From positions 173,746,096 through 173,810,095 of the forward strand of contig CM060985.1 in the NCBI GenBank assembly GCA_030765065.1: a stretch of 64,000 nt of DNA, given 5' to 3'. The position numbers were made by a program, and so were the translations under genes. This document shows positions 1-64,000 of the stretch, piece by piece. The notes beneath the pieces are model-generated. The model did no database searches. It saw only the letters and a list, made by a program, of their open reading frames with translations, and was not told the origin of the DNA. This DNA comes from Deroplatys truncata (Eukaryota; Arthropoda; Insecta; Mantodea; Mantidae). The first letter of the stretch is position 1. The number at the start of each line of letters is the position of its first letter.

Positions 1-410
1 TTAATGGAAATAATGAAGAGAAATTGTAAACCGGGACAATGGAGATTAAACGTGGTAATATTTGGAGAAAAGGATGATAGAGACAAAAAGCTTGGAGAAA
101 TAGTAGGTGAAATTATAGAGAAGCAGCTTGAAATTAAACTGCATGGATGAGAAATTGTGAATGCGTTCAGATTTGGCAGGAAGGAATAAAGACCTAGGCA
201 ATATTAGTAAAAGTGGAAACAGTGGTTATGAAATGGCAGATATTGATAAATGTGAAAAAGTTAAAAGGCACACAAATTTTTATTGAGCAGGATTTCAGCA
301 AGGAGGAACAAATTTTAAGGAAAGCACTGCTCATAAAAATGAAAGCTAGATCAGAAGGATATAGAACAATTGAGAGAGATTGGGGGAGAGAAGTTTATGT
401 TTTCATGTAG
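1..410 (+). pseudogene. Non-LTR retrotransposon ORF1-like fragment (decayed)
   Basis: Translating in pieces gives a peptide pattern typical of ORF1-type proteins of insect non-LTR elements: NVVIFGEKDDRDKKLGE, then AFRFGRKE, then LKGTQIFIEQDFSKEEQILR and KALLIKMKARSEG. The 'LKGT-IFI-EDFS' segment resembles the C-terminal RNA-binding part of ORF1 proteins from memory of the family. The frame is interrupted by stops near 147 and 189, so this is a relic. The longest open piece runs 213-410. No endonuclease or RT follows, so the copy is truncated on its 3' side; the 5' side lies outside the window. The exact clade cannot be told from this stretch. Confidence 0.5.
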
Positions 411-640
411 CAGATAGAAAAGGGAAGGTTTAGCATGGGTGAGAACAGGGGCAATGTTCCTTGGATGGTTAAGAGGGAGTGAATCGCAAACATGTGTCAT
501 ATGGAGAAAAGTACAATGAAATACAACAAAACAAACTCCACTTTTGTTTGCGTCACCTTGTCTTCGGTGTGAAATATCGGCAGCCAGCCGAGTGAAGTAG
601 GTAAAGAATTATTCACTTAATATTTCCTGCTTATACCATA
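411..640. other. No feature recognised
   Basis: Short spacer between the ORF1-like relic and the first copy of the interspersed family. I see no coding potential or repeat structure in it. Confidence 0.5.
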
Positions 641-1534
641 TTTTTACTTTCTCTACTACGTATAGTAACTAGGGGAAGTATTGTATTCCACCCAAAAATT
701 TGATACCGAGATTTCACCGGGAATACATGTTTTGAGACACCCTGAATCCAAAAAAAGCATTTTTGCAAACATGTCCATGTGTGTGTCTGTCTGTGAATAG
801 CATGACTCAGAAACGAACACTCGGATAAATGCCAAACTTGGTATTTAGGTTCAGTATCTTCCAGAGATGCGACACGAAGGTTTTCAACAAAATCCCCCAA
901 CCCCAGATTACCCTTTACATGGAACATTTTTTGAAAATTTTAATTTTTTCAAAAATGGCTCTAACGATTTTGATTAAAATATATGTTTAAGATATTTTCA
1001 TGACAAATGAAATGTATATCTCGAATTTTCTGGGAATGTCTCCAAAAGTATTCTTCATTGTGAACGACTTTTGCATAACTGGTAAACCATAAGAGATAGA
1101 CAAAATTTTACTACACAAAAAATGTAGATCGCGTTAAAATACACAATTTATGTCATATACATTTTTTTTTTTATGTTGAGTGAACCATTTTCGAGGCATT
1201 GCTTGTTATTCCCTTAAATTTTCCAATATGTATACTTTTTCTCAAATGGGAATTCGTTATTCATTTTTTTTTGTCTTGGATATGCAAAGAGTATTAATCT
1301 GTGGCAAAAAGAATGGTGCTGCACATAGCAACCAGCTATTTAGAGATATGTCTGTCTGTGCTTAAAGGCATTTCTATATTGCCCTTGGAAATACAAAACA
1401 AGGGGAACATAGTACGCCTTAAGCGATAGTCAAATATTTTTATAATCTAGTTTAATTTAAAATATATGTTCAGCCAATTTCGGCAATTAGTAATGATGCT
1501 AATGACTACTAAAACAAGAACAACCAATAATAAC

Positions 1535-1579
<45 letters not shown>

Positions 1580-1765
1580 CTAATCATAATAGAGAAGTCA
1601 CGCTATTTTGTGAAATACTAATGTATGGGAATTTGTGGATCATTTAAAAAATTGTAAATTCAGTTTTTAAAATCTAGTATATCCAGAACACAGTATCAAG
1701 CTATGCCACTGTTTTATACCCACTAATAGAGATAGAAGGTAGAGAAAGTCATGTGTATGTATCAC
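641..1765 (+). repeat. Interspersed family 'R', copy 1
   Basis: This begins with TTTTTACTTTCTCTACTACG and ends near GTAGAGAAAGTCATGTG, so the same short motif sits inverted at the two ends. The first ~750 bp are nearly colinear with 42862-43600, and more diverged copies lie at 45638-46165, 47920-48640, 13290-13990 (-) and 59690-61030 (-). Shared landmarks are the blocks CACCCAAAAATTTGATACCG, CCAAACTTGGTATTTAGGTT and TGGCTCTAACGATTTTGATT. No long frame is conserved between copies, so it is probably a non-autonomous or very old element. I cannot assign it to a named family. Confidence 0.75.
1530..1580. repeat. (AAT)n microsatellite
   Basis: About 17 uninterrupted AAT triplets lie inside copy 1 of the interspersed family. 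Confidence 0.95.
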
Positions 1766-1978
1766 ATCAGATTTTTATTTGCTTTAAATGGAGCATTTAA
1801 TACAACAATCAGACTTGTCAATAGTTGTAGAATATTTAGTCTAGGTAGCGTAGACATTGAAGTCTCTTCTTTTGTATCCTGACTTTGTATGCGAGACCAA
1901 GACCTCTCTCCCAAGGGAAGGGAGGTCACAACAACTCAACTCTCCAGCAAGAGAAATATTTTGGCACTTGAGGTTCAG

Positions 1979-2548
1979 TATTTGTCTTGTTTGGGAAGGT
2001 TGCCATGGTAACGTGACATCATTATTGCTTGTCTAGGTATGGAAGTGAAGAACTTGTGTCTCAACACTCAAGTATTTGTCTTGTTTGGGAAGGTTGCCAT
2101 GGTAACGTGACGTCATTATTGCTTGTCTAGGTATGGAAGTGAAGAACTTCTGTCTCAACACTCAAGTATTTGTCTTGTTTGGGAAGGTTGCCATGGTAAC
2201 GTGACGTCATTATTGCTTGTCTAGGTATGGAAGTGAAGAACTTGTGTCTCAACACTCAAGTATTTGTCTTGTTTGGGAAGGTTGCCATGGTAACGTGACG
2301 TCATTATTGCTTGTCTAGGTATGGAAGTGAAGAACTTGTGTCTCAACACTCAAGTATTTGTCTTGTTTGGGAAGGTTGCCATGGTAACGTGACGTCATTA
2401 TTGCTTGTCTAGGTATGGAAGTGAAGAACTTCTGTCTCAACACTCAAGTATTTGTCTTGTTTGGGAAGGTTGCCATGGTAACGTGACGTCATTATTGCTT
2501 GTCTAGCTATGGAAGTGAAGAACTTCTGTCTCAACACTCAAGTATTTC
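1979..2548 (+). repeat. 94-bp tandem repeat, six copies
   Basis: The period is exactly 94 bp: the motif GGTTGCCATGGTAAC recurs at 1998, 2092, 2186, 2280, 2374 and 2468. Units are almost identical. Variants seen are TGACATCA for TGACGTCA in unit 1, CTTGTGTC versus CTTCTGTC downstream, and TCTAGCTATG in unit 6. Such homogeneity implies recent amplification or gene conversion. There is no coding frame across it. It lies about 16 kb upstream of the TBPH start codon. Confidence 0.97.
1999..2491. promoter_or_regulatory. Six X-box (RFX-type) sites, five paired with a perfect CRE
   Basis: Each 94-bp unit contains GTTGCCATGGTAAC, which fits the RFX X-box consensus GTNRCC(N)RGYAAC as two half sites. 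One base later comes TGACGTCA, the palindromic CREB/ATF site. X-boxes start at 1999, 2093, 2187, 2281, 2375 and 2469. The CRE is perfect in units 2-6 and TGACATCA in unit 1. RFX and CREB sites are known to act side by side, for example as the X1/X2 boxes of MHC-II promoters, and X-boxes drive ciliary genes. Binding here is inferred from sequence only. Confidence 0.6.
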
Positions 2549-3125
2549 TTTTGCATCCTCAAGCAGCAGCTTGTAGGTTGTAATTAAGAGCTTTAGATGA
2601 GCAGTCAGTCAGTGAGTAGTGTTAATATTAAAAGCAAGTAAAGTTTTGTCTTGTTTCTTTATTTTAATATGTTTCCAACAAATTATGTGTGTATTTTATT
2701 AGGAACTCCTTTTAATATGTGGTGAGTAAAGACAGACCTTTCAATTACTGCGTGGCCAATTAATTCATTGCAAATTTGCATAAAGAAAGACATTAAAAGA
2801 TCTGGGATGCTGTATAATATAAAATTAAAAGATTTGCTGGTGTTCTGGATTTTATTGGTTATACACTGTGTAGGTGTACCTTCAAATAGTAGATATGTTC
2901 CTTAAAGGACAGGGGGATTGACTTAACCTACAAATAGTTGGGTGAGCAATATTAATGGTTATTTCAATTTTAGTATGCATTATTTTTTTTTATTTTGCAC
3001 ACTGTCACTGTTGTGAATATTAGATTTTGAGGTTCTCTACCTATCACTCTGTTTTGTTGCACAATTGTGAATTAGGAATTATGCCAGACTACACTGCAAG
3101 GCAATTGGAATTTATAAACATTCAA
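2549..3125. other. No feature recognised
   Basis: AT-rich sequence after the 94-bp array. I see no coding frame or repeat relationship that I can support. Confidence 0.4.
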
Positions 3126-3127
3126 TT

Positions 3128-3640
3128 TCAACAGGAAAAAGAAGCATTAAAACTAAATAGAGCTTGGTACACAACATGACACGCTGCTGGCAGGCTGAGT
3201 GAATCTTGTGTGTGCCCATCCTCAATAGGGGTAACCACAGGGTTTTTATTCAGGAATGGGTGTATAAGGATGAGTGTTTTCTGTTCAGAATGGATAGATC
3301 GATAGGAGCATGCTCCTCGAGGGCTGCCTGTTAGTATGCAGCCGCCCTTCTGCACCTCTGGTGGATAGTGTATTTAAATTTCTATTGCTTGGGAAGAGAA
3401 TCAGTTCTTTGTTGCAAAATAGAGCTTGGTACTGGCTACTGGCAGGCTGAGGTTCAGCCTTGCTTTTGCTGCATGCCCACCCTCAATAGGGTTTAACCGC
3501 AGCGTTTTTGTTTCAGGGTGGTTGTTATGGATGGCTTTTTCTGGTTTGGGAGGGATAGAATAGATAGGAGGAAGAATGTTGCTCCTTGACAACTGTCTCT
3601 TAGGATGCAGCAGCCCTACTGCACCCTGGTGGGAGTGGTT
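3128..3640 (-). repeat. Two diverged ~200-bp repeat units (probable LINE 3' region)
   Basis: Units at about 3170-3365 and 3425-3640 share, in order, GGCAGGCTGAG, GTGCCCA-CCTCAATAGGG, a CCACAG/CCGCAG-GTTTTT block, an ATAGA-AGGA block with TGCTCC, and a GCAG(C)C-GCCC-TTCTGCACC end. Two further units lie at about 4770-4990 and 5000-5195. On the - strand the pattern NP-VTPIE-GH followed by LSLPVA is common to two of them. The units sit just 3' of the jockey-like ORF2 and of a second RT fragment, so they look like part of the 3' UTR of this LINE family. Confidence 0.5.
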
Positions 3641-4139
3641 TTAAGAATCTGTCTTCCTATTGGCTGTTGGATTGAATTTTGAAGTCAATCAGCTCTTGGC
3701 TGGAAAGCTCGGTAGCCAGTAATTCCAGTAATCGAGAGCAGGCCGTTCAGAACTACCTGTGTGGGATGTCAATCGCCACAGTACCTAGCCGTGATGCGGC
3801 TTTACCTGTGTGATATAGAAGATTAATAGAATGTTCGCAAGCTTTTGTGTTTGTGGTCAATGGACTGAGTTTAGCTTGCTGCACTACCATTGGCTGGGTC
3901 TCAGCGAATCACTTGGGCGGACATGTGCCCAAGTGGTGGCCGAGTCCAATGCTGCTTATCTTGGACGATCGCTTGCGTGGCGGTCAAGCTGAACAGGCCG
4001 GCTGGCAGCGAAGCAGGATAAGAATAGGATATAGGTTTGTGAAGTGTCTAAGTTCGCAGGCATACGAGGCACTACTGAGCTAGTGTCCAGCTAGTGACCA
4101 AGCCCGATGCTGCTTAACTTGGGGGGCTTGTGATGGATA
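3641..4139. other. No gene recognised; possible LINE 3' sequence
   Basis: GC-richer than its surroundings. It lies between two ~200-bp repeat units and the RT thumb fragment on the - strand. I could not assign it to any family. Confidence 0.3.
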
Positions 4140-4770
4140 TGAGTGGTATCCTTTAAGCCCGAGGATCTAAGGCATCCTTAGGTAACCGGTAACTTTTCCG
4201 CCGTCTTGGTGCCCTGTGGTTGTAGCGATCCAGCGTGTGCACCAACTGGTTGGTATGATAATGAGTTTTGCATGCAGCATGCACGCGAAACTCCACAACA
4301 TGTCCACGGTGTTTAGGAGACCAGAGTGGGTGTATAGGATATGTGACGGGAATCTACGCCCGGTATCATATATCATCCGAAGCGCCCTGTTCTGGACGGT
4401 TCTGCAGCCTGTGGTCTGTGGTCGCTGCCACCGATCCCCAGACTTCACAGCCATACAGAATCAGGGGCGGAACAATCGCCTGATATAGCATATTTTGAGT
4501 TGTGTAGGCATGGTGGATCGAAATATAAGGCACAGCTGCCTGAGAGCGGCGTGGCGGAGACCGACCTTTGCCCTGACTTGTGGAGCGAAAGTGAGCCCTC
4601 GGTCGAGAGTGACTGAGGGTATATGGCCGAGGTAACCCAAGGGATTCCCCTCCGCCGCAGCCTCAGAGACCGCTCGGGCCGCCAGCGACGAACTTTCGCC
4701 ATGAGAAGTACAGAGCTCTTCCCCGGCTGATGGCCATCCACCATTTCTCGCTCCACCTGCCAATGGGCAA
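4140..4770 (-). pseudogene. Second jockey-like LINE, RT thumb fragment
   Basis: Reading the - strand gives YLGHIPSVTLDRGLTFAPQV, RHAALRQLCLIFRSTMPTQL and KICYIRRLFRP. In another frame it continues with CRTVQNRALRMIYDTGRRFP. This is the conserved region after the polymerase palm of jockey-type ORF2 ('YLGV-LD-LTF-H', 'L-CEIWG', 'RVQNR-LR'). It parallels residues 608-720 of the larger ORF2 at 5296-7996 but is clearly diverged, so it is a separate older insertion. At least one frameshift lies near 4450-4460. Confidence 0.7.
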
Positions 4771-5195
4771 CGCCAACGAGCTACTGGCAGGCTAAGTTTC
4801 AGCCCAAGTGAGTTTTTGCTGTGTGCCCACCCTCTCAGGGTTTTACCACAGGATGAGTATTTCAATCTGGAAATGATGTTTCAGGAAGACGGTTTGTTTT
4901 TAGGTTGTAAGAAAGAAGAGAGGAAGCATATACCTCCTCGAACTGCCTGATAGGATGCATCTGCCTCGGAGTTGAGCGTGCGTGCGTCATGATGGCAGGT
5001 TGAGGGCAACCCGATGGTGTGTTAGGCGTGTACCTGCCCTAATTAGAGCTTAACCACGTAGTGACGGGATATGGGGGTTATAGGATGGCGGTTGTTCTTT
5101 AGGTAGGGGAGAGAAAGGAGGTAACAAAGTTTGTTCCCCAACGGTAGCCGGTCATGGTGCAACTGCCCTTGTGCACCGCTGATGATATTAATCTA
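4770..5195 (-). repeat. Two further ~200-bp repeat units downstream of LINE ORF2
   Basis: The units at about 4770-4990 and 5000-5195 are diverged copies of those at 3170-3640. The first starts at CTACTGGCAGGCTAAG and carries GTGTGCCCACCCTCTCAGGG. The second carries GGCAGGTTGAGGGC, TGCCCTAATTAGAGCTTAAC and ends with GCCCTTGTGCACC. They follow the ORF2 stop at 5296 on the - strand, as a 3' UTR would. Confidence 0.5.
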
Positions 5196-5295
5196 GTAAT
5201 TTAAACATGTAGGGATTGTAATTTTGAAGTCCAAGCTACTCTTGGAGGGATTGTGTTGGAGTTCAGCTTTAGCTGCTGTTGGAGTTACTCCGTTG

Positions 5296-7996
5296 TTACC
5301 GGATATGCCCGCATGCCATGCGGGGAAGCCGGTGATGCCTCAAGCGGCGTGTTCTAGGGTTATAATCCCCAAGAGACCGAACGAGGGCGCTCTGATGGTA
5401 TGGCAACTGGTCGTAAAATTTTGCGGCCCGGCGCCTGATTTCATCCTCCACGTAAGGAAGAGATGAGGCTTCGTGAAGCAGTCTCACGGGAAAGGAGCGG
5501 TTTACAGAATAGATAGCCCGAAGGCCCCTATTCTGCACCCGTTGCAGGAGCAGCAGACTGGAATCTGCGGCCATGCCCCAGATCTCGCAGGCGTAAAGCA
5601 GGAAGGGGTTTATGATCGCTCGAAAAAGGTGTAACTTAAGAGGAACAGGCATCTCAGACCTCAGCATCGGATACAATGAAGCCGCAGCCCCATGCCCCCG
5701 ACGCGCGACGTCCCTGACGTGTCCCTTAAAAGTTAGGCCCTTATCTAACTTAACTCCCAGGTAGGTGACGGAATTTGTCCATTCTATCCTTCCGAGATAG
5801 CTGAATGTGGAGAGGATTGCGGAAAAGCGGCGCTTGGTGAAGAGAATGGCGTGGCTTTTTGCCGGGTTAATGGATAATCGCCAACGCCTGCACCATTCTT
5901 GGAGGAGGCGGAGGTGTCTCTGAATGGGGTAGAAGGCTCTGCGTGGGTTTTTACTTGTACAATACAGGAGCACGTCATCAGCGTATTGTGCCATGTTGAC
6001 GTGCTGCTCTGTGGGTAGGTCGGCCACATAGACACTAAAGAGTGTGGGGGATAACACAGAACCTTCGGGGACTCCGCCTCGTATTGGCCTTAGTGTAGAT
6101 TTGTGTCCCGCAACCGAAACTACAAAAGTGCGGTGTTTTAGATATGTGTGTAACAGATGTATTATGTGTGTAGGGAGCTCCAGACGGATGAGTTTTTTGA
6201 GGAGACCCGCATGCCAAGTCGTCGAGAAGGTCTTCTCGACATCCAGTGAAACCGTGGCGGTGTAAGCCCTGTCCTGGAAGCCCAGGGCAGCTGCCTCCAC
6301 CACGCGCAGCAATTGCTGGGAGGTCGAGTGCCCAGGACGGAAGCCGAACTGGTGTGGTGGGATGGCTCGAATGTCTCCTAAAGTAGGGGACAAGCGGGTA
6401 AGAATGGTCCTCTCGAAAATTTTCGAAAGGACAGAGAGGAGGCTAATGGTTCTGTACTTGGCAGGATGTACGGGATCTTTTCCCGGCTTCAATATGCAGA
6501 TCACCCGAGCCTCTCTCCACTCGCATGGAAAGTGACGCAGGGCGAAGCACATATTGAAGACCCTGGTGAGAAAGAGCACGGCCCGGAAGGGAAGGCGTCG
6601 TAGCATGGCGGGTGTGAGCCCGTCATGCCCCGGTGCCCTTTTGGGGTTGAGACGCCGGAGTGCGCCTTGGATTTCTGAAGGTCTTACAACCGGATATCGA
6701 TCCGCATCGTCGGGGGGACATCGAAGGAATCGGCGTACCTCCCTCCGAGTACGTTCGGAAAAGGCATCGTCCTGGGGCTCATCTCGAGGCCTCATGGTCC
6801 TCTCAAGGTAGTCAGCAAACACATTTGCTTTGGCTTGGGGGTGATAAGCCAGGCCTTGGGTGCCTTGGAGAGGGGAGGAATATTGATCTCCACGGTTATG
6901 GAGGCGTTTGGCAATCCTCCACACGTCGCCATCCTCGAGGTTCATACGGTTCATCGTCTCCTTCCACGCTCGCACCCTATGCTCGCGTAATCGGCGATGG
7001 ACCTCACGGCGCAAACGCCTATGAAGCACTCGATTCTGTGGCGTGCTGTGACGCTGGTAGAGTCTGCGTGTCGCCCAGGAGCGACGGATTAGCAGATGGA
7101 GTTCAAGAGGAAGGACGTCAGGGTGCAAGGGAGCTGGGATGTGGACGGTGAGGTTGTGGACCGTTCGTACCACGATGGACGTGAAGGAGGAGACAGCCAC
7201 CTCCAGGGTTGGGACGTCTGTGATTCTCGGGTTGGGTGGGAGGGAGTCGTTGAGACAAACCTTGACGCATTCCCAATCGACTTCCCGGTGTTGAACCTGA
7301 ACGCCGTGGTTGGCAACCTTGGTGTTAACCTCGGCTAACACAGGATTATGGTCTGAGTGTAGCGCGTTAATTGATGTGAGTGAGATATGAAAGGGAAAAT
7401 GCTTGATGATCGCGAAGTCGATAACGGTAGCCCGTCCTCGACCTCGTGGATGATGTGTAGGTTGCCAGGGACCCTCTGCTCTGAGTTGAGGATCCGCATC
7501 TATCATGCGTATAATTTCATTGCCTCGTCTACACGACGGGGGGCCGCAATGCCAACGCATATGTTTGGCATTGAAGTCCCCAGCCATGATAACGTTAGGA
7601 TGAAGGCGAGGATGGAAAGGTAATCGTTAAGTACGAACAGCCTTCGTGGAGAGTGGTAAACAGACACCACCATGACTTCTGTACCGCCGAGATCAATACA
7701 GGCGGCCGTGGCTACCAGGGTTTGAAGTGGCGGGAGAGGGATTGGACGATGGACAACACTGTTCCTCACGAGAACCGCAGTGCCACCTCCTCGGCGGCCC
7801 AAAGGTCAGTCCTGAGGCAACTGAAGCCCGGTAGGCGGAAACGGGTGTTGGGTTTGAGATGTGTTTCTCCGACTAGAATGAGGTCCAAGGCATATGAGCC
7901 AGCAAAGTGCTAGAGCTCACTCCCCTGATCGGCCATGCCACACGCGTTCCAAAACGCGAACCGAAACGAGATGCGTGACCTAGTTCGATTCGCCAT
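5296..7996 (-). pseudogene. Jockey-like LINE ORF2 (endonuclease + reverse transcriptase)
   Basis: The probable start is the ATG at 7996 (MANRTRSRISFRFAFWNACG), overlapping the end of ORF1. The N-terminal APE-type endonuclease shows FRFAFWNACGMAD, LILVGETHLKPN, GGGTAVLVRNSV, then IMAGDFNAKH and SDHNPVL. One in-frame TAG replaces a codon after GSEL near 7910, and frame changes occur near 7800 and 7590. The last 763 codons (5296-7587) are open. Counting from the M at 7587, they contain KRAPGHDGLTP (316-326), QFGFRPGHST (413-422), motif A SLDVEKTFS (447-455), RGGVPEGSVLSPTLF (503-517), the catalytic YADD (535-538) and the thumb region YLGVKLDKGLTF (609-620). Motif A has the catalytic Asp but S where most relatives have a second D, and E replaces Q in VPQGS. 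It copied its own mRNA by target-primed reverse transcription; this copy is dead but relatively young. Confidence 0.92.
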
Positions 7997-8233
7997 TTCG
8001 GGTCGTCTGGATGACAGTGGTCAGGAGTGTGAGCCCCTCCATAGCAATAAACATCTTTGCGGCTTGGTCGGGTGTTGAGAGGAATCTGACCAGCAGGTCG
8101 CAGATGCGCTGGCCGTGGTTCTGCAGCAGCTGCTGCAACCACCCCAGCACATCAGAAACCTGTGTTGCAGGAGGAGGGGTTGGGGCTCTTCTCGGGAGAG
8201 GAGTGGGGGGCTTGGACAAGGGCGCCGATCCAC
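7980..8233 (-). pseudogene. Jockey-like LINE ORF1, C-terminal end
   Basis: An open 79-codon segment (8219-7980, - strand) reads SKPPTPLPRRAPTPPP, then VSDVLGWLQQLLQNHG and LTLLTTVIQTTRNGESN before its stop. Its end overlaps the start of ORF2: the ORF2 ATG is at 7996-7994 and the ORF1 TAG at 7982-7980. This is the overlapping two-ORF layout common in the jockey superfamily. A proline-rich linker followed by a helical tail fits the C-terminus of such gag-like proteins. The zinc-knuckle region expected upstream is not visible, so ORF1 is truncated or decayed. Confidence 0.6.
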
Positions 8234-8660
8234 TGGTCCCCTTGTCGGCCCTCGACCTTCCGGTAATTCAGTTCATTAAACGGGTACAAACAACCAGAAA
8301 TCACGCGAACCAATCACAGAAGAGCGGCGAACAGGAGCGGGTAAGCCGTTCTCACCACCGCTACCCCGAAGCCAATCACGTTTTAATATCTGGAGGCGGC
8401 TCCACAACCGCCACCCCCGGTGGGATCATCTCCAGAAGCTACGCCTCCCCGTGCACAAGATATTAATGTTTTAATCATACTACATGCACAGAAGAGGATG
8501 GGTTGGATGATTTTATGCTGCTGTAAGTTGCCTTGTCGGGTCCAGTCACCCCGAACGAACGATGGAAATGCTGGCATGCAATGCCGCGTCCCCCTCATGC
8601 ATTTGTCCACTCAGTCCTCCATTCTTACGCAGGGGCGGTTCCGGGGATAGTGCCTCCGTA
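8234..8660 (-). other. GC-rich sequence upstream of the LINE ORF1 remnant
   Basis: Composition resembles the LINE rather than the AT-rich flanks, so it probably belongs to the 5' part of the same element. No zinc-knuckle motifs or continuous frame were found. Confidence 0.35.
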
Positions 8661-8830
8661 CCATGGTATTACCTTACTAAAATGAAGAAATACATATTTG
8701 AAATTATTTGTATCTCCATGATTACATCAAGAATATGGTCATGCTTATTATTCTTAAAGGAGCAATGGAATGGCTTGTCTGACAATAGAAAAATGTAGAA
8801 GCTGAAGGAAGCGACTGCAAGCTTGCAACC

Positions 8831-8975
<145 letters not shown>

Positions 8976-10120
8976 TTGGTGGTGGTAGTAGTAGTAGTAG
9001 CCGTGGCCGTCGTATTCATTTAATAGTAGTAGTGGCGGCAGCAGCAGTAGGTGGTTCGTGCCACTTCTAACCTGGCACGGATTCTTAACACTCTGGGCTT
9101 TCAGTCAAGACTAGCGGGATTGGAGGGGCAAGAGAATAGCCCATATTCGTGCCAGTTAGTACGATCACGGCTTATCTTGGCAGCAGGAGCGTCATTTCAG
9201 TTTCTGCTTGGGGGGGCAAGATTGTGTGAAGCAGTTGTCCGAATTTTCATGTGAATTTTAACGATACATTTAGCCTAAGAGAAGGCGATCTTTTATGTCT
9301 TAAATGTGAAATATTTATGTTAAAAGTACAGTCCTCGTAATTTTTCTTTTGGTGGAGGAATAATAACTAGTAGTCTAATTATTTCTCATAACTTGGGGGG
9401 GGGGGGCACCAATCACTTGCAGTGTAAAAGTTAGCATAAAATCGTGCGTTGGTATATCATATTCATCATTCATTTTTCATTGTTGTTACTTAATATAAAA
9501 TTAATCATTTTTATAATGCTGCCTGCACTTCCAGCAGTCCAGCAGATGATTGAAAGAGAAGTAAAGACTCTTTAGACAGCACAGTCCTGCCGGCTGTGAG
9601 TTTGCGCGCGTGATTTGAACGGGAACTGTGGTGTTTGGTTTAGTTTCGTTAATGCGCGTACTTGCGCTCTATAATAGTGCCTCTACCATTAAATCGCACG
9701 TGTATGCTGCAAACCCTGTAGAAGGCATTTCACCTTGGAACGGCACTTCTCTAATTTCCACAAGATATTTGTGTATGAGGAAATTTCGAAAAATCTTAAG
9801 TCAATAAAATCTAAATGATTTGTATCAAAGATCTTTCCCTGAAATATATCCCAAGGAACTAATGGAAGTACATCCGTCCTTTGAAGAAAACTCATTAAAA
9901 AGTGAACTGCAGGTCTGTTTTTCAAGACCAGAATTGCGCCCTGTCGCTGGGATTGTACCGTTACTCTTGTTTATACAGACTGAAGGCATATGTGATACTT
10001 CCCAACAAACAGTAAATATTCTGAAGTTGTTAATTATGATATAGTGGCAGTGTTAGCAACAGCAGCTTATTTATACGTTACATTGACACATGTGAAGTGT
10101 ATGGCAATAATTTAAAAGAT
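8976..10120. other. No feature recognised
   Basis: Contains a short G homopolymer near 9397 and a moderately GC-rich patch near 9530-9700. Open frames are short and show no family resemblance. Confidence 0.4.
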
Positions 10121-10128
10121 GCAGATGT

Positions 10129-10209
10129 TCACGTAAATGCAAAACTTAATCTTTTGTCCTCAGACTTTTGGGTGTTATTACAACCATATACAACACAGTG
10201 TACTCCCAT
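10129..10209 (-). pseudogene. Possible THAP zinc-finger start (fragment)
   Basis: On the - strand an ATG opens MGVHCVVYGCNNTQKSEDKR followed by LSFAF and a stop. The spacing C-x4-C and the phrase 'C-V-GC-N' resemble the beginning of THAP DNA-binding domains. The downstream C-x2-H half was not found. It may be a chance match, or a relic of a transposon- or host-derived THAP protein. Confidence 0.2.
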
Positions 10210-10539
10210 AATTTGACCTTAGATTCTATTAAGATGCAGTACAATATACTCCACAATGGGGTCTACACATCCAATATCGCGTCTTCTGAGGAGACGACGT
10301 CTGGATTTCATTCGTAAGAAGTCATTTAGTACTCTCTCCAGTAAATACTCTACCTCCACTACTTGTGGTGTTGCTGGTTCTGTATTAGTTATGTTGAAAT
10401 CTGATGTTTTAGCCCTTAGGGGCTTCTGGAAGATCGGTGCTGTTTTCTTGGTTGATGTTGCAAGTCTTGGACAGATGTAGCAGTTACTTGCAGTTGATGT
10501 GTATGATTGGTTGGATTAGGACCATCTTTATTTACCGGG

Positions 10540-11305
10540 CCAGATACAGGAGCACCATGCTGATTGCTAATGTCACAGGAGTAGGCCGTCGATATCCATT
10601 AGCGCGGTGAAGAAGCATGTTTTATGGAAGAATATTCGACAAAGAGAATGCAAATGGAATTCAGCCTGTGTCTAACCAGAAGTACGTTGTCGAGATAGTC
10701 GGGAATGTCGTTCATAAGACTTCTGTTGAAGAGAGTTCGTTTGTTTGTGTGTCGTAGTTCCTGATATTTAAATTAATGGCTTGTAGTATATTGGGAAATT
10801 GTTGTACACTTCAAACGCTAGTTTCTTGTGAATTCTTCAACAGCGTGTATCTTCATTTCCTCGTATAAGATGTCTGATGGCACTAGAATAGGAACTTTAA
10901 TAATTGACGGTGGGACTTGATTCTGGAACGTTTGCAATCTTAATCGGTGTTTTTGAGGCGTACACCCAGGCAGGCACTGCGTAAGTGAAAATAGTGCGGA
11001 ATAATATTTTGTACAATGTTAGACCCAAATTTAGGTCAAGCTGTGTGTTTATGTTACGATGGCTTGGTTTCAAATAGTCCATGTACAAAATCGTAACTTT
11101 TCAATATGTGCTTTAAGCCACATTTGGAATTGATCCCAATCTTAGTTTTCACGTAGCTATTGTGGGACGTCATTGTTTGAGGCTCATTTTCAAACTTATC
11201 AGTTAGATACTTCTGGAATTGATAGGTGACCAGATTCTGACCCAGGATGTGTATAAAACTAAAAATAAAAAATTTTGTAGGTAGACACATTTGGAACCAA
11301 ACCAT
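10540..11305 (-). pseudogene. Jockey-type LINE fragment, RT thumb region
   Basis: The - strand gives MDYLKPSHRNINTQLDLNLG, LTLYKILFRTIFTYAVPAW and VYASKTPIKIANVPES. This is the pattern 'LLYK-ILRPI-TY--PVW--AAKTHIKKLQV-QN' found after the palm of jockey-type reverse transcriptases. Sequence further downstream (to ~10540) continues in broken frames. The palm itself is missing, so the copy is 5'-truncated and old. The 11054-11305 part is open but unassigned. Confidence 0.6.
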
Positions 11306-11329
11306 TCGATCTATTAGTAGGACTTGAGG

Positions 11330-11870
11330 CGGGGTGGGATGCGCGGGACCCTGTTTTTTTAAATACCTGGAAACTATTCCGCCATATTTTAATTATTTTG
11401 GCACCATCCCGGAATTGATTATTTTAAAGCGAGAGAGGGTGGTCCTACAGCCTTTTCCGCATCCCCCATTTCGATCGTCATGTCTGTCACTCCATCCATC
11501 TTCTCGAATAGCCCTATCAACATAGCCGTTCTAATTCCTTCTTTCCATTGCGTTGCAGGATTTCCTGTTCTCCTCCTGTTCCCTGGATTATAATTCAGAG
11601 TTCTTTTTGGTCATCTTTCCTCTTTTATCCTTTTCACATGACCATACCATAATAACTGTCTAGTTTCTATCCCCTCAGCACTTGCAAAAATGCTTCCGGT
11701 TCCTCTTAGAATTTCTGCATTTGGCACATGTTGTATTTTAGGGAGCCTGCATGCTCTCCTTGGGGAGTCCAGTTACATTGTCTCAATTACCCTTTTATCT
11801 CTCCCCGATAAGTGCCAACATTCAGACTTATAAGATAATATCGGTCCCACCACAGTACTGTACGAGGGGA
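11330..11870 (-). pseudogene. Non-LTR retrotransposon RT C-terminal remnant
   Basis: Broken - strand frames give YKSECWHLSG-like, WYGHVKRIKEERW-like and KRTLNYNPGNRRRTGNP-like segments. These match the 'YG-E-W', 'R-RW-GH--R-' and 'P-G-RR-GRP---W' blocks at the end of many insect endonuclease-reverse transcriptases. Several frameshifts and stops are present. The family cannot be named from this short region, and it differs from the jockey-like element at 5296-7996. Confidence 0.5.
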
Positions 11871-12489
11871 TTACTGAAAATGTTTAGAATGCCATGTGTT
11901 TAAATACAAATAAACTTTGTTTATATTTGACAGCTACTTTCTAATGTTTTGCGAGATGATTGCCGTGCAGTTTGTTCGATTTGCTCCAATAGTTTGTTAA
12001 TTAAAACCATTTAAAAATTTTGTATTCGCCCAAAAATGGATTTGACTAGAGAATATTTCCGATGGTTCTTTAAGATTTTGAATCGTCATTAAAGCATAAA
12101 CAGTGTGAAATTTGCGGGAGTTTTTAGCCAACTCAAGGTTTGGGAGCCAATTTGCGGTAGTTATGATGATGGTAGTTGTTTGGAGGAGTTTGCCCCACAG
12201 TTGCAATTTGAAGAAGTATGTATGTTGCCAACTTTGAAAAAAATTATTTAGCTGGATGCTGGATATGAGATGTGAGAATCCCCACGTATGTGCGTCACTC
12301 TGAAGAAGTATTTAACCCAACGTTCTTAAGATACACTTTGATATTGTTTGATGCTTGGGACGCCAAACTTTATAGTGAAGATGATGCTTGTGTTACGTAA
12401 TATTATTAAAACAAATCTGCCTCAGCTGCTTCAGTCGCACTATAGAAACATAAGTTCTTTTTAGGTTGTGATAAGACAAAAGTTAAAAA
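11871..12489. other. No feature recognised
   Basis: AT-rich spacer. It contains CTTCAGTCGCAC at 12429-12440, which nearly matches CTTCAGCCGCAC at 15318-15329 on the other side of the inverted-repeat element. Confidence 0.4.
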
Positions 12490-13110
12490 CGTCACAGAAG
12501 TTTTACTTTTTAATTTCATTTCTTTATACTTTCACATTTATAAAACACAACACTTTATAAAAGAAAAGCTGTGAGCACTTTATACGTCCTAGCGGAGAAC
12601 ACAATTTTTACCATCCGTACTCTACAACATCTTACCCGCGACTGACTGAATCCAACGGTAAAAATCATATAGCCTCGGTAATGCCAGTCTCTTATTGGCT
12701 AATTCTAGTCCAATAGAATTTAAGTATTCAAACTAAAATCTTTCTTTACTGTTGATTGGCTAATTCCAAACTGTAAGCGAAACTTACGTCACTGCCGATC
12801 TTTTCATGACCAGTATTTTTTAAAATTCCAGATACATTATTGTCACAAAAATTACATTGTTGCCTCATTATTAACAACCTAAAACATATTATTCTCACAG
12901 TTTTTTGAACTATTAGAGTATATAAACATTTACATGACATTAATAAATACATTTACAATAGAAAATAAGTATTTCCAATGACTTACATACAATTTAAATA
13001 ATACCTAATTATATACATATTGTTTTCAAGGTGGGCTGTTATTGAATTTAATTATAATAAAACACAATTAATATCATTTAGTCATTAAATACTGCCTCAA
13101 TTGTGGATGT
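12490..13110 (+). repeat. Left arm of a long inverted-repeat (foldback-type) element
   Basis: Reverse-complementing 14645-15290 reproduces this arm in order. Shared blocks are TTATTGGCTAATTCTAGTCC with the following CAATAGAAT, TGTTGATTGGCTAAT, TTGTTGCCTCATTATTAACA, TATTCTCACAG and GGTGGGCTGTTATTGAATTT. The arms are ~620-650 bp and visibly diverged. Confidence 0.75.
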
Positions 13111-14644
13111 GTTTCCTGGTTGTTCCTTTTGCTGATATAATGCTTCCCAAACATTTAAATTAATTACATTCCCTGATGTTCGGAATATGCAATTCTAAGT
13201 CCTCGTGTCGTTCTACTACTCTCAGGCGTTTTGTTTTCAAAATGTTCATGTTGAAGCCGCATTGCTAATACTCTTATACATCAGATGTGTTATATTCACA
13301 TGATTTTCTATAGACCACTCTTACAGAAGGAGTTTCTTCTGTTTAAATCTTCCTAATCGAGATAAACGCTTGCAGAAATGCCTTTATTACATATCGTTGT
13401 AGGTATAAGAGGGACACGGTAGGCCAAAACGATAGTCAGATGTTTAAATCGCGGGTTTTGAAATGGTTTTGAAATTCCACTCTAGCATGCCCGTGGAAAA
13501 AAAAACGAATAGTGATTCAGCATTTGAGAAAATGCATAAAGTATTTCAAAATTCCAACAAATAACAAAGAATATCTCGGAGATGATTATGCAACAAAGGG
13601 AAAAAAGACATTCACAGGATATTTGCAGTAAATTTTTATCTTGGAAATATCTTAATCAGTTATGGTATTTTAATCATTAAAAGCACCTTTCAGAAAATAA
13701 AAACTTCAATTTATTAATATAAATGTAATTTTCGAAATCTTGGAAGTTGCTGAACTAATACGAAGTTTGGTATTTATCCAAATTTACGTTTCTTTTTGTA
13801 GTTATGCTGCACACACGCGCACATACATAGGCGTTTTTCTAAAATTGATTTTTGTATTCAGGGATCTCAGAACATATAATATCCGGTGAAATATGATTTC
13901 GAATTTTTAGCAGGAATATAGTAATATTTTCCGTACTATTATAGGTAGGTAAGCGGTAGAGAAACTAAAAATGTGTAACTAAATTTAAATGTTAGAAATT
14001 AATCTATTATAAATCAACTCTACGGGGAAAATGTACAAAAAATGATAACCAGAACATATGTAATTCATTTGAAAGTAATTACCTATGTCAAAGTTTGTAA
14101 TTCAAGGACACTCGGTGGCGGTTTTTCAATATGGGCTACTAGTATACTGCAGCACGCCTGAAGTCTATAAGGTTCTTGTATCTCCTTGAATTAACTTGCA
14201 GTGTTAAAAATTACTAGATCTCTTGTTAAAATATGCGAATATGTATCTCATTGCAATCGATTCAACCAGCCTCCATGGAATAGTACATTATCTTGCCTCT
14301 ACTGAAAGTGTCATTAAGTTCATAGAGAAGCAAATACTAGAGCCTTGCATACTCCCCTGGAAGTGATCCCAAGGCTAAAGCTATCCACCCTATCTTTCCT
14401 TACCCCAACCCTGCAGATTTTCGTAAAATCAGGTTTACAGCAGGCTTACTTTCCAAGAGCTCGTACGATTATCAATGGTGTCAACATATAAATGACCATT
14501 CAAAAGGTTTCTTCAGAAAGTAGTGCAGTGCAGTCTGAATAGCGATGGCAAATGAATAATTCTGTTTTAAATTGTGCTGATTAAAATTAAATTTTGATAA
14601 TTTTACGGTAGTGATGAAATAATTTCATTTTCGTTGCATATCGT
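13111..14644. other. Core between the inverted arms
   Basis: The core holds a reverse-complement copy of interspersed family R at about 13290-13990. The rest (13111-13290 and 14000-14644) shows no coding frame or recognised repeat. Confidence 0.5.
13290..13990 (-). repeat. Interspersed family R, copy 2 (diverged)
   Basis: Its reverse complement contains AGTTTCTCTACCGCTTACCT, then a -TTTCACCGGATAT-ATGTT-TGAGATCCCTGAAT- block and a GGATAAATACCAAACTTCGT block, in the order seen in copy 1. Divergence is much higher than between copies 1 and 3. Confidence 0.6.
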
Positions 14645-15290
14645 AATGAATAGTGAGGCAGCATTTTTAACGTTTAAATGATTTCAGTCAAATTATATAA
14701 TATAAATTCAATAACAGCCCGCCTTAAAGCAATATGTGTATAAAATAACATATAAAATGTATGTAACAGTCATTGTATTATTGTTTATATTATTATGTAC
14801 ATGTTTAATAATGTTATGTGAATGCATTAAGTAATTTAATAATGTAGGAGCTGTGAGAATTATAGGTTAAAAGTTGCTAACAATGAGGTAACAATAAGGT
14901 AACCTTGAGGCAATAATGAATAAGAAAGTTTAATAATGCTACTTGCAGTTATTGGAACAATAATAATGTGAATTTTGAGACAGTTTATAAATAGCCAATC
15001 AACAACCAGAAAAAAGCTTAAGTTAAATGAAAGTATTCTATTGGAGTAGTATTAGCCAATCAGAAACTGAAATAGGGCAAATTGTACAAATTCAGAATTC
15101 AGTTGCTAGCAGACAACGTTCCTAACCGGACGCGAGACGCGTCCTCGAGAAGTTTAATATGTATTCAGTGTGAGACGAAAATGGTTTACTTGTTAAAAAG
15201 TACAATTAATTAATAAATAATCCCACAGTTCTCTATATCAGTGAAGTGTTATTTAAATCGTGTCAAGGATTAATAAATGGAGCGAAGTAA
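14645..15290 (-). repeat. Right arm of the long inverted-repeat element
   Basis: Inverted counterpart of 12490-13110. Landmarks on the + strand are AAATTCAATAACAGCCCGCC, GCTAACAATGAGGTAACAAT, ATAGCCAATCAACAACC and ATTAGCCAATCAG. Confidence 0.75.
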
Positions 15291-15639
15291 AAATTATAAT
15301 CTGTGTAAGCCTACATTCTTCAGCCGCACCACGCCTTGTTAAGAAATTCATGTCTCTACAAAGAAATACCTACGCAGCCGAGTCAAACATAAATATGTAA
15401 TATTTAAAGAAACAGGGAAATTCAAAGTTAATATTTTTAAACTTGGGGCGAAGGTTACCGGAAACATTTTACCATACGTGCGGTTGCAACTACTTCAAGT
15501 TCTGCTCCCCAACAGTTGAACTACAATACAACTCCTACTTCAAATTGGCTTTCCATACGTGAAGCAACAACCTACTTCAATAGCGATTGTAAAGAATTAT
15601 TTTCATAGACTTACTGTTAATAAATATTTCTTCGAAAAT

Positions 15640-17580
15640 GAATTCTATGGATTCTCACTTAAAGCAATCCTTTTCTGTGAGAACAATAGAACAGAAGATA
15701 TGAATAAGCAGCTTAGATCGACCTACTCCAGATTTTAACATAATACATGCTGCTAAGAGAACAAAGATTATACTTATGTTAGACATTTTAACAAAAGGTG
15801 TACAAGGAATGTAATTGGATTTGCAGTTGCAGTGTGATAAATTTATTGTTTGGTTTCTCCTGTCTGCTTTTCGGGAGCAAAGATTCTTGGCAGATACAGG
15901 GCTAAAGAACGTGGAGAATTTAAAAGAATATATATGCTTACCAGGATTTTGTTCAGAAACACAACAATGAAGTCGAAAAGAACCGCTATATTCTTTCCAA
16001 AATTATGGAGTGTGTAAAGTTTTGTGGAGCTTTCGGGCTGGCTTTAGGGGGTCATGATGAATCTGATGAGCCAGAAAATCCTGGCACATTCCTTGCTTAA
16101 TAGATTTCGTGAATAGTATTGGCAATGGTGTTAGGGTCATATGGAAAGTATGTTGTTTCTAAGCATACCTCAAATCCTTCAGAACGAGTTACTGGAATGT
16201 ATGCTTTAGGTGTGTCAGGACATCATTAAAGACGAGATGATGGAGGATGTATCAAAGCAAGCTCAGCTGATGATTGTTTTTACATATGAACTGAAGGGCA
16301 ATGTTTCTGATCGGCTTTGGGGATTTTCCCAGTCAGATGGGCAGAACGCGGAAAATATTTCGGCTTGCATTTTGAAACAACTTAAGCCACTGCTTAGCTC
16401 AGATGACAAATTAATTGCACAGTGTTTTGATGGTGCGTCAATTATGAGTCATGCAGTGAACGGCGTTCGAATTAGAATTAAAGAACATTTTCCCTCTGCA
16501 TAGTACATTCATCGTTATGCCCATTGTAATGGAAAAAACTGCATCACAAAATCAATCAGCAAGAGTATTTTTCTGTGCTCTGTTAGAGCTTCCAGCATTT
16601 TCTCTCGATCTCCTCAACGTCTCTCAGCACTAAGTATCTTCTACGCATATTCCAACACCATCTTCTACAAGGTGCAATTTTAAGACCAGGACTGTTAGTG
16701 CCATATATGAAACAAAAGAAGCGTTGATGGAGTGCTTCAAGAAATTCGAAGTAGCTCTGTCAAGAGCAACCATACAAGAAGCCAATGGTCTCAGATTACT
16801 TCTTGAAGATAGGGGCTTCATATTTTGCCTTTCGTTTTTCCACAAAGTAATGCCGCATGTTGAAATTTTGTATAAGCAAATTCAAGCAAGACAGACTGAT
16901 ACCATTAGAGTGAAAAATGATATTAACACATTTGTTGCAGCAATTCCCGAAAATGTTAGCTTAGTGACATAGGAAGTAGAAACTCTCTCAAACATGGAGA
17001 AACGTCTTAGAACGGAATCTGCCAGGGTCCCAGATGTCATAGAAGTCTGTGATCCAATAACTACAGAGGCACATGGTCATTTTCTAAATTCAGATCATCT
17101 TGATTCTTCTAAATTGCTGGATTCTTTTAATTTTCTAGAACATTCAAAATTGTTCCCTGAAAATTTTTTGCAGCTGACTGTAGAGAAATACCCAATGTTG
17201 AACAAAATAAACGTAGAACAGAGCTCCGTTTTGTACGAAAGAGAAGATTTTAGGAACATAGCCGGCGCTGTAACTTTGCTAAAGTTCAATATTAATACCA
17301 GCCTCGTGCAAGACTTCCAAGAACTTGTGAACCTTTTGCGAATAATGATCACAATTCTTATGACGACATCTGAGCCTGAGTGGTGTTCCTCCTCGCTAAA
17401 TCGTGTGAAACCCTTTATTCGAAATACGATTGCCAAAAACCCTGACTGCATTAGCTATGCTATCCATCGAAAGATTGGTGAACGAATGCCGGGATTTCAA
17501 CACGAGAGTCATCGAGAAATTCGCCGGCAACAAAAACAAGAGAATGGAATTACACTTCCGGCATTAAGAGGTGAAAAATA
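15640..17580 (+). pseudogene. hAT transposase relic (ZMYM1/DUF4371-like)
   Basis: Segments in changing frames follow the order of ZMYM1-type hAT proteins. They are NRYILSKIMECVKFCGAFGL with ALGGHDESDEPENPGTF (15960-16095), VSDRLWGFSQSDGQNAENIS and LIAQCFDGASIMSHAVNGVR (16210-16503), then NINTSLVQDFQELVNLL, ILMTTSEPEWCSSSLNRVKP and FIRNTIAKN (17280-17440). The last of these is the hAT dimerisation region, where a Cys-Phe pair has become Cys-Ser. A different frame ends with LVNECRDFNTRVIEKFAGNK. Several stops and frameshifts make it inactive. Such elements move by cut-and-paste with 8-bp target duplications; I did not find the ends. Confidence 0.85.
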
Positions 17581-17654
17581 AAATAAGTGAGTCTAAGTGG
17601 CACGCTTCCATTTATTTTAACGAGCTGCCACTTAGGGCACTTACAAGTTGGAAA

Positions 17655-17755
17655 TGTAGGAAATGATTCTAGTAAAATCAAGTTACCCAAACCAAGAATC
17701 GAACCTGGACCTGAAGAAGAAGTGCCCAGAACGCGGATCACTTGGCCACAGAGTT
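17655..17755 (-). repeat. tRNA-derived SINE fragment (third type)
   Basis: The reverse complement carries an A-box-like GTGGCCAAGTGATCCGCG and, about 45 bp later, a B-box-like GGTTCGATTC. This is the internal pol III promoter spacing. It cannot fold as a proper tRNA, so it is a SINE head or tRNA relic. It lies just after the hAT relic. Confidence 0.5.
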
Positions 17756-18641
17756 AATCCAAATAATTTGTTTTATTGCTTCGATTTTTGCAAGAATACC
17801 CCGAGTATACAGTGGGAAGACAGCAATAACTCTCTATATTGCCACGATGAACGCTACAACCCAGAGTTAGACCATGGCCAATACATACAGGCATATGAGA
17901 AATTGTTATTACAAAAACCCCAAAGTATACTCAGCTCTAATTTTATTTTTTCTGAAATGGAATGCAAAATTTCGCTGTCAAGCATTCTGTATGCTGTCAG
18001 CGAGCTTGCAAAACAGTGAGTCTGCATTTTACTCATTATACAGTAGAAACAAAGTCCACTAATAATATGTAAGGATCTTCGGAAATGCACATTAGTATTC
18101 CGCCTCTTCTCCTATCTCTCAACATAGACACTTCAATAGGCAACAATTCACGTTCTTTTTATTGCAGTAGGAGATATAATGTTCTGGGTAAGTATATCTT
18201 TTCCCGCGTCAGGCTCCAAGACAATTGAATGACCAACAGTTGGCTTGGCTATCATCTTCCGGAGTAGAAATAAGACGTAGATAATCACAGAAAATAGTCC
18301 AAGGATAACAAAGTTAATATTACTTATAATTTACAAGCCTATGGCATTTTAACTAATATTTTTAAGAAACACTGGTAGCTGTAACCTGTCGCTAAGAGCT
18401 CGATTCCCTTTAAACCCATAAATTTGCTACATTTTACACTTTAAAAAATACCGCTCTGCTTGGGGTATACAAACATTTGAATGTAAGATGCAATTTCTCA
18501 TAGTTTTGGTTTCCTTTGTGGTTTCCTCCCATGATGCCATGTTCTTCTGCTAATCTACTCTGGGATTGCTTGGCTTGGTTTTATAAGCAGGAGTAATTGG
18601 GCATTGAATTTACAACTGGAAATTAAGTTCTGAAGGTAGTA
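17756..18641. other. Immediate upstream region of TBPH (5' UTR/promoter not resolved)
   Basis: No repeat or coding frame could be assigned. It should contain the 5' UTR part of the first coding exon, and possibly an intron before it. I cannot place the transcription start. Confidence 0.4.
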
Positions 18642-18879
18642 ATGTGTTCCTACCTTCAGGTAGCCGAAGATGAAGGCGAAGAACCTGTCGAGCTTCCTAC
18701 TGAAGATGATAATACGCTATTACTGTCGACTTTGGCCGCACAGTTTCCCGGTACTTGTGGCCTCAAATATCGTAATCCAGAATCACGAACTATGAGAGGA
18801 GTTCGTTTAGTCGAAGGAAGATTGCACCCGCCAGAAAATGGTTGGGGAAATTGTGTGTATTTCTGTGTGTTTCCCAAAG
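18642..18879 (+). CDS. TBPH: TDP-43 orthologue (TBPH), first coding exon
   Basis: This encodes residues 1-79 plus the first base of codon 80: [20 protein letters not shown], then [20 protein letters not shown] and [20 protein letters not shown]. It is the N-terminal oligomerisation domain of TDP-43, an RNA-binding protein of the nucleus that controls splicing and RNA stability. The ATG at 18642 is chosen because it gives the same numbering as human TDP-43 with no gaps (Tyr4, Val7, Gly40, Arg52). A pyrimidine-rich CCTACCTTCAG just before 18660 could mimic a splice acceptor, but the numbering argues against using it. The exon ends at a GTAAG donor (18880). The gene continues across the next two exons and leaves the window. 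Confidence 0.96.
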
Positions 18880-18990
18880 GTAAGACGACATAGCACTCTT
18901 AATTAATACGCTTTAAGTAGGTCATTGAGGTTATAGAAGTCAAGTTCGCCGTAATCAATTGTTAAGTAATACTTTCATTATTTGTTGTAG
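18880..18990 (+). other. TBPH: TBPH intron 1 (between coding exons 1 and 2)
   Basis: A 111-bp phase-1 intron with donor GTAAGA and acceptor TTTGTTGTAG. Confidence 0.95.
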
Positions 18991-19160
18991 AAAACAAGCG
19001 TAAATCAGATGATCACTTGGAAAACTCAACAGCCAAGACAAAGCGCATGGAAACAATGTTAAAATGTTCAGATTTGATTGTACTTGGCTTGCCATGGAAG
19101 ACAACAGAAGAGCAGTTGAGAGAGTATTTCGAGTCGTTTGGGGAAGTATTGATGGCACAG
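18991..19160 (+). CDS. TBPH: TBPH coding exon 2: NLS and first half of RRM1
   Basis: This completes codon 80 (Glu) and runs to residue 136. The bipartite nuclear localisation signal is [18 protein letters not shown], with the basic clusters at 82-84 and 95-98 exactly as in human TDP-43. RRM1 begins with [17 protein letters not shown], including RNP2 (LIVLGLPW) with its RNA-stacking Trp, and reaches FGEVLMAQ. The exon ends in phase 0 at CACAG|GTAAGC. RRM1 recognises UG-rich RNA in this family. The frame joins cleanly to the exon at 54140. Confidence 0.97.
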
Positions 19161-20620
19161 GTAAGCATTGTATTTGTTTGGTAGGAAGTGTTAATAAGTA
19201 TATGCAAAGTATAAAAGTTATATTTCATGTACGACTTCCAATGTAGTGAATTCTTAAAAAATTAAAATTCCGAATTGTAGTAAAAAAAAAAAAAAATAAT
19301 CCAGTCTCAATGTACGTGTTAAATATATTTCGCTTTTATAACTGTAAGTGACTCAAAACAGAGTAAGAAAGAATGTAACAGTATGTGGGAGGTACAAGCA
19401 TCTTACTGGTTTTGTTTTTGCAAGGTGTTAAAAGGAGCCATGAGAGTTGACACCATTGCAGTAAAATAAGTTCATAATGTGTGAATGTTTATAAGTGAAT
19501 AATGTTTGAAAGTTGCAGTGCACTGCTACAGCACCATGATTGATGCAAATCGACAAATAATGGTTAAAACAATTTATAAATTAAGTCACTCGAGTTTTGT
19601 AAAAGCAGACATTCGTCTATTTCAGGTTTGCATGCCACAGGGAATTGCATATAAACATTTAGAACTATTGGGTACTAATAGGTCTTTTGTTTTGGGCTTT
19701 TGTATGGTTGTTAAGAAAGGTGTAAACAGAAAATAAACTAATTAACAGAAGTTGGACCTCTTGAAAAACTAAATGAATGTGTTACTGATAGATTGTTTTT
19801 TCTTTACAGATTATGTTTTTACCAATTTTGTTTTGGCTAATCTTGTCTTATAGTATGCCCTTAGAAAATGCTTATAAAATCAAAAGGAAAGCAAATAAAT
19901 TACCTTAGGAGTGAGTTTAGAACATGATGTGATCTCTTCTATATCTGGTGCCCACCTGCCCGCCTGTTTTAGGTGATTAACTCATACAGGCAAATCGCAT
20001 CAGGAACACAACAAACGTAGCCATTTTTTCGATAAATCACATGCAAAGTGGGTACTGCCAACCTAAATAAAAAGTGAAATGCACTAAATATGCGATGTGC
20101 TGTTGTTTCTGCGAACGTGAATGATTCGAGTTTTAGACGCGCAGATCCCTCGGCTGCGCCCTGTTATCGCTTCGCAGTTGTGGCCGATTTGCTACACTCC
20201 TTCCTTCTAAAAAACATCCCTCGGCTACGCTTTGAGGCTGAGGGCCCTCAATCTCTCGGCTATGCCTTGAGGCTGAGTATTTTACCGGCTTTGGTGGCAT
20301 TATTCATATGTTGGCAGCATTACGTTAGAGCAAGCGTATGACATAGTGACATCTGTTTGACTTATGACACATCATTTTCATCGCTGTGGGCCACACTGTA
20401 AGAGGAGATTATTGTTTCATTTTTTAAAAAATGAAGAGGAAAGTAATGAAAATACATAATATAAGTGGCTTTAATAGATGTGAGTTCTTGGTCAACCTGC
20501 AACCCTCCTGTTTTAAGATAGTTTCTTTTACAGAAAAGTCATCACAGAATGGCAACAAAGTACTTTGTCTTATTACTACTGTGCATGTGTGGAAGAAGGT
20601 AACTTCTTTAAGTACTCTGT
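19161..20620. other. Intronic sequence without recognised elements
   Basis: Mostly AT-rich. At 20140-20280 the phrase CTCGGCTACGCTTTGAGGCT is repeated imperfectly about three times, and related phrases recur at 21330-21420. Confidence 0.4.
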
Positions 20621-20632
20621 AATTTTAATGCA

Positions 20633-20928
20633 GTCCTCCATGGACTAGTGGTACCGTGCTAGCCTCTAGTTCCCAAGGTCGCGGGTTCAAATCCGGCGGA
20701 GGGCGATGGATTTTTTCGGGCGTAAAATCCTTAGCATGGCTTCCTTCGGAAGGGAAGTAAAGCCGGTGGTCCTGTGTCGTAGATTTACGCTACGTAAAAG
20801 AACCTCAAGCCTGATAAAGAGGCCTCTGAGCAAATTTACCAGTCTTTCACGCCCAATATGGAATGGGACGCTAAGGACCATAGTAGTTTAAGAGCATCCA
20901 TAAATAAAACTCAATTTCAATTTGTTTC
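20633..20928 (+). repeat. tRNA-derived SINE, copy 1
   Basis: The head GTCCTCCATGGACTAGTGG with B-box GGTTCAAATCC marks a tRNA-derived pol III promoter. The body carries GATGGATTTTTTCGGGCGTA, GGCTTCCTTCGGAAGGGAAG and CTTTCACGCCCAATATGGAA, and the tail is CATAAATAAAACTCAATTTC. A perfect 12-bp target duplication, AATTTTAATGCA, flanks it (20621-20632 and 20929-20940), which fixes the element ends. Confidence 0.93.
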
Positions 20929-20940
20929 AATTTTAATGCA

Positions 20941-21295
20941 GAAAAAAGTCGATTTAGAGAATGAAAATGCATATTTTTAAAGGAGATGTGAACAGTTAGA
21001 AAGCCTGTGGCTGCCCACCCACCTGTCTTTTTAAAGACACTTTTTTATATACAAAATAAATCACTGTCAACAAAGTAGTCCAATTTTTTACTACTGCACA
21101 TGCACATAAGAAAGTGCCAACCCATGAGTAGTAGCAAAATCTGTGAAAATGGCGATATGTTTAGTTCTTTCAAACACACTCCTTACATATTATATCTATC
21201 CCACCAAATAAAGTGTCATAATTTTCTTTGGGGTTTAGCCTCGAAGATCGTACGGCTATGCCTTGTCATTGTTCCACAGGTCACAACTGCTTCAC

Positions 21296-21332
<37 letters not shown>

Positions 21333-21588
21333 CGTCTACCCTTTGTGGCTTAGGGCTGTCAACCTTGGACTACGTTTTGAGGATTAAGGCCCTCTATCCT
21401 GGGCTGTGCTTTGTGACTTAGTGCCTTATTTGCATAAACCCTGCTAAGCTTTTTGTTCAGATGTTTTTGGCTTTTCTTTATGAACAGTACAGACACAAAG
21501 TGCCTGCAACCGGCCAAAGTGTGAACTTAATTTTGCAATGTGGAAATGGAATAAAGTTCGAAACTGCCAATTCAACCATATTGACATA
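20941..21588. other. Intronic sequence with a 27-bp poly-A run
   Basis: The A homopolymer lies at about 21300-21327. Nearby 'CCTCGTCTACCCTTTGTGG' phrases echo those at 20140-20280. Nothing else is recognised. Confidence 0.4.
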
Positions 21589-21600
21589 ATCTGCAAGAAC

Positions 21601-21886
21601 TAAATTGAGCTTTATTTATAGACACTTTTAACTGCTATGGTTCTTAGTGTCCCATTCTATATTGGGCATGAAAGATCAAACATTTTACTCAGAGTACTCT
21701 TTATCAAGCTTGAGGTTCTTTTACGTAGTGTAAATCTACGACACGAGACCACTAGCTTTACTTTCCTTCTGAAGGAAATCATGCTAAGGGCTTTTACACC
21801 CGAAAAAATCCATTGCCCTCTTGGGTTGAACCTGCGACCTTGGGAACTAGAGGCTAGCATGGTACCCTTAGACCACAGCAGACGAC
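21601..21886 (-). repeat. tRNA-derived SINE, copy 2
   Basis: Reverse-complement copy of the same ~290-bp SINE. It is flanked by the target duplication ATCTGCAAGAAC (21589-21600 and 21887-21898). Confidence 0.93.
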
Positions 21887-22296
21887 ATCTGCAAGAACCA
21901 GTTGTTTGAATTCTGTTCATACACATACTTAACCGTTGTAAGCCTAACCTCGGACCAAATTTCGAAACCACAGGACACTTGTTTTACCATGGCTTGCCTC
22001 ATATTCGTTTCTAATTTCAATCTGGCAGTACGTTTCACTCAAATATTGGCAGCTCTTGAGTGCAAACTCCATGAGCTATGAGAGGTATTATGCACTTTAT
22101 GTTAGCCTTAAGAATGAATTGGAGGCAAGTGTAGGCCCTTAGGCCACAGTAATATCAAGAGGTCCTGTGTTTTCTACATTTAACTCCAAGGTTAACTGTG
22201 GGTTTAGTCTGTATGTATGTGAACTGTAATTACATACTAAGTTGCTGCCGCATGCTTTAGTGGTCAAAATGCTTTAATCTGAGGTGATTACAGAGT

Positions 22297-23735
22297 ACGA
22301 GGGTCACTCAAAGTTTTTAGCAGCGATTAAACCTTAAAAGTGACAGAATATAAATGGTTTCATTTGAAAGAGGGATGGTTAAAGCTATAAATGCACTGTA
22401 CTACACAAGAGTGTGGCAAGTGTTTTAGCAGAATGCGGCTGGCATCACATACAGGCAAGTGCAATGGAGCTGTCATGACATTTGTGCCATGATTTATGAC
22501 TTCAAAAAGAGCGTAACAGCAAAGCAGTGTCACCAGTCTTTGGTAGACGTTTTTTAGGAGTCTGCACCATCCAGAGCTGGTTTTGAAAGTTCTAAAGAGG
22601 TTGGGAATCCCTAGAAGATGAAAAGAATTTAAATTGAGTTTTATTTATGGACGCTCTTTAACTGCTGGTCCTTAGCGTCCCATTCTATATTGGGCGTGAA
22701 AGACTGGTAATTTTGCTCTGATGCCTCTTTATAAGGTTTGAAGTTATTTATGTGCCGTAAATCTACGACACGAGACCACTATCTTTACTTTCCTTCTGAA
22801 GGAAGCCAGGCTAAGGATTTTTATGCCCAACAAAAGCCATTGCCTTCCGCCGGGTTTGAACCTGCAACCTCAGGAATTAAGAGGCTAGTATGGTAACCAC
22901 CGTACGATGGAGGACGAACCTTGCACAGGTTGCCCTCACACAATGGTAACTCCAGAAGCAGTTGCAACTGCGCAGAAATTAGTAATGGAGGATACCCACA
23001 TCACCTATGTTGACCTTCAGAGTGCCCTTAACATTGTATTAATGTAGTGAATACGAGTCTTTGTGATCAACTGCAAGTCACTAAGCATTGTTCTTGTTAC
23101 GTGCCGCATTCGTTAACAGAGGGTCAGAAAGCATGATGCCCTTTCGTGCTGAAAGAATTCAACAGTAGGAGAAGCAAAATATTACATTGTCACAGGAGAT
23201 GAATCCTGGATACACCACTACAATCAGAAACAAACCGGCAATTGGTGGTATGGTGCTTTCCAAATGATGACCCACCAATAAAGGTGTGAAGATACAAAAG
23301 TGCAGGAAAGAAGATGGTGGCTTTCTTCTCAAATACTGGTCACTTACCATCGGTCACCCTGGATACCCAAAAACAGTTATTGCAGAGTGGTTTGTGAGTA
23401 ATGGCCATCAGTCATCCAGAGACTGCTTCACTGTGACAATGCTTCTGCACACACATGGCCAGAACACTCGATTTCTTAGCTGATCAAAACGGCAGAGTCC
23501 TTCCTAATCCCCCATATTCTCCAGATTTAGCTCCATGTGATTTTTTCCTAAAATAAAAGAAAAGCTTCATGGTCACCATTTCTCATCACATGATGAGGAC
23601 ATTGGGGATTACATGGAGGCTGTGAACAACCTTCCAAAAGAAGCTTGTTGAGATGCATTTTCAAAGTGGTTTGAATGGAAGCAAAAGCATCTTCGTCATA
23701 ATGGAGATTACTTGGAAAAATTGTAAAAGTTACAA
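22297..23735 (+). pseudogene. Mariner transposon relic, split by a SINE
   Basis: It starts near ACGAGGGTCACTCAAAG, a typical mariner terminal repeat. Broken frames then give IYDFKKSVTAKQCHQSLVDVF, ESLEDE (before the SINE at ~22629-22914), VTPEAVATAQKLVMEDTHI, LTEGQKAWC, FSRFSSM-FFPKIKEKLHGH and DAFSKWFEWKQKHLRHNGDY. These follow the order of mariner transposase: helix-turn-helix, linker, DDE domain and C-terminal 'W--C/K-----GDY'. Multiple stops and frameshifts show it is dead. No matching right terminal repeat was seen, so the 3' end is lost. Confidence 0.85.
22629..22914 (-). repeat. tRNA-derived SINE, copy 3 (inside mariner)
   Basis: It interrupts the mariner frame between the LEDE codons and the following CTGCPHT-like codons, so it is younger than the mariner. 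It keeps CATTCTATATTGGGCGTGAA and a degenerate head CCTCCATCGTACGG (read on the - strand). Confidence 0.9.
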
Positions 23736-23930
23736 CTTGTACACACTAATCCCAAGGCCTAACTTGGAATTAAATCTTGTCCCATTGGTTTCAGTTGCTA
23801 TGGCCTTTGCACATCTACTTATTCTAAGGCTTAACAATGAGCTAATCGTTGTTGCATGCATGTAACAAATTGTCTTAACTGCATAACAGAGCTCTTCTGA
23901 CAAACAAAATTGGTAAAAGTGTACTAGTTA

Positions 23931-26067
23931 TACCCCCGCTGCTGCAACGTTGCACTTGACAGCTAGTGTTCAAGCTGGTACACTCTCAAAAAAACAGATG
24001 AAAAGCCTTAACCATTTGACTTCCTAAGCCAATCACAAGACAGCATTCTGGATGGTCAATTACAAAGCGGAACCGAAATTGGAAGCGGCTCTGTTGTTAG
24101 ATGTAGCTATTCATAACCATGTGCTTCAGTTTGTGAATCTCTAGCACTGGCGTCGAGCTGTTCTTTGCAAGCTACATACTGTTCATTGTTATTTATATTT
24201 GTGGTTATTCTTTGATAGTTTATAAATACATATTTATATTTATCTATTTTTATATATATTTCATTCACATTATTTATTTATACAAGATTTAAGTGCGACA
24301 ATGTCTGAAAAATGATGCCGATCGCTGAGTGATGATTCACAAAGTGAAAATCCTTTGCGCCGAGGTATGCCACTTAATAGTCAGGTATTGGAACTATTAA
24401 GGAGGACCCAGGAATTCTGTGAACAGGAAAAGGAGTACGTGAAGTTTCATGGGCATCCCTCTATTCCTGCTGATAAAGCCGTACATGAACTGCAGCAGCT
24501 CTTGGACTAAGCACGAGAACTGTTATTTACAAGGGAGTGAAACTCTAAGAGAAAGAGGACAAAATTCCTGAACCATCTGGAACGCAACAGGTATTTCTGT
24601 CAACTCAAGGGAAGAAACGAAAGCAGCCTCGTCCAGTCACAAATCTTGATGCTTTCCAATTACACGCCATACATAGGCACATTTATTCCTATTATCATAG
24701 AAAGGAGTATCCGACCATACCAAAGCTACTTATATCGCTTAGAGAAGCAGAGCTGTTCACTGGGGGCAAAACATCACTGAAAACATTACTGAAAGACGGC
24801 TTTAGGTACAAAATACTGAATGGAAGGAAAGTGCTGCTGGAAAAGGCACACATTGTAGTGGTGCAAAGCGTGTTTGCATAAAATTTTGGGCAAAGACTTC
24901 CATAAAATAGTGTGGCTGGATGATACGTGGGTCAATGCTGGAGAAAATGTAACAAAATGCTAGACAGATGACACTCCTAACAGCTGTGGCCATCCACTGA
25001 CAAGGAAAGGAGCCCAGCTAATTGTGAATCACGCTGGTTCTTCCGATGGGTTTGTTGAAGATGGTCTACTGATCTTCAAATCGAAGAAAACTGGAGATTA
25101 CCATGAAGAGACAGACCATTCTCACTTCCTGGAATGGTTCAGAAAGCTTCTGCAGCAACTGGACCGTCCAACAGTTATAGCATGGACAAAGCACTGTATC
25201 ACTGTAAAACTGGACAAGGCCCTACCTACGACAGAAAAGAAGTTATGGTAGTGTGGCTAAACACAAGTGGTGTTGCTGCAGACATGAGCATGACCAAGCT
25301 GCTTCTGTATTCCCTGGTGAAAGAAAATAAGCCTGTAATACCAACTTACGTCGCAGATGAATTAGCCAGGGAACTAGGTCATGAAGTGATTAGGTTACCG
25401 CCTTATCACTGTCACTGCAACCCTATCGAATTAGTGTGGAACGACATTAGGGCTTATGTGAGGGAGAACAATAAGTCCTTTACCATTACTGAGGTGGAAA
25501 GGCTTTTGCGGGAAGGTGTGGTGACGGTGGACGCGGCTTTGTGGAAGAAGAAAGTAGATCATGTAAATAAGCTAATACGAAAAGCACAAGAAATAGACGG
25601 AATTATTAGTAACTGTGAACCATTAATGATATGCCTTGGTAAAGGTGATAAGGATAATGAAGACCATGATGATAACGACGACAGGGATTTTGATGGAATT
25701 GAGCCATTGCAGTTTTAAATGGATGAGTGAAAATAACTTTGTTATTGCATGCTTATAATTTGTTTTGTTTCTCCTCATTGTAGCAGGCCAGTTTGCATTA
25801 TTTTGTTTCTATGTTGTCAAAAGTGCGCAGTTTATGTTACATATGCTGCAATATTTATGCAGAGTTATTTTCAATTAACAATGATAATACAAAATAGTCA
25901 TTATTCATTGATGTTCGCTACTTAAGTACACTTTTTGTATGTGGCTTAGACACAATAGAAAGAACTATCAGCTGTTGTTGTTTACTGGCAACGTTGCAAC
26001 CACAATATAGCCAACGTTATGCAAAGCTACAGGAACTGTCAAGTGCAAAGACTCAGCAGCGGGGGTA
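23931..26067 (+). mobile_element. Tc1/mariner-like transposon with long D-E spacing (DD82E/Sailor-like), decayed
   Basis: The 2,137-bp element has TA at 23929-23930 and 26068-26069. The ends are TACCCCCGCTGCTG and its inverse CAGCAGCGGGGGTA. The N-terminal reading begins at 24301 (MSEK, then SENPLRRGMPLNSQVLELL). The DDE domain shows KIVWLDDTWVN (~24900), HAGSSDGFVEDGLLIFKSKK, MDKALYH (second Asp, ~25180) and RLPPYHCHCNPIELVWNDIR (Glu, ~25430). Eighty residues separate the second Asp and the Glu, against 34 in Tc1 and mariner. The last 194 codons (25134-25718) are open and end in an acidic tail with GDKDNEDHDDNDDRDFDG. Stops after MSEK and LQQLLD and later frame changes make this copy inactive. 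The group name is inferred from the spacing. Confidence 0.85.
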
Positions 26068-26069
26068 TA

Positions 26070-26600
26070 ACATTGCATTTGATATATTTTGTTTAGCAGC
26101 CCAGTTTTTGGATAGCTACCAAATAAACTTTTAATTTTCTTCATCTGACATCCAGGAATTCATTCATTGCTCAACTTTCCAACACGTGATGCAAAACTTT
26201 TTAAGTCTGTGAGATTAATATTTTTTGGAGATATTTTCGAACATGTGACGCGAGAGACACAAGAAATTTTCTAAGTCTGAAACCTTGGTGTAGTGATTAG
26301 GTTTAGTTAAAGTTTAGGCTAGGCGTAGTTATATTACTGAATTAGTGTTCAGTATACATAGCTAGTCATAATTTAGGAGCAATGTATATAATTATATACT
26401 TAGTGTGATTTAGTGACAAAAAAGTGTTGGCTCCATTACTTTGAGTAATGCAAGATGGAGAATTTGGTTGCCCTGCATTCTTCTATATGCAACATGTACA
26501 GTATTTAAATAAATAATTATGAGGTTTAAATTATGCTGATAAAATGTTTTTTTGCATTTGATGTGCTGAGCATCTTTTAGTTTTGTGCTTTTATATTGAC
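26070..26600. other. Intronic sequence; part of a small inverted repeat
   Basis: GCTCAACTTTCCAACACGTG near 26171 and CATGTGACGCGAGAG near 26243 recur inverted at about 26992-27020. No coding content was seen. Confidence 0.35.
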
Positions 26601-26880
26601 AGTTTTAATGCGGGGGCTCTTCTCCCCTGGGGACTTATGGCGCTCTAGTCCCTTGACTTCTACAGTTCCTGACACGTAGTTTAAGCTTGTATTGTTTTAT
26701 CCCCATGTTTTTAGTCAGCTGGTTTTTTATACTTTGATATGTTGGTTTTTTTTTGTTTGAGACTAAGCGGGTTTCTGTCCCATGTTTTAGTTTTTGGATT
26801 TTATCTTTTTACTTTGTAAGGCGCTGATGTCCTTAGCTGTTTAGCACCCTTAACCCAAATTCATCATCATCATCATCATA
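26600..26880 (+). repeat. 3' tail of a non-LTR element, ending in (ATC)n
   Basis: The phrase GGCGCTGATGTCCTTAGCTG followed by TTTAGCACCCTTAACCC and then (ATC)n is a common 3' end of insect LINEs and the SINEs that use them. No protein-coding part is attached. Confidence 0.5.
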
Positions 26881-27740
26881 AAATGTTTTCCAACAAGAAA
26901 TCATCCAAATAAATAATTTTAAATATTACACTAAAGAATGTGAAGCTGTACTACAAAAAAATATGCCACAGACATTGGATGTAGAAAAACTCTCGCGTCA
27001 CATGTTGTAAAGTTGAGCCCATTTTTTTTTTTAAGACGGTGAGCACCTAAAGTGTGTAATCTGCATTTACAATCTACTTTTAAGTGTATTTTGATGCTAA
27101 GTTGTAATAAGTTAGCTTATTCACTATTCATGGTGTTTATTAATGAACAATTAGTTTTGATTTATAATAATTTATTTACTTCATGCACATGTAGCCACAA
27201 TGAAGGATGCAGTACAGCCAAATTAATGTTCTTGCTCTGCTTAAAGCAATGCACTCAATAGTCTTGTTTGTCCCTAAATTTAACTACCCTAAACATTTAA
27301 ACATAACTACTCCTAGCCCAAACTTTGAACGTTCCATGTGCTACAACCTGCTTAATGTCTTAATAAGTTTTTGAAAAGCGTCTGCTGAATGTTCTTGCTG
27401 TCAGCATGCCACAAATACTTAAAAATGTGAGTAACCAGATTTTTTGTGGTGAATGCTGCCACTGGATAGACAATGCTGTAGAATTAACAAGCATGATTCA
27501 TTGTTATTTGAGTGCACATTTATTATCGGGTCTATGAAGTGCATAGAGTGACTGAGTTGGGTAGCAAACCCTGCACTATCAGCCCATAGTATACTTCCAG
27601 GCATTGGGACATATCGATAAAGTTGAAAGAGTATTCTCCTTCCTTTGAGAATTTTTCTCTAAGAAATTGAAGTCATCGCAGGAGGTGATTCAACTTCCCA
27701 CAGTACAATTGTGTCACATGACAGCAGCATTTATGAACAT
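26881..27740. other. Intronic sequence without a clear element
   Basis: A ~60-bp phrase at 27552-27608 (GAGTTGGGTAGCAAACCCTG ... ACTTCCAGGCATTG) is a dispersed repeat also found at 36751-36826 and 37900-38026. Nothing else is recognised. Confidence 0.4.
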
Positions 27741-27990
27741 AATTCAACACAGGAAAGTGTATAAGCAGAGACTCAAGATTAAAGGATTACAGGGCTCTCT
27801 ATAGATTAGAAAAGGAGAATGGCTGTCGCATCATTTCCTGCGGCTAAACAGCAACGAAACAAGAGAGGGAGCTCTCGCAATTGAACAGAGAATGAGGATA
27901 TTCCTGAGATACTCAAATGACCCAGGGTTGCTGAAGACATGGGGGTGAGTCAGTACCCTCTCTAATTTTACCGTTTTGTACTGCAACCAC
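27740..27990 (+). pseudogene. Possible Harbinger (HARBI1-like) transposase fragment
   Basis: A frame reads LAIEQRMRIFLRYSNDPGLL and then breaks. It resembles the segment of HARBI1-type transposases just before the DDE domain ('-EQ-LLI-LRY--DPGFQ--VGE--GVSQ-TVS'). It is too short and broken to be certain. Confidence 0.35.
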
Positions 27991-28094
27991 TAATATATAC
28001 TGCAATTATTTGCAGTACTACAGAGATGAAGATTTTGAGGTTGCGGGTGATCATGAAGTGGATGGCGTTCCAGTAGTGGAGGACAGGGTTCAAC

Positions 28095-28136
28095 TACCAC
28101 CACCACCAACACTACTACCATTACCACCACCAAAAA
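28095..28136. repeat. (ACC/ACT)n trinucleotide repeat, left flank of the satellite
   Basis: The degenerate CCACCACCAACACTACTACC tract is separated from the main satellite only by a SINE. It is probably the seed sequence of the array. Confidence 0.7.
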
Positions 28137-28425
28137 TTTAGTTTTATTTATGGACGCTCTTTAACTACTATGGTTCTTAGCGTCCCATTCTATATTGGGC
28201 GTGAAACACCTGTAATTTTGCTCAGAGGCCTCTTTATCAGGCTTGAGGTTCTTTTACGTGCCGTACATCTACGACACGGGACCACCGGCTTTACTTCCCT
28301 TCCGAAGGAAGCCGTGCTAACGATTTTTACGCCCGAAAAAATCCATCGCCCTCCGCCGGGTTTGAACCCGCGACCTTGGGAACTAGAGGCTAGCACGGTA
28401 CCACCAGTCCACGGAGGACAACTAC
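28137..28425 (-). repeat. tRNA-derived SINE, copy 4 (at the satellite's left edge)
   Basis: A well-preserved reverse-complement copy. The head (- strand) reads GTCCTCCGTGGACTGGTGG with B-box GGTTCAAACCC, and the 3' end ATAAATAAAACTAAAT faces left. It is inserted within ACC/ACT-type sequence. Confidence 0.93.
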
Positions 28426-31400
28426 CACCACCACTGCTACTATTACCACCATTACCACTACTATTATTACCACCATTACAAATACTAACATTACCACTAC
28501 TACTATTACCACTATTACAAATACTAACATTACCACTACTACTATTCCCACCATTACAAATACTAACATTACCACTACTACTATTACCACTATTACAAAT
28601 ACTAACATTACCACTACTACTATTCCCACTATTACAAATACTAACATTACCACTACTACTATTCCCACCATTACAAATACTAACATTACCACTACTACTA
28701 TTACCACTATTACAAATACTAACATTACCACTACTACTATTCCCACCATTACAAATACTAACATTACCACTACTACTATTACCACTATTACAAATACTAA
28801 CATTACCACTACTACTATTACCACTATTACAAATACTAACATTACCACTACTACTATTCCCACCATTACAAATACTAACATTACCACTACTATTATTACC
28901 AGCATTACAAATACTAACATTACCACTACTATTATTACCACCATTACAAATACTAACATTACCACTACTATTATTACCACCATTACAAATACTAACATTA
29001 CCACTACTATTATTACCAGCATTACAAATACTAACATTACCACTACTATTATTACCACCATTACAAATACTAACATTACCACTACTATTATTACCACCAT
29101 TACAAATACTAACATTACCACTACTATTATTACCACCATTACAAATACTAACATTACTGCTACTATTATTACCACCATTACAAATACTAACATTACCACG
29201 ACTATTATTACCACCATTACAAATACTAACATTACCACTACTATTATTACCACCATTACAAATACTAACATTACCACTACTATTATTACCACCATTACAA
29301 ATACTAACATTACCAATACTATTATTACCACCATTACAAATACTAACATTACTGCTACTATTATTACCACCATTACAAATACTAACATTACCACTACTAT
29401 TATTACCACCATTACAAATACTAACATTACCACTACTATTATTACCAGCATTACAAATGCTAACATTACTGCTACTATTATTACCACCATTACAAATACT
29501 AACATTACCACTACTATTATTACCACCATTACAAATACTAACATTACCACTACTATTATTACCAGCATTACAAATACTAACATTACTGCTACTATTATTA
29601 CCACCATTACAAATACTAACATTACCACGACTATTATTACCACCATTACAAATACTAACATTACCACTACTATTATTACCAGCATTACAAATACTAACAT
29701 TACCACTACTATTATTACCACCATTACAAATACTAACATTACCACGACTATTATTACCACCATTACAAATACTAACATTACCACTACTATTATTACCAGC
29801 ATTACAAATGCTAACATTACTGCTACTATTATTACCACCATTACAAATACTAACATTACCACTACTATTATTACCACCATTACAAATACTAACATTACCA
29901 CCATTACAAATACTAACATTACCACTACTATTATTACCACCATTACAAATACTAACATTACCACTACTATTATTACCACCATTACAAATACTAATATTAC
30001 TGCTACTATTATTACCACCATTATAAATACTAACATTACCACTACTATTATTACCACCATTACAAATACTAATATTACCACTATTATTATTACCACCATT
30101 ACAAATACTAACATTACCAGTACTATTATTACCACCATTACAAATACTAACATTACCACCATTACAAATACTAACATAACCACTACTATTATTACCAGCA
30201 TTACAAATACTAACATTACCACTACGATTATTACCACCATTACAAATACTAACATTACTGCTACTATTATTACCACCATTACAAATACTAACATTACTGA
30301 TACTATTATTACCAGCATTACAAATACTAATATTACTGCTACTATTATTACCACCATTACAAATACTAACATTACCACTACTATTATTACCACCATTACA
30401 AATACTAACATTACCACTACTATTATTACCACCATTACAAATACTAACATTACTGCTACTATTATTACCACCATTACAAATACTAACATTACCACGACTA
30501 TTATTACCACCATTACAAATACTAACATTACCACTACTATTATTACCACCATTACAAATACTAACATTACCACTACTATTATTACCACCATTACAAATAC
30601 TAACATTACCAATACTATTATTACCACCATTACAAATACTAACATTACCACTACTACTATTACCACTATTACAAATACTAACATTACCACTACTACTATT
30701 CCCACCATTACAAATACTAACATTACCACTACTACTATTACCACTATTACAAATACTAACATTACCACTACTACTATTACCACTATTACAAATACTAACA
30801 TTACCACTACTACTATTCCCACCATTACAAATACTAACATTACCACTACTATTATTACCAGCATTACAAATACTAACATTACCACTACTATTATTACCAC
30901 CATTACAAATACTAACATTACCACTACTATTATTACCACCATTACAAATACTAACATTACCACTACTATTATTACCAGCATTACAAATACTAACATTACC
31001 ACTACTATTATTACCACCATTACAAATACTAACATTACCACTACTATTATTACCACCATTACAAATACTAACATTACCACTACTATTATTACCACCATTA
31101 CAAATACTAACATTACTGCTACTATTATTACCACCATTACAAATACTAACATTACCACGACTATTATTACCACCATTACAAATACTAACATTACCACTAC
31201 TATTATTACCACCATTACAAATACTAACATTACCACTACTATTATTACCACCATTACAAATACTAACATTACCAATACTATTATTACCACCATTACAAAT
31301 ACTAACATTACTGCTACTATTATTACCACCATTACAAATACTAACATTACCACTACTATTATTACCACCATTACAAATACTAACATTACCACTACTATTA

Positions 31401-34400
31401 TTACCAGCATTACAAATGCTAACATTACTGCTACTATTATTACCACCATTACAAATACTAACATTACCACTACTATTATTACCACCATTACAAATACTAA
31501 CATTACCACTACTATTATTACCAGCATTACAAATACTAACATTACTGCTACTATTATTACCACCATTACAAATACTAACATTACCACGACTATTATTACC
31601 ACCATTACAAATACTAACATTACCACTACTATTATTACCAGCATTACAAATACTAACATTACCACTACTATTATTACCACCATTACAAATACTAACATTA
31701 CCACGACTATTATTACCACCATTACAAATACTAACATTACCACTACTATTATTACCAGCATTACAAATGCTAACATTACTGCTACTATTATTACCACCAT
31801 TACAAATACTAACATTACCACTACTATTATTACCACCATTACAAATACTAACATTACCACCATTACAAATACTAACATTACCACTACTATTATTACCACC
31901 ATTACAAATACTAACATTACCACTACTATTATTACCACCATTACAAATACTAATATTACTGCTACTATTATTACCACCATTATAAATACTAACATTACCA
32001 CTACTATTATTACCACCATTACAAATACTAATATTACCACTATTATTATTACCACCATTACAAATACTAACATTACCAGTACTATTATTACCACCATTAC
32101 AAATACTAACATTACCACCATTACAAATACTAACATAACCACTACTATTATTACCAGCATTACAAATACTAACATTACCACTACGATTATTACCACCATT
32201 ACAAATACTAACATTACTGCTACTATTATTACCACCATTACAAATACTAACATTACTGATACTATTATTACCAGCATTACAAATACTAATATTACTGCTA
32301 CTATTATTACCACCATTACAAATACTAACATTACCACTACTATTATTACCACCATTACAAATACTAACATTACCACTACTATTATTACCACCATTACAAA
32401 TACTAACATTACTGCTACTATTATTACCACCATTACAAATACTAACATTACCACGACTATTATTACCACCATTACAAATACTAACATTACCACTACTATT
32501 ATTACCACCATTACAAATACTAACATTACCACTACTATTATTACCACCATTACAAATACTAACATTACCAATACTATTATTACCACCATTACAAATACTA
32601 ACATTACCACTACTACTATTACCACTATTACAAATACTAACATTACCACTACTACTATTCCCACCATTACAAATACTAACATTACCACTACTACTATTAC
32701 CACTATTACAAATACTAACATTACCACTACTACTATTACCACTATTACAAATACTAACATTACCACTACTACTATTCCCACCATTACAAATACTAACATT
32801 ACCACTACTATTATTACCAGCATTACAAATACTAACATTACCACTACTATTATTACCACCATTACAAATACTAACATTACCACTACTATTATTACCACCA
32901 TTACAAATACTAACATTACCACTACTATTATTACCAGCATTACAAATACTAACATTACCACTACTATTATTACCACCATTACAAATACTAACATTACCAC
33001 TACTATTATTACCACCATTACAAATACTAACATTACCACTACTATTATTACCACCATTACAAATACTAACATTACTGCTACTATTATTACCACCATTACA
33101 AATACTAACATTACCACGACTATTATTACCACCATTACAAATACTAACATTACCACTACTATTATTACCACCATTACAAATACTAACATTACCACTACTA
33201 TTATTACCACCATTACAAATACTAACATTACCAATACTATTATTACCACCATTACAAATACTAACATTACTGCTACTATTATTACCACCATTACAAATAC
33301 TAACATTACCACTACTATTATTACCACCATTACAAATACTAACATTACCACTACTATTATTACCAGCATTACAAATGCTAACATTACTGCTACTATTATT
33401 ACCACCATTACAAATACTAACATTACCACTACTATTATTACCACCATTACAAATACTAACATTACCACTACTATTATTACCAGCATTACAAATACTAACA
33501 TTACTGCTACTATTATTACCACCATTACAAATACTAACATTACCACGACTATTATTACCACCATTACAAATACTAACATTACCACTACTATTATTACCAG
33601 CATTACAAATACTAACATTACCACTACTATTATTACCACCATTACAAATACTAACATTACCACGACTATTATTACCACCATTACAAATACTAACATTACC
33701 ACTACTATTATTACCAGCATTACAAATGCTAACATTACTGCTACTATTATTACCACCATTACAAATACTAACATTACCACTACTATTATTACCACCATTA
33801 CAAATACTAACATTACCACGACTATTATTACCACCATTACAAATACTAACATTACCACGACTATTATTACCACCATTACAAATACTAACATTACCACCAT
33901 TACAAATACTAACATTACCACTACTATTATTACCACCATTACAAATACTAACATTACCACTACTATTATTACCACCATTACAAATACTAATATTACCGCT
34001 ACTATTATTACCACCATTATAAATACTAACATTACCACTACTATTATTACCACCATTACAAATACTAATATTACCACTATTATTATTACCACCATTACAA
34101 ATACTAACATTACCAGTACTATTATTACCACCATTACAAATACTAACATTACCACCATTACAAATACTAACATAACCACTACTATTATTACCAGCATTAC
34201 AAATACTAACATTACCACTACGATTATTACCACCATTACAAATACTAACATTACTGCTACTATTATTACCACCATTACAAATACTAACATTACTGATACT
34301 ATTATTACCAGCATTACAAATACTAACATTACTGCTACTATTATTACCACCATTACAAATACTAACATTACTGATACTATTATTACCACCATTACAAATA

Positions 34401-35915
34401 CTAACATTACTGATACTATTATTACCACCATTACAAATACTAACATTACTGATACTATTATTACCAGCATTACAAATACTAATATTACTGCTACTATTAT
34501 TACCACCATTACAAATACTAACATTACTGATACTATTATTACCACCATTACAAATACTAACATTACTGATACTATTATTACCACCATTACAAATACTAAT
34601 ATTACTGCTACTATTATTACCACCATTACAAATACTAATATTACCGCTACTATTATTACCAGCATTACAAATACTAATATTACTGCTACTATTATTACCA
34701 GCATTACAAATACTAACATTACCACTACTACTATTACCACCATTTCAAATACTAATATTACTGCTACTATTATTACCAGCATTACAAATACTAACATTAC
34801 CACTTCTATTATTACCACCATTACAAATATTAACATTACCACTACTACTATTACCACCATTACCACTATTATTACCAGCATTACAAATATTAACATTACC
34901 ACTTCTATTATTACCACCATTACAAATACTGACATTACCACTACTACTATTACCACCATTACCGATACTATCATTACCACCATTACAAATACTAACATTA
35001 CCACTACTACTATTACCACCATTACAAATAGTAGCATTACCACTACTACTATTACCACCATTACAAATACTAACATTACCACTACTACGATTACCACCAT
35101 TACAAATACTAATATTACCACTACTACTGTTACCACCATTACCGCTACTGTTATTACCACCATTTCAAATACTAATATTACTGCTACTATTATTACCAGC
35201 ATTACAAATATTAAGATTACCACTACTACTGTTACCACCATTACCGCTACTGTTATTACCACCATTTCAAATACTAATATTACTGCTACTATTATTACCA
35301 GCATTACAAATACTAACATTACCACTTCTATTATTACCACCATTACAAATATTAACATTACCACTACTACTATTACCACCATTACCACTACTATTATTAC
35401 CACCATTACAAATACTAACATTACCACTACTATTATTACCAGCATTACAAATATTAACAATACCACTTCTATTATTACCACCATTACAAATATTAACATT
35501 ACCACTACTACTATTACCACCATTACAAATACTAACATTACCACCATTAAAAATACTAACATTACCACTACTACTATTACCACCATTACAAATAGTAACA
35601 TTACCACTATACTATTACCACCATTACAAATACTAACATTACCACTACTACGATTACCACCATTACAAATACTAACATTACCACTACTACTATTACCAAC
35701 ATTACAAATACTAACATTATCATTACTACTATTATCACCATTACAAATACTAACATTACCAATACTACTATTACCACCATTACCGCTACTATTATTACCA
35801 CCATTACAAATACTAACATTACCACTACTGCTATTATCACCAATACAACTACTATTACCGCCATGACTACTACCTCTACAAATACTACCACCGATATGAC
35901 TGCTACTACTGCCAC
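28426..35915 (+). repeat. 39-bp-period satellite with a 1,959-bp higher-order repeat
   Basis: The basic unit is 39 bp, of the type ATTACAAATACTAACATTAC + CACTACTATTATTACCACC, with ~190 copies and occasional 24-bp short units. Landmark variants recur at a fixed distance: AAATGCTAACATTACTG has its ATG at 29457, 31416 and 33375, each 1,959 bp apart, and the block of ATTACCACTATTACAAATAC units recurs at ~28690, ~30650 and ~32610. About three tandem copies of a 1,959-bp unit therefore span roughly 28680-34320. Copy 3 carries 78 bp (two units) extra near 33810-33890. The flanks after 34320 are more irregular. The + strand is strongly G-depleted. Because the period is a multiple of three and lacks stop triplets, both strands are open for kilobases (618 codons on +, 2,405 on -); these frames are artefacts. 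Confidence 0.97.
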
Positions 35916-36170
35916 AATGATTATTACTCCACTACTATGATTACTACAAGCACCACTATTACTGCTACTACCACCGCCACAACTTCTACCACCACTATGA
36001 CTATTACTACCCTTCGACTACTGCAACCACCACCACCACTGTGACTACTACCACCACCACTATGCGTACTACCACACTATTACTATAACTATTATCACCA
36101 CCACTAAAACTATTATAATACTACTACTACTACCTTTACTGCTGCTACCACCACCATCACTAGATTTAAT
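35916..36170. repeat. Degenerate (ACC/ACT)n tract, right flank of the satellite
   Basis: ACTACTACC/CCACCACC triplets without the 39-bp register. Together with 28095-28136 they bracket the array. Confidence 0.8.
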
Positions 36171-36950
36171 ATTTCTCCTGCTCAATTACAAGGTCATTAG
36201 CACCTTTCTACTACTACTGATATAAATAAGAATGCAATAAAATAAATCGTGGGGAAGTATTGCATTTGTGTTTATTCAAAGATGATTTTTATATTAATAT
36301 GATGGTCACCCTGAAAATAATGCCCTACATTTTTATTCTCAGCTGACAGCATTATTGCAAATACGAAACGTTAGGTGTGAACTACTGAAGATTTCCTGAT
36401 TGCATGTGCAAAATTCTGTTCCCTCTAATGGACAGCCTAGCTGCAGCAATGTTTCAAAATGGCATCTGTAAGTTATGTATGTTACAAGCAGTGTGTTGTC
36501 ATTGAATTTCTCACTGTGGAGAAACAAATTGTGGTTAATATTCACAAATGTTTGTGGTTCAACTGTACCAGAATAAACTGCTAGGCAGTCAAGTGGCACT
36601 TGAGCTGAGAAAAAGGAAAATAACATCTCTTTGCATGGAGAAAAAGAAGGATGTTTTTATTGAAAATTTTTGGCACCATTCTTCATAAAATGAGCATGCT
36701 CATCTTAATCGTGAGAAAAGAATGTTCTCAACTTGTATCGATACGATCCATTGACTGTGGGTTGGGCAACAAATCATCCTGCCATCAACCAAAAAAGTAG
36801 GACTTCCAGACATTGACTGTGAATGAGTTTATCTTCTTTAAACTTAGCATATAATTGATACAGTGTGTTACTCCCTCCTGGAGTTGCTTATTATTTTTCT
36901 TCCCCCTTATATTTAATATTCTGGTATTTATATAATGGGGAAGTGGAATG
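36171..36950. other. Intronic sequence, one unassigned - strand frame
   Basis: A 95-codon frame at 36339-36626 (-) shows no family resemblance that I can support. A dispersed ~75-bp repeat sits at 36751-36826. Confidence 0.35.
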
Positions 36951-37875
36951 TATCCATTAGTTACTTCTATATCTTGTTACCCTTTTTCCGTATTTTCTTC
37001 ATATTTCTTTTAACCTTATTTTTTTCCTAAATGTTTTCTTGCCTTCTCCATATATTCATTTGATCTTGAATTAAAAATCTTCATATCTTTTAGCTCTATT
37101 GGTAAATTTTTTCCATTTCTCTAATATTAAATTCTCTCTTCCTTTTTCTGTGTCATCGCATTCCAGAATATGCCAATTATCATGCATTCAATTATTTTTA
37201 GTACATTTCTCCCCTTTAGACCACTTAAATTCATTACATCTGTCCTCGCCCATGAATACCCAATTCTCACCCCTTTGTTGCATACATTAATGTATTTTTC
37301 TTTTCCCCTTTTATGCTTTTAAATATCTATAAACTATTAATGACCTTTTTTTACCTTGAAACTACTTTCTTGCTTTTTGATATCCTCCACTTTATTCTAA
37401 TTTCTTTCCAGAAATCCTCACTGTTTCTTTCTGCCCATGTTTCCCCATTCCTATTTCTTCCAGTGTTCATCTTGTGCATCCAACATTCTTTTTTCCCCAT
37501 TTTCTCCTGTACAACCAAGCATTATTTTAGTATTAATTTTCCTCTAGTAGCTTTATTCTGAACCAATATTTGATTACCCATTTTACCTTTTGCTCCACCC
37601 CCCTAGTTCTGCTTGTGCTACTCCATTCGGTGAAGTTTCTGGTAACTCCAGGATTATTGTTCAAAAATTCCTATGTATAGCATCTACATTTTTCCTTTTT
37701 CCAACCCCCATATCTCTGCTGCATATACATACTTGCTTCTACCACTGTGCTATATATCCTTTCTAGCCATGTAATTTACATTTCAGGTATTTTGTTCACA
37801 CTTGCTCAGATAACCTGTATTACTTGTTTCCTCTTTGCTAGTACTTTTTTCTTCTGTTCTCCCTAATCCCCTGCA
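36951..37875 (-). pseudogene. Non-LTR retrotransposon RT C-terminal remnant
   Basis: Broken - strand frames give YVYAAEIWGLEKG and then FEQ-SWSYQKLHRME-like segments near 37600-37740. This fits the 'YG-E-WGW----EI---Q-KFLK-ILGV---TP' region after the RT palm in several insect LINE groups. Downstream pieces such as MGKKNVGCTR and YQKARK are in broken frames. It is heavily decayed. Confidence 0.5.
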
Positions 37876-37899
37876 CTATTGAGCCTTACTCATAGATAC

Positions 37900-38026
37900 A
37901 TTGAGTTGGGCAGCAAATCCTTCAGCCATCGGCCAATAGTACCACTTCCAGACATTGAATGTGAATTGGACATCAAATCCTCCCCTGCCATAAGCCCATT
38001 GTACCCCTTTCAGGCATCGGTATTGA
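37900..38026 (+). repeat. Dispersed ~65-bp repeat, two tandem copies
   Basis: TTGGGCAGCAAATCCTTCAG ... ACTTCCAGACATTGAATGTG is followed by a second, diverged copy. Relatives lie at 27552-27608 and 36751-36826. Confidence 0.6.
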
Positions 38027-38239
38027 AGGTGTTGATGAACGTACATGCTCTGCAATTAAATTGTGGCATGCATTTTTACTCTTGTTGTTGGAGCATATTT
38101 AGCATCTCATCTGTTTCCATGTTGATATACTGAGGATCCAGTTGCCTACTAATGATGTACTCCTGATGGAATTTGTATCTTAGCTTGAATTCATTTACTT
38201 GAACAATGTGGCCAGTGCTCCAATTATGTCCTTGCATTA

Positions 38240-38600
38240 TACAGGGGTGAGCAAAAGTAGATATATAATCATCCCTGGCTCTACAGCCCTGCGAGGGCCC
38301 TGGCCTCCCTCAGAAGCATTTTCCAGTCATCTCTATTTCTTGCCAATTTGTTCCAATTTCTTTTCTCCAGAGTGTTATAGTCATCTTCTATTCCATTCTC
38401 GCATCTTAATCTCAGTCTTCCTCTTTCTGTTGTCAGACGATTTCCATTTATTCTTATCACATGATTGGCCCAACTTAGCCTTTGATTTTGATATATCTTA
38501 CTATATCCTGTTCCTTATAACTCCAACTCCATACTTCCTTATCATGTACTGCTCCAAAGATACCACTCTCAGATATGCCTAATTTGCCTTTATCAGCTTT
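38240..38600 (-). pseudogene. LINE 3' terminal coding remnant
   Basis: A - strand frame gives HNTLEKRNWNKLARNRDDWK then MLLREARALAGL and a stop. This is the style of the last residues of many endonuclease-reverse transcriptases ('--W--L--DR--W---V--A---HGL'). The upstream part is broken. Confidence 0.5.
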
Positions 38601-38761
38601 CATTTTACTGAGCCATGTATTGTTACTGGTGTTATCAAGACAATATACTAATAATTGGGTTTTTCTTGAAATTATATGTGATTTTGTATATCTTTTTAAT
38701 CCATAGTAGTACTAAAGGCTGGTTCATAGTAACTGAGAATGACAAAGTTAAAACGCATATA

Positions 38762-39982
38762 CACTATGTGGTCAAAAGTATCTGGACACCTGGCTGAAAA
38801 TGACATACAAGTTCGTGGCACCCTCCATTGGTAATGCTGGAAGTCAATATGGTGTTGGCCCTTGATGACAGCGTTCACTCTTGCAGGCATACTTTCAATC
38901 AGGTGCTGGAAGGTTTCTTGGGGAATGGCAGCCCATTCTTCATGAAGTGTGGAACTGAGAGAGGTATCGATGTAGGTCGGTGAGGCCTGGCACGAAGTCG
39001 GCGTTCCAAAACATCCCAAAAGTGTTCTATAGGATTAAAGTCAGGACTCTGTGCAGGCCAGTCCATTACAGGGATGTTATTGTCGTGTAACCATTCCGCC
39101 ACAACCCGTGCAGTATGAAGAGGTGCTCGATCGTGTTGAAAGATGCAATCGCCATCCCCGAATTGCTCTTCAACAGTGGGAAGCAAGAAGGTGCTTAAAA
39201 TATCAATGTAGCTCTGCGCTGTGATCGTGCCATGCAAAACAACAAGGGGTGCAAGCCCCCTCCAGGAAAAACACGACCACACCATAACACCACTATCTCC
39301 GAATTTCACTGTTGGCACCACACACGCTGGCAGATGTTGTTCACCGGGCATTTGCCATACCCACACCCTGCCATCGGATCGCCACATTGTGTACCATGAT
39401 TCATCACTCCACACAATGTTTTGCCACTGTTCAATCATGTAATGTTGACGCTCCTTACACCAAGCGAGGCGTCGTTTGGCATTTTCCTGTGTGATGTGTG
39501 GCTTATGAGCAGCCGCTCGACCATGGAATCCAAGGTTTCTCACCTCGTGCCTGTCATAGGGATCCTGATGCAGTTTGGAATTCCTGTGTGATGGTCTCGA
39601 TAGATGTCTGCCTACTACTCTTTACGATCCTCTTCAAATGTCCACAGTCTCTGTCAGTCAACAGGCGAGGTCGGCCTGTACGCTTTTGTGCTGCACATGT
39701 CCCTTCACGTTTCCGCTTCACTATCACATCAGAAACAGTGGACCTAGGGTTGTTTAGGAGTGTGGAAATCTCCCATACAGACTTCTGACACAAGTGACAC
39801 CCAATCACCTGACCACATTCGAAGTCCATGAGTTCCACGGAGCGTTCCATTCTGCTGTTTAATGATGTCTAATGACTACTAAGGTCGCAGATAATGAGTA
39901 CCAGGCAGTAGGTGACAGCACAATGCACCTAAGATGAAAAACGTATGTTGTGGGGTGTCCGGATACTTTTGATCACATAGTG
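38762..39982 (-). mobile_element. Tc1 transposon (DD34E), recently dead
   Basis: The 1,221-bp element has inverted ends CACTATGTGGTCAAAAGTAT (left) and ATACTTTTGATCACATAGTG (right). A TA lies at 38760-38761; the right TA is mutated. The - strand gives the N-terminal DNA-binding part at 39850-39554 (MERSVELMDFECGQVIGCHL, then TGRPRLLTDRD) and the catalytic part at 39543-38899. Catalytic residues are visible: NIVWSDESW (D), FQHDRAPLHTA (D) and FNPIEHFWD (E), with 34 residues between the last two. One frame break lies between the two parts (~39545-39575) and another in the C-terminus (~38985-39005), where the frame switches to CQASPTYIDTSLSSTLHEEW. The C-terminal end is still legible to ~38800. 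It moves by cut-and-paste into TA. Confidence 0.95.
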
Positions 39983-40880
39983 AACATATTATAATTGAGA
40001 TTCACAATTAACAGGAAGCTTTCATGGGTCCTGGAAACAGGAAAACAGACTAAAGTTTTGACGTTCTCGTTCCTGGGCATGGCATATTAGACTCTTCACT
40101 GTAGAAATTATGAAGGCGAGTGTGACATGAAACAGCCACTAGAGCTCTTTTTAGTCGTAAGCTGGGAAAATGAAACTTCAATAAATTCTAGCAATTTTGC
40201 ACCTAACCACAGATCCCATTTCCCTCAGATCTATTTGGTGTTGGTTCTTGTAGCTAAAGGTTATCTGTAGTTTGCTTACATGCAACTCAAAACTGGTTAT
40301 TGCCGAAAAAGCAAAAACTACAAAGACAGAAATTAACAAAGAATAACAAACAGCTTTTAGGGTACACTGTTAATAAAGGCATGAAGCTTGATACAGCTAG
40401 AAGAATCACAAGTAGTAATGAATCTGTATTTAGAAAATGTTTACTCTGAAGAATTTTGACATTGGTTAACTTGTGTTATGTTGGCTGAATTGGAAGCGGG
40501 TGAAACATTATCATTGGTCAGTTACAAACAGATGACATCCCGATGCGCAAAATCAACTTTCCACTTTGCTATTGATATACATTACTGTTCTCATTACCAG
40601 TATTGTGAACAAAATATTGTATGCTGTTTTGCTTCCTGTTGGAGTTTTCATTCTCGGGTTATTGTGAACCGACCTTTACCTGCCTCCAGAATTCTTAATG
40701 TACAGTTATATGTGTAATAATATGGGTAGGTAACAGAATGATGAGTGCTATTTTAAGCAAAATGGGGCTTCTGATCACTAAGCATTAATTGTGTAAGGCT
40801 TTCCAGCTGAAGAGTTTCCAAATAAGTAAATAGGACAAAGGGAATCAACTGAATGGCCTATGGATTTCTTTCTTAGACAC
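39983..40880. other. Intronic sequence without recognised elements
   Basis: Nothing recognisable on either strand; open frames are short. Confidence 0.4.
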
Positions 40881-42365
40881 GTTTTCACAGCTTAAGCTTT
40901 GATTCTGGCTTAATCCGAAGCTTAAGCTACAGTGGAGTTTTACAGAGTGCAATTCAAGTGATAAGCCGAACTTATATGTGGCTTAGCTTAAACCCAGTCG
41001 TCCTCCGTGGAATAGTGGTACCGTGCTAGTCTCTAGTTCCGAAGGTCGTGGGTTCAAACCCGCTGAGGGCGATGGATTTTTTTAGGTGTAAAAATCCTTA
41101 GCATGGCTTCCTCCGGAAGGGAAGTAAAGCCGGTGGTCCTGTGTCGTAGATTTACGGCACATAAAAGAACCTCAAACCTGATAAAGAGGCCTCTGAGCAA
41201 AATTACCATCTTTCACGCCCAGTATAGAATGGGATGCTAAGGACCATAGTAGTTAAAGAGCGTCCATAAATAAAAATAAAAAAAACTATCTTAAACCATA
41301 CTGAACTGTGGCTTAAGTTACAATAGAGCTGTACAGTGTGTAGTTTAATCGATAAGCTGAGCTTATATGTGGCTTGGTACCATACTGAACTGTGGTTTAA
41401 GCTACGCTAGAGTGCATAATTCAAGCAATAAGCTGAGCTTATACATGGCTTGGTTTAAGCCATACTGAACTGTGGTTTAAGTTACACTAGAGTGCATAAT
41501 TCAAGCAATAATCCGAGCTTATATATGGCTTGATTTAAACTATACTGAAGTGTAGTTTAAGCTACACTAGAGTGCATAATTCAAGCAATAATCCGAGCTT
41601 ATATATGGCTTGATTTAAACCATACTGAAGTGTAGTTTAAGCTACACTAGAGTGCATAATTCAAGCAATAAGCTGAGCTTATATGTGGCTTGATTTAAAC
41701 CATACTGAAGTGTAGTTTAAGCTACACTAGAGTGCATAATTCAAGCAATAATCCGAGCTTATATATGGCTTGATTTAAACCATACTGAAGTGTAGTTTAA
41801 GCTACACTAGAGTGCATAATTCAAGCAATAAGCTGAGCTTATATGTGGCTTGATTTAAACCATACTGAAGTGTAGTTTAAGCTACACTAGAGTGCATAAT
41901 TCAAGCAATAATCCGAGCTTATATATGGCTTGATTTAAACCATACTGAAGTGTAGTTTAAGCTACACTAGAGTGCATAATTCAAGCAATAAGCTGAGCTT
42001 ATATGTGGCTTGATTTAAACCATACTGAAGTGTAGTTTAAGCTACACTAGAGTGCATAATTCAAGCAATAATCCGAGCTTATATATGGCTTGATTTAAAC
42101 CATACTGAAGTGTAGTTTAAGCTACACTAGAGTGCATAATTCAAGCAATAAGCTGAGCTTATATGTGGCTTGGTTTAAGCCATACTGAACTGTGGTTTAA
42201 GTTACACTAGAGTGCATAATTCAAGCAATAATCCGAGCTTATATATGGCTTGATTTAAACCATACTGAAGTGTAGTTTAAGCTACACTAGAGTGCATAAT
42301 TCAAGCAATAAGCTGAGCTTATATGTGGCTTGGTTTAAGCCGTACTGAACTGTTGTTTAAGCTAA
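40881..42365 (+). repeat. 80-bp satellite arranged as 160-bp dimers, interrupted by a SINE
   Basis: The unit is AGTGCATAATTCAAGCAATA + (A)TCCGAGC/GCTGAGC + TTATATRTGGCTTGATTTAA + ACCATACTGAAGTGTAGTTT + AAGCTACACT. AGTGCATAAT recurs every 80 bp at 41491, 41571, 41651, 41731, 41811 and on. Two unit types alternate strictly: A (ATCCGAGCTTATATATGG) and B (AGCTGAGCTTATATGTGG), from about 41571 to 42310. The repeating unit is therefore a 160-bp A-B dimer. More diverged units lie at the left end, split by the SINE at 41000-41285. Confidence 0.95.
41000..41285 (+). repeat. tRNA-derived SINE, copy 5 (inside the 80-bp satellite)
   Basis: A near-full copy from GTCCTCCGTGGAATAGTGG to CATAAATAAAAATAAAAAAA. 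It splits a satellite monomer, so it inserted after the array existed. Confidence 0.93.
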
Positions 42366-42861
42366 GGAGTCACTGAAGAAGACAATATTAGTGATGAGGA
42401 AATGCAAATTATTTTAACCCATATGCACAACAGAAAATGGTCTAGAATGTTTAGAATGCATCCAAAACATTTTCACGTATGAAATGACTGAGAATACTAC
42501 AAAAGGTTTCAATTAAGTAAACAGTCGGCAATGCTGGTACTAGAAACAATTGATGATACAATTAAACATAAAACTGACTTGTAAGAAGCCAAACTTAATT
42601 TGGCGTGCCCTTAATTTTAAATTTATACTTCATACTTTTATCGTATACATTGTCCAACTCATTGGTGTCACATCTACATATAACATATTGCTGTGTATTT
42701 CAGTAACAAAGCCCTTTCATCAGAGCAATGCTTCTCTTAAGATTATATGCAAGTGAAAGCATTCTAATTGCAGCTGGAGATTTTTCCAGTATCTGAAAAC
42801 TTTCATCATGTAAAGCTACCAAAACTTTTTCACACCATTCTAATCCACGCTTCGTGTTGCA
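42366..42861. other. Intronic sequence without recognised elements
   Basis: Short spacer between the 80-bp satellite and interspersed family R copy 3. Confidence 0.4.
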
Positions 42862-43995
42862 ATTTTTACTTTCTCTACTACGTATAGTAAGTATGGGAAG
42901 TATTGTATTCCACCCAAAAATTTGATACCGAGATTTCACTGGGAATACATGTTTTGAGACCCCCTAGATCCAAAAAAAGCATTTTTGAAAACATGTCCGT
43001 GTGTGTGTCTGAGAACAGCATAACTCAGAAACGAACAGTCGGATAAACACCAAACTTGGTATTTAGGTTCAGTATCTTTCAGAGATGCGACACGAAGGTT
43101 TTCAAGAAAATCCCCCCACCCCAGATTACCCTTTACATGTAACATTTTTCGAAAATTTTAATTTTCTCAAAAATGGCTCTAACGATTTTGATTAAAATAT
43201 CATATGTTTAAGATGCTTTCATGACAAATAAAATGTATATGTTGAATTTTCTGGGAACGTCTCCAAAAGTATTCTTCATTGTGAACGACTTTTGCATAAC
43301 TCGTAAACCATAAGAGATAGACAAAATTTTACTACACACAAAATGTAGATCGCGTTAAAATACACAATTTATGTCATATACATTTTTTTTGTTGAGGTAA
43401 CCATTTTCGAGATATTGCTTGTTATTCCCATAAATTTTTCAATACTTATTTTCTCAAATGGGAATTCGTTATTCATTTTTTTGTCTTGGATATGCAAAGA
43501 GTATTAATCTGTGGCAAAGAGAATGGTGCTGCATCTAGCAACCAGCTATTAAGAGAGATGTATGTGCTTAAAGGCTACTGTATTTCTATATTGCCCTTGT
43601 AAATATATATTCCCCTTACATCTACAAGAAAATTAGCAATAAGATAGAGTCCGCAAATGTTTTTCTTGATTAACATGAAGTAGATGGAGAATAAGGGTTT
43701 GTAAAAATAGTTTGTACAAGAGTAGAGAAAGTCATGTGAGTGTAACATATCAGATTTTTTTTTGTCCTGGTAATGCAAAGAGAATGGAATACTCCACATA
43801 GCAACCAACTGTTAAAATATTTGACTACCAATTCCCCTTGCATCTACAAGAAACTTAGCAATAAGTTAGAGTCTGCAAATGTTTATCTCGATTAACATGA
43901 AGTAGATGGAGAATAAGCGTTTGAAAAAATAGTTTGTACAAGAGTAGAGAAAGTCATTTGAGTGTAACACATCAGATTTTTTTCTCATGTTTGGT
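42862..43995 (+). repeat. Interspersed family R, copy 3, with duplicated tail
   Basis: Close match to 641-1370 in order and sequence up to about 43600. The tail block (ATTCCCCTTRCATCTACAAG ... AGTAGAGAAAGTCATKTGAG) then occurs twice, at about 43608-43760 and 43830-43975. The terminal motif AGAGAAAGTCATGTGAGTGT mirrors the TTACTTTCTCTACTACG start. Confidence 0.8.
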
Positions 43996-45122
43996 TTTTC
44001 TTAACCACAGTAATTTGTCCAATTGCTTGCACTCTATTACATGTTTATGCTGCTTCACAATTTCTGGGAGAATGCTGACTTCTTGAGAAGTAAAGTTCTA
44101 CATTTTGACTGATTTTTTTCAGTCATTTTAACTTTATGTTGCTGGATAACATACAAAAGCGTTATTTAGCAACAGCGTCACCATAAACAAACAATGGGAA
44201 TTTACTCGATGCTCATGCACAAATGTTACCAACTTTACAGTTCTGTAGAATCGTTCAGTCAGTAAAGCCAAACCTGGTAGCCATACTATGAAACTCACAA
44301 AGCATAAGCCTTGTTTAAGCAGTGTCTGTAGCTTACTAAAGCTTCAACTTAAGCTTAAACTGTGAAATCTGCCCTTAAGGATATTCTCAAACATAAGATT
44401 TTTACATAAAGACCGCTTACTGTTGGCGAGATTCAGTTCATTAGTGAGCTGCCAAGAAATTGATACAAATAAAGAACTGAGTAGTAAAACTTGCTTGAAT
44501 GTCACTACAGTAGTGTGTAAATGCTGAACACCAATAGTTTGAATATTCATAAGAGTTGTTTAATGTTATGTGCTGATTCATAAACCTATATCGTATTACG
44601 GTTTCTTTGTATATTTCATTACCATCTACTTACCCACTCCTGTATTTTGTGTCATTGGAGATCATGCACAGTTTGTTACATAATTGAACCAATCAGACAC
44701 GTCAGTATCCTGTTGAACAGTCCATAATTATATGGCTGCTTATGTGCAAAACCTGTGCGACTTTTTTCAAGTCTAATTCTAAAACAAAATAAATTAGATT
44801 AAAATGCAAAATAATTTCCAATATTGGAGAAATAGGACTCTGTTTTACTAACCTGGTGCAAAACTTCAGATATGTGTATCTCTCAATGGGGTTCAGGATG
44901 GCATTACATTCAGGACTTAACATTCGAGGGGCAGGCCTCTTTATCTTTGCAATAAACTGCGATATTGGCATTATCAATTGGATGAGCCATTTATAAACAT
45001 TTTAAATCCTGGAAGAAAAGACGATGTTTGCTGCTCAGACGGCAATAAAATGTCCTTGACTGTAAAACAATATAACCTGAGAGGTAACATGGACAGGACT
45101 CTAATTGCGTCCACATATTATG
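43996..45122. other. Intronic sequence without recognised elements
   Basis: AT-rich. Open frames are short and unassigned. Confidence 0.4.
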
Positions 45123-45123
45123 T

Positions 45124-45385
45124 CATCCTCCGTGGTGTAGTGGTTACCAGGTTGTGGGTTCAAACCTGTCGGATGGCCATGGATTTTCTTTGGACCTAAA
45201 AATCCTTAGCATGGCTTCCTTCAGAAGGAAAGTAAAGCCATTTGTCCTGTTGATTTATGGCATGTAAAAGAACCTCAAGCCTGATAAAGAAGCCTCTGAG
45301 CAAAGTTACCGGTCTTTCACGCCCAGTATAGAATGGGATGCTAAGGACCACAGCAGCTAAAGAGCTCCATAAATAAAAAAGAAAC
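45124..45385 (+). repeat. tRNA-derived SINE, copy 6 (small internal deletion)
   Basis: A-box region CGTGGTGTAGTGGTTACC runs directly into GGTTGTGGGTTCAAACC, so about 20 bp between A and B boxes are missing compared with other copies. The body and CATAAATAAAAAAG tail are intact. Confidence 0.9.
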
Positions 45386-45637
45386 ACAATTGTTATGCAG
45401 ATGTGGAATTTTTGCAGTAGTGGCTACAAGTGTCACATATTTTGTTTATGTTGGCTGCATTGTGAGAAACAACATGGCTAGTATTCATCTGCCTCTTAAG
45501 TCTGCTTGTGCTGCATAAGTGGAACTCTAATAAGACATTTACATCCTCATGAGCAATCTACAGGTTTGTGTTGGCAGGTTGCTCAACATAAACTATTGCT
45601 TTCAGCACTTCTTGCTTGTGCTTTCTGTTAATGCCTG

Positions 45638-46165
45638 TTTTTACTTTCTCTACTGCATATTTACAGTAAGTAGAGGAAGTATTGTAATCCACCCAAAAAT
45701 GTTATCTCAAGATATCACTGGAAATACAGTTTTGAGGTGCCCTGAATGCAAAAAAAAATTTGAGGAAGTGCATCTGTATGAATAGCATAAATAAAAAATG
45801 AAGAGTCCAATAAATATCAAACTTGGTATACAAGTTCGGCATCTTCCAAAGATGCAACGTGAAAGTTTTCAAGAAAATCCCCCATGCCCTAAACTACCCT
45901 TTACATGGAAAAAAGTTTCATTGTTTTTTATTTTCTTAGAAATGGCTCTTAATGATTTTGATTAAAATACTGTACATTTAAGATACAGCATATATATAAA
46001 GCACATTCATCTCAAACAAAATTGTTTGAGACAACCATTTCCAAGTTATTCTCTGTTATTGGTTTCAATTTTCAAATGCTTTGACTTTTTTTTTTTTTTT
46101 TATTTATTCAAGAGGTATGTCTATTTGTTTTTTCTCGTAGTCTATCAAAGAGTAAGGAATTTCAA
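45638..46165 (+). repeat. Interspersed family R, copy 4 (diverged)
   Basis: It starts TTTTACTTTCTCTACTGCAT and keeps AGTATTGTAATCCACCCAAA, AAACTTGGTATACAAGTTCG and AATGGCTCTTAATGATTTTG. It decays after ~46030 into a T-rich tract. Confidence 0.7.
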
Positions 46166-46289
46166 ACTGTTTGATAATTTTAATGTTGCATTTATCTGCC
46201 AATCATAGTAAAAGCAAGACGGAATGTTGGCAAAAGCTGCTGCTGTGTTTTGGTCTTTGTTGTAATTTTCTTATATCCAATTGGGATAG

Positions 46290-46396
46290 GTCAGGTGGTA
46301 ATGTCTGTGGCCCACATTTGGGAGGTCCCAGGTTGAAAACCCCTGATGCTGATCAATCTGGCTGAAGGTTTTTTTCACGGTTTTCCTTGGTCTCTA
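46290..46396 (+). repeat. Second SINE type, left half (split by a transposon)
   Basis: GTCCCAGGTTGAAAACCCC is a B-box-like segment, followed by CTGGCTGAAGGTTTTTTTCA and GGTTTTCCTTGGTCTC. The sequence resumes after the transposon with TAGGCAGATGTTGGATTGG at 47592. Confidence 0.55.
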
Positions 46397-47591
46397 TACC
46401 CCCGCTGCTGTATCTTTGCACTTGACAGTTCGTGTGGCTTCGCGTAAGGTTGGCTATATTATGGTTGCGACGTTGCCAGAGTGGCTAGTAAACAACAGCT
46501 GATTGTTCTCCTTTCTATCGTGTCTAAGCCGCATACAAAAAGTATACGTAAGTAGTGAACGTCAATGAATAATAACTATTTCGTATTATTATTGTTAATT
46601 GAAAATTGCTCTGCATAATAATTGCAGCGTATGTAGAACAAATACGATTTTTTGACAATATAGAAACAAAATAAAACAAACTTCCTGCTACAATGAGGAG
46701 AAATAAAACAAATTATAAGCATGCCATAACAAAGTTATTTTCAATCACCCATTTAAAACTGCAATGGCTCAATTCCATCCAAATCCCAATTGTCGTCGTC
46801 ATCCTCAGAAGCATCATTGTCATCATCTTCACCAAGGCATATCATCGATGGTTCACAGTCACTAATAATTCCGTCTATTTCTTGTGGTTTTCATATTAGC
46901 TTATTCACATGATCTACTTTCTTCTTCCATGAAGCCCCGTACACCGTAGCCTTGTGAATAACAGTTCTCGTGCTTTGTCCAAGAGCTGCTGCAGTTTGTT
47001 GTACGGCTTTATCAGCAGGAATAGAGGGATTGCCATGAAGCCTCACGTACTCCTTTTCCTATTCAAAGAATTCCCGGGTCCTCCTTAATAGTTGCAATGC
47101 CTGACTTAAGTGGCACACCTCGGCGCAAAGGATTTTCACTTCGTGAATCATCACTCGGCGATCGGCATCGTTTTTCAGACATTGTCGCACTTAAGTTTTG
47201 TTTAAATAAATAAATAATATAATAAATATATAATATATAAATTATATATATATATAAAATATATATATATATATATGTCTGTATAAACGAACAATAACAA
47301 AACTATCAAACAATAACCACAAATATAAATAACAATGAACAATATGCAGCTTGCAAAGAACAACTCGACGCTCGTGCTAGAGATTCACAAAGTGAAGCAC
47401 GTGGTTGGGAATAGTTACATCCGGCAACAGAGCTGATTCTAGTTCCGGTTCCGCTTTGTCTTCGACCATCTGGAATGCTGCCTTGTGATTGGCTTAGGAA
47501 GTCAAGCGGTTGAAGCTTTTCATCTGTTTTTTCGCAAGTGTACCAACTTAAACGCTTAGCTGTCAGGTGCAACGTTACAGTGGCAGGGGTA
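46397..47591 (-). mobile_element. Internally deleted derivative of the DD82E/Sailor-like transposon
   Basis: The 1,195-bp element has TA duplications at 46395-46396 and 47592-47593. The left end TACCCCCGCTGCTGTATCTT and the right end ACAGTGGCAGGGGTA match the ends of the 23931-26067 element. In reverse complement it keeps the 5' part (MSEKRCRSPSDDSRSENPLR) and the 3' coding end, but about 1 kb equivalent to ~24540-25540 of the long copy is missing. This is the MITE-like deletion typical of non-autonomous derivatives. Confidence 0.92.
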
Positions 47592-47760
47592 TAGGCAGAT
47601 GTTGGATTGGATAATTTTATCTGCACATTTTCCTATCATCCCTTTCATTGGTACATTTCATTTCCTTCTTCACCATCATACCAGGCATTGGGCTGATCAC
47701 CCATCCTGGGTTTGCTATGATCCAGAGTTTGCTTGCTCCTTGACAGGCTACTGACACAAG
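47592..47760 (+). repeat. Second SINE type, right half
   Basis: It continues the element interrupted at 46396. TTGGGCTGATCACCCATCC and the following T-rich segment show no coding content. Confidence 0.4.
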
Positions 47761-47919
47761 GCTTGGCTTGTAAGTCATACATAGAGGAGGGTAATCAGTT
47801 AAACGAGGAGTATGTTCTTATAATTGTTTTATTTTAGTGTACTTTGTAGATTTTATGCAGCAATTTTCTCCATTTTTTGTGATTTTTCAGTCACAAAATT
47901 ATTAAAAAAGCAGAACACT

Positions 47920-48640
47920 AGTAGTATTTATTGTATTCTATCCAAAAATTTGATACAAAGGTCACTGGAAATGAATGTTTTGAGACTCCCTGAAACCCCT
48001 CCCCCACAAAAAAAGGCAACTAAATTTTAGAAAAAGGTTGGTCTGTGCATGTGTGTGAGGGAGAGAAACAGCCAACTCATAAATCAGTTAAATATCAAAC
48101 TTGGTATTTCAGTTCAGCATCTTCCAAGGATGCAATTAAAATACCAGAAGTTAAAGATATTTTCATGACAAATGAAATGCATATCTTGAATTTTTTTTAG
48201 AATAACCTCTGTAGTCCTCTTTATTCTGAATGACTTTTGCATAGCTGGTAAACTGTAAGATAGACAAAAGCTTACTGCACAAAAAACGTAGATCACATTA
48301 AATCACACAATTTATGTTGTGTTAACCATTTCCGAGGTATTCCTTGTTATTGGTTTGAATTTACCAATACTTTGTACTTTTCTCAAATAGGAAGTTGTTT
48401 TTGTTTGTTTGTTTGTTTGTTTGTTCCTGTTCAAAGCCATCACATAGGACCAGCTTTTAAAAGATGTGACTGCCGCTTAAGCTCTCTGTATTCTCCTATT
48501 CCCATTTAACTACAAGGAAATATGTAATGAAACCATTCGTGCAAATGTTTACGTCTTAACATGAAGTAGAAGAATATGCTTTTGTAAGAATAGTTTGCTG
48601 AAGTATGGGTAGAGAAAGTCTTGTGAATGTAACACTCGGA
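47920..48640 (+). repeat. Interspersed family R, copy 5 (diverged)
   Basis: It keeps TATTGTATTCTATCCAAAAA with TTTGATACAAAGG, ATCAAACTTGGTATTTCAGT, TGCATAGCTGGTAAACTGTA and the end motif GGTAGAGAAAGTCTTGTGAA. It contains a TTTG microsatellite at about 48400-48425. Confidence 0.7.
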
Positions 48641-48894
48641 TTATTTATTTATTTTTTTTTTTTTTTTTATTATTAAGGTGGCCTATGAATGTGTATTTCC
48701 AGAAAAAATTTCAATATTTTCTTGAATGTATTGGCTCCTCTTTCTTGGAGAAAATAAAAATATAGAAAAAGGAGCAGAGCAGCGTGCACCATGTTGGAGT
48801 AAACTGCTTTGAAACTAATGTTTAGTAAAGAATTGCTATGGGAGCAATTTATTCCAGAAGTAATGTTGGAGAGGCTCAATTACAATTTACTGTT

Positions 48895-49900
48895 TTACTT
48901 TGTATTCACTCTTAGGTTGATCCGCGTCAGAACAAACCCCAGGTGACCAGTGCACCGCTATAATGTATCCTTCCGCCATTCACACCAGAAATACTGTCAC
49001 ACTTTCAGACCATGTGGCGAGTACAAGCCACACGTAGTGTAAAAAAGAACAGAGTCCTTATTTGGACAACTGAAACGGTGACTAGCATATTGTGTAAGGG
49101 TTAAAGATAATAAGATTGATAGTTGCAACAAAATAAACGTTTGCACATATAATAATAGTCAATTCTGAAATAAATGAGCGAAAAATAAAGTAACAGGTAT
49201 GCGATAACCTAATTTATTTGCTCTCTGAAAGTGGCGCTTTATTAACTGTTGGGGGCTCATTTTAAAAAAGAAATTGTGCACTGTTACATGAATTGCATTC
49301 TTCTTAAAATCACTGCATTCTTGCATCGCGTATTTCATATGCTTTCTTTTTTTTCTGGGTGTAACCACTTTCCTCCTTTCAGATTTTTCTGCACAAGCAC
49401 TATTTGTACTTGTACTCGAAACATGGGGAACTCAGAAGTTAATTTCACCATTTCTTTCGCGGAAAGTGTTGGATATTTCTCACATAACTTATAATAAAGA
49501 TTCAGCACTATTGTTTTTTCACCACTAGTCAATGGTTTGTGCGGCTAATGCTTTATGTAATTCGACGAAGACACGAGCGAATTCATTGTCCTCCATGGTA
49601 CTGAACACAACTGCTGGTTTCTGGCTGTAAACAATATTCTGCGCCTACCCGGATGTCTGGTGACTCATACGAATTGCGTCATGGGACTTATAGCTCTGTT
49701 TTACGGTATAAATCAGTGTTAAATAAAACCTTAGGTGTTTGTATAGAATATTATACTATTTAAGGATATATTCATTCTAAAATTCAGAGATTAGCATGGG
49801 ACTACTTTCCTGGGTGCATTGCGACCATGTTGTACCATGGTGCACTGACCACGTGGGTTTGTTTTGCCGCAGATCAACCTAAGAGTGAATATAGTTTAGT
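48895..49900. repeat. MITE-like unit with inverted ends around a DDE transposase relic
   Basis: ATTCACTCTTAGGTTGATCC at ~48905 is inverted at ~49868-49890 (GATCAACCTAAGAGTGAATA). Inside, the - strand at 49532-49335 is open: MTSGEKTIVLNLYYKLCEKY, then LSAKEMVKLTSEF. This resembles the N-terminal helix-turn-helix region of DDE_3-type transposases and a similar piece at 58780-59090. Confidence 0.5.
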
Positions 49901-50440
49901 TAAAACTGCAGACATAAGAGCTCATTACTCCAGAATATTGTTTTGTTTGCGCAATTTACTTGAAGTGATCATGGATAAGATTATGAATGATATGAAAAGG
50001 GGCAAAAATTTCATCTTAAGAGAGAAATGTTTCTTGATAGAGATAATGAAAATCAATTAAGCAATATAGAGTGCAAAAAACATGGTATAAAGGTGCTGTT
50101 AAAGAAATGTCTGGAAAGTTGTGACGTTTAAAGCTTCGAACAACAGGAAATCTATTGAGAAGCGCAGCTTAAAATTCTTGCAAACAATGTTCCTAATCTT
50201 CATATTTGCATTGCAGATCACTTGCAAGTTGATGGAGAAATACACTTTCGGATTCAGAAAAGCTCACCATATTTACCAGATGCGCACAAAATACCAACAT
50301 GCGTGCAGTCAATTGCACCCACAATGAGTGGGAAACCTGCAAAAGTGAAGAAGAATTGTGTGTTATTTTCTGAACACTCATTTATATTTATGTACCTTAA
50401 CCTCAAAAGCCTCTAACAATGTGAAGAAGGATACTACCAG
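49900..50440 (-). pseudogene. Harbinger (HARBI1-like) transposase relic, copy A
   Basis: The - strand reads GFPLIVGAIDCTHVGIL, containing the first catalytic Asp in the 'GAIDCTHV-I' block of HARBI1-type DDE domains, then broken RK-YFSIN-Q-ICNANMKIRNIV-like residues. Just before it TTTTGCAG could be a splice acceptor. It is matched in inverted orientation by 53010-53760. Confidence 0.65.
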
Positions 50441-50655
50441 CAAGCATCGGTGAATGTGATTGCCTGCAACTATTTGAAATGTTCCAGTATGAAACACTTG
50501 TAGGATGCATAAAATTTTAGTTTGGTTGATACAGCTGAATTTATGCAGTGAGTCTTGATGTAAATGCTCTCAAAGCAGGTTCAAAAAGAAATGTAAAAGA
50601 TTGCTTCCTAATGCTGATAAAGTTCCGTGAACTCTATGTAAAAGTATCATATGTA

Positions 50656-51907
50656 CGATGGCTGTCCCAGAAGTAGCCGATCTAACAAAGAAAACACACA
50701 AATGTTGGGAAAAAACATCTTTGTTTCTCTACATAGTCTCCTTTCAGCTTGATACATTTTTCCCAGCGATGTTCAGTAGCTTTGATACCCTGTTCTCACT
50801 AGAACCGCCGAGTTCTGCAAAATAGCCATCAACTGCAGGCTCCACTTCTTCATTGTTGGCAAATCTTTTACCACCAAGCCATTTCTTCAACTTTGGAAAC
50901 AGAAAATAATCAGAGGGGGCTAAGTCTAGTGAATAGAGTGCATGATGCAGCAATTCAAACTTTAACTCATTGATTTTGGCCATGGCGATAATGGATGTGA
51001 GAACTGGTGCATTGTCTTGATGAAACAGAACTGTCTGTTTTGCTAAATGCAGCCGTTTTTACTTGATTTCATCATTCAAACGCTCCAATAAGTTTGCATA
51101 ATACTCACCATTGATTGCTTTTCCTTTTTGAAGATAATCAATGAAAATTACATCTCAAAAAAACTGACCTTGCCTCCAGATGGAACCGTCTTTGGAGCTG
51201 ATTCTCCCCTTTCAATCCATTCTTCGTCTCGGGTGTGAAGTGATGGACCTATGTTTCATCCATGGTTATGAATCAGTGCAAAAACTTGGCTTTATTGCAG
51301 CGAAACGTCACCAAACACTAGACTGAAACATCCTCATGACACTGCTTTTGTTCCATTGTGAGTAAACGTGGCACCCATCTTGCGCACAGCTTTCTCATGT
51401 TTAAATTTTGAGTTAGTGTGCGATGTCCAGCACTTTTTGAAATGACTACGATGTCTGCTAGCTCGTGCACTTTCATGTGACGGTCATCCAATACCATTTT
51501 GTGGATTTTCTTCACAATTTTTGGCGTGGTCACCTCATTTGGTCGACCACTGCAGTGCTCATCTTGGTAGCTTGTACGGCCTCGCTTAAACTCTGCCACC
51601 TAATATTTTACTGTTGTAAACGAAGGAGCAGACTCCCCCAGAGTAGACTCTAGCTCAGCTTTAATATTAGTTGGACTAAGACCTTTGAAATGAAAGTATT
51701 GTATCACATAATGATGGGCAGTTTTATTCATGTTTACAAATTCGCTGAGAGAGTTCACTATTGATGGTTGCCAAACAATTACTAAACAACATAGCTTCAT
51801 CAAACTTCAAACTTAAGCTTTATAAGAGTGGTACTTTCCACCATAGTCATTTGTTTGAAACAACCGCTATATATCCGTCAAGTCAGGTACTTCTGGGACT
51901 GCCCTCG
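50656..51907 (-). mobile_element. Mariner transposon, decayed but with both ends
   Basis: The 1,252-bp element has TA at 50654-50655 and 51908-51909. The left end CGATGGCTGTCCCAGAAGTA mirrors the right end TACTTCTGGGACTGCCCTCG. The - strand reads MNKTAHHYVIQYFHFKGLSP (51600-51740), MAEFKRGRTSYQDEHCSGRP then LNMRKLCARWVPRLLTMEQK (51318-51599), and LYSLDLAPSDYFLFPKLKKW near the end (50744-50983), which holds the final Asp of mariner's DD34D triad. Stops and frame changes separate these pieces. It moves by cut-and-paste into TA. Confidence 0.92.
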
Positions 51908-51951
51908 TATCTCGCCTTACCCATACTGTACTTACTATCGCATTCTTCAGT

Positions 51952-52490
51952 GAAATCAATGTAATCTAAGAAATCCAGGAATGCGTCAAAATATCTTCCT
52001 ACAATTATGATCCAGTATTATAGTTCACTCGACAGTTATGTTACTGCAACTAAGTTGCGAGAGTAAATTCTAACCTGTATTTGTGCTCTTATTTACTTTC
52101 ATAGTAACATGCTACATGATGGTGCTCTCTGGTATTTACTTCTGTAGTAATTTACTCTAGGGGTGGCATGCACCAACCTGGAGTAAGCTCTACTTCCGTA
52201 GTAAACTACTATTCAAGTCAACACTTGGCGACTTCCGTGCAAGAGTAAACTACTTCCAAAGAATTTTACTCCTTTCAGATACTCAGATTATATTACCGCA
52301 GAAGTAAATGTCGGAGAGCACCATCATGTAGTATGTTACTATGGAATTAAATAGAGCACAAATATAGGTTAGAATTTACTCTTGCAACCTGGATGGAGTA
52401 ACTAACCTGTCGATTGAACTAAAATACTGTATTGTATTTATAGGAAGATATTTTTGACGCATTCATGGATTACTTAGGTTAAATTGATGG
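51952..52490. repeat. Hairpin: ~205-bp inverted arms around a ~120-bp loop
   Basis: The left arm 51952-52160 and the right arm 52282-52490 are reverse complements with scattered mismatches. Shared blocks are AATGCGTCAAAATATCTTCC, GAGTAAATTCTAACCTGTAT with the following TTGTGCTC, and ACATGCTACATGATGGTGCT. The loop contains CATGCACCAACCTGGAGTAA, which is the left end of the Harbinger-like element described next. Confidence 0.88.
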
Positions 52491-53998
52491 GGGGGAAGAA
52501 AAATGGGAATGCTGTAGTCATATGATACTTATACAGAGAGAGAAAAGAAAGAATCTTATACACGCCTTTTGAACCTGCTTGGAGAACATTTCAACAAAAC
52601 TCGGACACAAATTCAGTTCTATAATCCAAATTGTAATTATTGTTATGCGTCCTATGAGTGTTTCGTACCGGAATATTTCAGAAGCTTGAGCTGGCATTAC
52701 GATGAATTTAACGTAATGTGACAGTCTTACACTGTATTAAATGTGGATATTTAGAATTGATTTAATGCCATGTAATTAAAAGTTTGGCAAAGTCAAACTT
52801 TTTCTTCCCATTATGTCAAGTTTGATTTCACATGGTAATTAGATCCAATCGGTACTAGCTCGAAGTAATAAAAGAACTATGAATCAAGAGTCACTCTCAT
52901 TACGTTAAGTGCTTGCCAATTATACCTTTAATTTACCAGCATTTTCATGTCACGTTAAGTAAAGTTCATCGTAATCCCAGTATTACAGGCGATCTTATAA
53001 ATAAACGTTCATCACGTGTCTGCTTGCTGTGCATTTCATTGTGTTGTTAAATCGCTTTTGAGGTTAAGAGCAAGGTACATATCTACACTTATAAATATAC
53101 ATGAGTGTTCAGAAAATAAAAGGCAATTCTTCTTCACTTTCACAGATTTCCCACACATTGTGTATGGAATTGACTGCATGCATGTTACTATTTTGTACCC
53201 ATCCGTGAATATGGTGAACTTTTCCGAAATCAGAAAGGGTATTTGTCTATCAACACGCAAATGATCTGCGATGCAAAATGAAGATTAGAAACATTGTTTC
53301 CAGAATTTTAAGCTGCTCTTCAGTACGTTTTCCCGTCGCTAGAATTATTAAACTCGTCAATCACAACTTTCCAGCATCTTTATAACACATTTTTACTTTT
53401 CTACATTACTTGGGTCTTCACTGAAAATGTTAGTAAAAGTAATCTCCCATAAATCAGAAATGTAAAAAACTAATAAACCTAAAACAAAAAGTAATTAAGA
53501 ATACACGTTAAAGAGTGTTGGTGGTATCTCACTGGCTTTGAAGACCAATGTAATGCAGGTAATCACATTTTTTTACACTCGTATTGTTTAAATGGGTTTT
53601 CTTTATTTCTGCCAACAAACATTTATCTCTCTCACTGATGTTTCTCCCCTTTTCCTATCACACATAACCTTATTCATGATTGCATCAAGTAAATTGCTCA
53701 AACAAAACAATACCTTCGGGAATAATGAGTTGTTACTTCCGTAGTCATAACTAAAAGAGTAAATTGTAATTGAGCTCTCTGTTGCTTTTGGAGTAAATTG
53801 CTCCCATAGTAACCTACTTCCATAGTGGGGGCTTCTTTAGTAAATGTTACTTCTGAAGCAATTTACTCCAACCCTAGGAGTACCTGAATGGAGTAAAATA
53901 CTTTGGAAGTAGTCTACTCTGATACGGAAGACGCTGAATGTTGGTCTGAATTGTAGTTTACCGGGGAACTAGAACTTACTGTAGGTTGGTGTACACTG
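52163..53998 (+). mobile_element. Harbinger-like transposon, copy B, with long inverted ends
   Basis: The left end GGTGGCATGCACCAACCTGG with the next ~110 bp is repeated inverted at ~53885-53998 (TAGGTTGGTGTACACTGTCC). Both carry ACTACTTCCAAAG-ATTTTACTCC. Inside, the + strand reads FPHIVYGIDCMHVTILYPSV and NMVNFSEIRKG (53145-53240), then in another frame INTQMICDAKMKIRNIVSRIL. This is the HARBI1 DDE block with the first Asp. The frame is broken at least twice. Interior sequence at 53600-53760 matches 49900-50060 in inverse orientation. Confidence 0.7.
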
Positions 53999-54139
53999 TC
54001 CACAGTGAACAAAATAAAGGGACAACTTCCAATTGCTGTTCAAATGTAATGTATTCCATTTCTTTAAGTGGATTATGCACAAGCTCTGTGAACATTAAGA
54101 TTCTGTAATTACAATGTATTTGCTTATTTATCATTATAG

Positions 54140-54280
54140 GTGAAAAAGGATCCAGATTCTGGCCAATCTAAAGGCTTTGGATTTATAAGATTTGGGAGCT
54201 ATGAGTCCCAAATGCGTGTGCTTGCCCAAAGGCACATGATTGATGGTAGGTGGTGTGACGTGAAGATCCCAAACTCAAAG
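54140..54280 (+). CDS. TBPH: TBPH coding exon 3: second half of RRM1
   Basis: Residues 137-183: [20 protein letters not shown], then [20 protein letters not shown] and VKIPNSK. It contains RNP1 (KGFGFIRF) and the last strand of RRM1. Both junctions are phase 0 (TTATAG|GTG and CAAAG|GTAAGT). Joined to 19160 it reads [20 protein letters not shown], as in other insects. The following exon should begin the linker to RRM2 (KVFVGRC-type), but none of that sequence occurs before base 64000, so at least 9.7 kb of another intron follows. Confidence 0.97.
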
Positions 54281-55559
54281 GTAAGTGTACTAGTACTCTG
54301 AAGCAATTTAATAATTGGTTATTAACTCACTAAGGACTTATAGTTTCGTTTAGTATCAGTGGAATTATTAAAATCATTTTTCAGCTTCCCAGAATATTTT
54401 AATAGAGGAAAAGAAATATATTGTGGTGATGTGTGGTTTTCAATTCTTGGAGGTTTTATTTAAATGCTGTGTGCAGAAGCAATATGTAGATGATGGTGTG
54501 AGTTAAATAATGCCTCGGATATAATTGCTAATTTGTTAAGACGGCGTCTAGCAGCAGACACTAAAGGTAATACTAAATTGCAATGTGATTTGAATGTACA
54601 CTTGACTTGCTTCACTTAGTGGGCGATATAGCATACATCATGAGCAGACTTGTTGCTGATATCCTTAACCCCATAAAACAAACACATCAGAAACCTCATA
54701 AAAACAATAAGGTAGAAAAGATAACTCCATCCAAGAAACCAGGAATTTAAGGAATCATTTATTAAGACTGTGAAGAAAATATGTAGGAAAGATCAAAAGA
54801 ACCAGATGGAAGGAACACCTGAGACACACACAGAACAACAAAATATAGAAATTGGCAGTAACTTTACACTTCTGGAACAGATACCACCTGTTAAGATTTC
54901 TACAATGACCACTAGAACTAGACATTTGGGGAAAAAATTGACATACTAAACAAATGGATTTTGAAATTCCTGCTGAAGACAACCTTCTACTCTGGTTTTA
55001 TTATAACTAGAGGTGATTTTATTTCTTTACATTTGTGTTGATTTGAAATACAAAACTTGTTGTTTTTATAATTTCTCTATTTCAACAAATTCACTCTGAT
55101 TTTTATGGTGAGCAGCCAAATCATGTAGTTGTTGAGAAGTTTTGCATTATTTCTTTACTGCCACTAGATAGAAGTCTCTTGGACTGTGTGAATGTACAGT
55201 ACCATGAACAATAATGCCAAAGAAATGTGGCTTTGTTGTCATGACAAAATGTTAACTCAGTGTTATGAAAATATTGCTACAGTCAATTAGATTCTACTTC
55301 TTTACTTTAATATAAGGGAGAACAGTATTGTGTAGAATAAATAAAGTAATTTAGCAATGGAGTTTTTATTATGATCTTTTACAATGGAAATTGAAGATCA
55401 ACATTATTCAGGAGATGTCAGACATGGAATTAAAAAGAAAGAAAACGACAGATGTGAACATCAATAAATTTCAGTCAATTGGCAGTTCTCACACCTTACA
55501 GTTCCTTCTTGAATTATCTGGAATCAAGTGAAAAATGTTTTAAAGAAAAGAAAACCAAA

Positions 55560-57515
55560 ACTTATTTATTGCTAACATCCCAAGTATCAAGAGTGACATT
55601 ACCTTATTCAAAACTATAACATAGCAAGTCCTCTGCATTTGCTGGTGTCAGTCTCCTCCTCCTGTTGCTAACCACCAAGCTGTATTTACAGAAAGATCTC
55701 TCCAAGTTAACACTGAATCATGGAAACCACACAGTGATATAATCTGGATGAGATGATTTCAAATTGCAAATTACCTCCATCTTCACTTGCACATGCTCCT
55801 CCTTGCTAACATGTTCTCTGAAGGTGCAAGGTGTCCTTGTGTATGGTATACATTCTTTAAGCTTAAGTAGCTCTGTAAGGGACAAGACCTTCGAGGCATT
55901 TGTTGGATCAAATTAATCTGACCTGGATCAGTCATCTTCAATTGTTTGATTTTCACCAAAGCTACTTGTGAGGAGGCAGAAGATATCTTGGTTTCAACAG
56001 CAATCCTTACTTTTGTTGGTAGATGACTAAATACCCCTTCACTGTATCTTACTAAGTAGACGTATGGTGGCATATGATGACCCTTCCAAGAAAGTGATCA
56101 ATTCCATATGGACACATAAAACAGCTTGCAATTTTATTATATGGATGTTAGTTGCATCAGGTTCTTACAAGAACCATATCCCCACATTCCCATCTTCAAG
56201 CGTCTTGAACAAATCTGCTATATCCTTGATATGGGTTGCCAAGTATATTGCAGTAGTCCTCCGTGGTGTAGTGGTTACCATGCTAGCTCTAGTTCCCAAG
56301 GTTGCTGGTTCAAACCCAGCAGAGGGCGATGGATTTTTTCAGACATAAAAATCCTTAGCATGGCTTCCTTTGGAAGGGAAGTAAAGCTGGTGGTTTGTGT
56401 TGTAGATTTACGTCACATGGAAGAACCTCAAGCCTGATAAAAGAGGCTTCTGAGCAAAATTACTGGTCTTTCACGCCCAATATAGAATGGGACGCTAAGC
56501 ACTGCAGCAGTTAAAAAGAATCCATAAATAAAACTCAATTTTAATATAAGTACATTGTAGATTTAAACCAAAAGCTCCATCTGAAACACACTGGCATAGG
56601 AAAAGCACATATTTTATGCTTTTCAGCAGAGTCCTCGTACTTCAACTTAAAAAGTGATATGTGACTATTTTTGCATTTCTTAGTGTTTAGGAACGTATTT
56701 TTCATTTTCACGCCTGCAAAGTTAAGTTCATTCGTCTTCAAAAAGTTTCCCAACAAGGTTTATTTTGTTTGCCCAGCACCGGAATATGATTCAGCTCTTC
56801 CATTATCTTTCAGGGTATTCACACGCATCATATAACTGAAGAATCCGTTATTACTGCTATGGCATCATTTTCAATTTCATATGACCACAGGGTATCCAAA
56901 TGGTTTGGTCCATTGGCCATATCCAGCATTACTGACAAAGACAAATGCACCATTCTGTTGCTGGCACAGCAAGACGAAGCAACACATTGAATACACAACT
57001 ACCATTTTTATCTGTTGTTTTGTTGTATAATATGAACACATCTTTGTTTTTCACATCCTCTTTTATTTTCTCTTGCTTTTTCTGTCCCAACTTTCCAATG
57101 TATTTTTGCCAAATCCAGTTTGCAGTCAGTAATTCCCCTACGCCACCTTGAATACAATTACTCATCCAGTTTTGGATTGCAGGATGATCAAGTTTCTCGA
57201 CTGATATCTTTCGCTTGACTTGCATTAGTTAGCATTTCTTACAACATGGCCACATGTAGGGTATTGGCACAAGCTTGGGCAGATTTTGGGCATTTCATGT
57301 GTTTATCTGTAACTTCAGATTTGAATTCCATGGTACACTCTTGTAATGTTACTTTTACCTTTGGCATGCTGTATTCAAAACCACTATAGTCTGTTGTCTG
57401 CAGTAACGCAGTAGTAACATACACTTCCAAGTTTCCAACAGTAATGATGCTGGTTGCTATACAGATGCTCATGATGTCATGACTCATTAATTCCCGCTCT
57501 TGGTGTGTCAATCAG
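55560..57515 (-). pseudogene. hAT transposase relic (CGGBP1-like group), split by a SINE
   Basis: From right to left on the - strand: MPKVKVTLQECTMEFKSEV and HMKCPKSAQACANTLHVAML (57511-57239), then QVKRKISVEKLDHPAIQNWM, GELLTANWIWQKYIGKL and VFILYNKTTDKNGSCVFNVL (57225-56929). These are followed by FLKTNELNFAGVKMKNTFLN with FPMPVCFRWSFWFKS (56756-56541). Beyond the SINE come VRYSEGVFSHLPTKVRIAV and further pieces to ~55560. The order matches insect hAT proteins related to CGGBP1, with the DETTD motif altered to NKTTD. Many stops break it. Confidence 0.7.
56256..56547 (+). repeat. tRNA-derived SINE, copy 7 (inside the hAT relic)
   Basis: Full-length copy. GTCCTCCGTGGTGTAGTGG and GGTTCAAACCC form the pol III head, and CATAAATAAAACTCAATTTT is the tail. 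Diverged target duplications flank it: AAGTATATTGCAGTA on the left (56241-56255) and AAGTACATTGTAGA on the right. Confidence 0.93.
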
Positions 57516-57839
57516 AATCATCGATGAACATACCAACAACTGTGCGCTGATGGCCCAGCGCATAGAATCGGCCCATAAACCAAAGTTATTGCAACACCCA
57601 TCTTATTGTTAACCGAACATTATCTTTCCAAGTATGAAGATATTGTGCAAATATATATATTGAACCCCCGAAAATGATGCTATTTGGCGAATTCATTGAA
57701 ATTTTGCTTTATTTACAAAATTCACATTTTATTGCAATTTAAATACATGCTTCTAATGATCTGAAACAAGCTATTATGAAAACAAATGACTTTACAATGC
57801 AAAATACGAAAAATATTTTTATTGCTAATTAACAAACCT

Positions 57840-59090
57840 CTTTCTGCCAAGTCATCCACAAGTACCTTTCACATGCACTTTTTAAGGGCTTTTCCAGTTC
57901 TAGGTTATATTTGATGCTTTTTTTTTATAGCCAAATTATCATTTTTTCCTCCACAATTTATTTGGTATATGTTTTGATTGTACACTATGGTGCATTGTCG
58001 ATAACACTGTTTGGCTCCAATTTAGGGAGAACTTTTTTCGAACTAAGATTTGAAAACATTGCCAATAATTACTTCATGGTAGTTCCAACTTTTTGGCTTT
58101 AAATCTAACTCCCCATCTTCCACAAAACCAGAATTGCTTCCTATGTGGAGGAGAATCAAACTCTTGCCTTCCACACACATGATTAGTGCTGTCAAAAATG
58201 CCTTTTTCATTGTTTTAAAATTGAATTGAGTTTTATTTATGGACGCTCTTTAACTACTGTGGTCCTTAGCGTCCCATTCTATATTGGGCGTGAAAGACCA
58301 GTAATTTTGCTCAGAGGCCTCTTTATCAGGCTTGAGGTTCTTTTACATGCCGTAAATGTATGACGGTAGTACCAGCTTTACTTTCCTTTCGAAGGAAGCC
58401 ATGCTAAGGATTTTTATGCCCAAAAAAATCCATCGCCCTCCGCTAAGTTTGAACCTGTGATGTTTCATTGTTCTGACAGTTTGTAGTTGTATAACCTTCA
58501 TTGGCCCAAATCTCGTCTAAATAATATATTTTATTCCCATTTTACCGTAGTTCCATTTTATGTAAATGTCTACACCACGGCACAATATCGTCCCTAACAA
58601 TAATCACATTTTTTAAAACTTTTGCATAAAGATACAAATCCTATTTCTTATAATAGATTATGCTGGGGAAAATTGTTTCAAGTCTGGCAAATCAGGATGA
58701 CTGCTTATAGTTTATCAACACTTTTTTTTAAAGTGGGTGGTTCATTATTTCCATAAAATGCACGCACTTTGCCATGCATCTCAGATCTCAGAAATTCATG
58801 TTTTATCTACAACTTCTCTCACAGTATCCATCTTTTACCCGGAGTGCAGACCCTGTCTGTAGCAGTTCTTTTCTCATACTGCAAATGCTTGTGTTGGACA
58901 TACCATCTAATTCTGATGTTAATGTCCCGATGTCATCTATGGAAGAGGTTGGGCACTTCTCACAAAACTTGTGGAAGACGTTTAGAGCAATTGTTTTCTC
59001 ACTACTACTGTTTAAAGGTTTTCCTTTTCTGTGTTTTGCTACTGCACCCTACTCACATACAAGTACCGGTCTGATTACAATGTAAGTTTG
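57840..59090 (-). pseudogene. DDE_3/Tc1-mariner-like transposase relic, split by a SINE
   Basis: The - strand at 59085-58770 gives SREKAIVLNVFHKFCEKCPT-type residues, resembling 49532-49335, then MSNTSICSMRKELLQTG. At 58110-57840 broken frames give NYHEVIIGNVFKS, then IDNAPYHSVQSKHIPNKLW-type and KVLVDDLAERGLL residues. This is the region around the second catalytic Asp in the same long-spacing group as 23931-26067. The C-terminal NPIE-W block was not found. Confidence 0.6.
58215..58462 (-). repeat. tRNA-derived SINE, copy 8 (5'-truncated)
   Basis: The body is intact but the tRNA head is lost after CCTCCGCTAAGTTTGAACC (+ strand). It is flanked by the duplication TTTCATTGTT at 58205-58214 and 58463-58472. 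Confidence 0.9.
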
Positions 59091-59689
59091 CCATACTGCA
59101 GCAAAACAGGCGGCTTATGCAGGGAACTGCTAACCATAATTCTTTTATTCTTAATGTTTCTTTTCTTCAATTGTAATCAGCATTGTTTAGTATTGTGCTA
59201 ATATTTAACCCATATTACCAATTTAATCGCTACAAATTGCGTACATGTGCAGGAAGTATTTCTACACCTGCAACCAATGAGAGCTGCCCTGACCCCTTAT
59301 GTGCGTAATTAGGTTTGTTTTGGTTCACTTCAGCCTTAGGATAAAACAAGTATACACTGGTTCATCAATGGACCGACAGAGGGATGCAGCAAGTCCATGG
59401 AAGATATTGGGTGGTATAAATAAAAGCAAGTATTAGCTCATTTCTCACTAATTCCAAGCATTTGCTTGGTTTCATATAAATAAAACTTTTCTGCTCAACC
59501 TCCTCGCGAGCAAAAGCTTGCTGACCTTGATCGCTGAGCTATTGCTCGCGATATGGTATAAATAAAAACAAGTCCTGCTCGCTGTTAGTAAGCTTTTGCT
59601 TGCTATTTCTTGAGGTACCTTCATAGGTACCTCAGCTTGTTCAACTGCATTTTAATACATTGGTGGATTTCATGATCATGGTTCCAGAG

Positions 59690-61030
59690 AGGAAAATAAA
59701 AATCACACGGCTTTCTCTATCAGTCTTTTTCAAACAATACTTACAAAAGCTGATTCTTGGTATCTACTTGTTAATCGGGAAAACTTTCATTTTAGGAATA
59801 AGAAGAATGCAGTAAACTAAAGGGATAGTCAAATATTTTAAAACTTGGGTTGCTATTTGATGGATTTGAAATTCTGTTCTTTACAGGTGATCGCGGAAAA
59901 AAGAAAAGAAAAAATCCTGATGTTCTACATTCACATGGCTTTCTCTAATCATTCTTCTACAAACTATACTTACAAAAGCTTTATTATTCCATCTTCTTCT
60001 TGTTAATCCAGATAAACGTTCAATTTACATTTACAATTTTGTTATACGATACAGTAGGTAAAGTGAGTCAGCTTTTTAAAGAGCACGTGGCTATATGAGG
60101 GCTTTGAAATTCGATGCTCTATGCGTGACCACGAGAAAATATCGAATACCGACTTCTCATTTGAGAGAATTATAAGTAGGTATTTGAAAGTTTAAACCAA
60201 TAACAAGGTATATCTCAGAATGGTTAACTTAAAAAAAGAAAGTAAAACAGAAATGCGTTGACATAAATTGTGTGCTTTAACGAGAACAATTTTCTTTTGG
60301 TAGATAGATTTGCCTATCTTATGGTTTACCAACTGTGCAAAAGTTACTGAGAAATAAGAGGACTTCAGAGGATATACCCAGGAAATGCAATATATGCATT
60401 TGACATGAAAACATTTTAAACTTGTCGTGTTTAATCAAAATTGTTAAGTCATTTTTGAGAAAATAAAAAGCTTTTGGAACAAGTTTCCATGTAAAGGGTA
60501 GTTTGGGGAGGGGGGGTAAATTTCTTGAAAATCTTCCTGATGTATGTTTGGAAGGTGCTGAACTTAAAATACCAAACTTGTTATTTAACGACTTTTCCTT
60601 TCTTAGTTTGCTGTTCAGACACAGATGCATAGGAGGACTCCTGTAGTAGGATCTCTTACAGTTTAGCGTTCAGAATGAAGAGCACTTCACTGGCTATTCC
60701 CAGAAAATTCGAGATATACCTAATTATATTTGCCATGCAAATATCTTAAACAATAGAAGATTTTAATCAAAATTGTTGGAGCCAGTTTTGAGAAAAGGGA
60801 TAGTTTTGGGGTAGAGGAATTTTCTTGAAAATCTTAACACATTTTGGAGGATACTAAGTTTGAACTAGTTTTTTTTATTTATTCTGTTCACACACACATT
60901 TGCTAAAGATGTTTCTTTTTAATTCAGGCACTCTCAAAACGTGTATCTCTGATGAAGTCTTGGTATCGAATGTTTGCGTAGAATGCAATATTTCCTCTAC
61001 TTGCTATATGCAAGTGATAGTGAAATTAAA
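59690..61030 (-). repeat. Interspersed family R, copy 6, rearranged
   Basis: In reverse complement the segment 61030-60650 runs from CACTATCACTTGCATATAGC through CTACGCAAACATTCGATACC to GGCTCCAACAATTTTGATTA. A second, partly overlapping R segment at 60650-60140 and a third at 60010-59690 repeat the same landmarks, so two or three copies are joined here. Confidence 0.65.
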
Positions 61031-61255
61031 AATTTTTTCAAGACGCAAGGACTCGGATGTGTGCTGATATAAACAGTTATTTAAAAGAGAGAATGTAAAA
61101 GATTGCGCAACATTTTCTTCCAGAGGCAAATGAAACACGACACACAAACCTTCTAACAATGCTGAAAAGATCCTGAGGTGTTTTCATCTGGGTACTATAA
61201 CGCTAACAGAATGCGAGTAAGGTCATAGTGAGCCGCTCTTGTTACCAGAAGACTG

Positions 61256-61350
61256 GTAATATAATCAAAGTGATATACAGACAGTATTATAATCAAAGCG
61301 ATATACAGATGGTAATATAATCAAAGCAATATACAAATAAACACTTACAT
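61256..61350 (+). repeat. ~32-bp short tandem repeat, three copies
   Basis: TAATATAATCAAAGTGATAT is followed by ACAGACAG, and the phrase repeats twice with small changes. Confidence 0.85.
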
Positions 61351-62406
61351 AAAGCAGAATGTTCACACAAATCAAAACCGGATTATAACTAAAGAATTTC
61401 AATTAAAACCAAACTTAAATTTAAACTTTCAAATGAAACTCTCTCATCCAGTGTAACTTTAATTAATGATAACATCTTATAAATTCTTGGAATTACGTAG
61501 TGATATTTTATATAGATGCAGAGGATATCAATATAAAGGTGCAAAAACAGAAGTACAAATAACCTACTTGCAGTATATCATTTGGTGGCACGTTTGTAAT
61601 ACTATCAAATAAGGAAATGAGGGATTGGTTTTAGAAAGGGGATGAGCATTAACTGTTGAAAGTTGGGTGAATCTCAATGTCTGTTTCATTTGCGAAATCT
61701 TCAATTATAATTGTGTTGTTTAAAATTTGCATCTCTATTAGGTTTCATAAATGAGAGTATGATTAACATGAATGAGTATATGAATATTTAGGTGCAGTAA
61801 AGATTTAAATCGCCTCCTGACAGAAGAATGGGCATGTTTGTTTACTCAGATGATGTGTCGTGGTGAAGGTCACTGAGCAAAAGCTTGGTAGGTGATAGCA
61901 ATAGCTCATTGAAGAGGGAAAATTTTTATTTATACCAAACCACGACCTGATGCTCGTTTCTCAACTTGCTTGGACCTACAGCTCACAAGCTTTTGCTTGT
62001 TTTTATTTATATCACAAATTGGCAACATGTCTGACAGTCTAAATCTGCTGATGGTTTAGGCAACATTGCCTGCGAAACATGTTCAGGTAATAAATTGTTA
62101 GTGGAGCAATTCAAGTGTACATTTGATTCACATTGTAATTTAGTATTATCATTTGCGTTTCATTGTGTACTACTTCCAGTTTTAGGTTTTTGAATCGCTA
62201 ACAGCTGGTGTTCAAACACTCATAACCAGAGTTTAGCATTTGCCTATTTTGTTCAGATTCGTAGGCTTTGTGTGAATAAATATGTTTCTTGCTTATTGGA
62301 GCAAAGTATAATAATTTTACAGTGCCTATAATTGCCTGTTTTCATGGTGTGTGCCTTTTTGTAGCTTAAGGGCATATTATGGTTTTTTTGTTAAAGTTTT
62401 CACTTA

Positions 62407-63547
62407 GGGCCAGTTCCACTAATGGATGCTAAGTTTTAACACAATGTAAAACTGATTTAACACTGAAGTTAACACAAATTGTGTTTCATTAATGAATGTT
62501 AACTTTAACAATGTGTTAAAGTTGGTGTTAAGTTAACATTGTGATACCCCTGTGTTAAGGCATTTAACAAATGCTAAAAGTTGGAAAATGGCTGCTGCAA
62601 ACCAAGCTGTTGATGTGAGTTTGCTACAATTGACATTTTTAATGCCATTCCTAATAAAAGAGTAGTCACAGGTCGTAATAAATTTGAAACCTCCTAAAAG
62701 GAGGAATTTTTAAAGCTATATAGACTGTTCAAGGGGTCATGAGCATGGTTTTATGCGAAATACGAGAGGTTAGAATACTATCAACAGAAGCATGCCTCTT
62801 TCTCTTAAGCTATAAGTGTTAATTAGATATTTAGATTTTATGCTACTAACATTTTTCATTTACTTGGTGGGTGATAATGTTGGCATTTCCAAAGCTACCG
62901 TTTGTGGTTCATCCGGAAGGTTTCCAAAGGAATTGCTTTAAGAATCTAACACTAATTTTTTTGGGTCTGCTTGATTAATCAGCGATAACACATTTTCGTC
63001 CATTTTAGTTTCAATGCACTGTCTACCACCAGTTTTAAACCATCTTAAACGCTCTTTGCACCTAATGTTTCTGGTGTTGCACTTTATGTTAACATAAAAT
63101 TGCTTCAGTTTGTCTTAAGAGAAACACATCCATTCCAATTAAATTACTCGTGAATTTTGTCCCAGGCTGCAATTTTATCCTTTAGTGTAAGATCGTCAGC
63201 TTTTTCACAGTTGATATTGCATCTGTACTTAATAACCAGGTGTTAATTAACTAGTTTCAAACGGTGAAACATTTATTTCAGTTGACATTGCGATTCTAAC
63301 CTCAAACAGGAACATCACATGGCAATTGCCACGAATGTAAATAGTTGTCTGCTACTGACACAGAGAGCACAGGTAAACTTAAACAAAAGTGCATCGGAGC
63401 ACGTTAGAAGCAGTGTAGTTCGGCCACTGCCTTCTGAAAATTAGCGTTCGCAGTTGTCTTTGACGTTAACAATATGTTAAACTTTGAACACTGTGTTGAC
63501 AAACAAGATGTTTGAGCATTTTTAACATCGGTTGGTGAAGCTGGCCC
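62407..63547 (-). mobile_element. Non-autonomous Harbinger with Myb/SANT-like remnant
   Basis: The 1,141-bp element is flanked by the 3-bp duplication TTA (62404-62406, 63548-63550), as PIF/Harbinger elements make. Ends are GGGCCAGTTCCACTAATGG and its inverse TTGGTGAAGCTGGCCC, followed inward by GTTAA-rich sub-terminal repeats. The - strand at about 63260-62930 gives KADDLTLKDKIAAWDKIHE, then LKQFYVNIKCNTRNIRCKER and RWFKTGGRQCIETKMDENV. This matches the Myb/SANT-like accessory protein of Harbinger elements ('K-LK--W-N-K---RK------FKTGG'). Stops interrupt it, and no transposase is present. Confidence 0.8.
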
Positions 63548-63845
63548 TTACTATAATTTCATTATTGATGGTGATTTGTTAACTTTAGTATTGCAATTAA
63601 TAATTTGCGTTCTGAGTCAATGAGCCATTGTTGACAATGTGCCCAAGGAAGTTTATAATACCGGCATTCCTTTCCAACAAAAACAAAACAGAAGTTTTTA
63701 TTATGTAAAGCCATGTTTTAATTATTGATTCGTTCAACTTCTTTCTTACTACTGGACTGTTAAATACAGTATAAAACCAAAATGGTCAAGTTCGTTGAGT
63801 TCACAGTACAAACAATCTATAAATAATGATGTGGTGTTCACAATA

Positions 63846-64000
63846 CAGTAGAATCTCGTTAGTACGTTTTTGCAGGGACCTAAGTATTTGGACGTCATAG
63901 GCGGGAAAACGTGTTAACGAAAATGCAAAATCTGCAATTTAAGAACATAGGTAATAAAAATCTAATAATTACTACGTTTCCATGGGCAATTTAAATCGAT
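63846..64000 (+). mobile_element. 5' end of a pogo/Tigger-like transposon (cut by window end)
   Basis: A TA dinucleotide (63844-63845) precedes CAGTAGAATCTCGTTAGTAC, the style of terminal repeat seen in pogo and Tigger elements, with further TACG/GCGGGAAAACG motifs inside. The transposase, if any, lies beyond the window. Confidence 0.5.

What the first reader, a model, noticed from the sequence alone, without database searches (positions are those of the whole stretch)
1979..2548. Tandem array of paired RFX X-box and CRE sites
Seen: six 94-bp units, each with GTTGCCATGGTAAC and, one base later, TGACGTCA (TGACATCA in unit 1). Known: RFX proteins bind such X-boxes, CREB/ATF bind CREs, and the two cooperate at adjacent X1/X2 boxes in MHC-II promoters. 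Inference: this could be an amplified enhancer or a protein-binding satellite ~16 kb upstream of TBPH. The motif pair is kept nearly perfect while other unit positions vary.
Basis: partly seen in the sequence, partly recalled or inferred. Interest (0 to 1): 0.75.

Follow-up and report, generated by a model that had tools for sequence, protein, structure and literature searches.

The report
Minisatellite grown inside a transposon
A 94-letter piece of a scattered, gene-less jumping DNA element was copied six times in a row at this spot; the piece contains what look like binding sites for two gene-control proteins, but nothing yet shows that they act here, so the find is mostly ordinary.

Summary
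The array is real: six complete 94-bp units at 1977-2540 plus 7 bp, each with GTTGCCATGGTAAC, one base, then TGACGTCA (TGACATCA in unit 1). The claim that the motif pair is kept while other positions vary is wrong: only 3 of 94 columns vary and one of them is in the CRE (0.70 expected). The one whole-genome scan that was answered (4.29 Gb) found the exact pair at 24 places: 5 in this array and 19 elsewhere, each a single copy. All 19 are related to one another around the motif (mean pairwise identity 0.76 outside it). Three of 19 keep CAG(A/T)GGCGGC-type ends with perfect 8-bp target-site duplications and no long ORF was seen in the two checked, pointing to a non-autonomous hAT-type transposon. 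The window copy (579 to at least 2989) is split by a nested repeat (about 651-1773), and one internal segment was amplified in place between AGTATTT direct repeats. The X-box/CRE pair thus came with the transposon. Whether the family keeps it above neutral decay could not be tested: copies were chosen by the motif, and the genome tool then stopped answering. No enhancer function is shown.

The parts
579..650 (+). Left end region of the hAT-type element (outermost bases eroded), cut off from the rest by a nested insertion
   Evidence: Matches positions 5-75 of the L016 copy at 75%; alignment
651..1773 (.). Nested insertion of another dispersed repeat within the element (edges approximate)
   Evidence: Element homology stops at 650 and resumes at 1774; a copy of 640-1393 lies at 42862-43605, 90.7%; 7-bp duplication candidate ATTTTTA found by sliding search, may be chance
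1774..1976 (+). Element sequence left of the array
   Evidence: Part of the match of L016 positions 69-381 to window 1774-2077, 80.5%
1977..2540 (+). Six 94-bp units, the amplified internal segment of the element
   Evidence: Tandem Repeats Finder; 3 of 94 columns variable; the 19 relatives have one motif copy each
1999..2021 (+). X-box 1999-2012, 1-bp gap, CRE-like TGACATCA 2014-2021 (unit 1)
   Evidence: Pattern search
2093..2115 (+). X-box and CRE, unit 2
   Evidence: Pattern search
2187..2209 (+). X-box and CRE, unit 3
   Evidence: Pattern search
2281..2303 (+). X-box and CRE, unit 4
   Evidence: Pattern search
2375..2397 (+). X-box and CRE, unit 5
   Evidence: Pattern search
2469..2491 (+). 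X-box and CRE, unit 6
   Evidence: Pattern search
2541..2547 (+). AGTATTT, partial seventh unit and right member of the short direct repeat bordering the segment
   Evidence: 7-bp match to the unit start; relatives have AGTATTTCT-like sequence at the same place in their majority sequence
2548..2989 (+). Element sequence right of the array; clear homology to 2989, probable end near 3041
   Evidence: Matches to L003 and L016 right parts up to 2989; weaker alignment onward

Best explanation
The array is a minisatellite born inside an old copy of a dispersed, non-autonomous, hAT-type DNA transposon. Shown: the same motif pair sits once in each of 19 other places, all related to this element; both sides of the array continue the element in order; in the relatives' majority sequence the single segment is bordered by near-identical AGTATTTCT sequences. 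Inferred: slippage or unequal exchange between these short direct repeats duplicated the segment, and exchange between units then expanded it to six and kept them alike, with private changes left in the first and last unit. The X-box and CRE came with the transposon. They may once have served the element by binding host RFX and CREB-type factors, but here they are most likely carried along without a selected role.
For: Exact pair at 24 places in 4.29 Gb, 19 outside this array, reversed control 0. All 19 align around the motif and hold one copy of it. Left terminus like CAGAGGCGGCCG in 11 of 19 at -253 to -302; right terminus plus identical 8-bp target-site duplications in 3 of 19, L003, L008, L016; longest open stretch 88 and 102 aa in L003 and L016, the two checked. 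Window copy flanks match the element on both sides of the array. AGTATTT at both array edges. Private changes in units 1 and 6, 1.3% mean pairwise difference.
Against: No transposase was tied to the family, so the superfamily rests on ends and duplication length. 16 of 19 copies did not show both ends with a duplication, and the window copy's ends are eroded with no duplication seen by eye. The pair is a strikingly good composite site for an accident (about 1e-7 per 94 bp for the strict pair), which leaves room for a function in the element.
Confidence: 0.88

Rival explanations
1. Selected enhancer cluster: the transposon brought an RFX/CREB composite site and its six-fold amplification was favoured because it regulates TBPH or another nearby gene.
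For: Perfect consensus sites in 5 of 6 units; 94 bp is 8.95 helical turns at 10.5 bp, so sites face one side; 16.1 kb from the TBPH start codon.
Against: Motif columns vary as often as the rest (1 of 3, expected 0.70). In Drosophila most listed RFX-target X-boxes are close to the ATG and an X-box alone does not predict RFX control (PMC2375033, passages). RFX2 and CREM control largely separate gene sets in mouse testis (PMC4498915, passages). No expression or chromatin data.
Confidence: 0.06
2. The pair is a working part of the transposon itself, for example host-factor sites driving an internal promoter of its autonomous relatives, kept in the family by selection while it was active.
For: The pair is ancestral to the family and complete in 19 dispersed copies, more than chance for so strict a composite. 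The neighbouring block 33-53 bp right of the motif start agrees with the majority at 0.95, above the 0.86 average.
Against: Copies were chosen by the exact motif. The free spacer base is G in 17 of 19, no better than other columns, and the columns touching the motif are at 0.88-0.90. About 770 family copies decaying neutrally would leave 20 exact ones.
Confidence: 0.25
3. Protein-binding satellite: arrays of this unit exist in many places and act as a sink or chromosomal structure.
For: Tandem sites are present here.
Against: In the exact scan only this place has more than one copy; the other 19 are single. Arrays whose units all carry a changed site would have been missed.
Confidence: 0.02

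Closest known systems
Non-autonomous hAT-superfamily DNA transposons (hAT-type MITEs)
   Same: Short terminal inverted repeats beginning CAG(A/T)GGCGGC, 8-bp target-site duplications, about 1 kb, no long ORF in the two copies checked; hallmarks of the superfamily are recalled
   Different: One copy has an internal 94-bp segment in six tandem units; transposase partner not identified
Minisatellites arising within transposons
   Same: Local expansion of an internal segment bordered by short direct repeats, near-identical units; the general class is recalled
   Different: The unit holds a consensus-quality X-box beside a CRE
MHC class II X1/X2 boxes bound by RFX and CREB/ATF
   Same: An RFX-type site directly beside a CRE; binding of X1 by RFX and X2 by ATF/CREB is stated in PMC3987962 (passages)
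   Different: Full palindromic X-box, 1-bp gap instead of the recalled 3-bp gap, not at a known promoter; S and Y boxes not looked for
RFX X-boxes of ciliary gene promoters in Drosophila
   Same: Fits GYTRYYN1-3RRHRAC (PMC2375033, passages)
   Different: Far from a start codon, inside a transposon, paired with a CRE

Membership tests
hAT-type non-autonomous transposon | 8-bp target-site duplication | tested here: met
   Perfect in 3 of 19 copies: L003 CAACCGTG, L008 TATTATTA, L016 CTTGTGGC; not seen in the other 16 by that script nor in the window copy by eye
hAT-type non-autonomous transposon | Short terminal inverted repeats with hAT-like outer bases (recalled CAG-type) | tested here: met
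   L016 first bases CAGAGGCGGC, reverse complement of last bases CAGAGGCGGC; L003 CAGAGCCGGC and CAGTGGCGGC; left end within 2 substitutions in 11 of 19
hAT-type non-autonomous transposon | Moved by a hAT transposase | not tested
   No transposase was searched for in the assembly; the genome tool stopped answering
Tandem array of RFX X-box and CRE sites | Sequence fit to both consensuses | tested here: met
   X-box 6 of 6, perfect CRE 5 of 6 units
Tandem array of RFX X-box and CRE sites | Motif retained above the rest of the unit within the array | tested here: not met
   1 of 3 variable columns in the motif, expected 0.70; low power
RFX/CREB enhancer | Factor binding or open chromatin | not testable with these tools
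   No such data on hand
RFX/CREB enhancer | Motif kept above neutral decay across the repeat family | tested here: inconclusive
   Sample selected by the motif; 20 exact copies fit about 770 neutral copies; motif-blind searches unanswered
MHC-II-type X1/X2 module | 3-bp gap between the X1 half-site and X2 (recalled) | tested here: not met
   Gap is 1 bp in 6 of 6 units; the 19 relatives were selected with that gap

The most novel reading that the evidence does not exclude
A hAT-type transposon family carries a built-in RFX-CREB composite element that drove its activity in ciliated or germ-line cells, has scattered such modules over a 4.3-Gb genome, and at this site has been amplified six-fold into a regulatory cluster.
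Probability: 0.1. Interest if true: 0.55.

Novelty: new member of a known kind. Interest (0 to 1): 0.22.

Why it matters
It turns a striking, regulatory-looking array into a traceable history: a transposon spread a ready-made pair of transcription-factor motifs, and short direct repeats inside one copy let it grow into a minisatellite. If a motif-blind survey showed the pair kept above neutral decay, the family would be a clean case of a transposon distributing RFX/CREB modules.

Tried and rejected
Single-strand DNA folding of one unit: no excess structure, z 0.05. Rfam (gathering threshold) and tRNA scans of the window: nothing. The exact 23-mer in viral contigs and genome contigs and a second stretch of the unit in viral contigs: 0; these hold viral, bacterial and archaeal records, so this says little.

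Ten paper searches ran. None listed a paper on RFX or CRE sites in a hAT element or minisatellite; they cover only the held open library and my terms. Of the papers cited, PMC2375033, PMC4498915 and PMC3987962 were seen as passages only, as was PMC10760452, whose reference list names a paper on cooperative RFX and X2bp binding to X and X2 boxes; that paper itself was not seen. The one paper printing an X-box string was seen as a listing only.

An upstream mini-exon of TBPH was looked for and not found; an in-frame ATG at 18642 makes it unnecessary. The third TBPH exon has no Pfam match at 0.001 but matches human TDP-43 structures at 3e-20.

My early idea that the array lies outside any repeat (from, whose output was cut) was wrong: it is inside the element, which a nested repeat splits. 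Uniqueness of two neighbouring palindromes was also overrated: 17 other places in the window have a 14-bp near-palindrome within 3 bp of an 8-bp palindrome, several of them in one AT-rich stretch.

Dropped before counts: the five exact hits of this array from the 24; L020-L027, repeat fetches of the eight places of L001-L008; alignment columns with letters in fewer than 12 of 19 copies.

Full report
Observation. Six full 94-bp units lie at 1977-2540, with 7 more matching bases to 2547. Every unit has GTTGCCATGGTAAC, one base, then TGACGTCA; unit 1 has TGACATCA. Shuffled sequence gives none. The units differ at 3 of 94 columns: 42 (CRE, unit 1 only), 61 (unit 6 only) and 80 (three G, three C); mean pairwise difference 1.27 per unit, 1.3%. 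One of the three variable columns is in the 22 motif positions, 0.70 expected, so the array gives no evidence that the motif is specially kept. With three variable columns the test has little power. The private changes in the outer units fit homogenisation by unequal exchange (inference).

Chance. A strict X-box within 10 bp of a perfect CRE is expected about 1.3 times per Gb at this composition and about 1e-7 times in a given 94 bp. The motif was noticed after the fact, so these figures overstate the surprise. The exact pattern is expected about 7e-5 times per Gb. Less strict sites are common: 11 matches (7 plus, 4 minus) to the restricted Drosophila X-box consensus lie in this window outside the array, and one more match to the strict form. 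No perfect CRE lies outside the array, 0.44 expected.

Whole genome. The scan of the window's own assembly was answered once: 4.29 Gb in 818 contigs, the window being C11:173746096-173810095. The exact pair is at 24 places, 5 in this array (unit 1 does not match exactly) and 19 elsewhere; the pattern read backwards gave 0. I fetched all 19. Each fetched stretch holds one exact copy. Each aligns with the L016 copy across the motif. Mean pairwise identity in the 380 bp around the motif, motif left out, is 0.76 (range 0.60-0.85), and the window copy has 0.79 with them on average.

What the repeat is. A left terminus within two substitutions of CAGAGGCGGCCG stands 253-302 bp left of the motif in 11 of 19 copies. 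In 3 of 19 (L003, L008, L016) a mirrored right end is present and both sides carry identical 8-bp target-site duplications; lengths 959, 1200 and 1236 bp. L016 positions 420-706 match 8 other places in the window, so that copy carries another inserted repeat and the element proper is nearer 950 bp. The longest open stretches in L003 and L016 are 88 and 102 aa. By recalled hallmarks this is a non-autonomous hAT-type DNA transposon. P-type elements also make 8-bp duplications (recalled), and no transposase was tied to the family.

The window copy. Positions 5-75 of L016 match 579-650 and the match resumes at 1774, so about 651-1773 is a nested insertion; a 90.7% copy of its 640-1393 part lies at 42862-43605. 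The element continues through the array to at least 2989, probably to near 3041. Its ends are eroded and I saw no duplication by eye. In the relatives' majority sequence the single segment is bordered by CAGTATTTCTCTTG on the left and GAAGTATTTCTTTTGC on the right; in the window AGTATTT stands at both array edges. The array is thus an in-place expansion of an internal segment of the element.

Is the motif kept by selection in the family? Not testable with what was answered, because the copies were chosen by the exact motif. The one free base inside it, the spacer, is G in 17 of 19 relatives, like other columns. Columns next to the motif agree with the majority at 0.88-0.90, against 0.86 on average. 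A block 33-53 bp right of the motif start is better kept, 0.95. At this divergence about 2.6% of copies would keep all 22 positions neutrally, so 20 exact copies (19 and the window) would imply about 770 copies. That is an ordinary number for a transposon family in a 4.3-Gb genome (my judgement), so no excess is shown, and none is excluded. The 2.6% is rough: it rests on the motif-selected sample and only 14 CpG columns.

Function. The X-box fits a Drosophila RFX consensus, but the paper reports that an X-box alone does not predict RFX control, and most target sites in the part of its table that I saw are near the ATG (PMC2375033, passages). The array is 16.1 kb from the TBPH ATG at 18642. In mouse testis RFX2 and CREM regulate largely separate gene sets (PMC4498915, passages). 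RFX and CREB/ATF do bind the adjacent X1 and X2 boxes of HLA promoters (PMC3987962, passages); the 3-bp spacing there is recalled, against 1 bp here. A TDP-43-type gene and a 4.29-Gb genome are shown; that the animal is an insect is my inference.

Verdict. A real, well-read array with an ordinary origin. The regulatory reading is open but unsupported. The motif-blind survey that would decide it could not be run, because the genome tool answered only.

Noticed in passing
41352-42364: A second minisatellite: 80-bp unit, 12.7 copies, 93% matches, with the inverted repeat AGTGTAGTTTAAGCTACACT in a unit; 28 of 80 columns vary among 12 units.
   Followed up: partly
28450-35801: A 7.4-kb satellite of a 39-bp unit, about 187 copies, 90% matches, lying between TBPH exons.
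   Followed up: no
18642-54298: TBPH (TDP-43) exons on the plus strand at 18642, 18993 and 54140; the last two are separated by about 35 kb of repeat-rich intron.
   Followed up: partly
44138-44185: Two restricted-consensus X-box matches in inverted arrangement, followed by AGCGTCACC, which resembles the recalled X1/X2 order.
   Followed up: no
L001-L019, 33-53 bp right of the motif start: The block around TGTCTAGCTATGGAAGTG agrees with the majority at 0.95 in the 19 relatives, the best of the regions compared outside the motif; it was not used to choose the copies.
   Followed up: partly
28134-28423, 20626-20933, 41000-41275, 58215-58455, 56256-56549, 22626-22915, 45126-45378, 21598-21883: A short dispersed repeat of about 290 bp at 8 places in the window, 74-84% identical to the piece inserted in the L016 copy of the element.
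   Followed up: no
5299-7587: Minus strand: open 763-aa frame with endonuclease and reverse transcriptase domains, a non-LTR retrotransposon, possibly a young copy.
   Followed up: no
38902-39543: Minus strand: Tc1-like transposase frame with a DDE_3 domain, E 5e-14.
   Followed up: no
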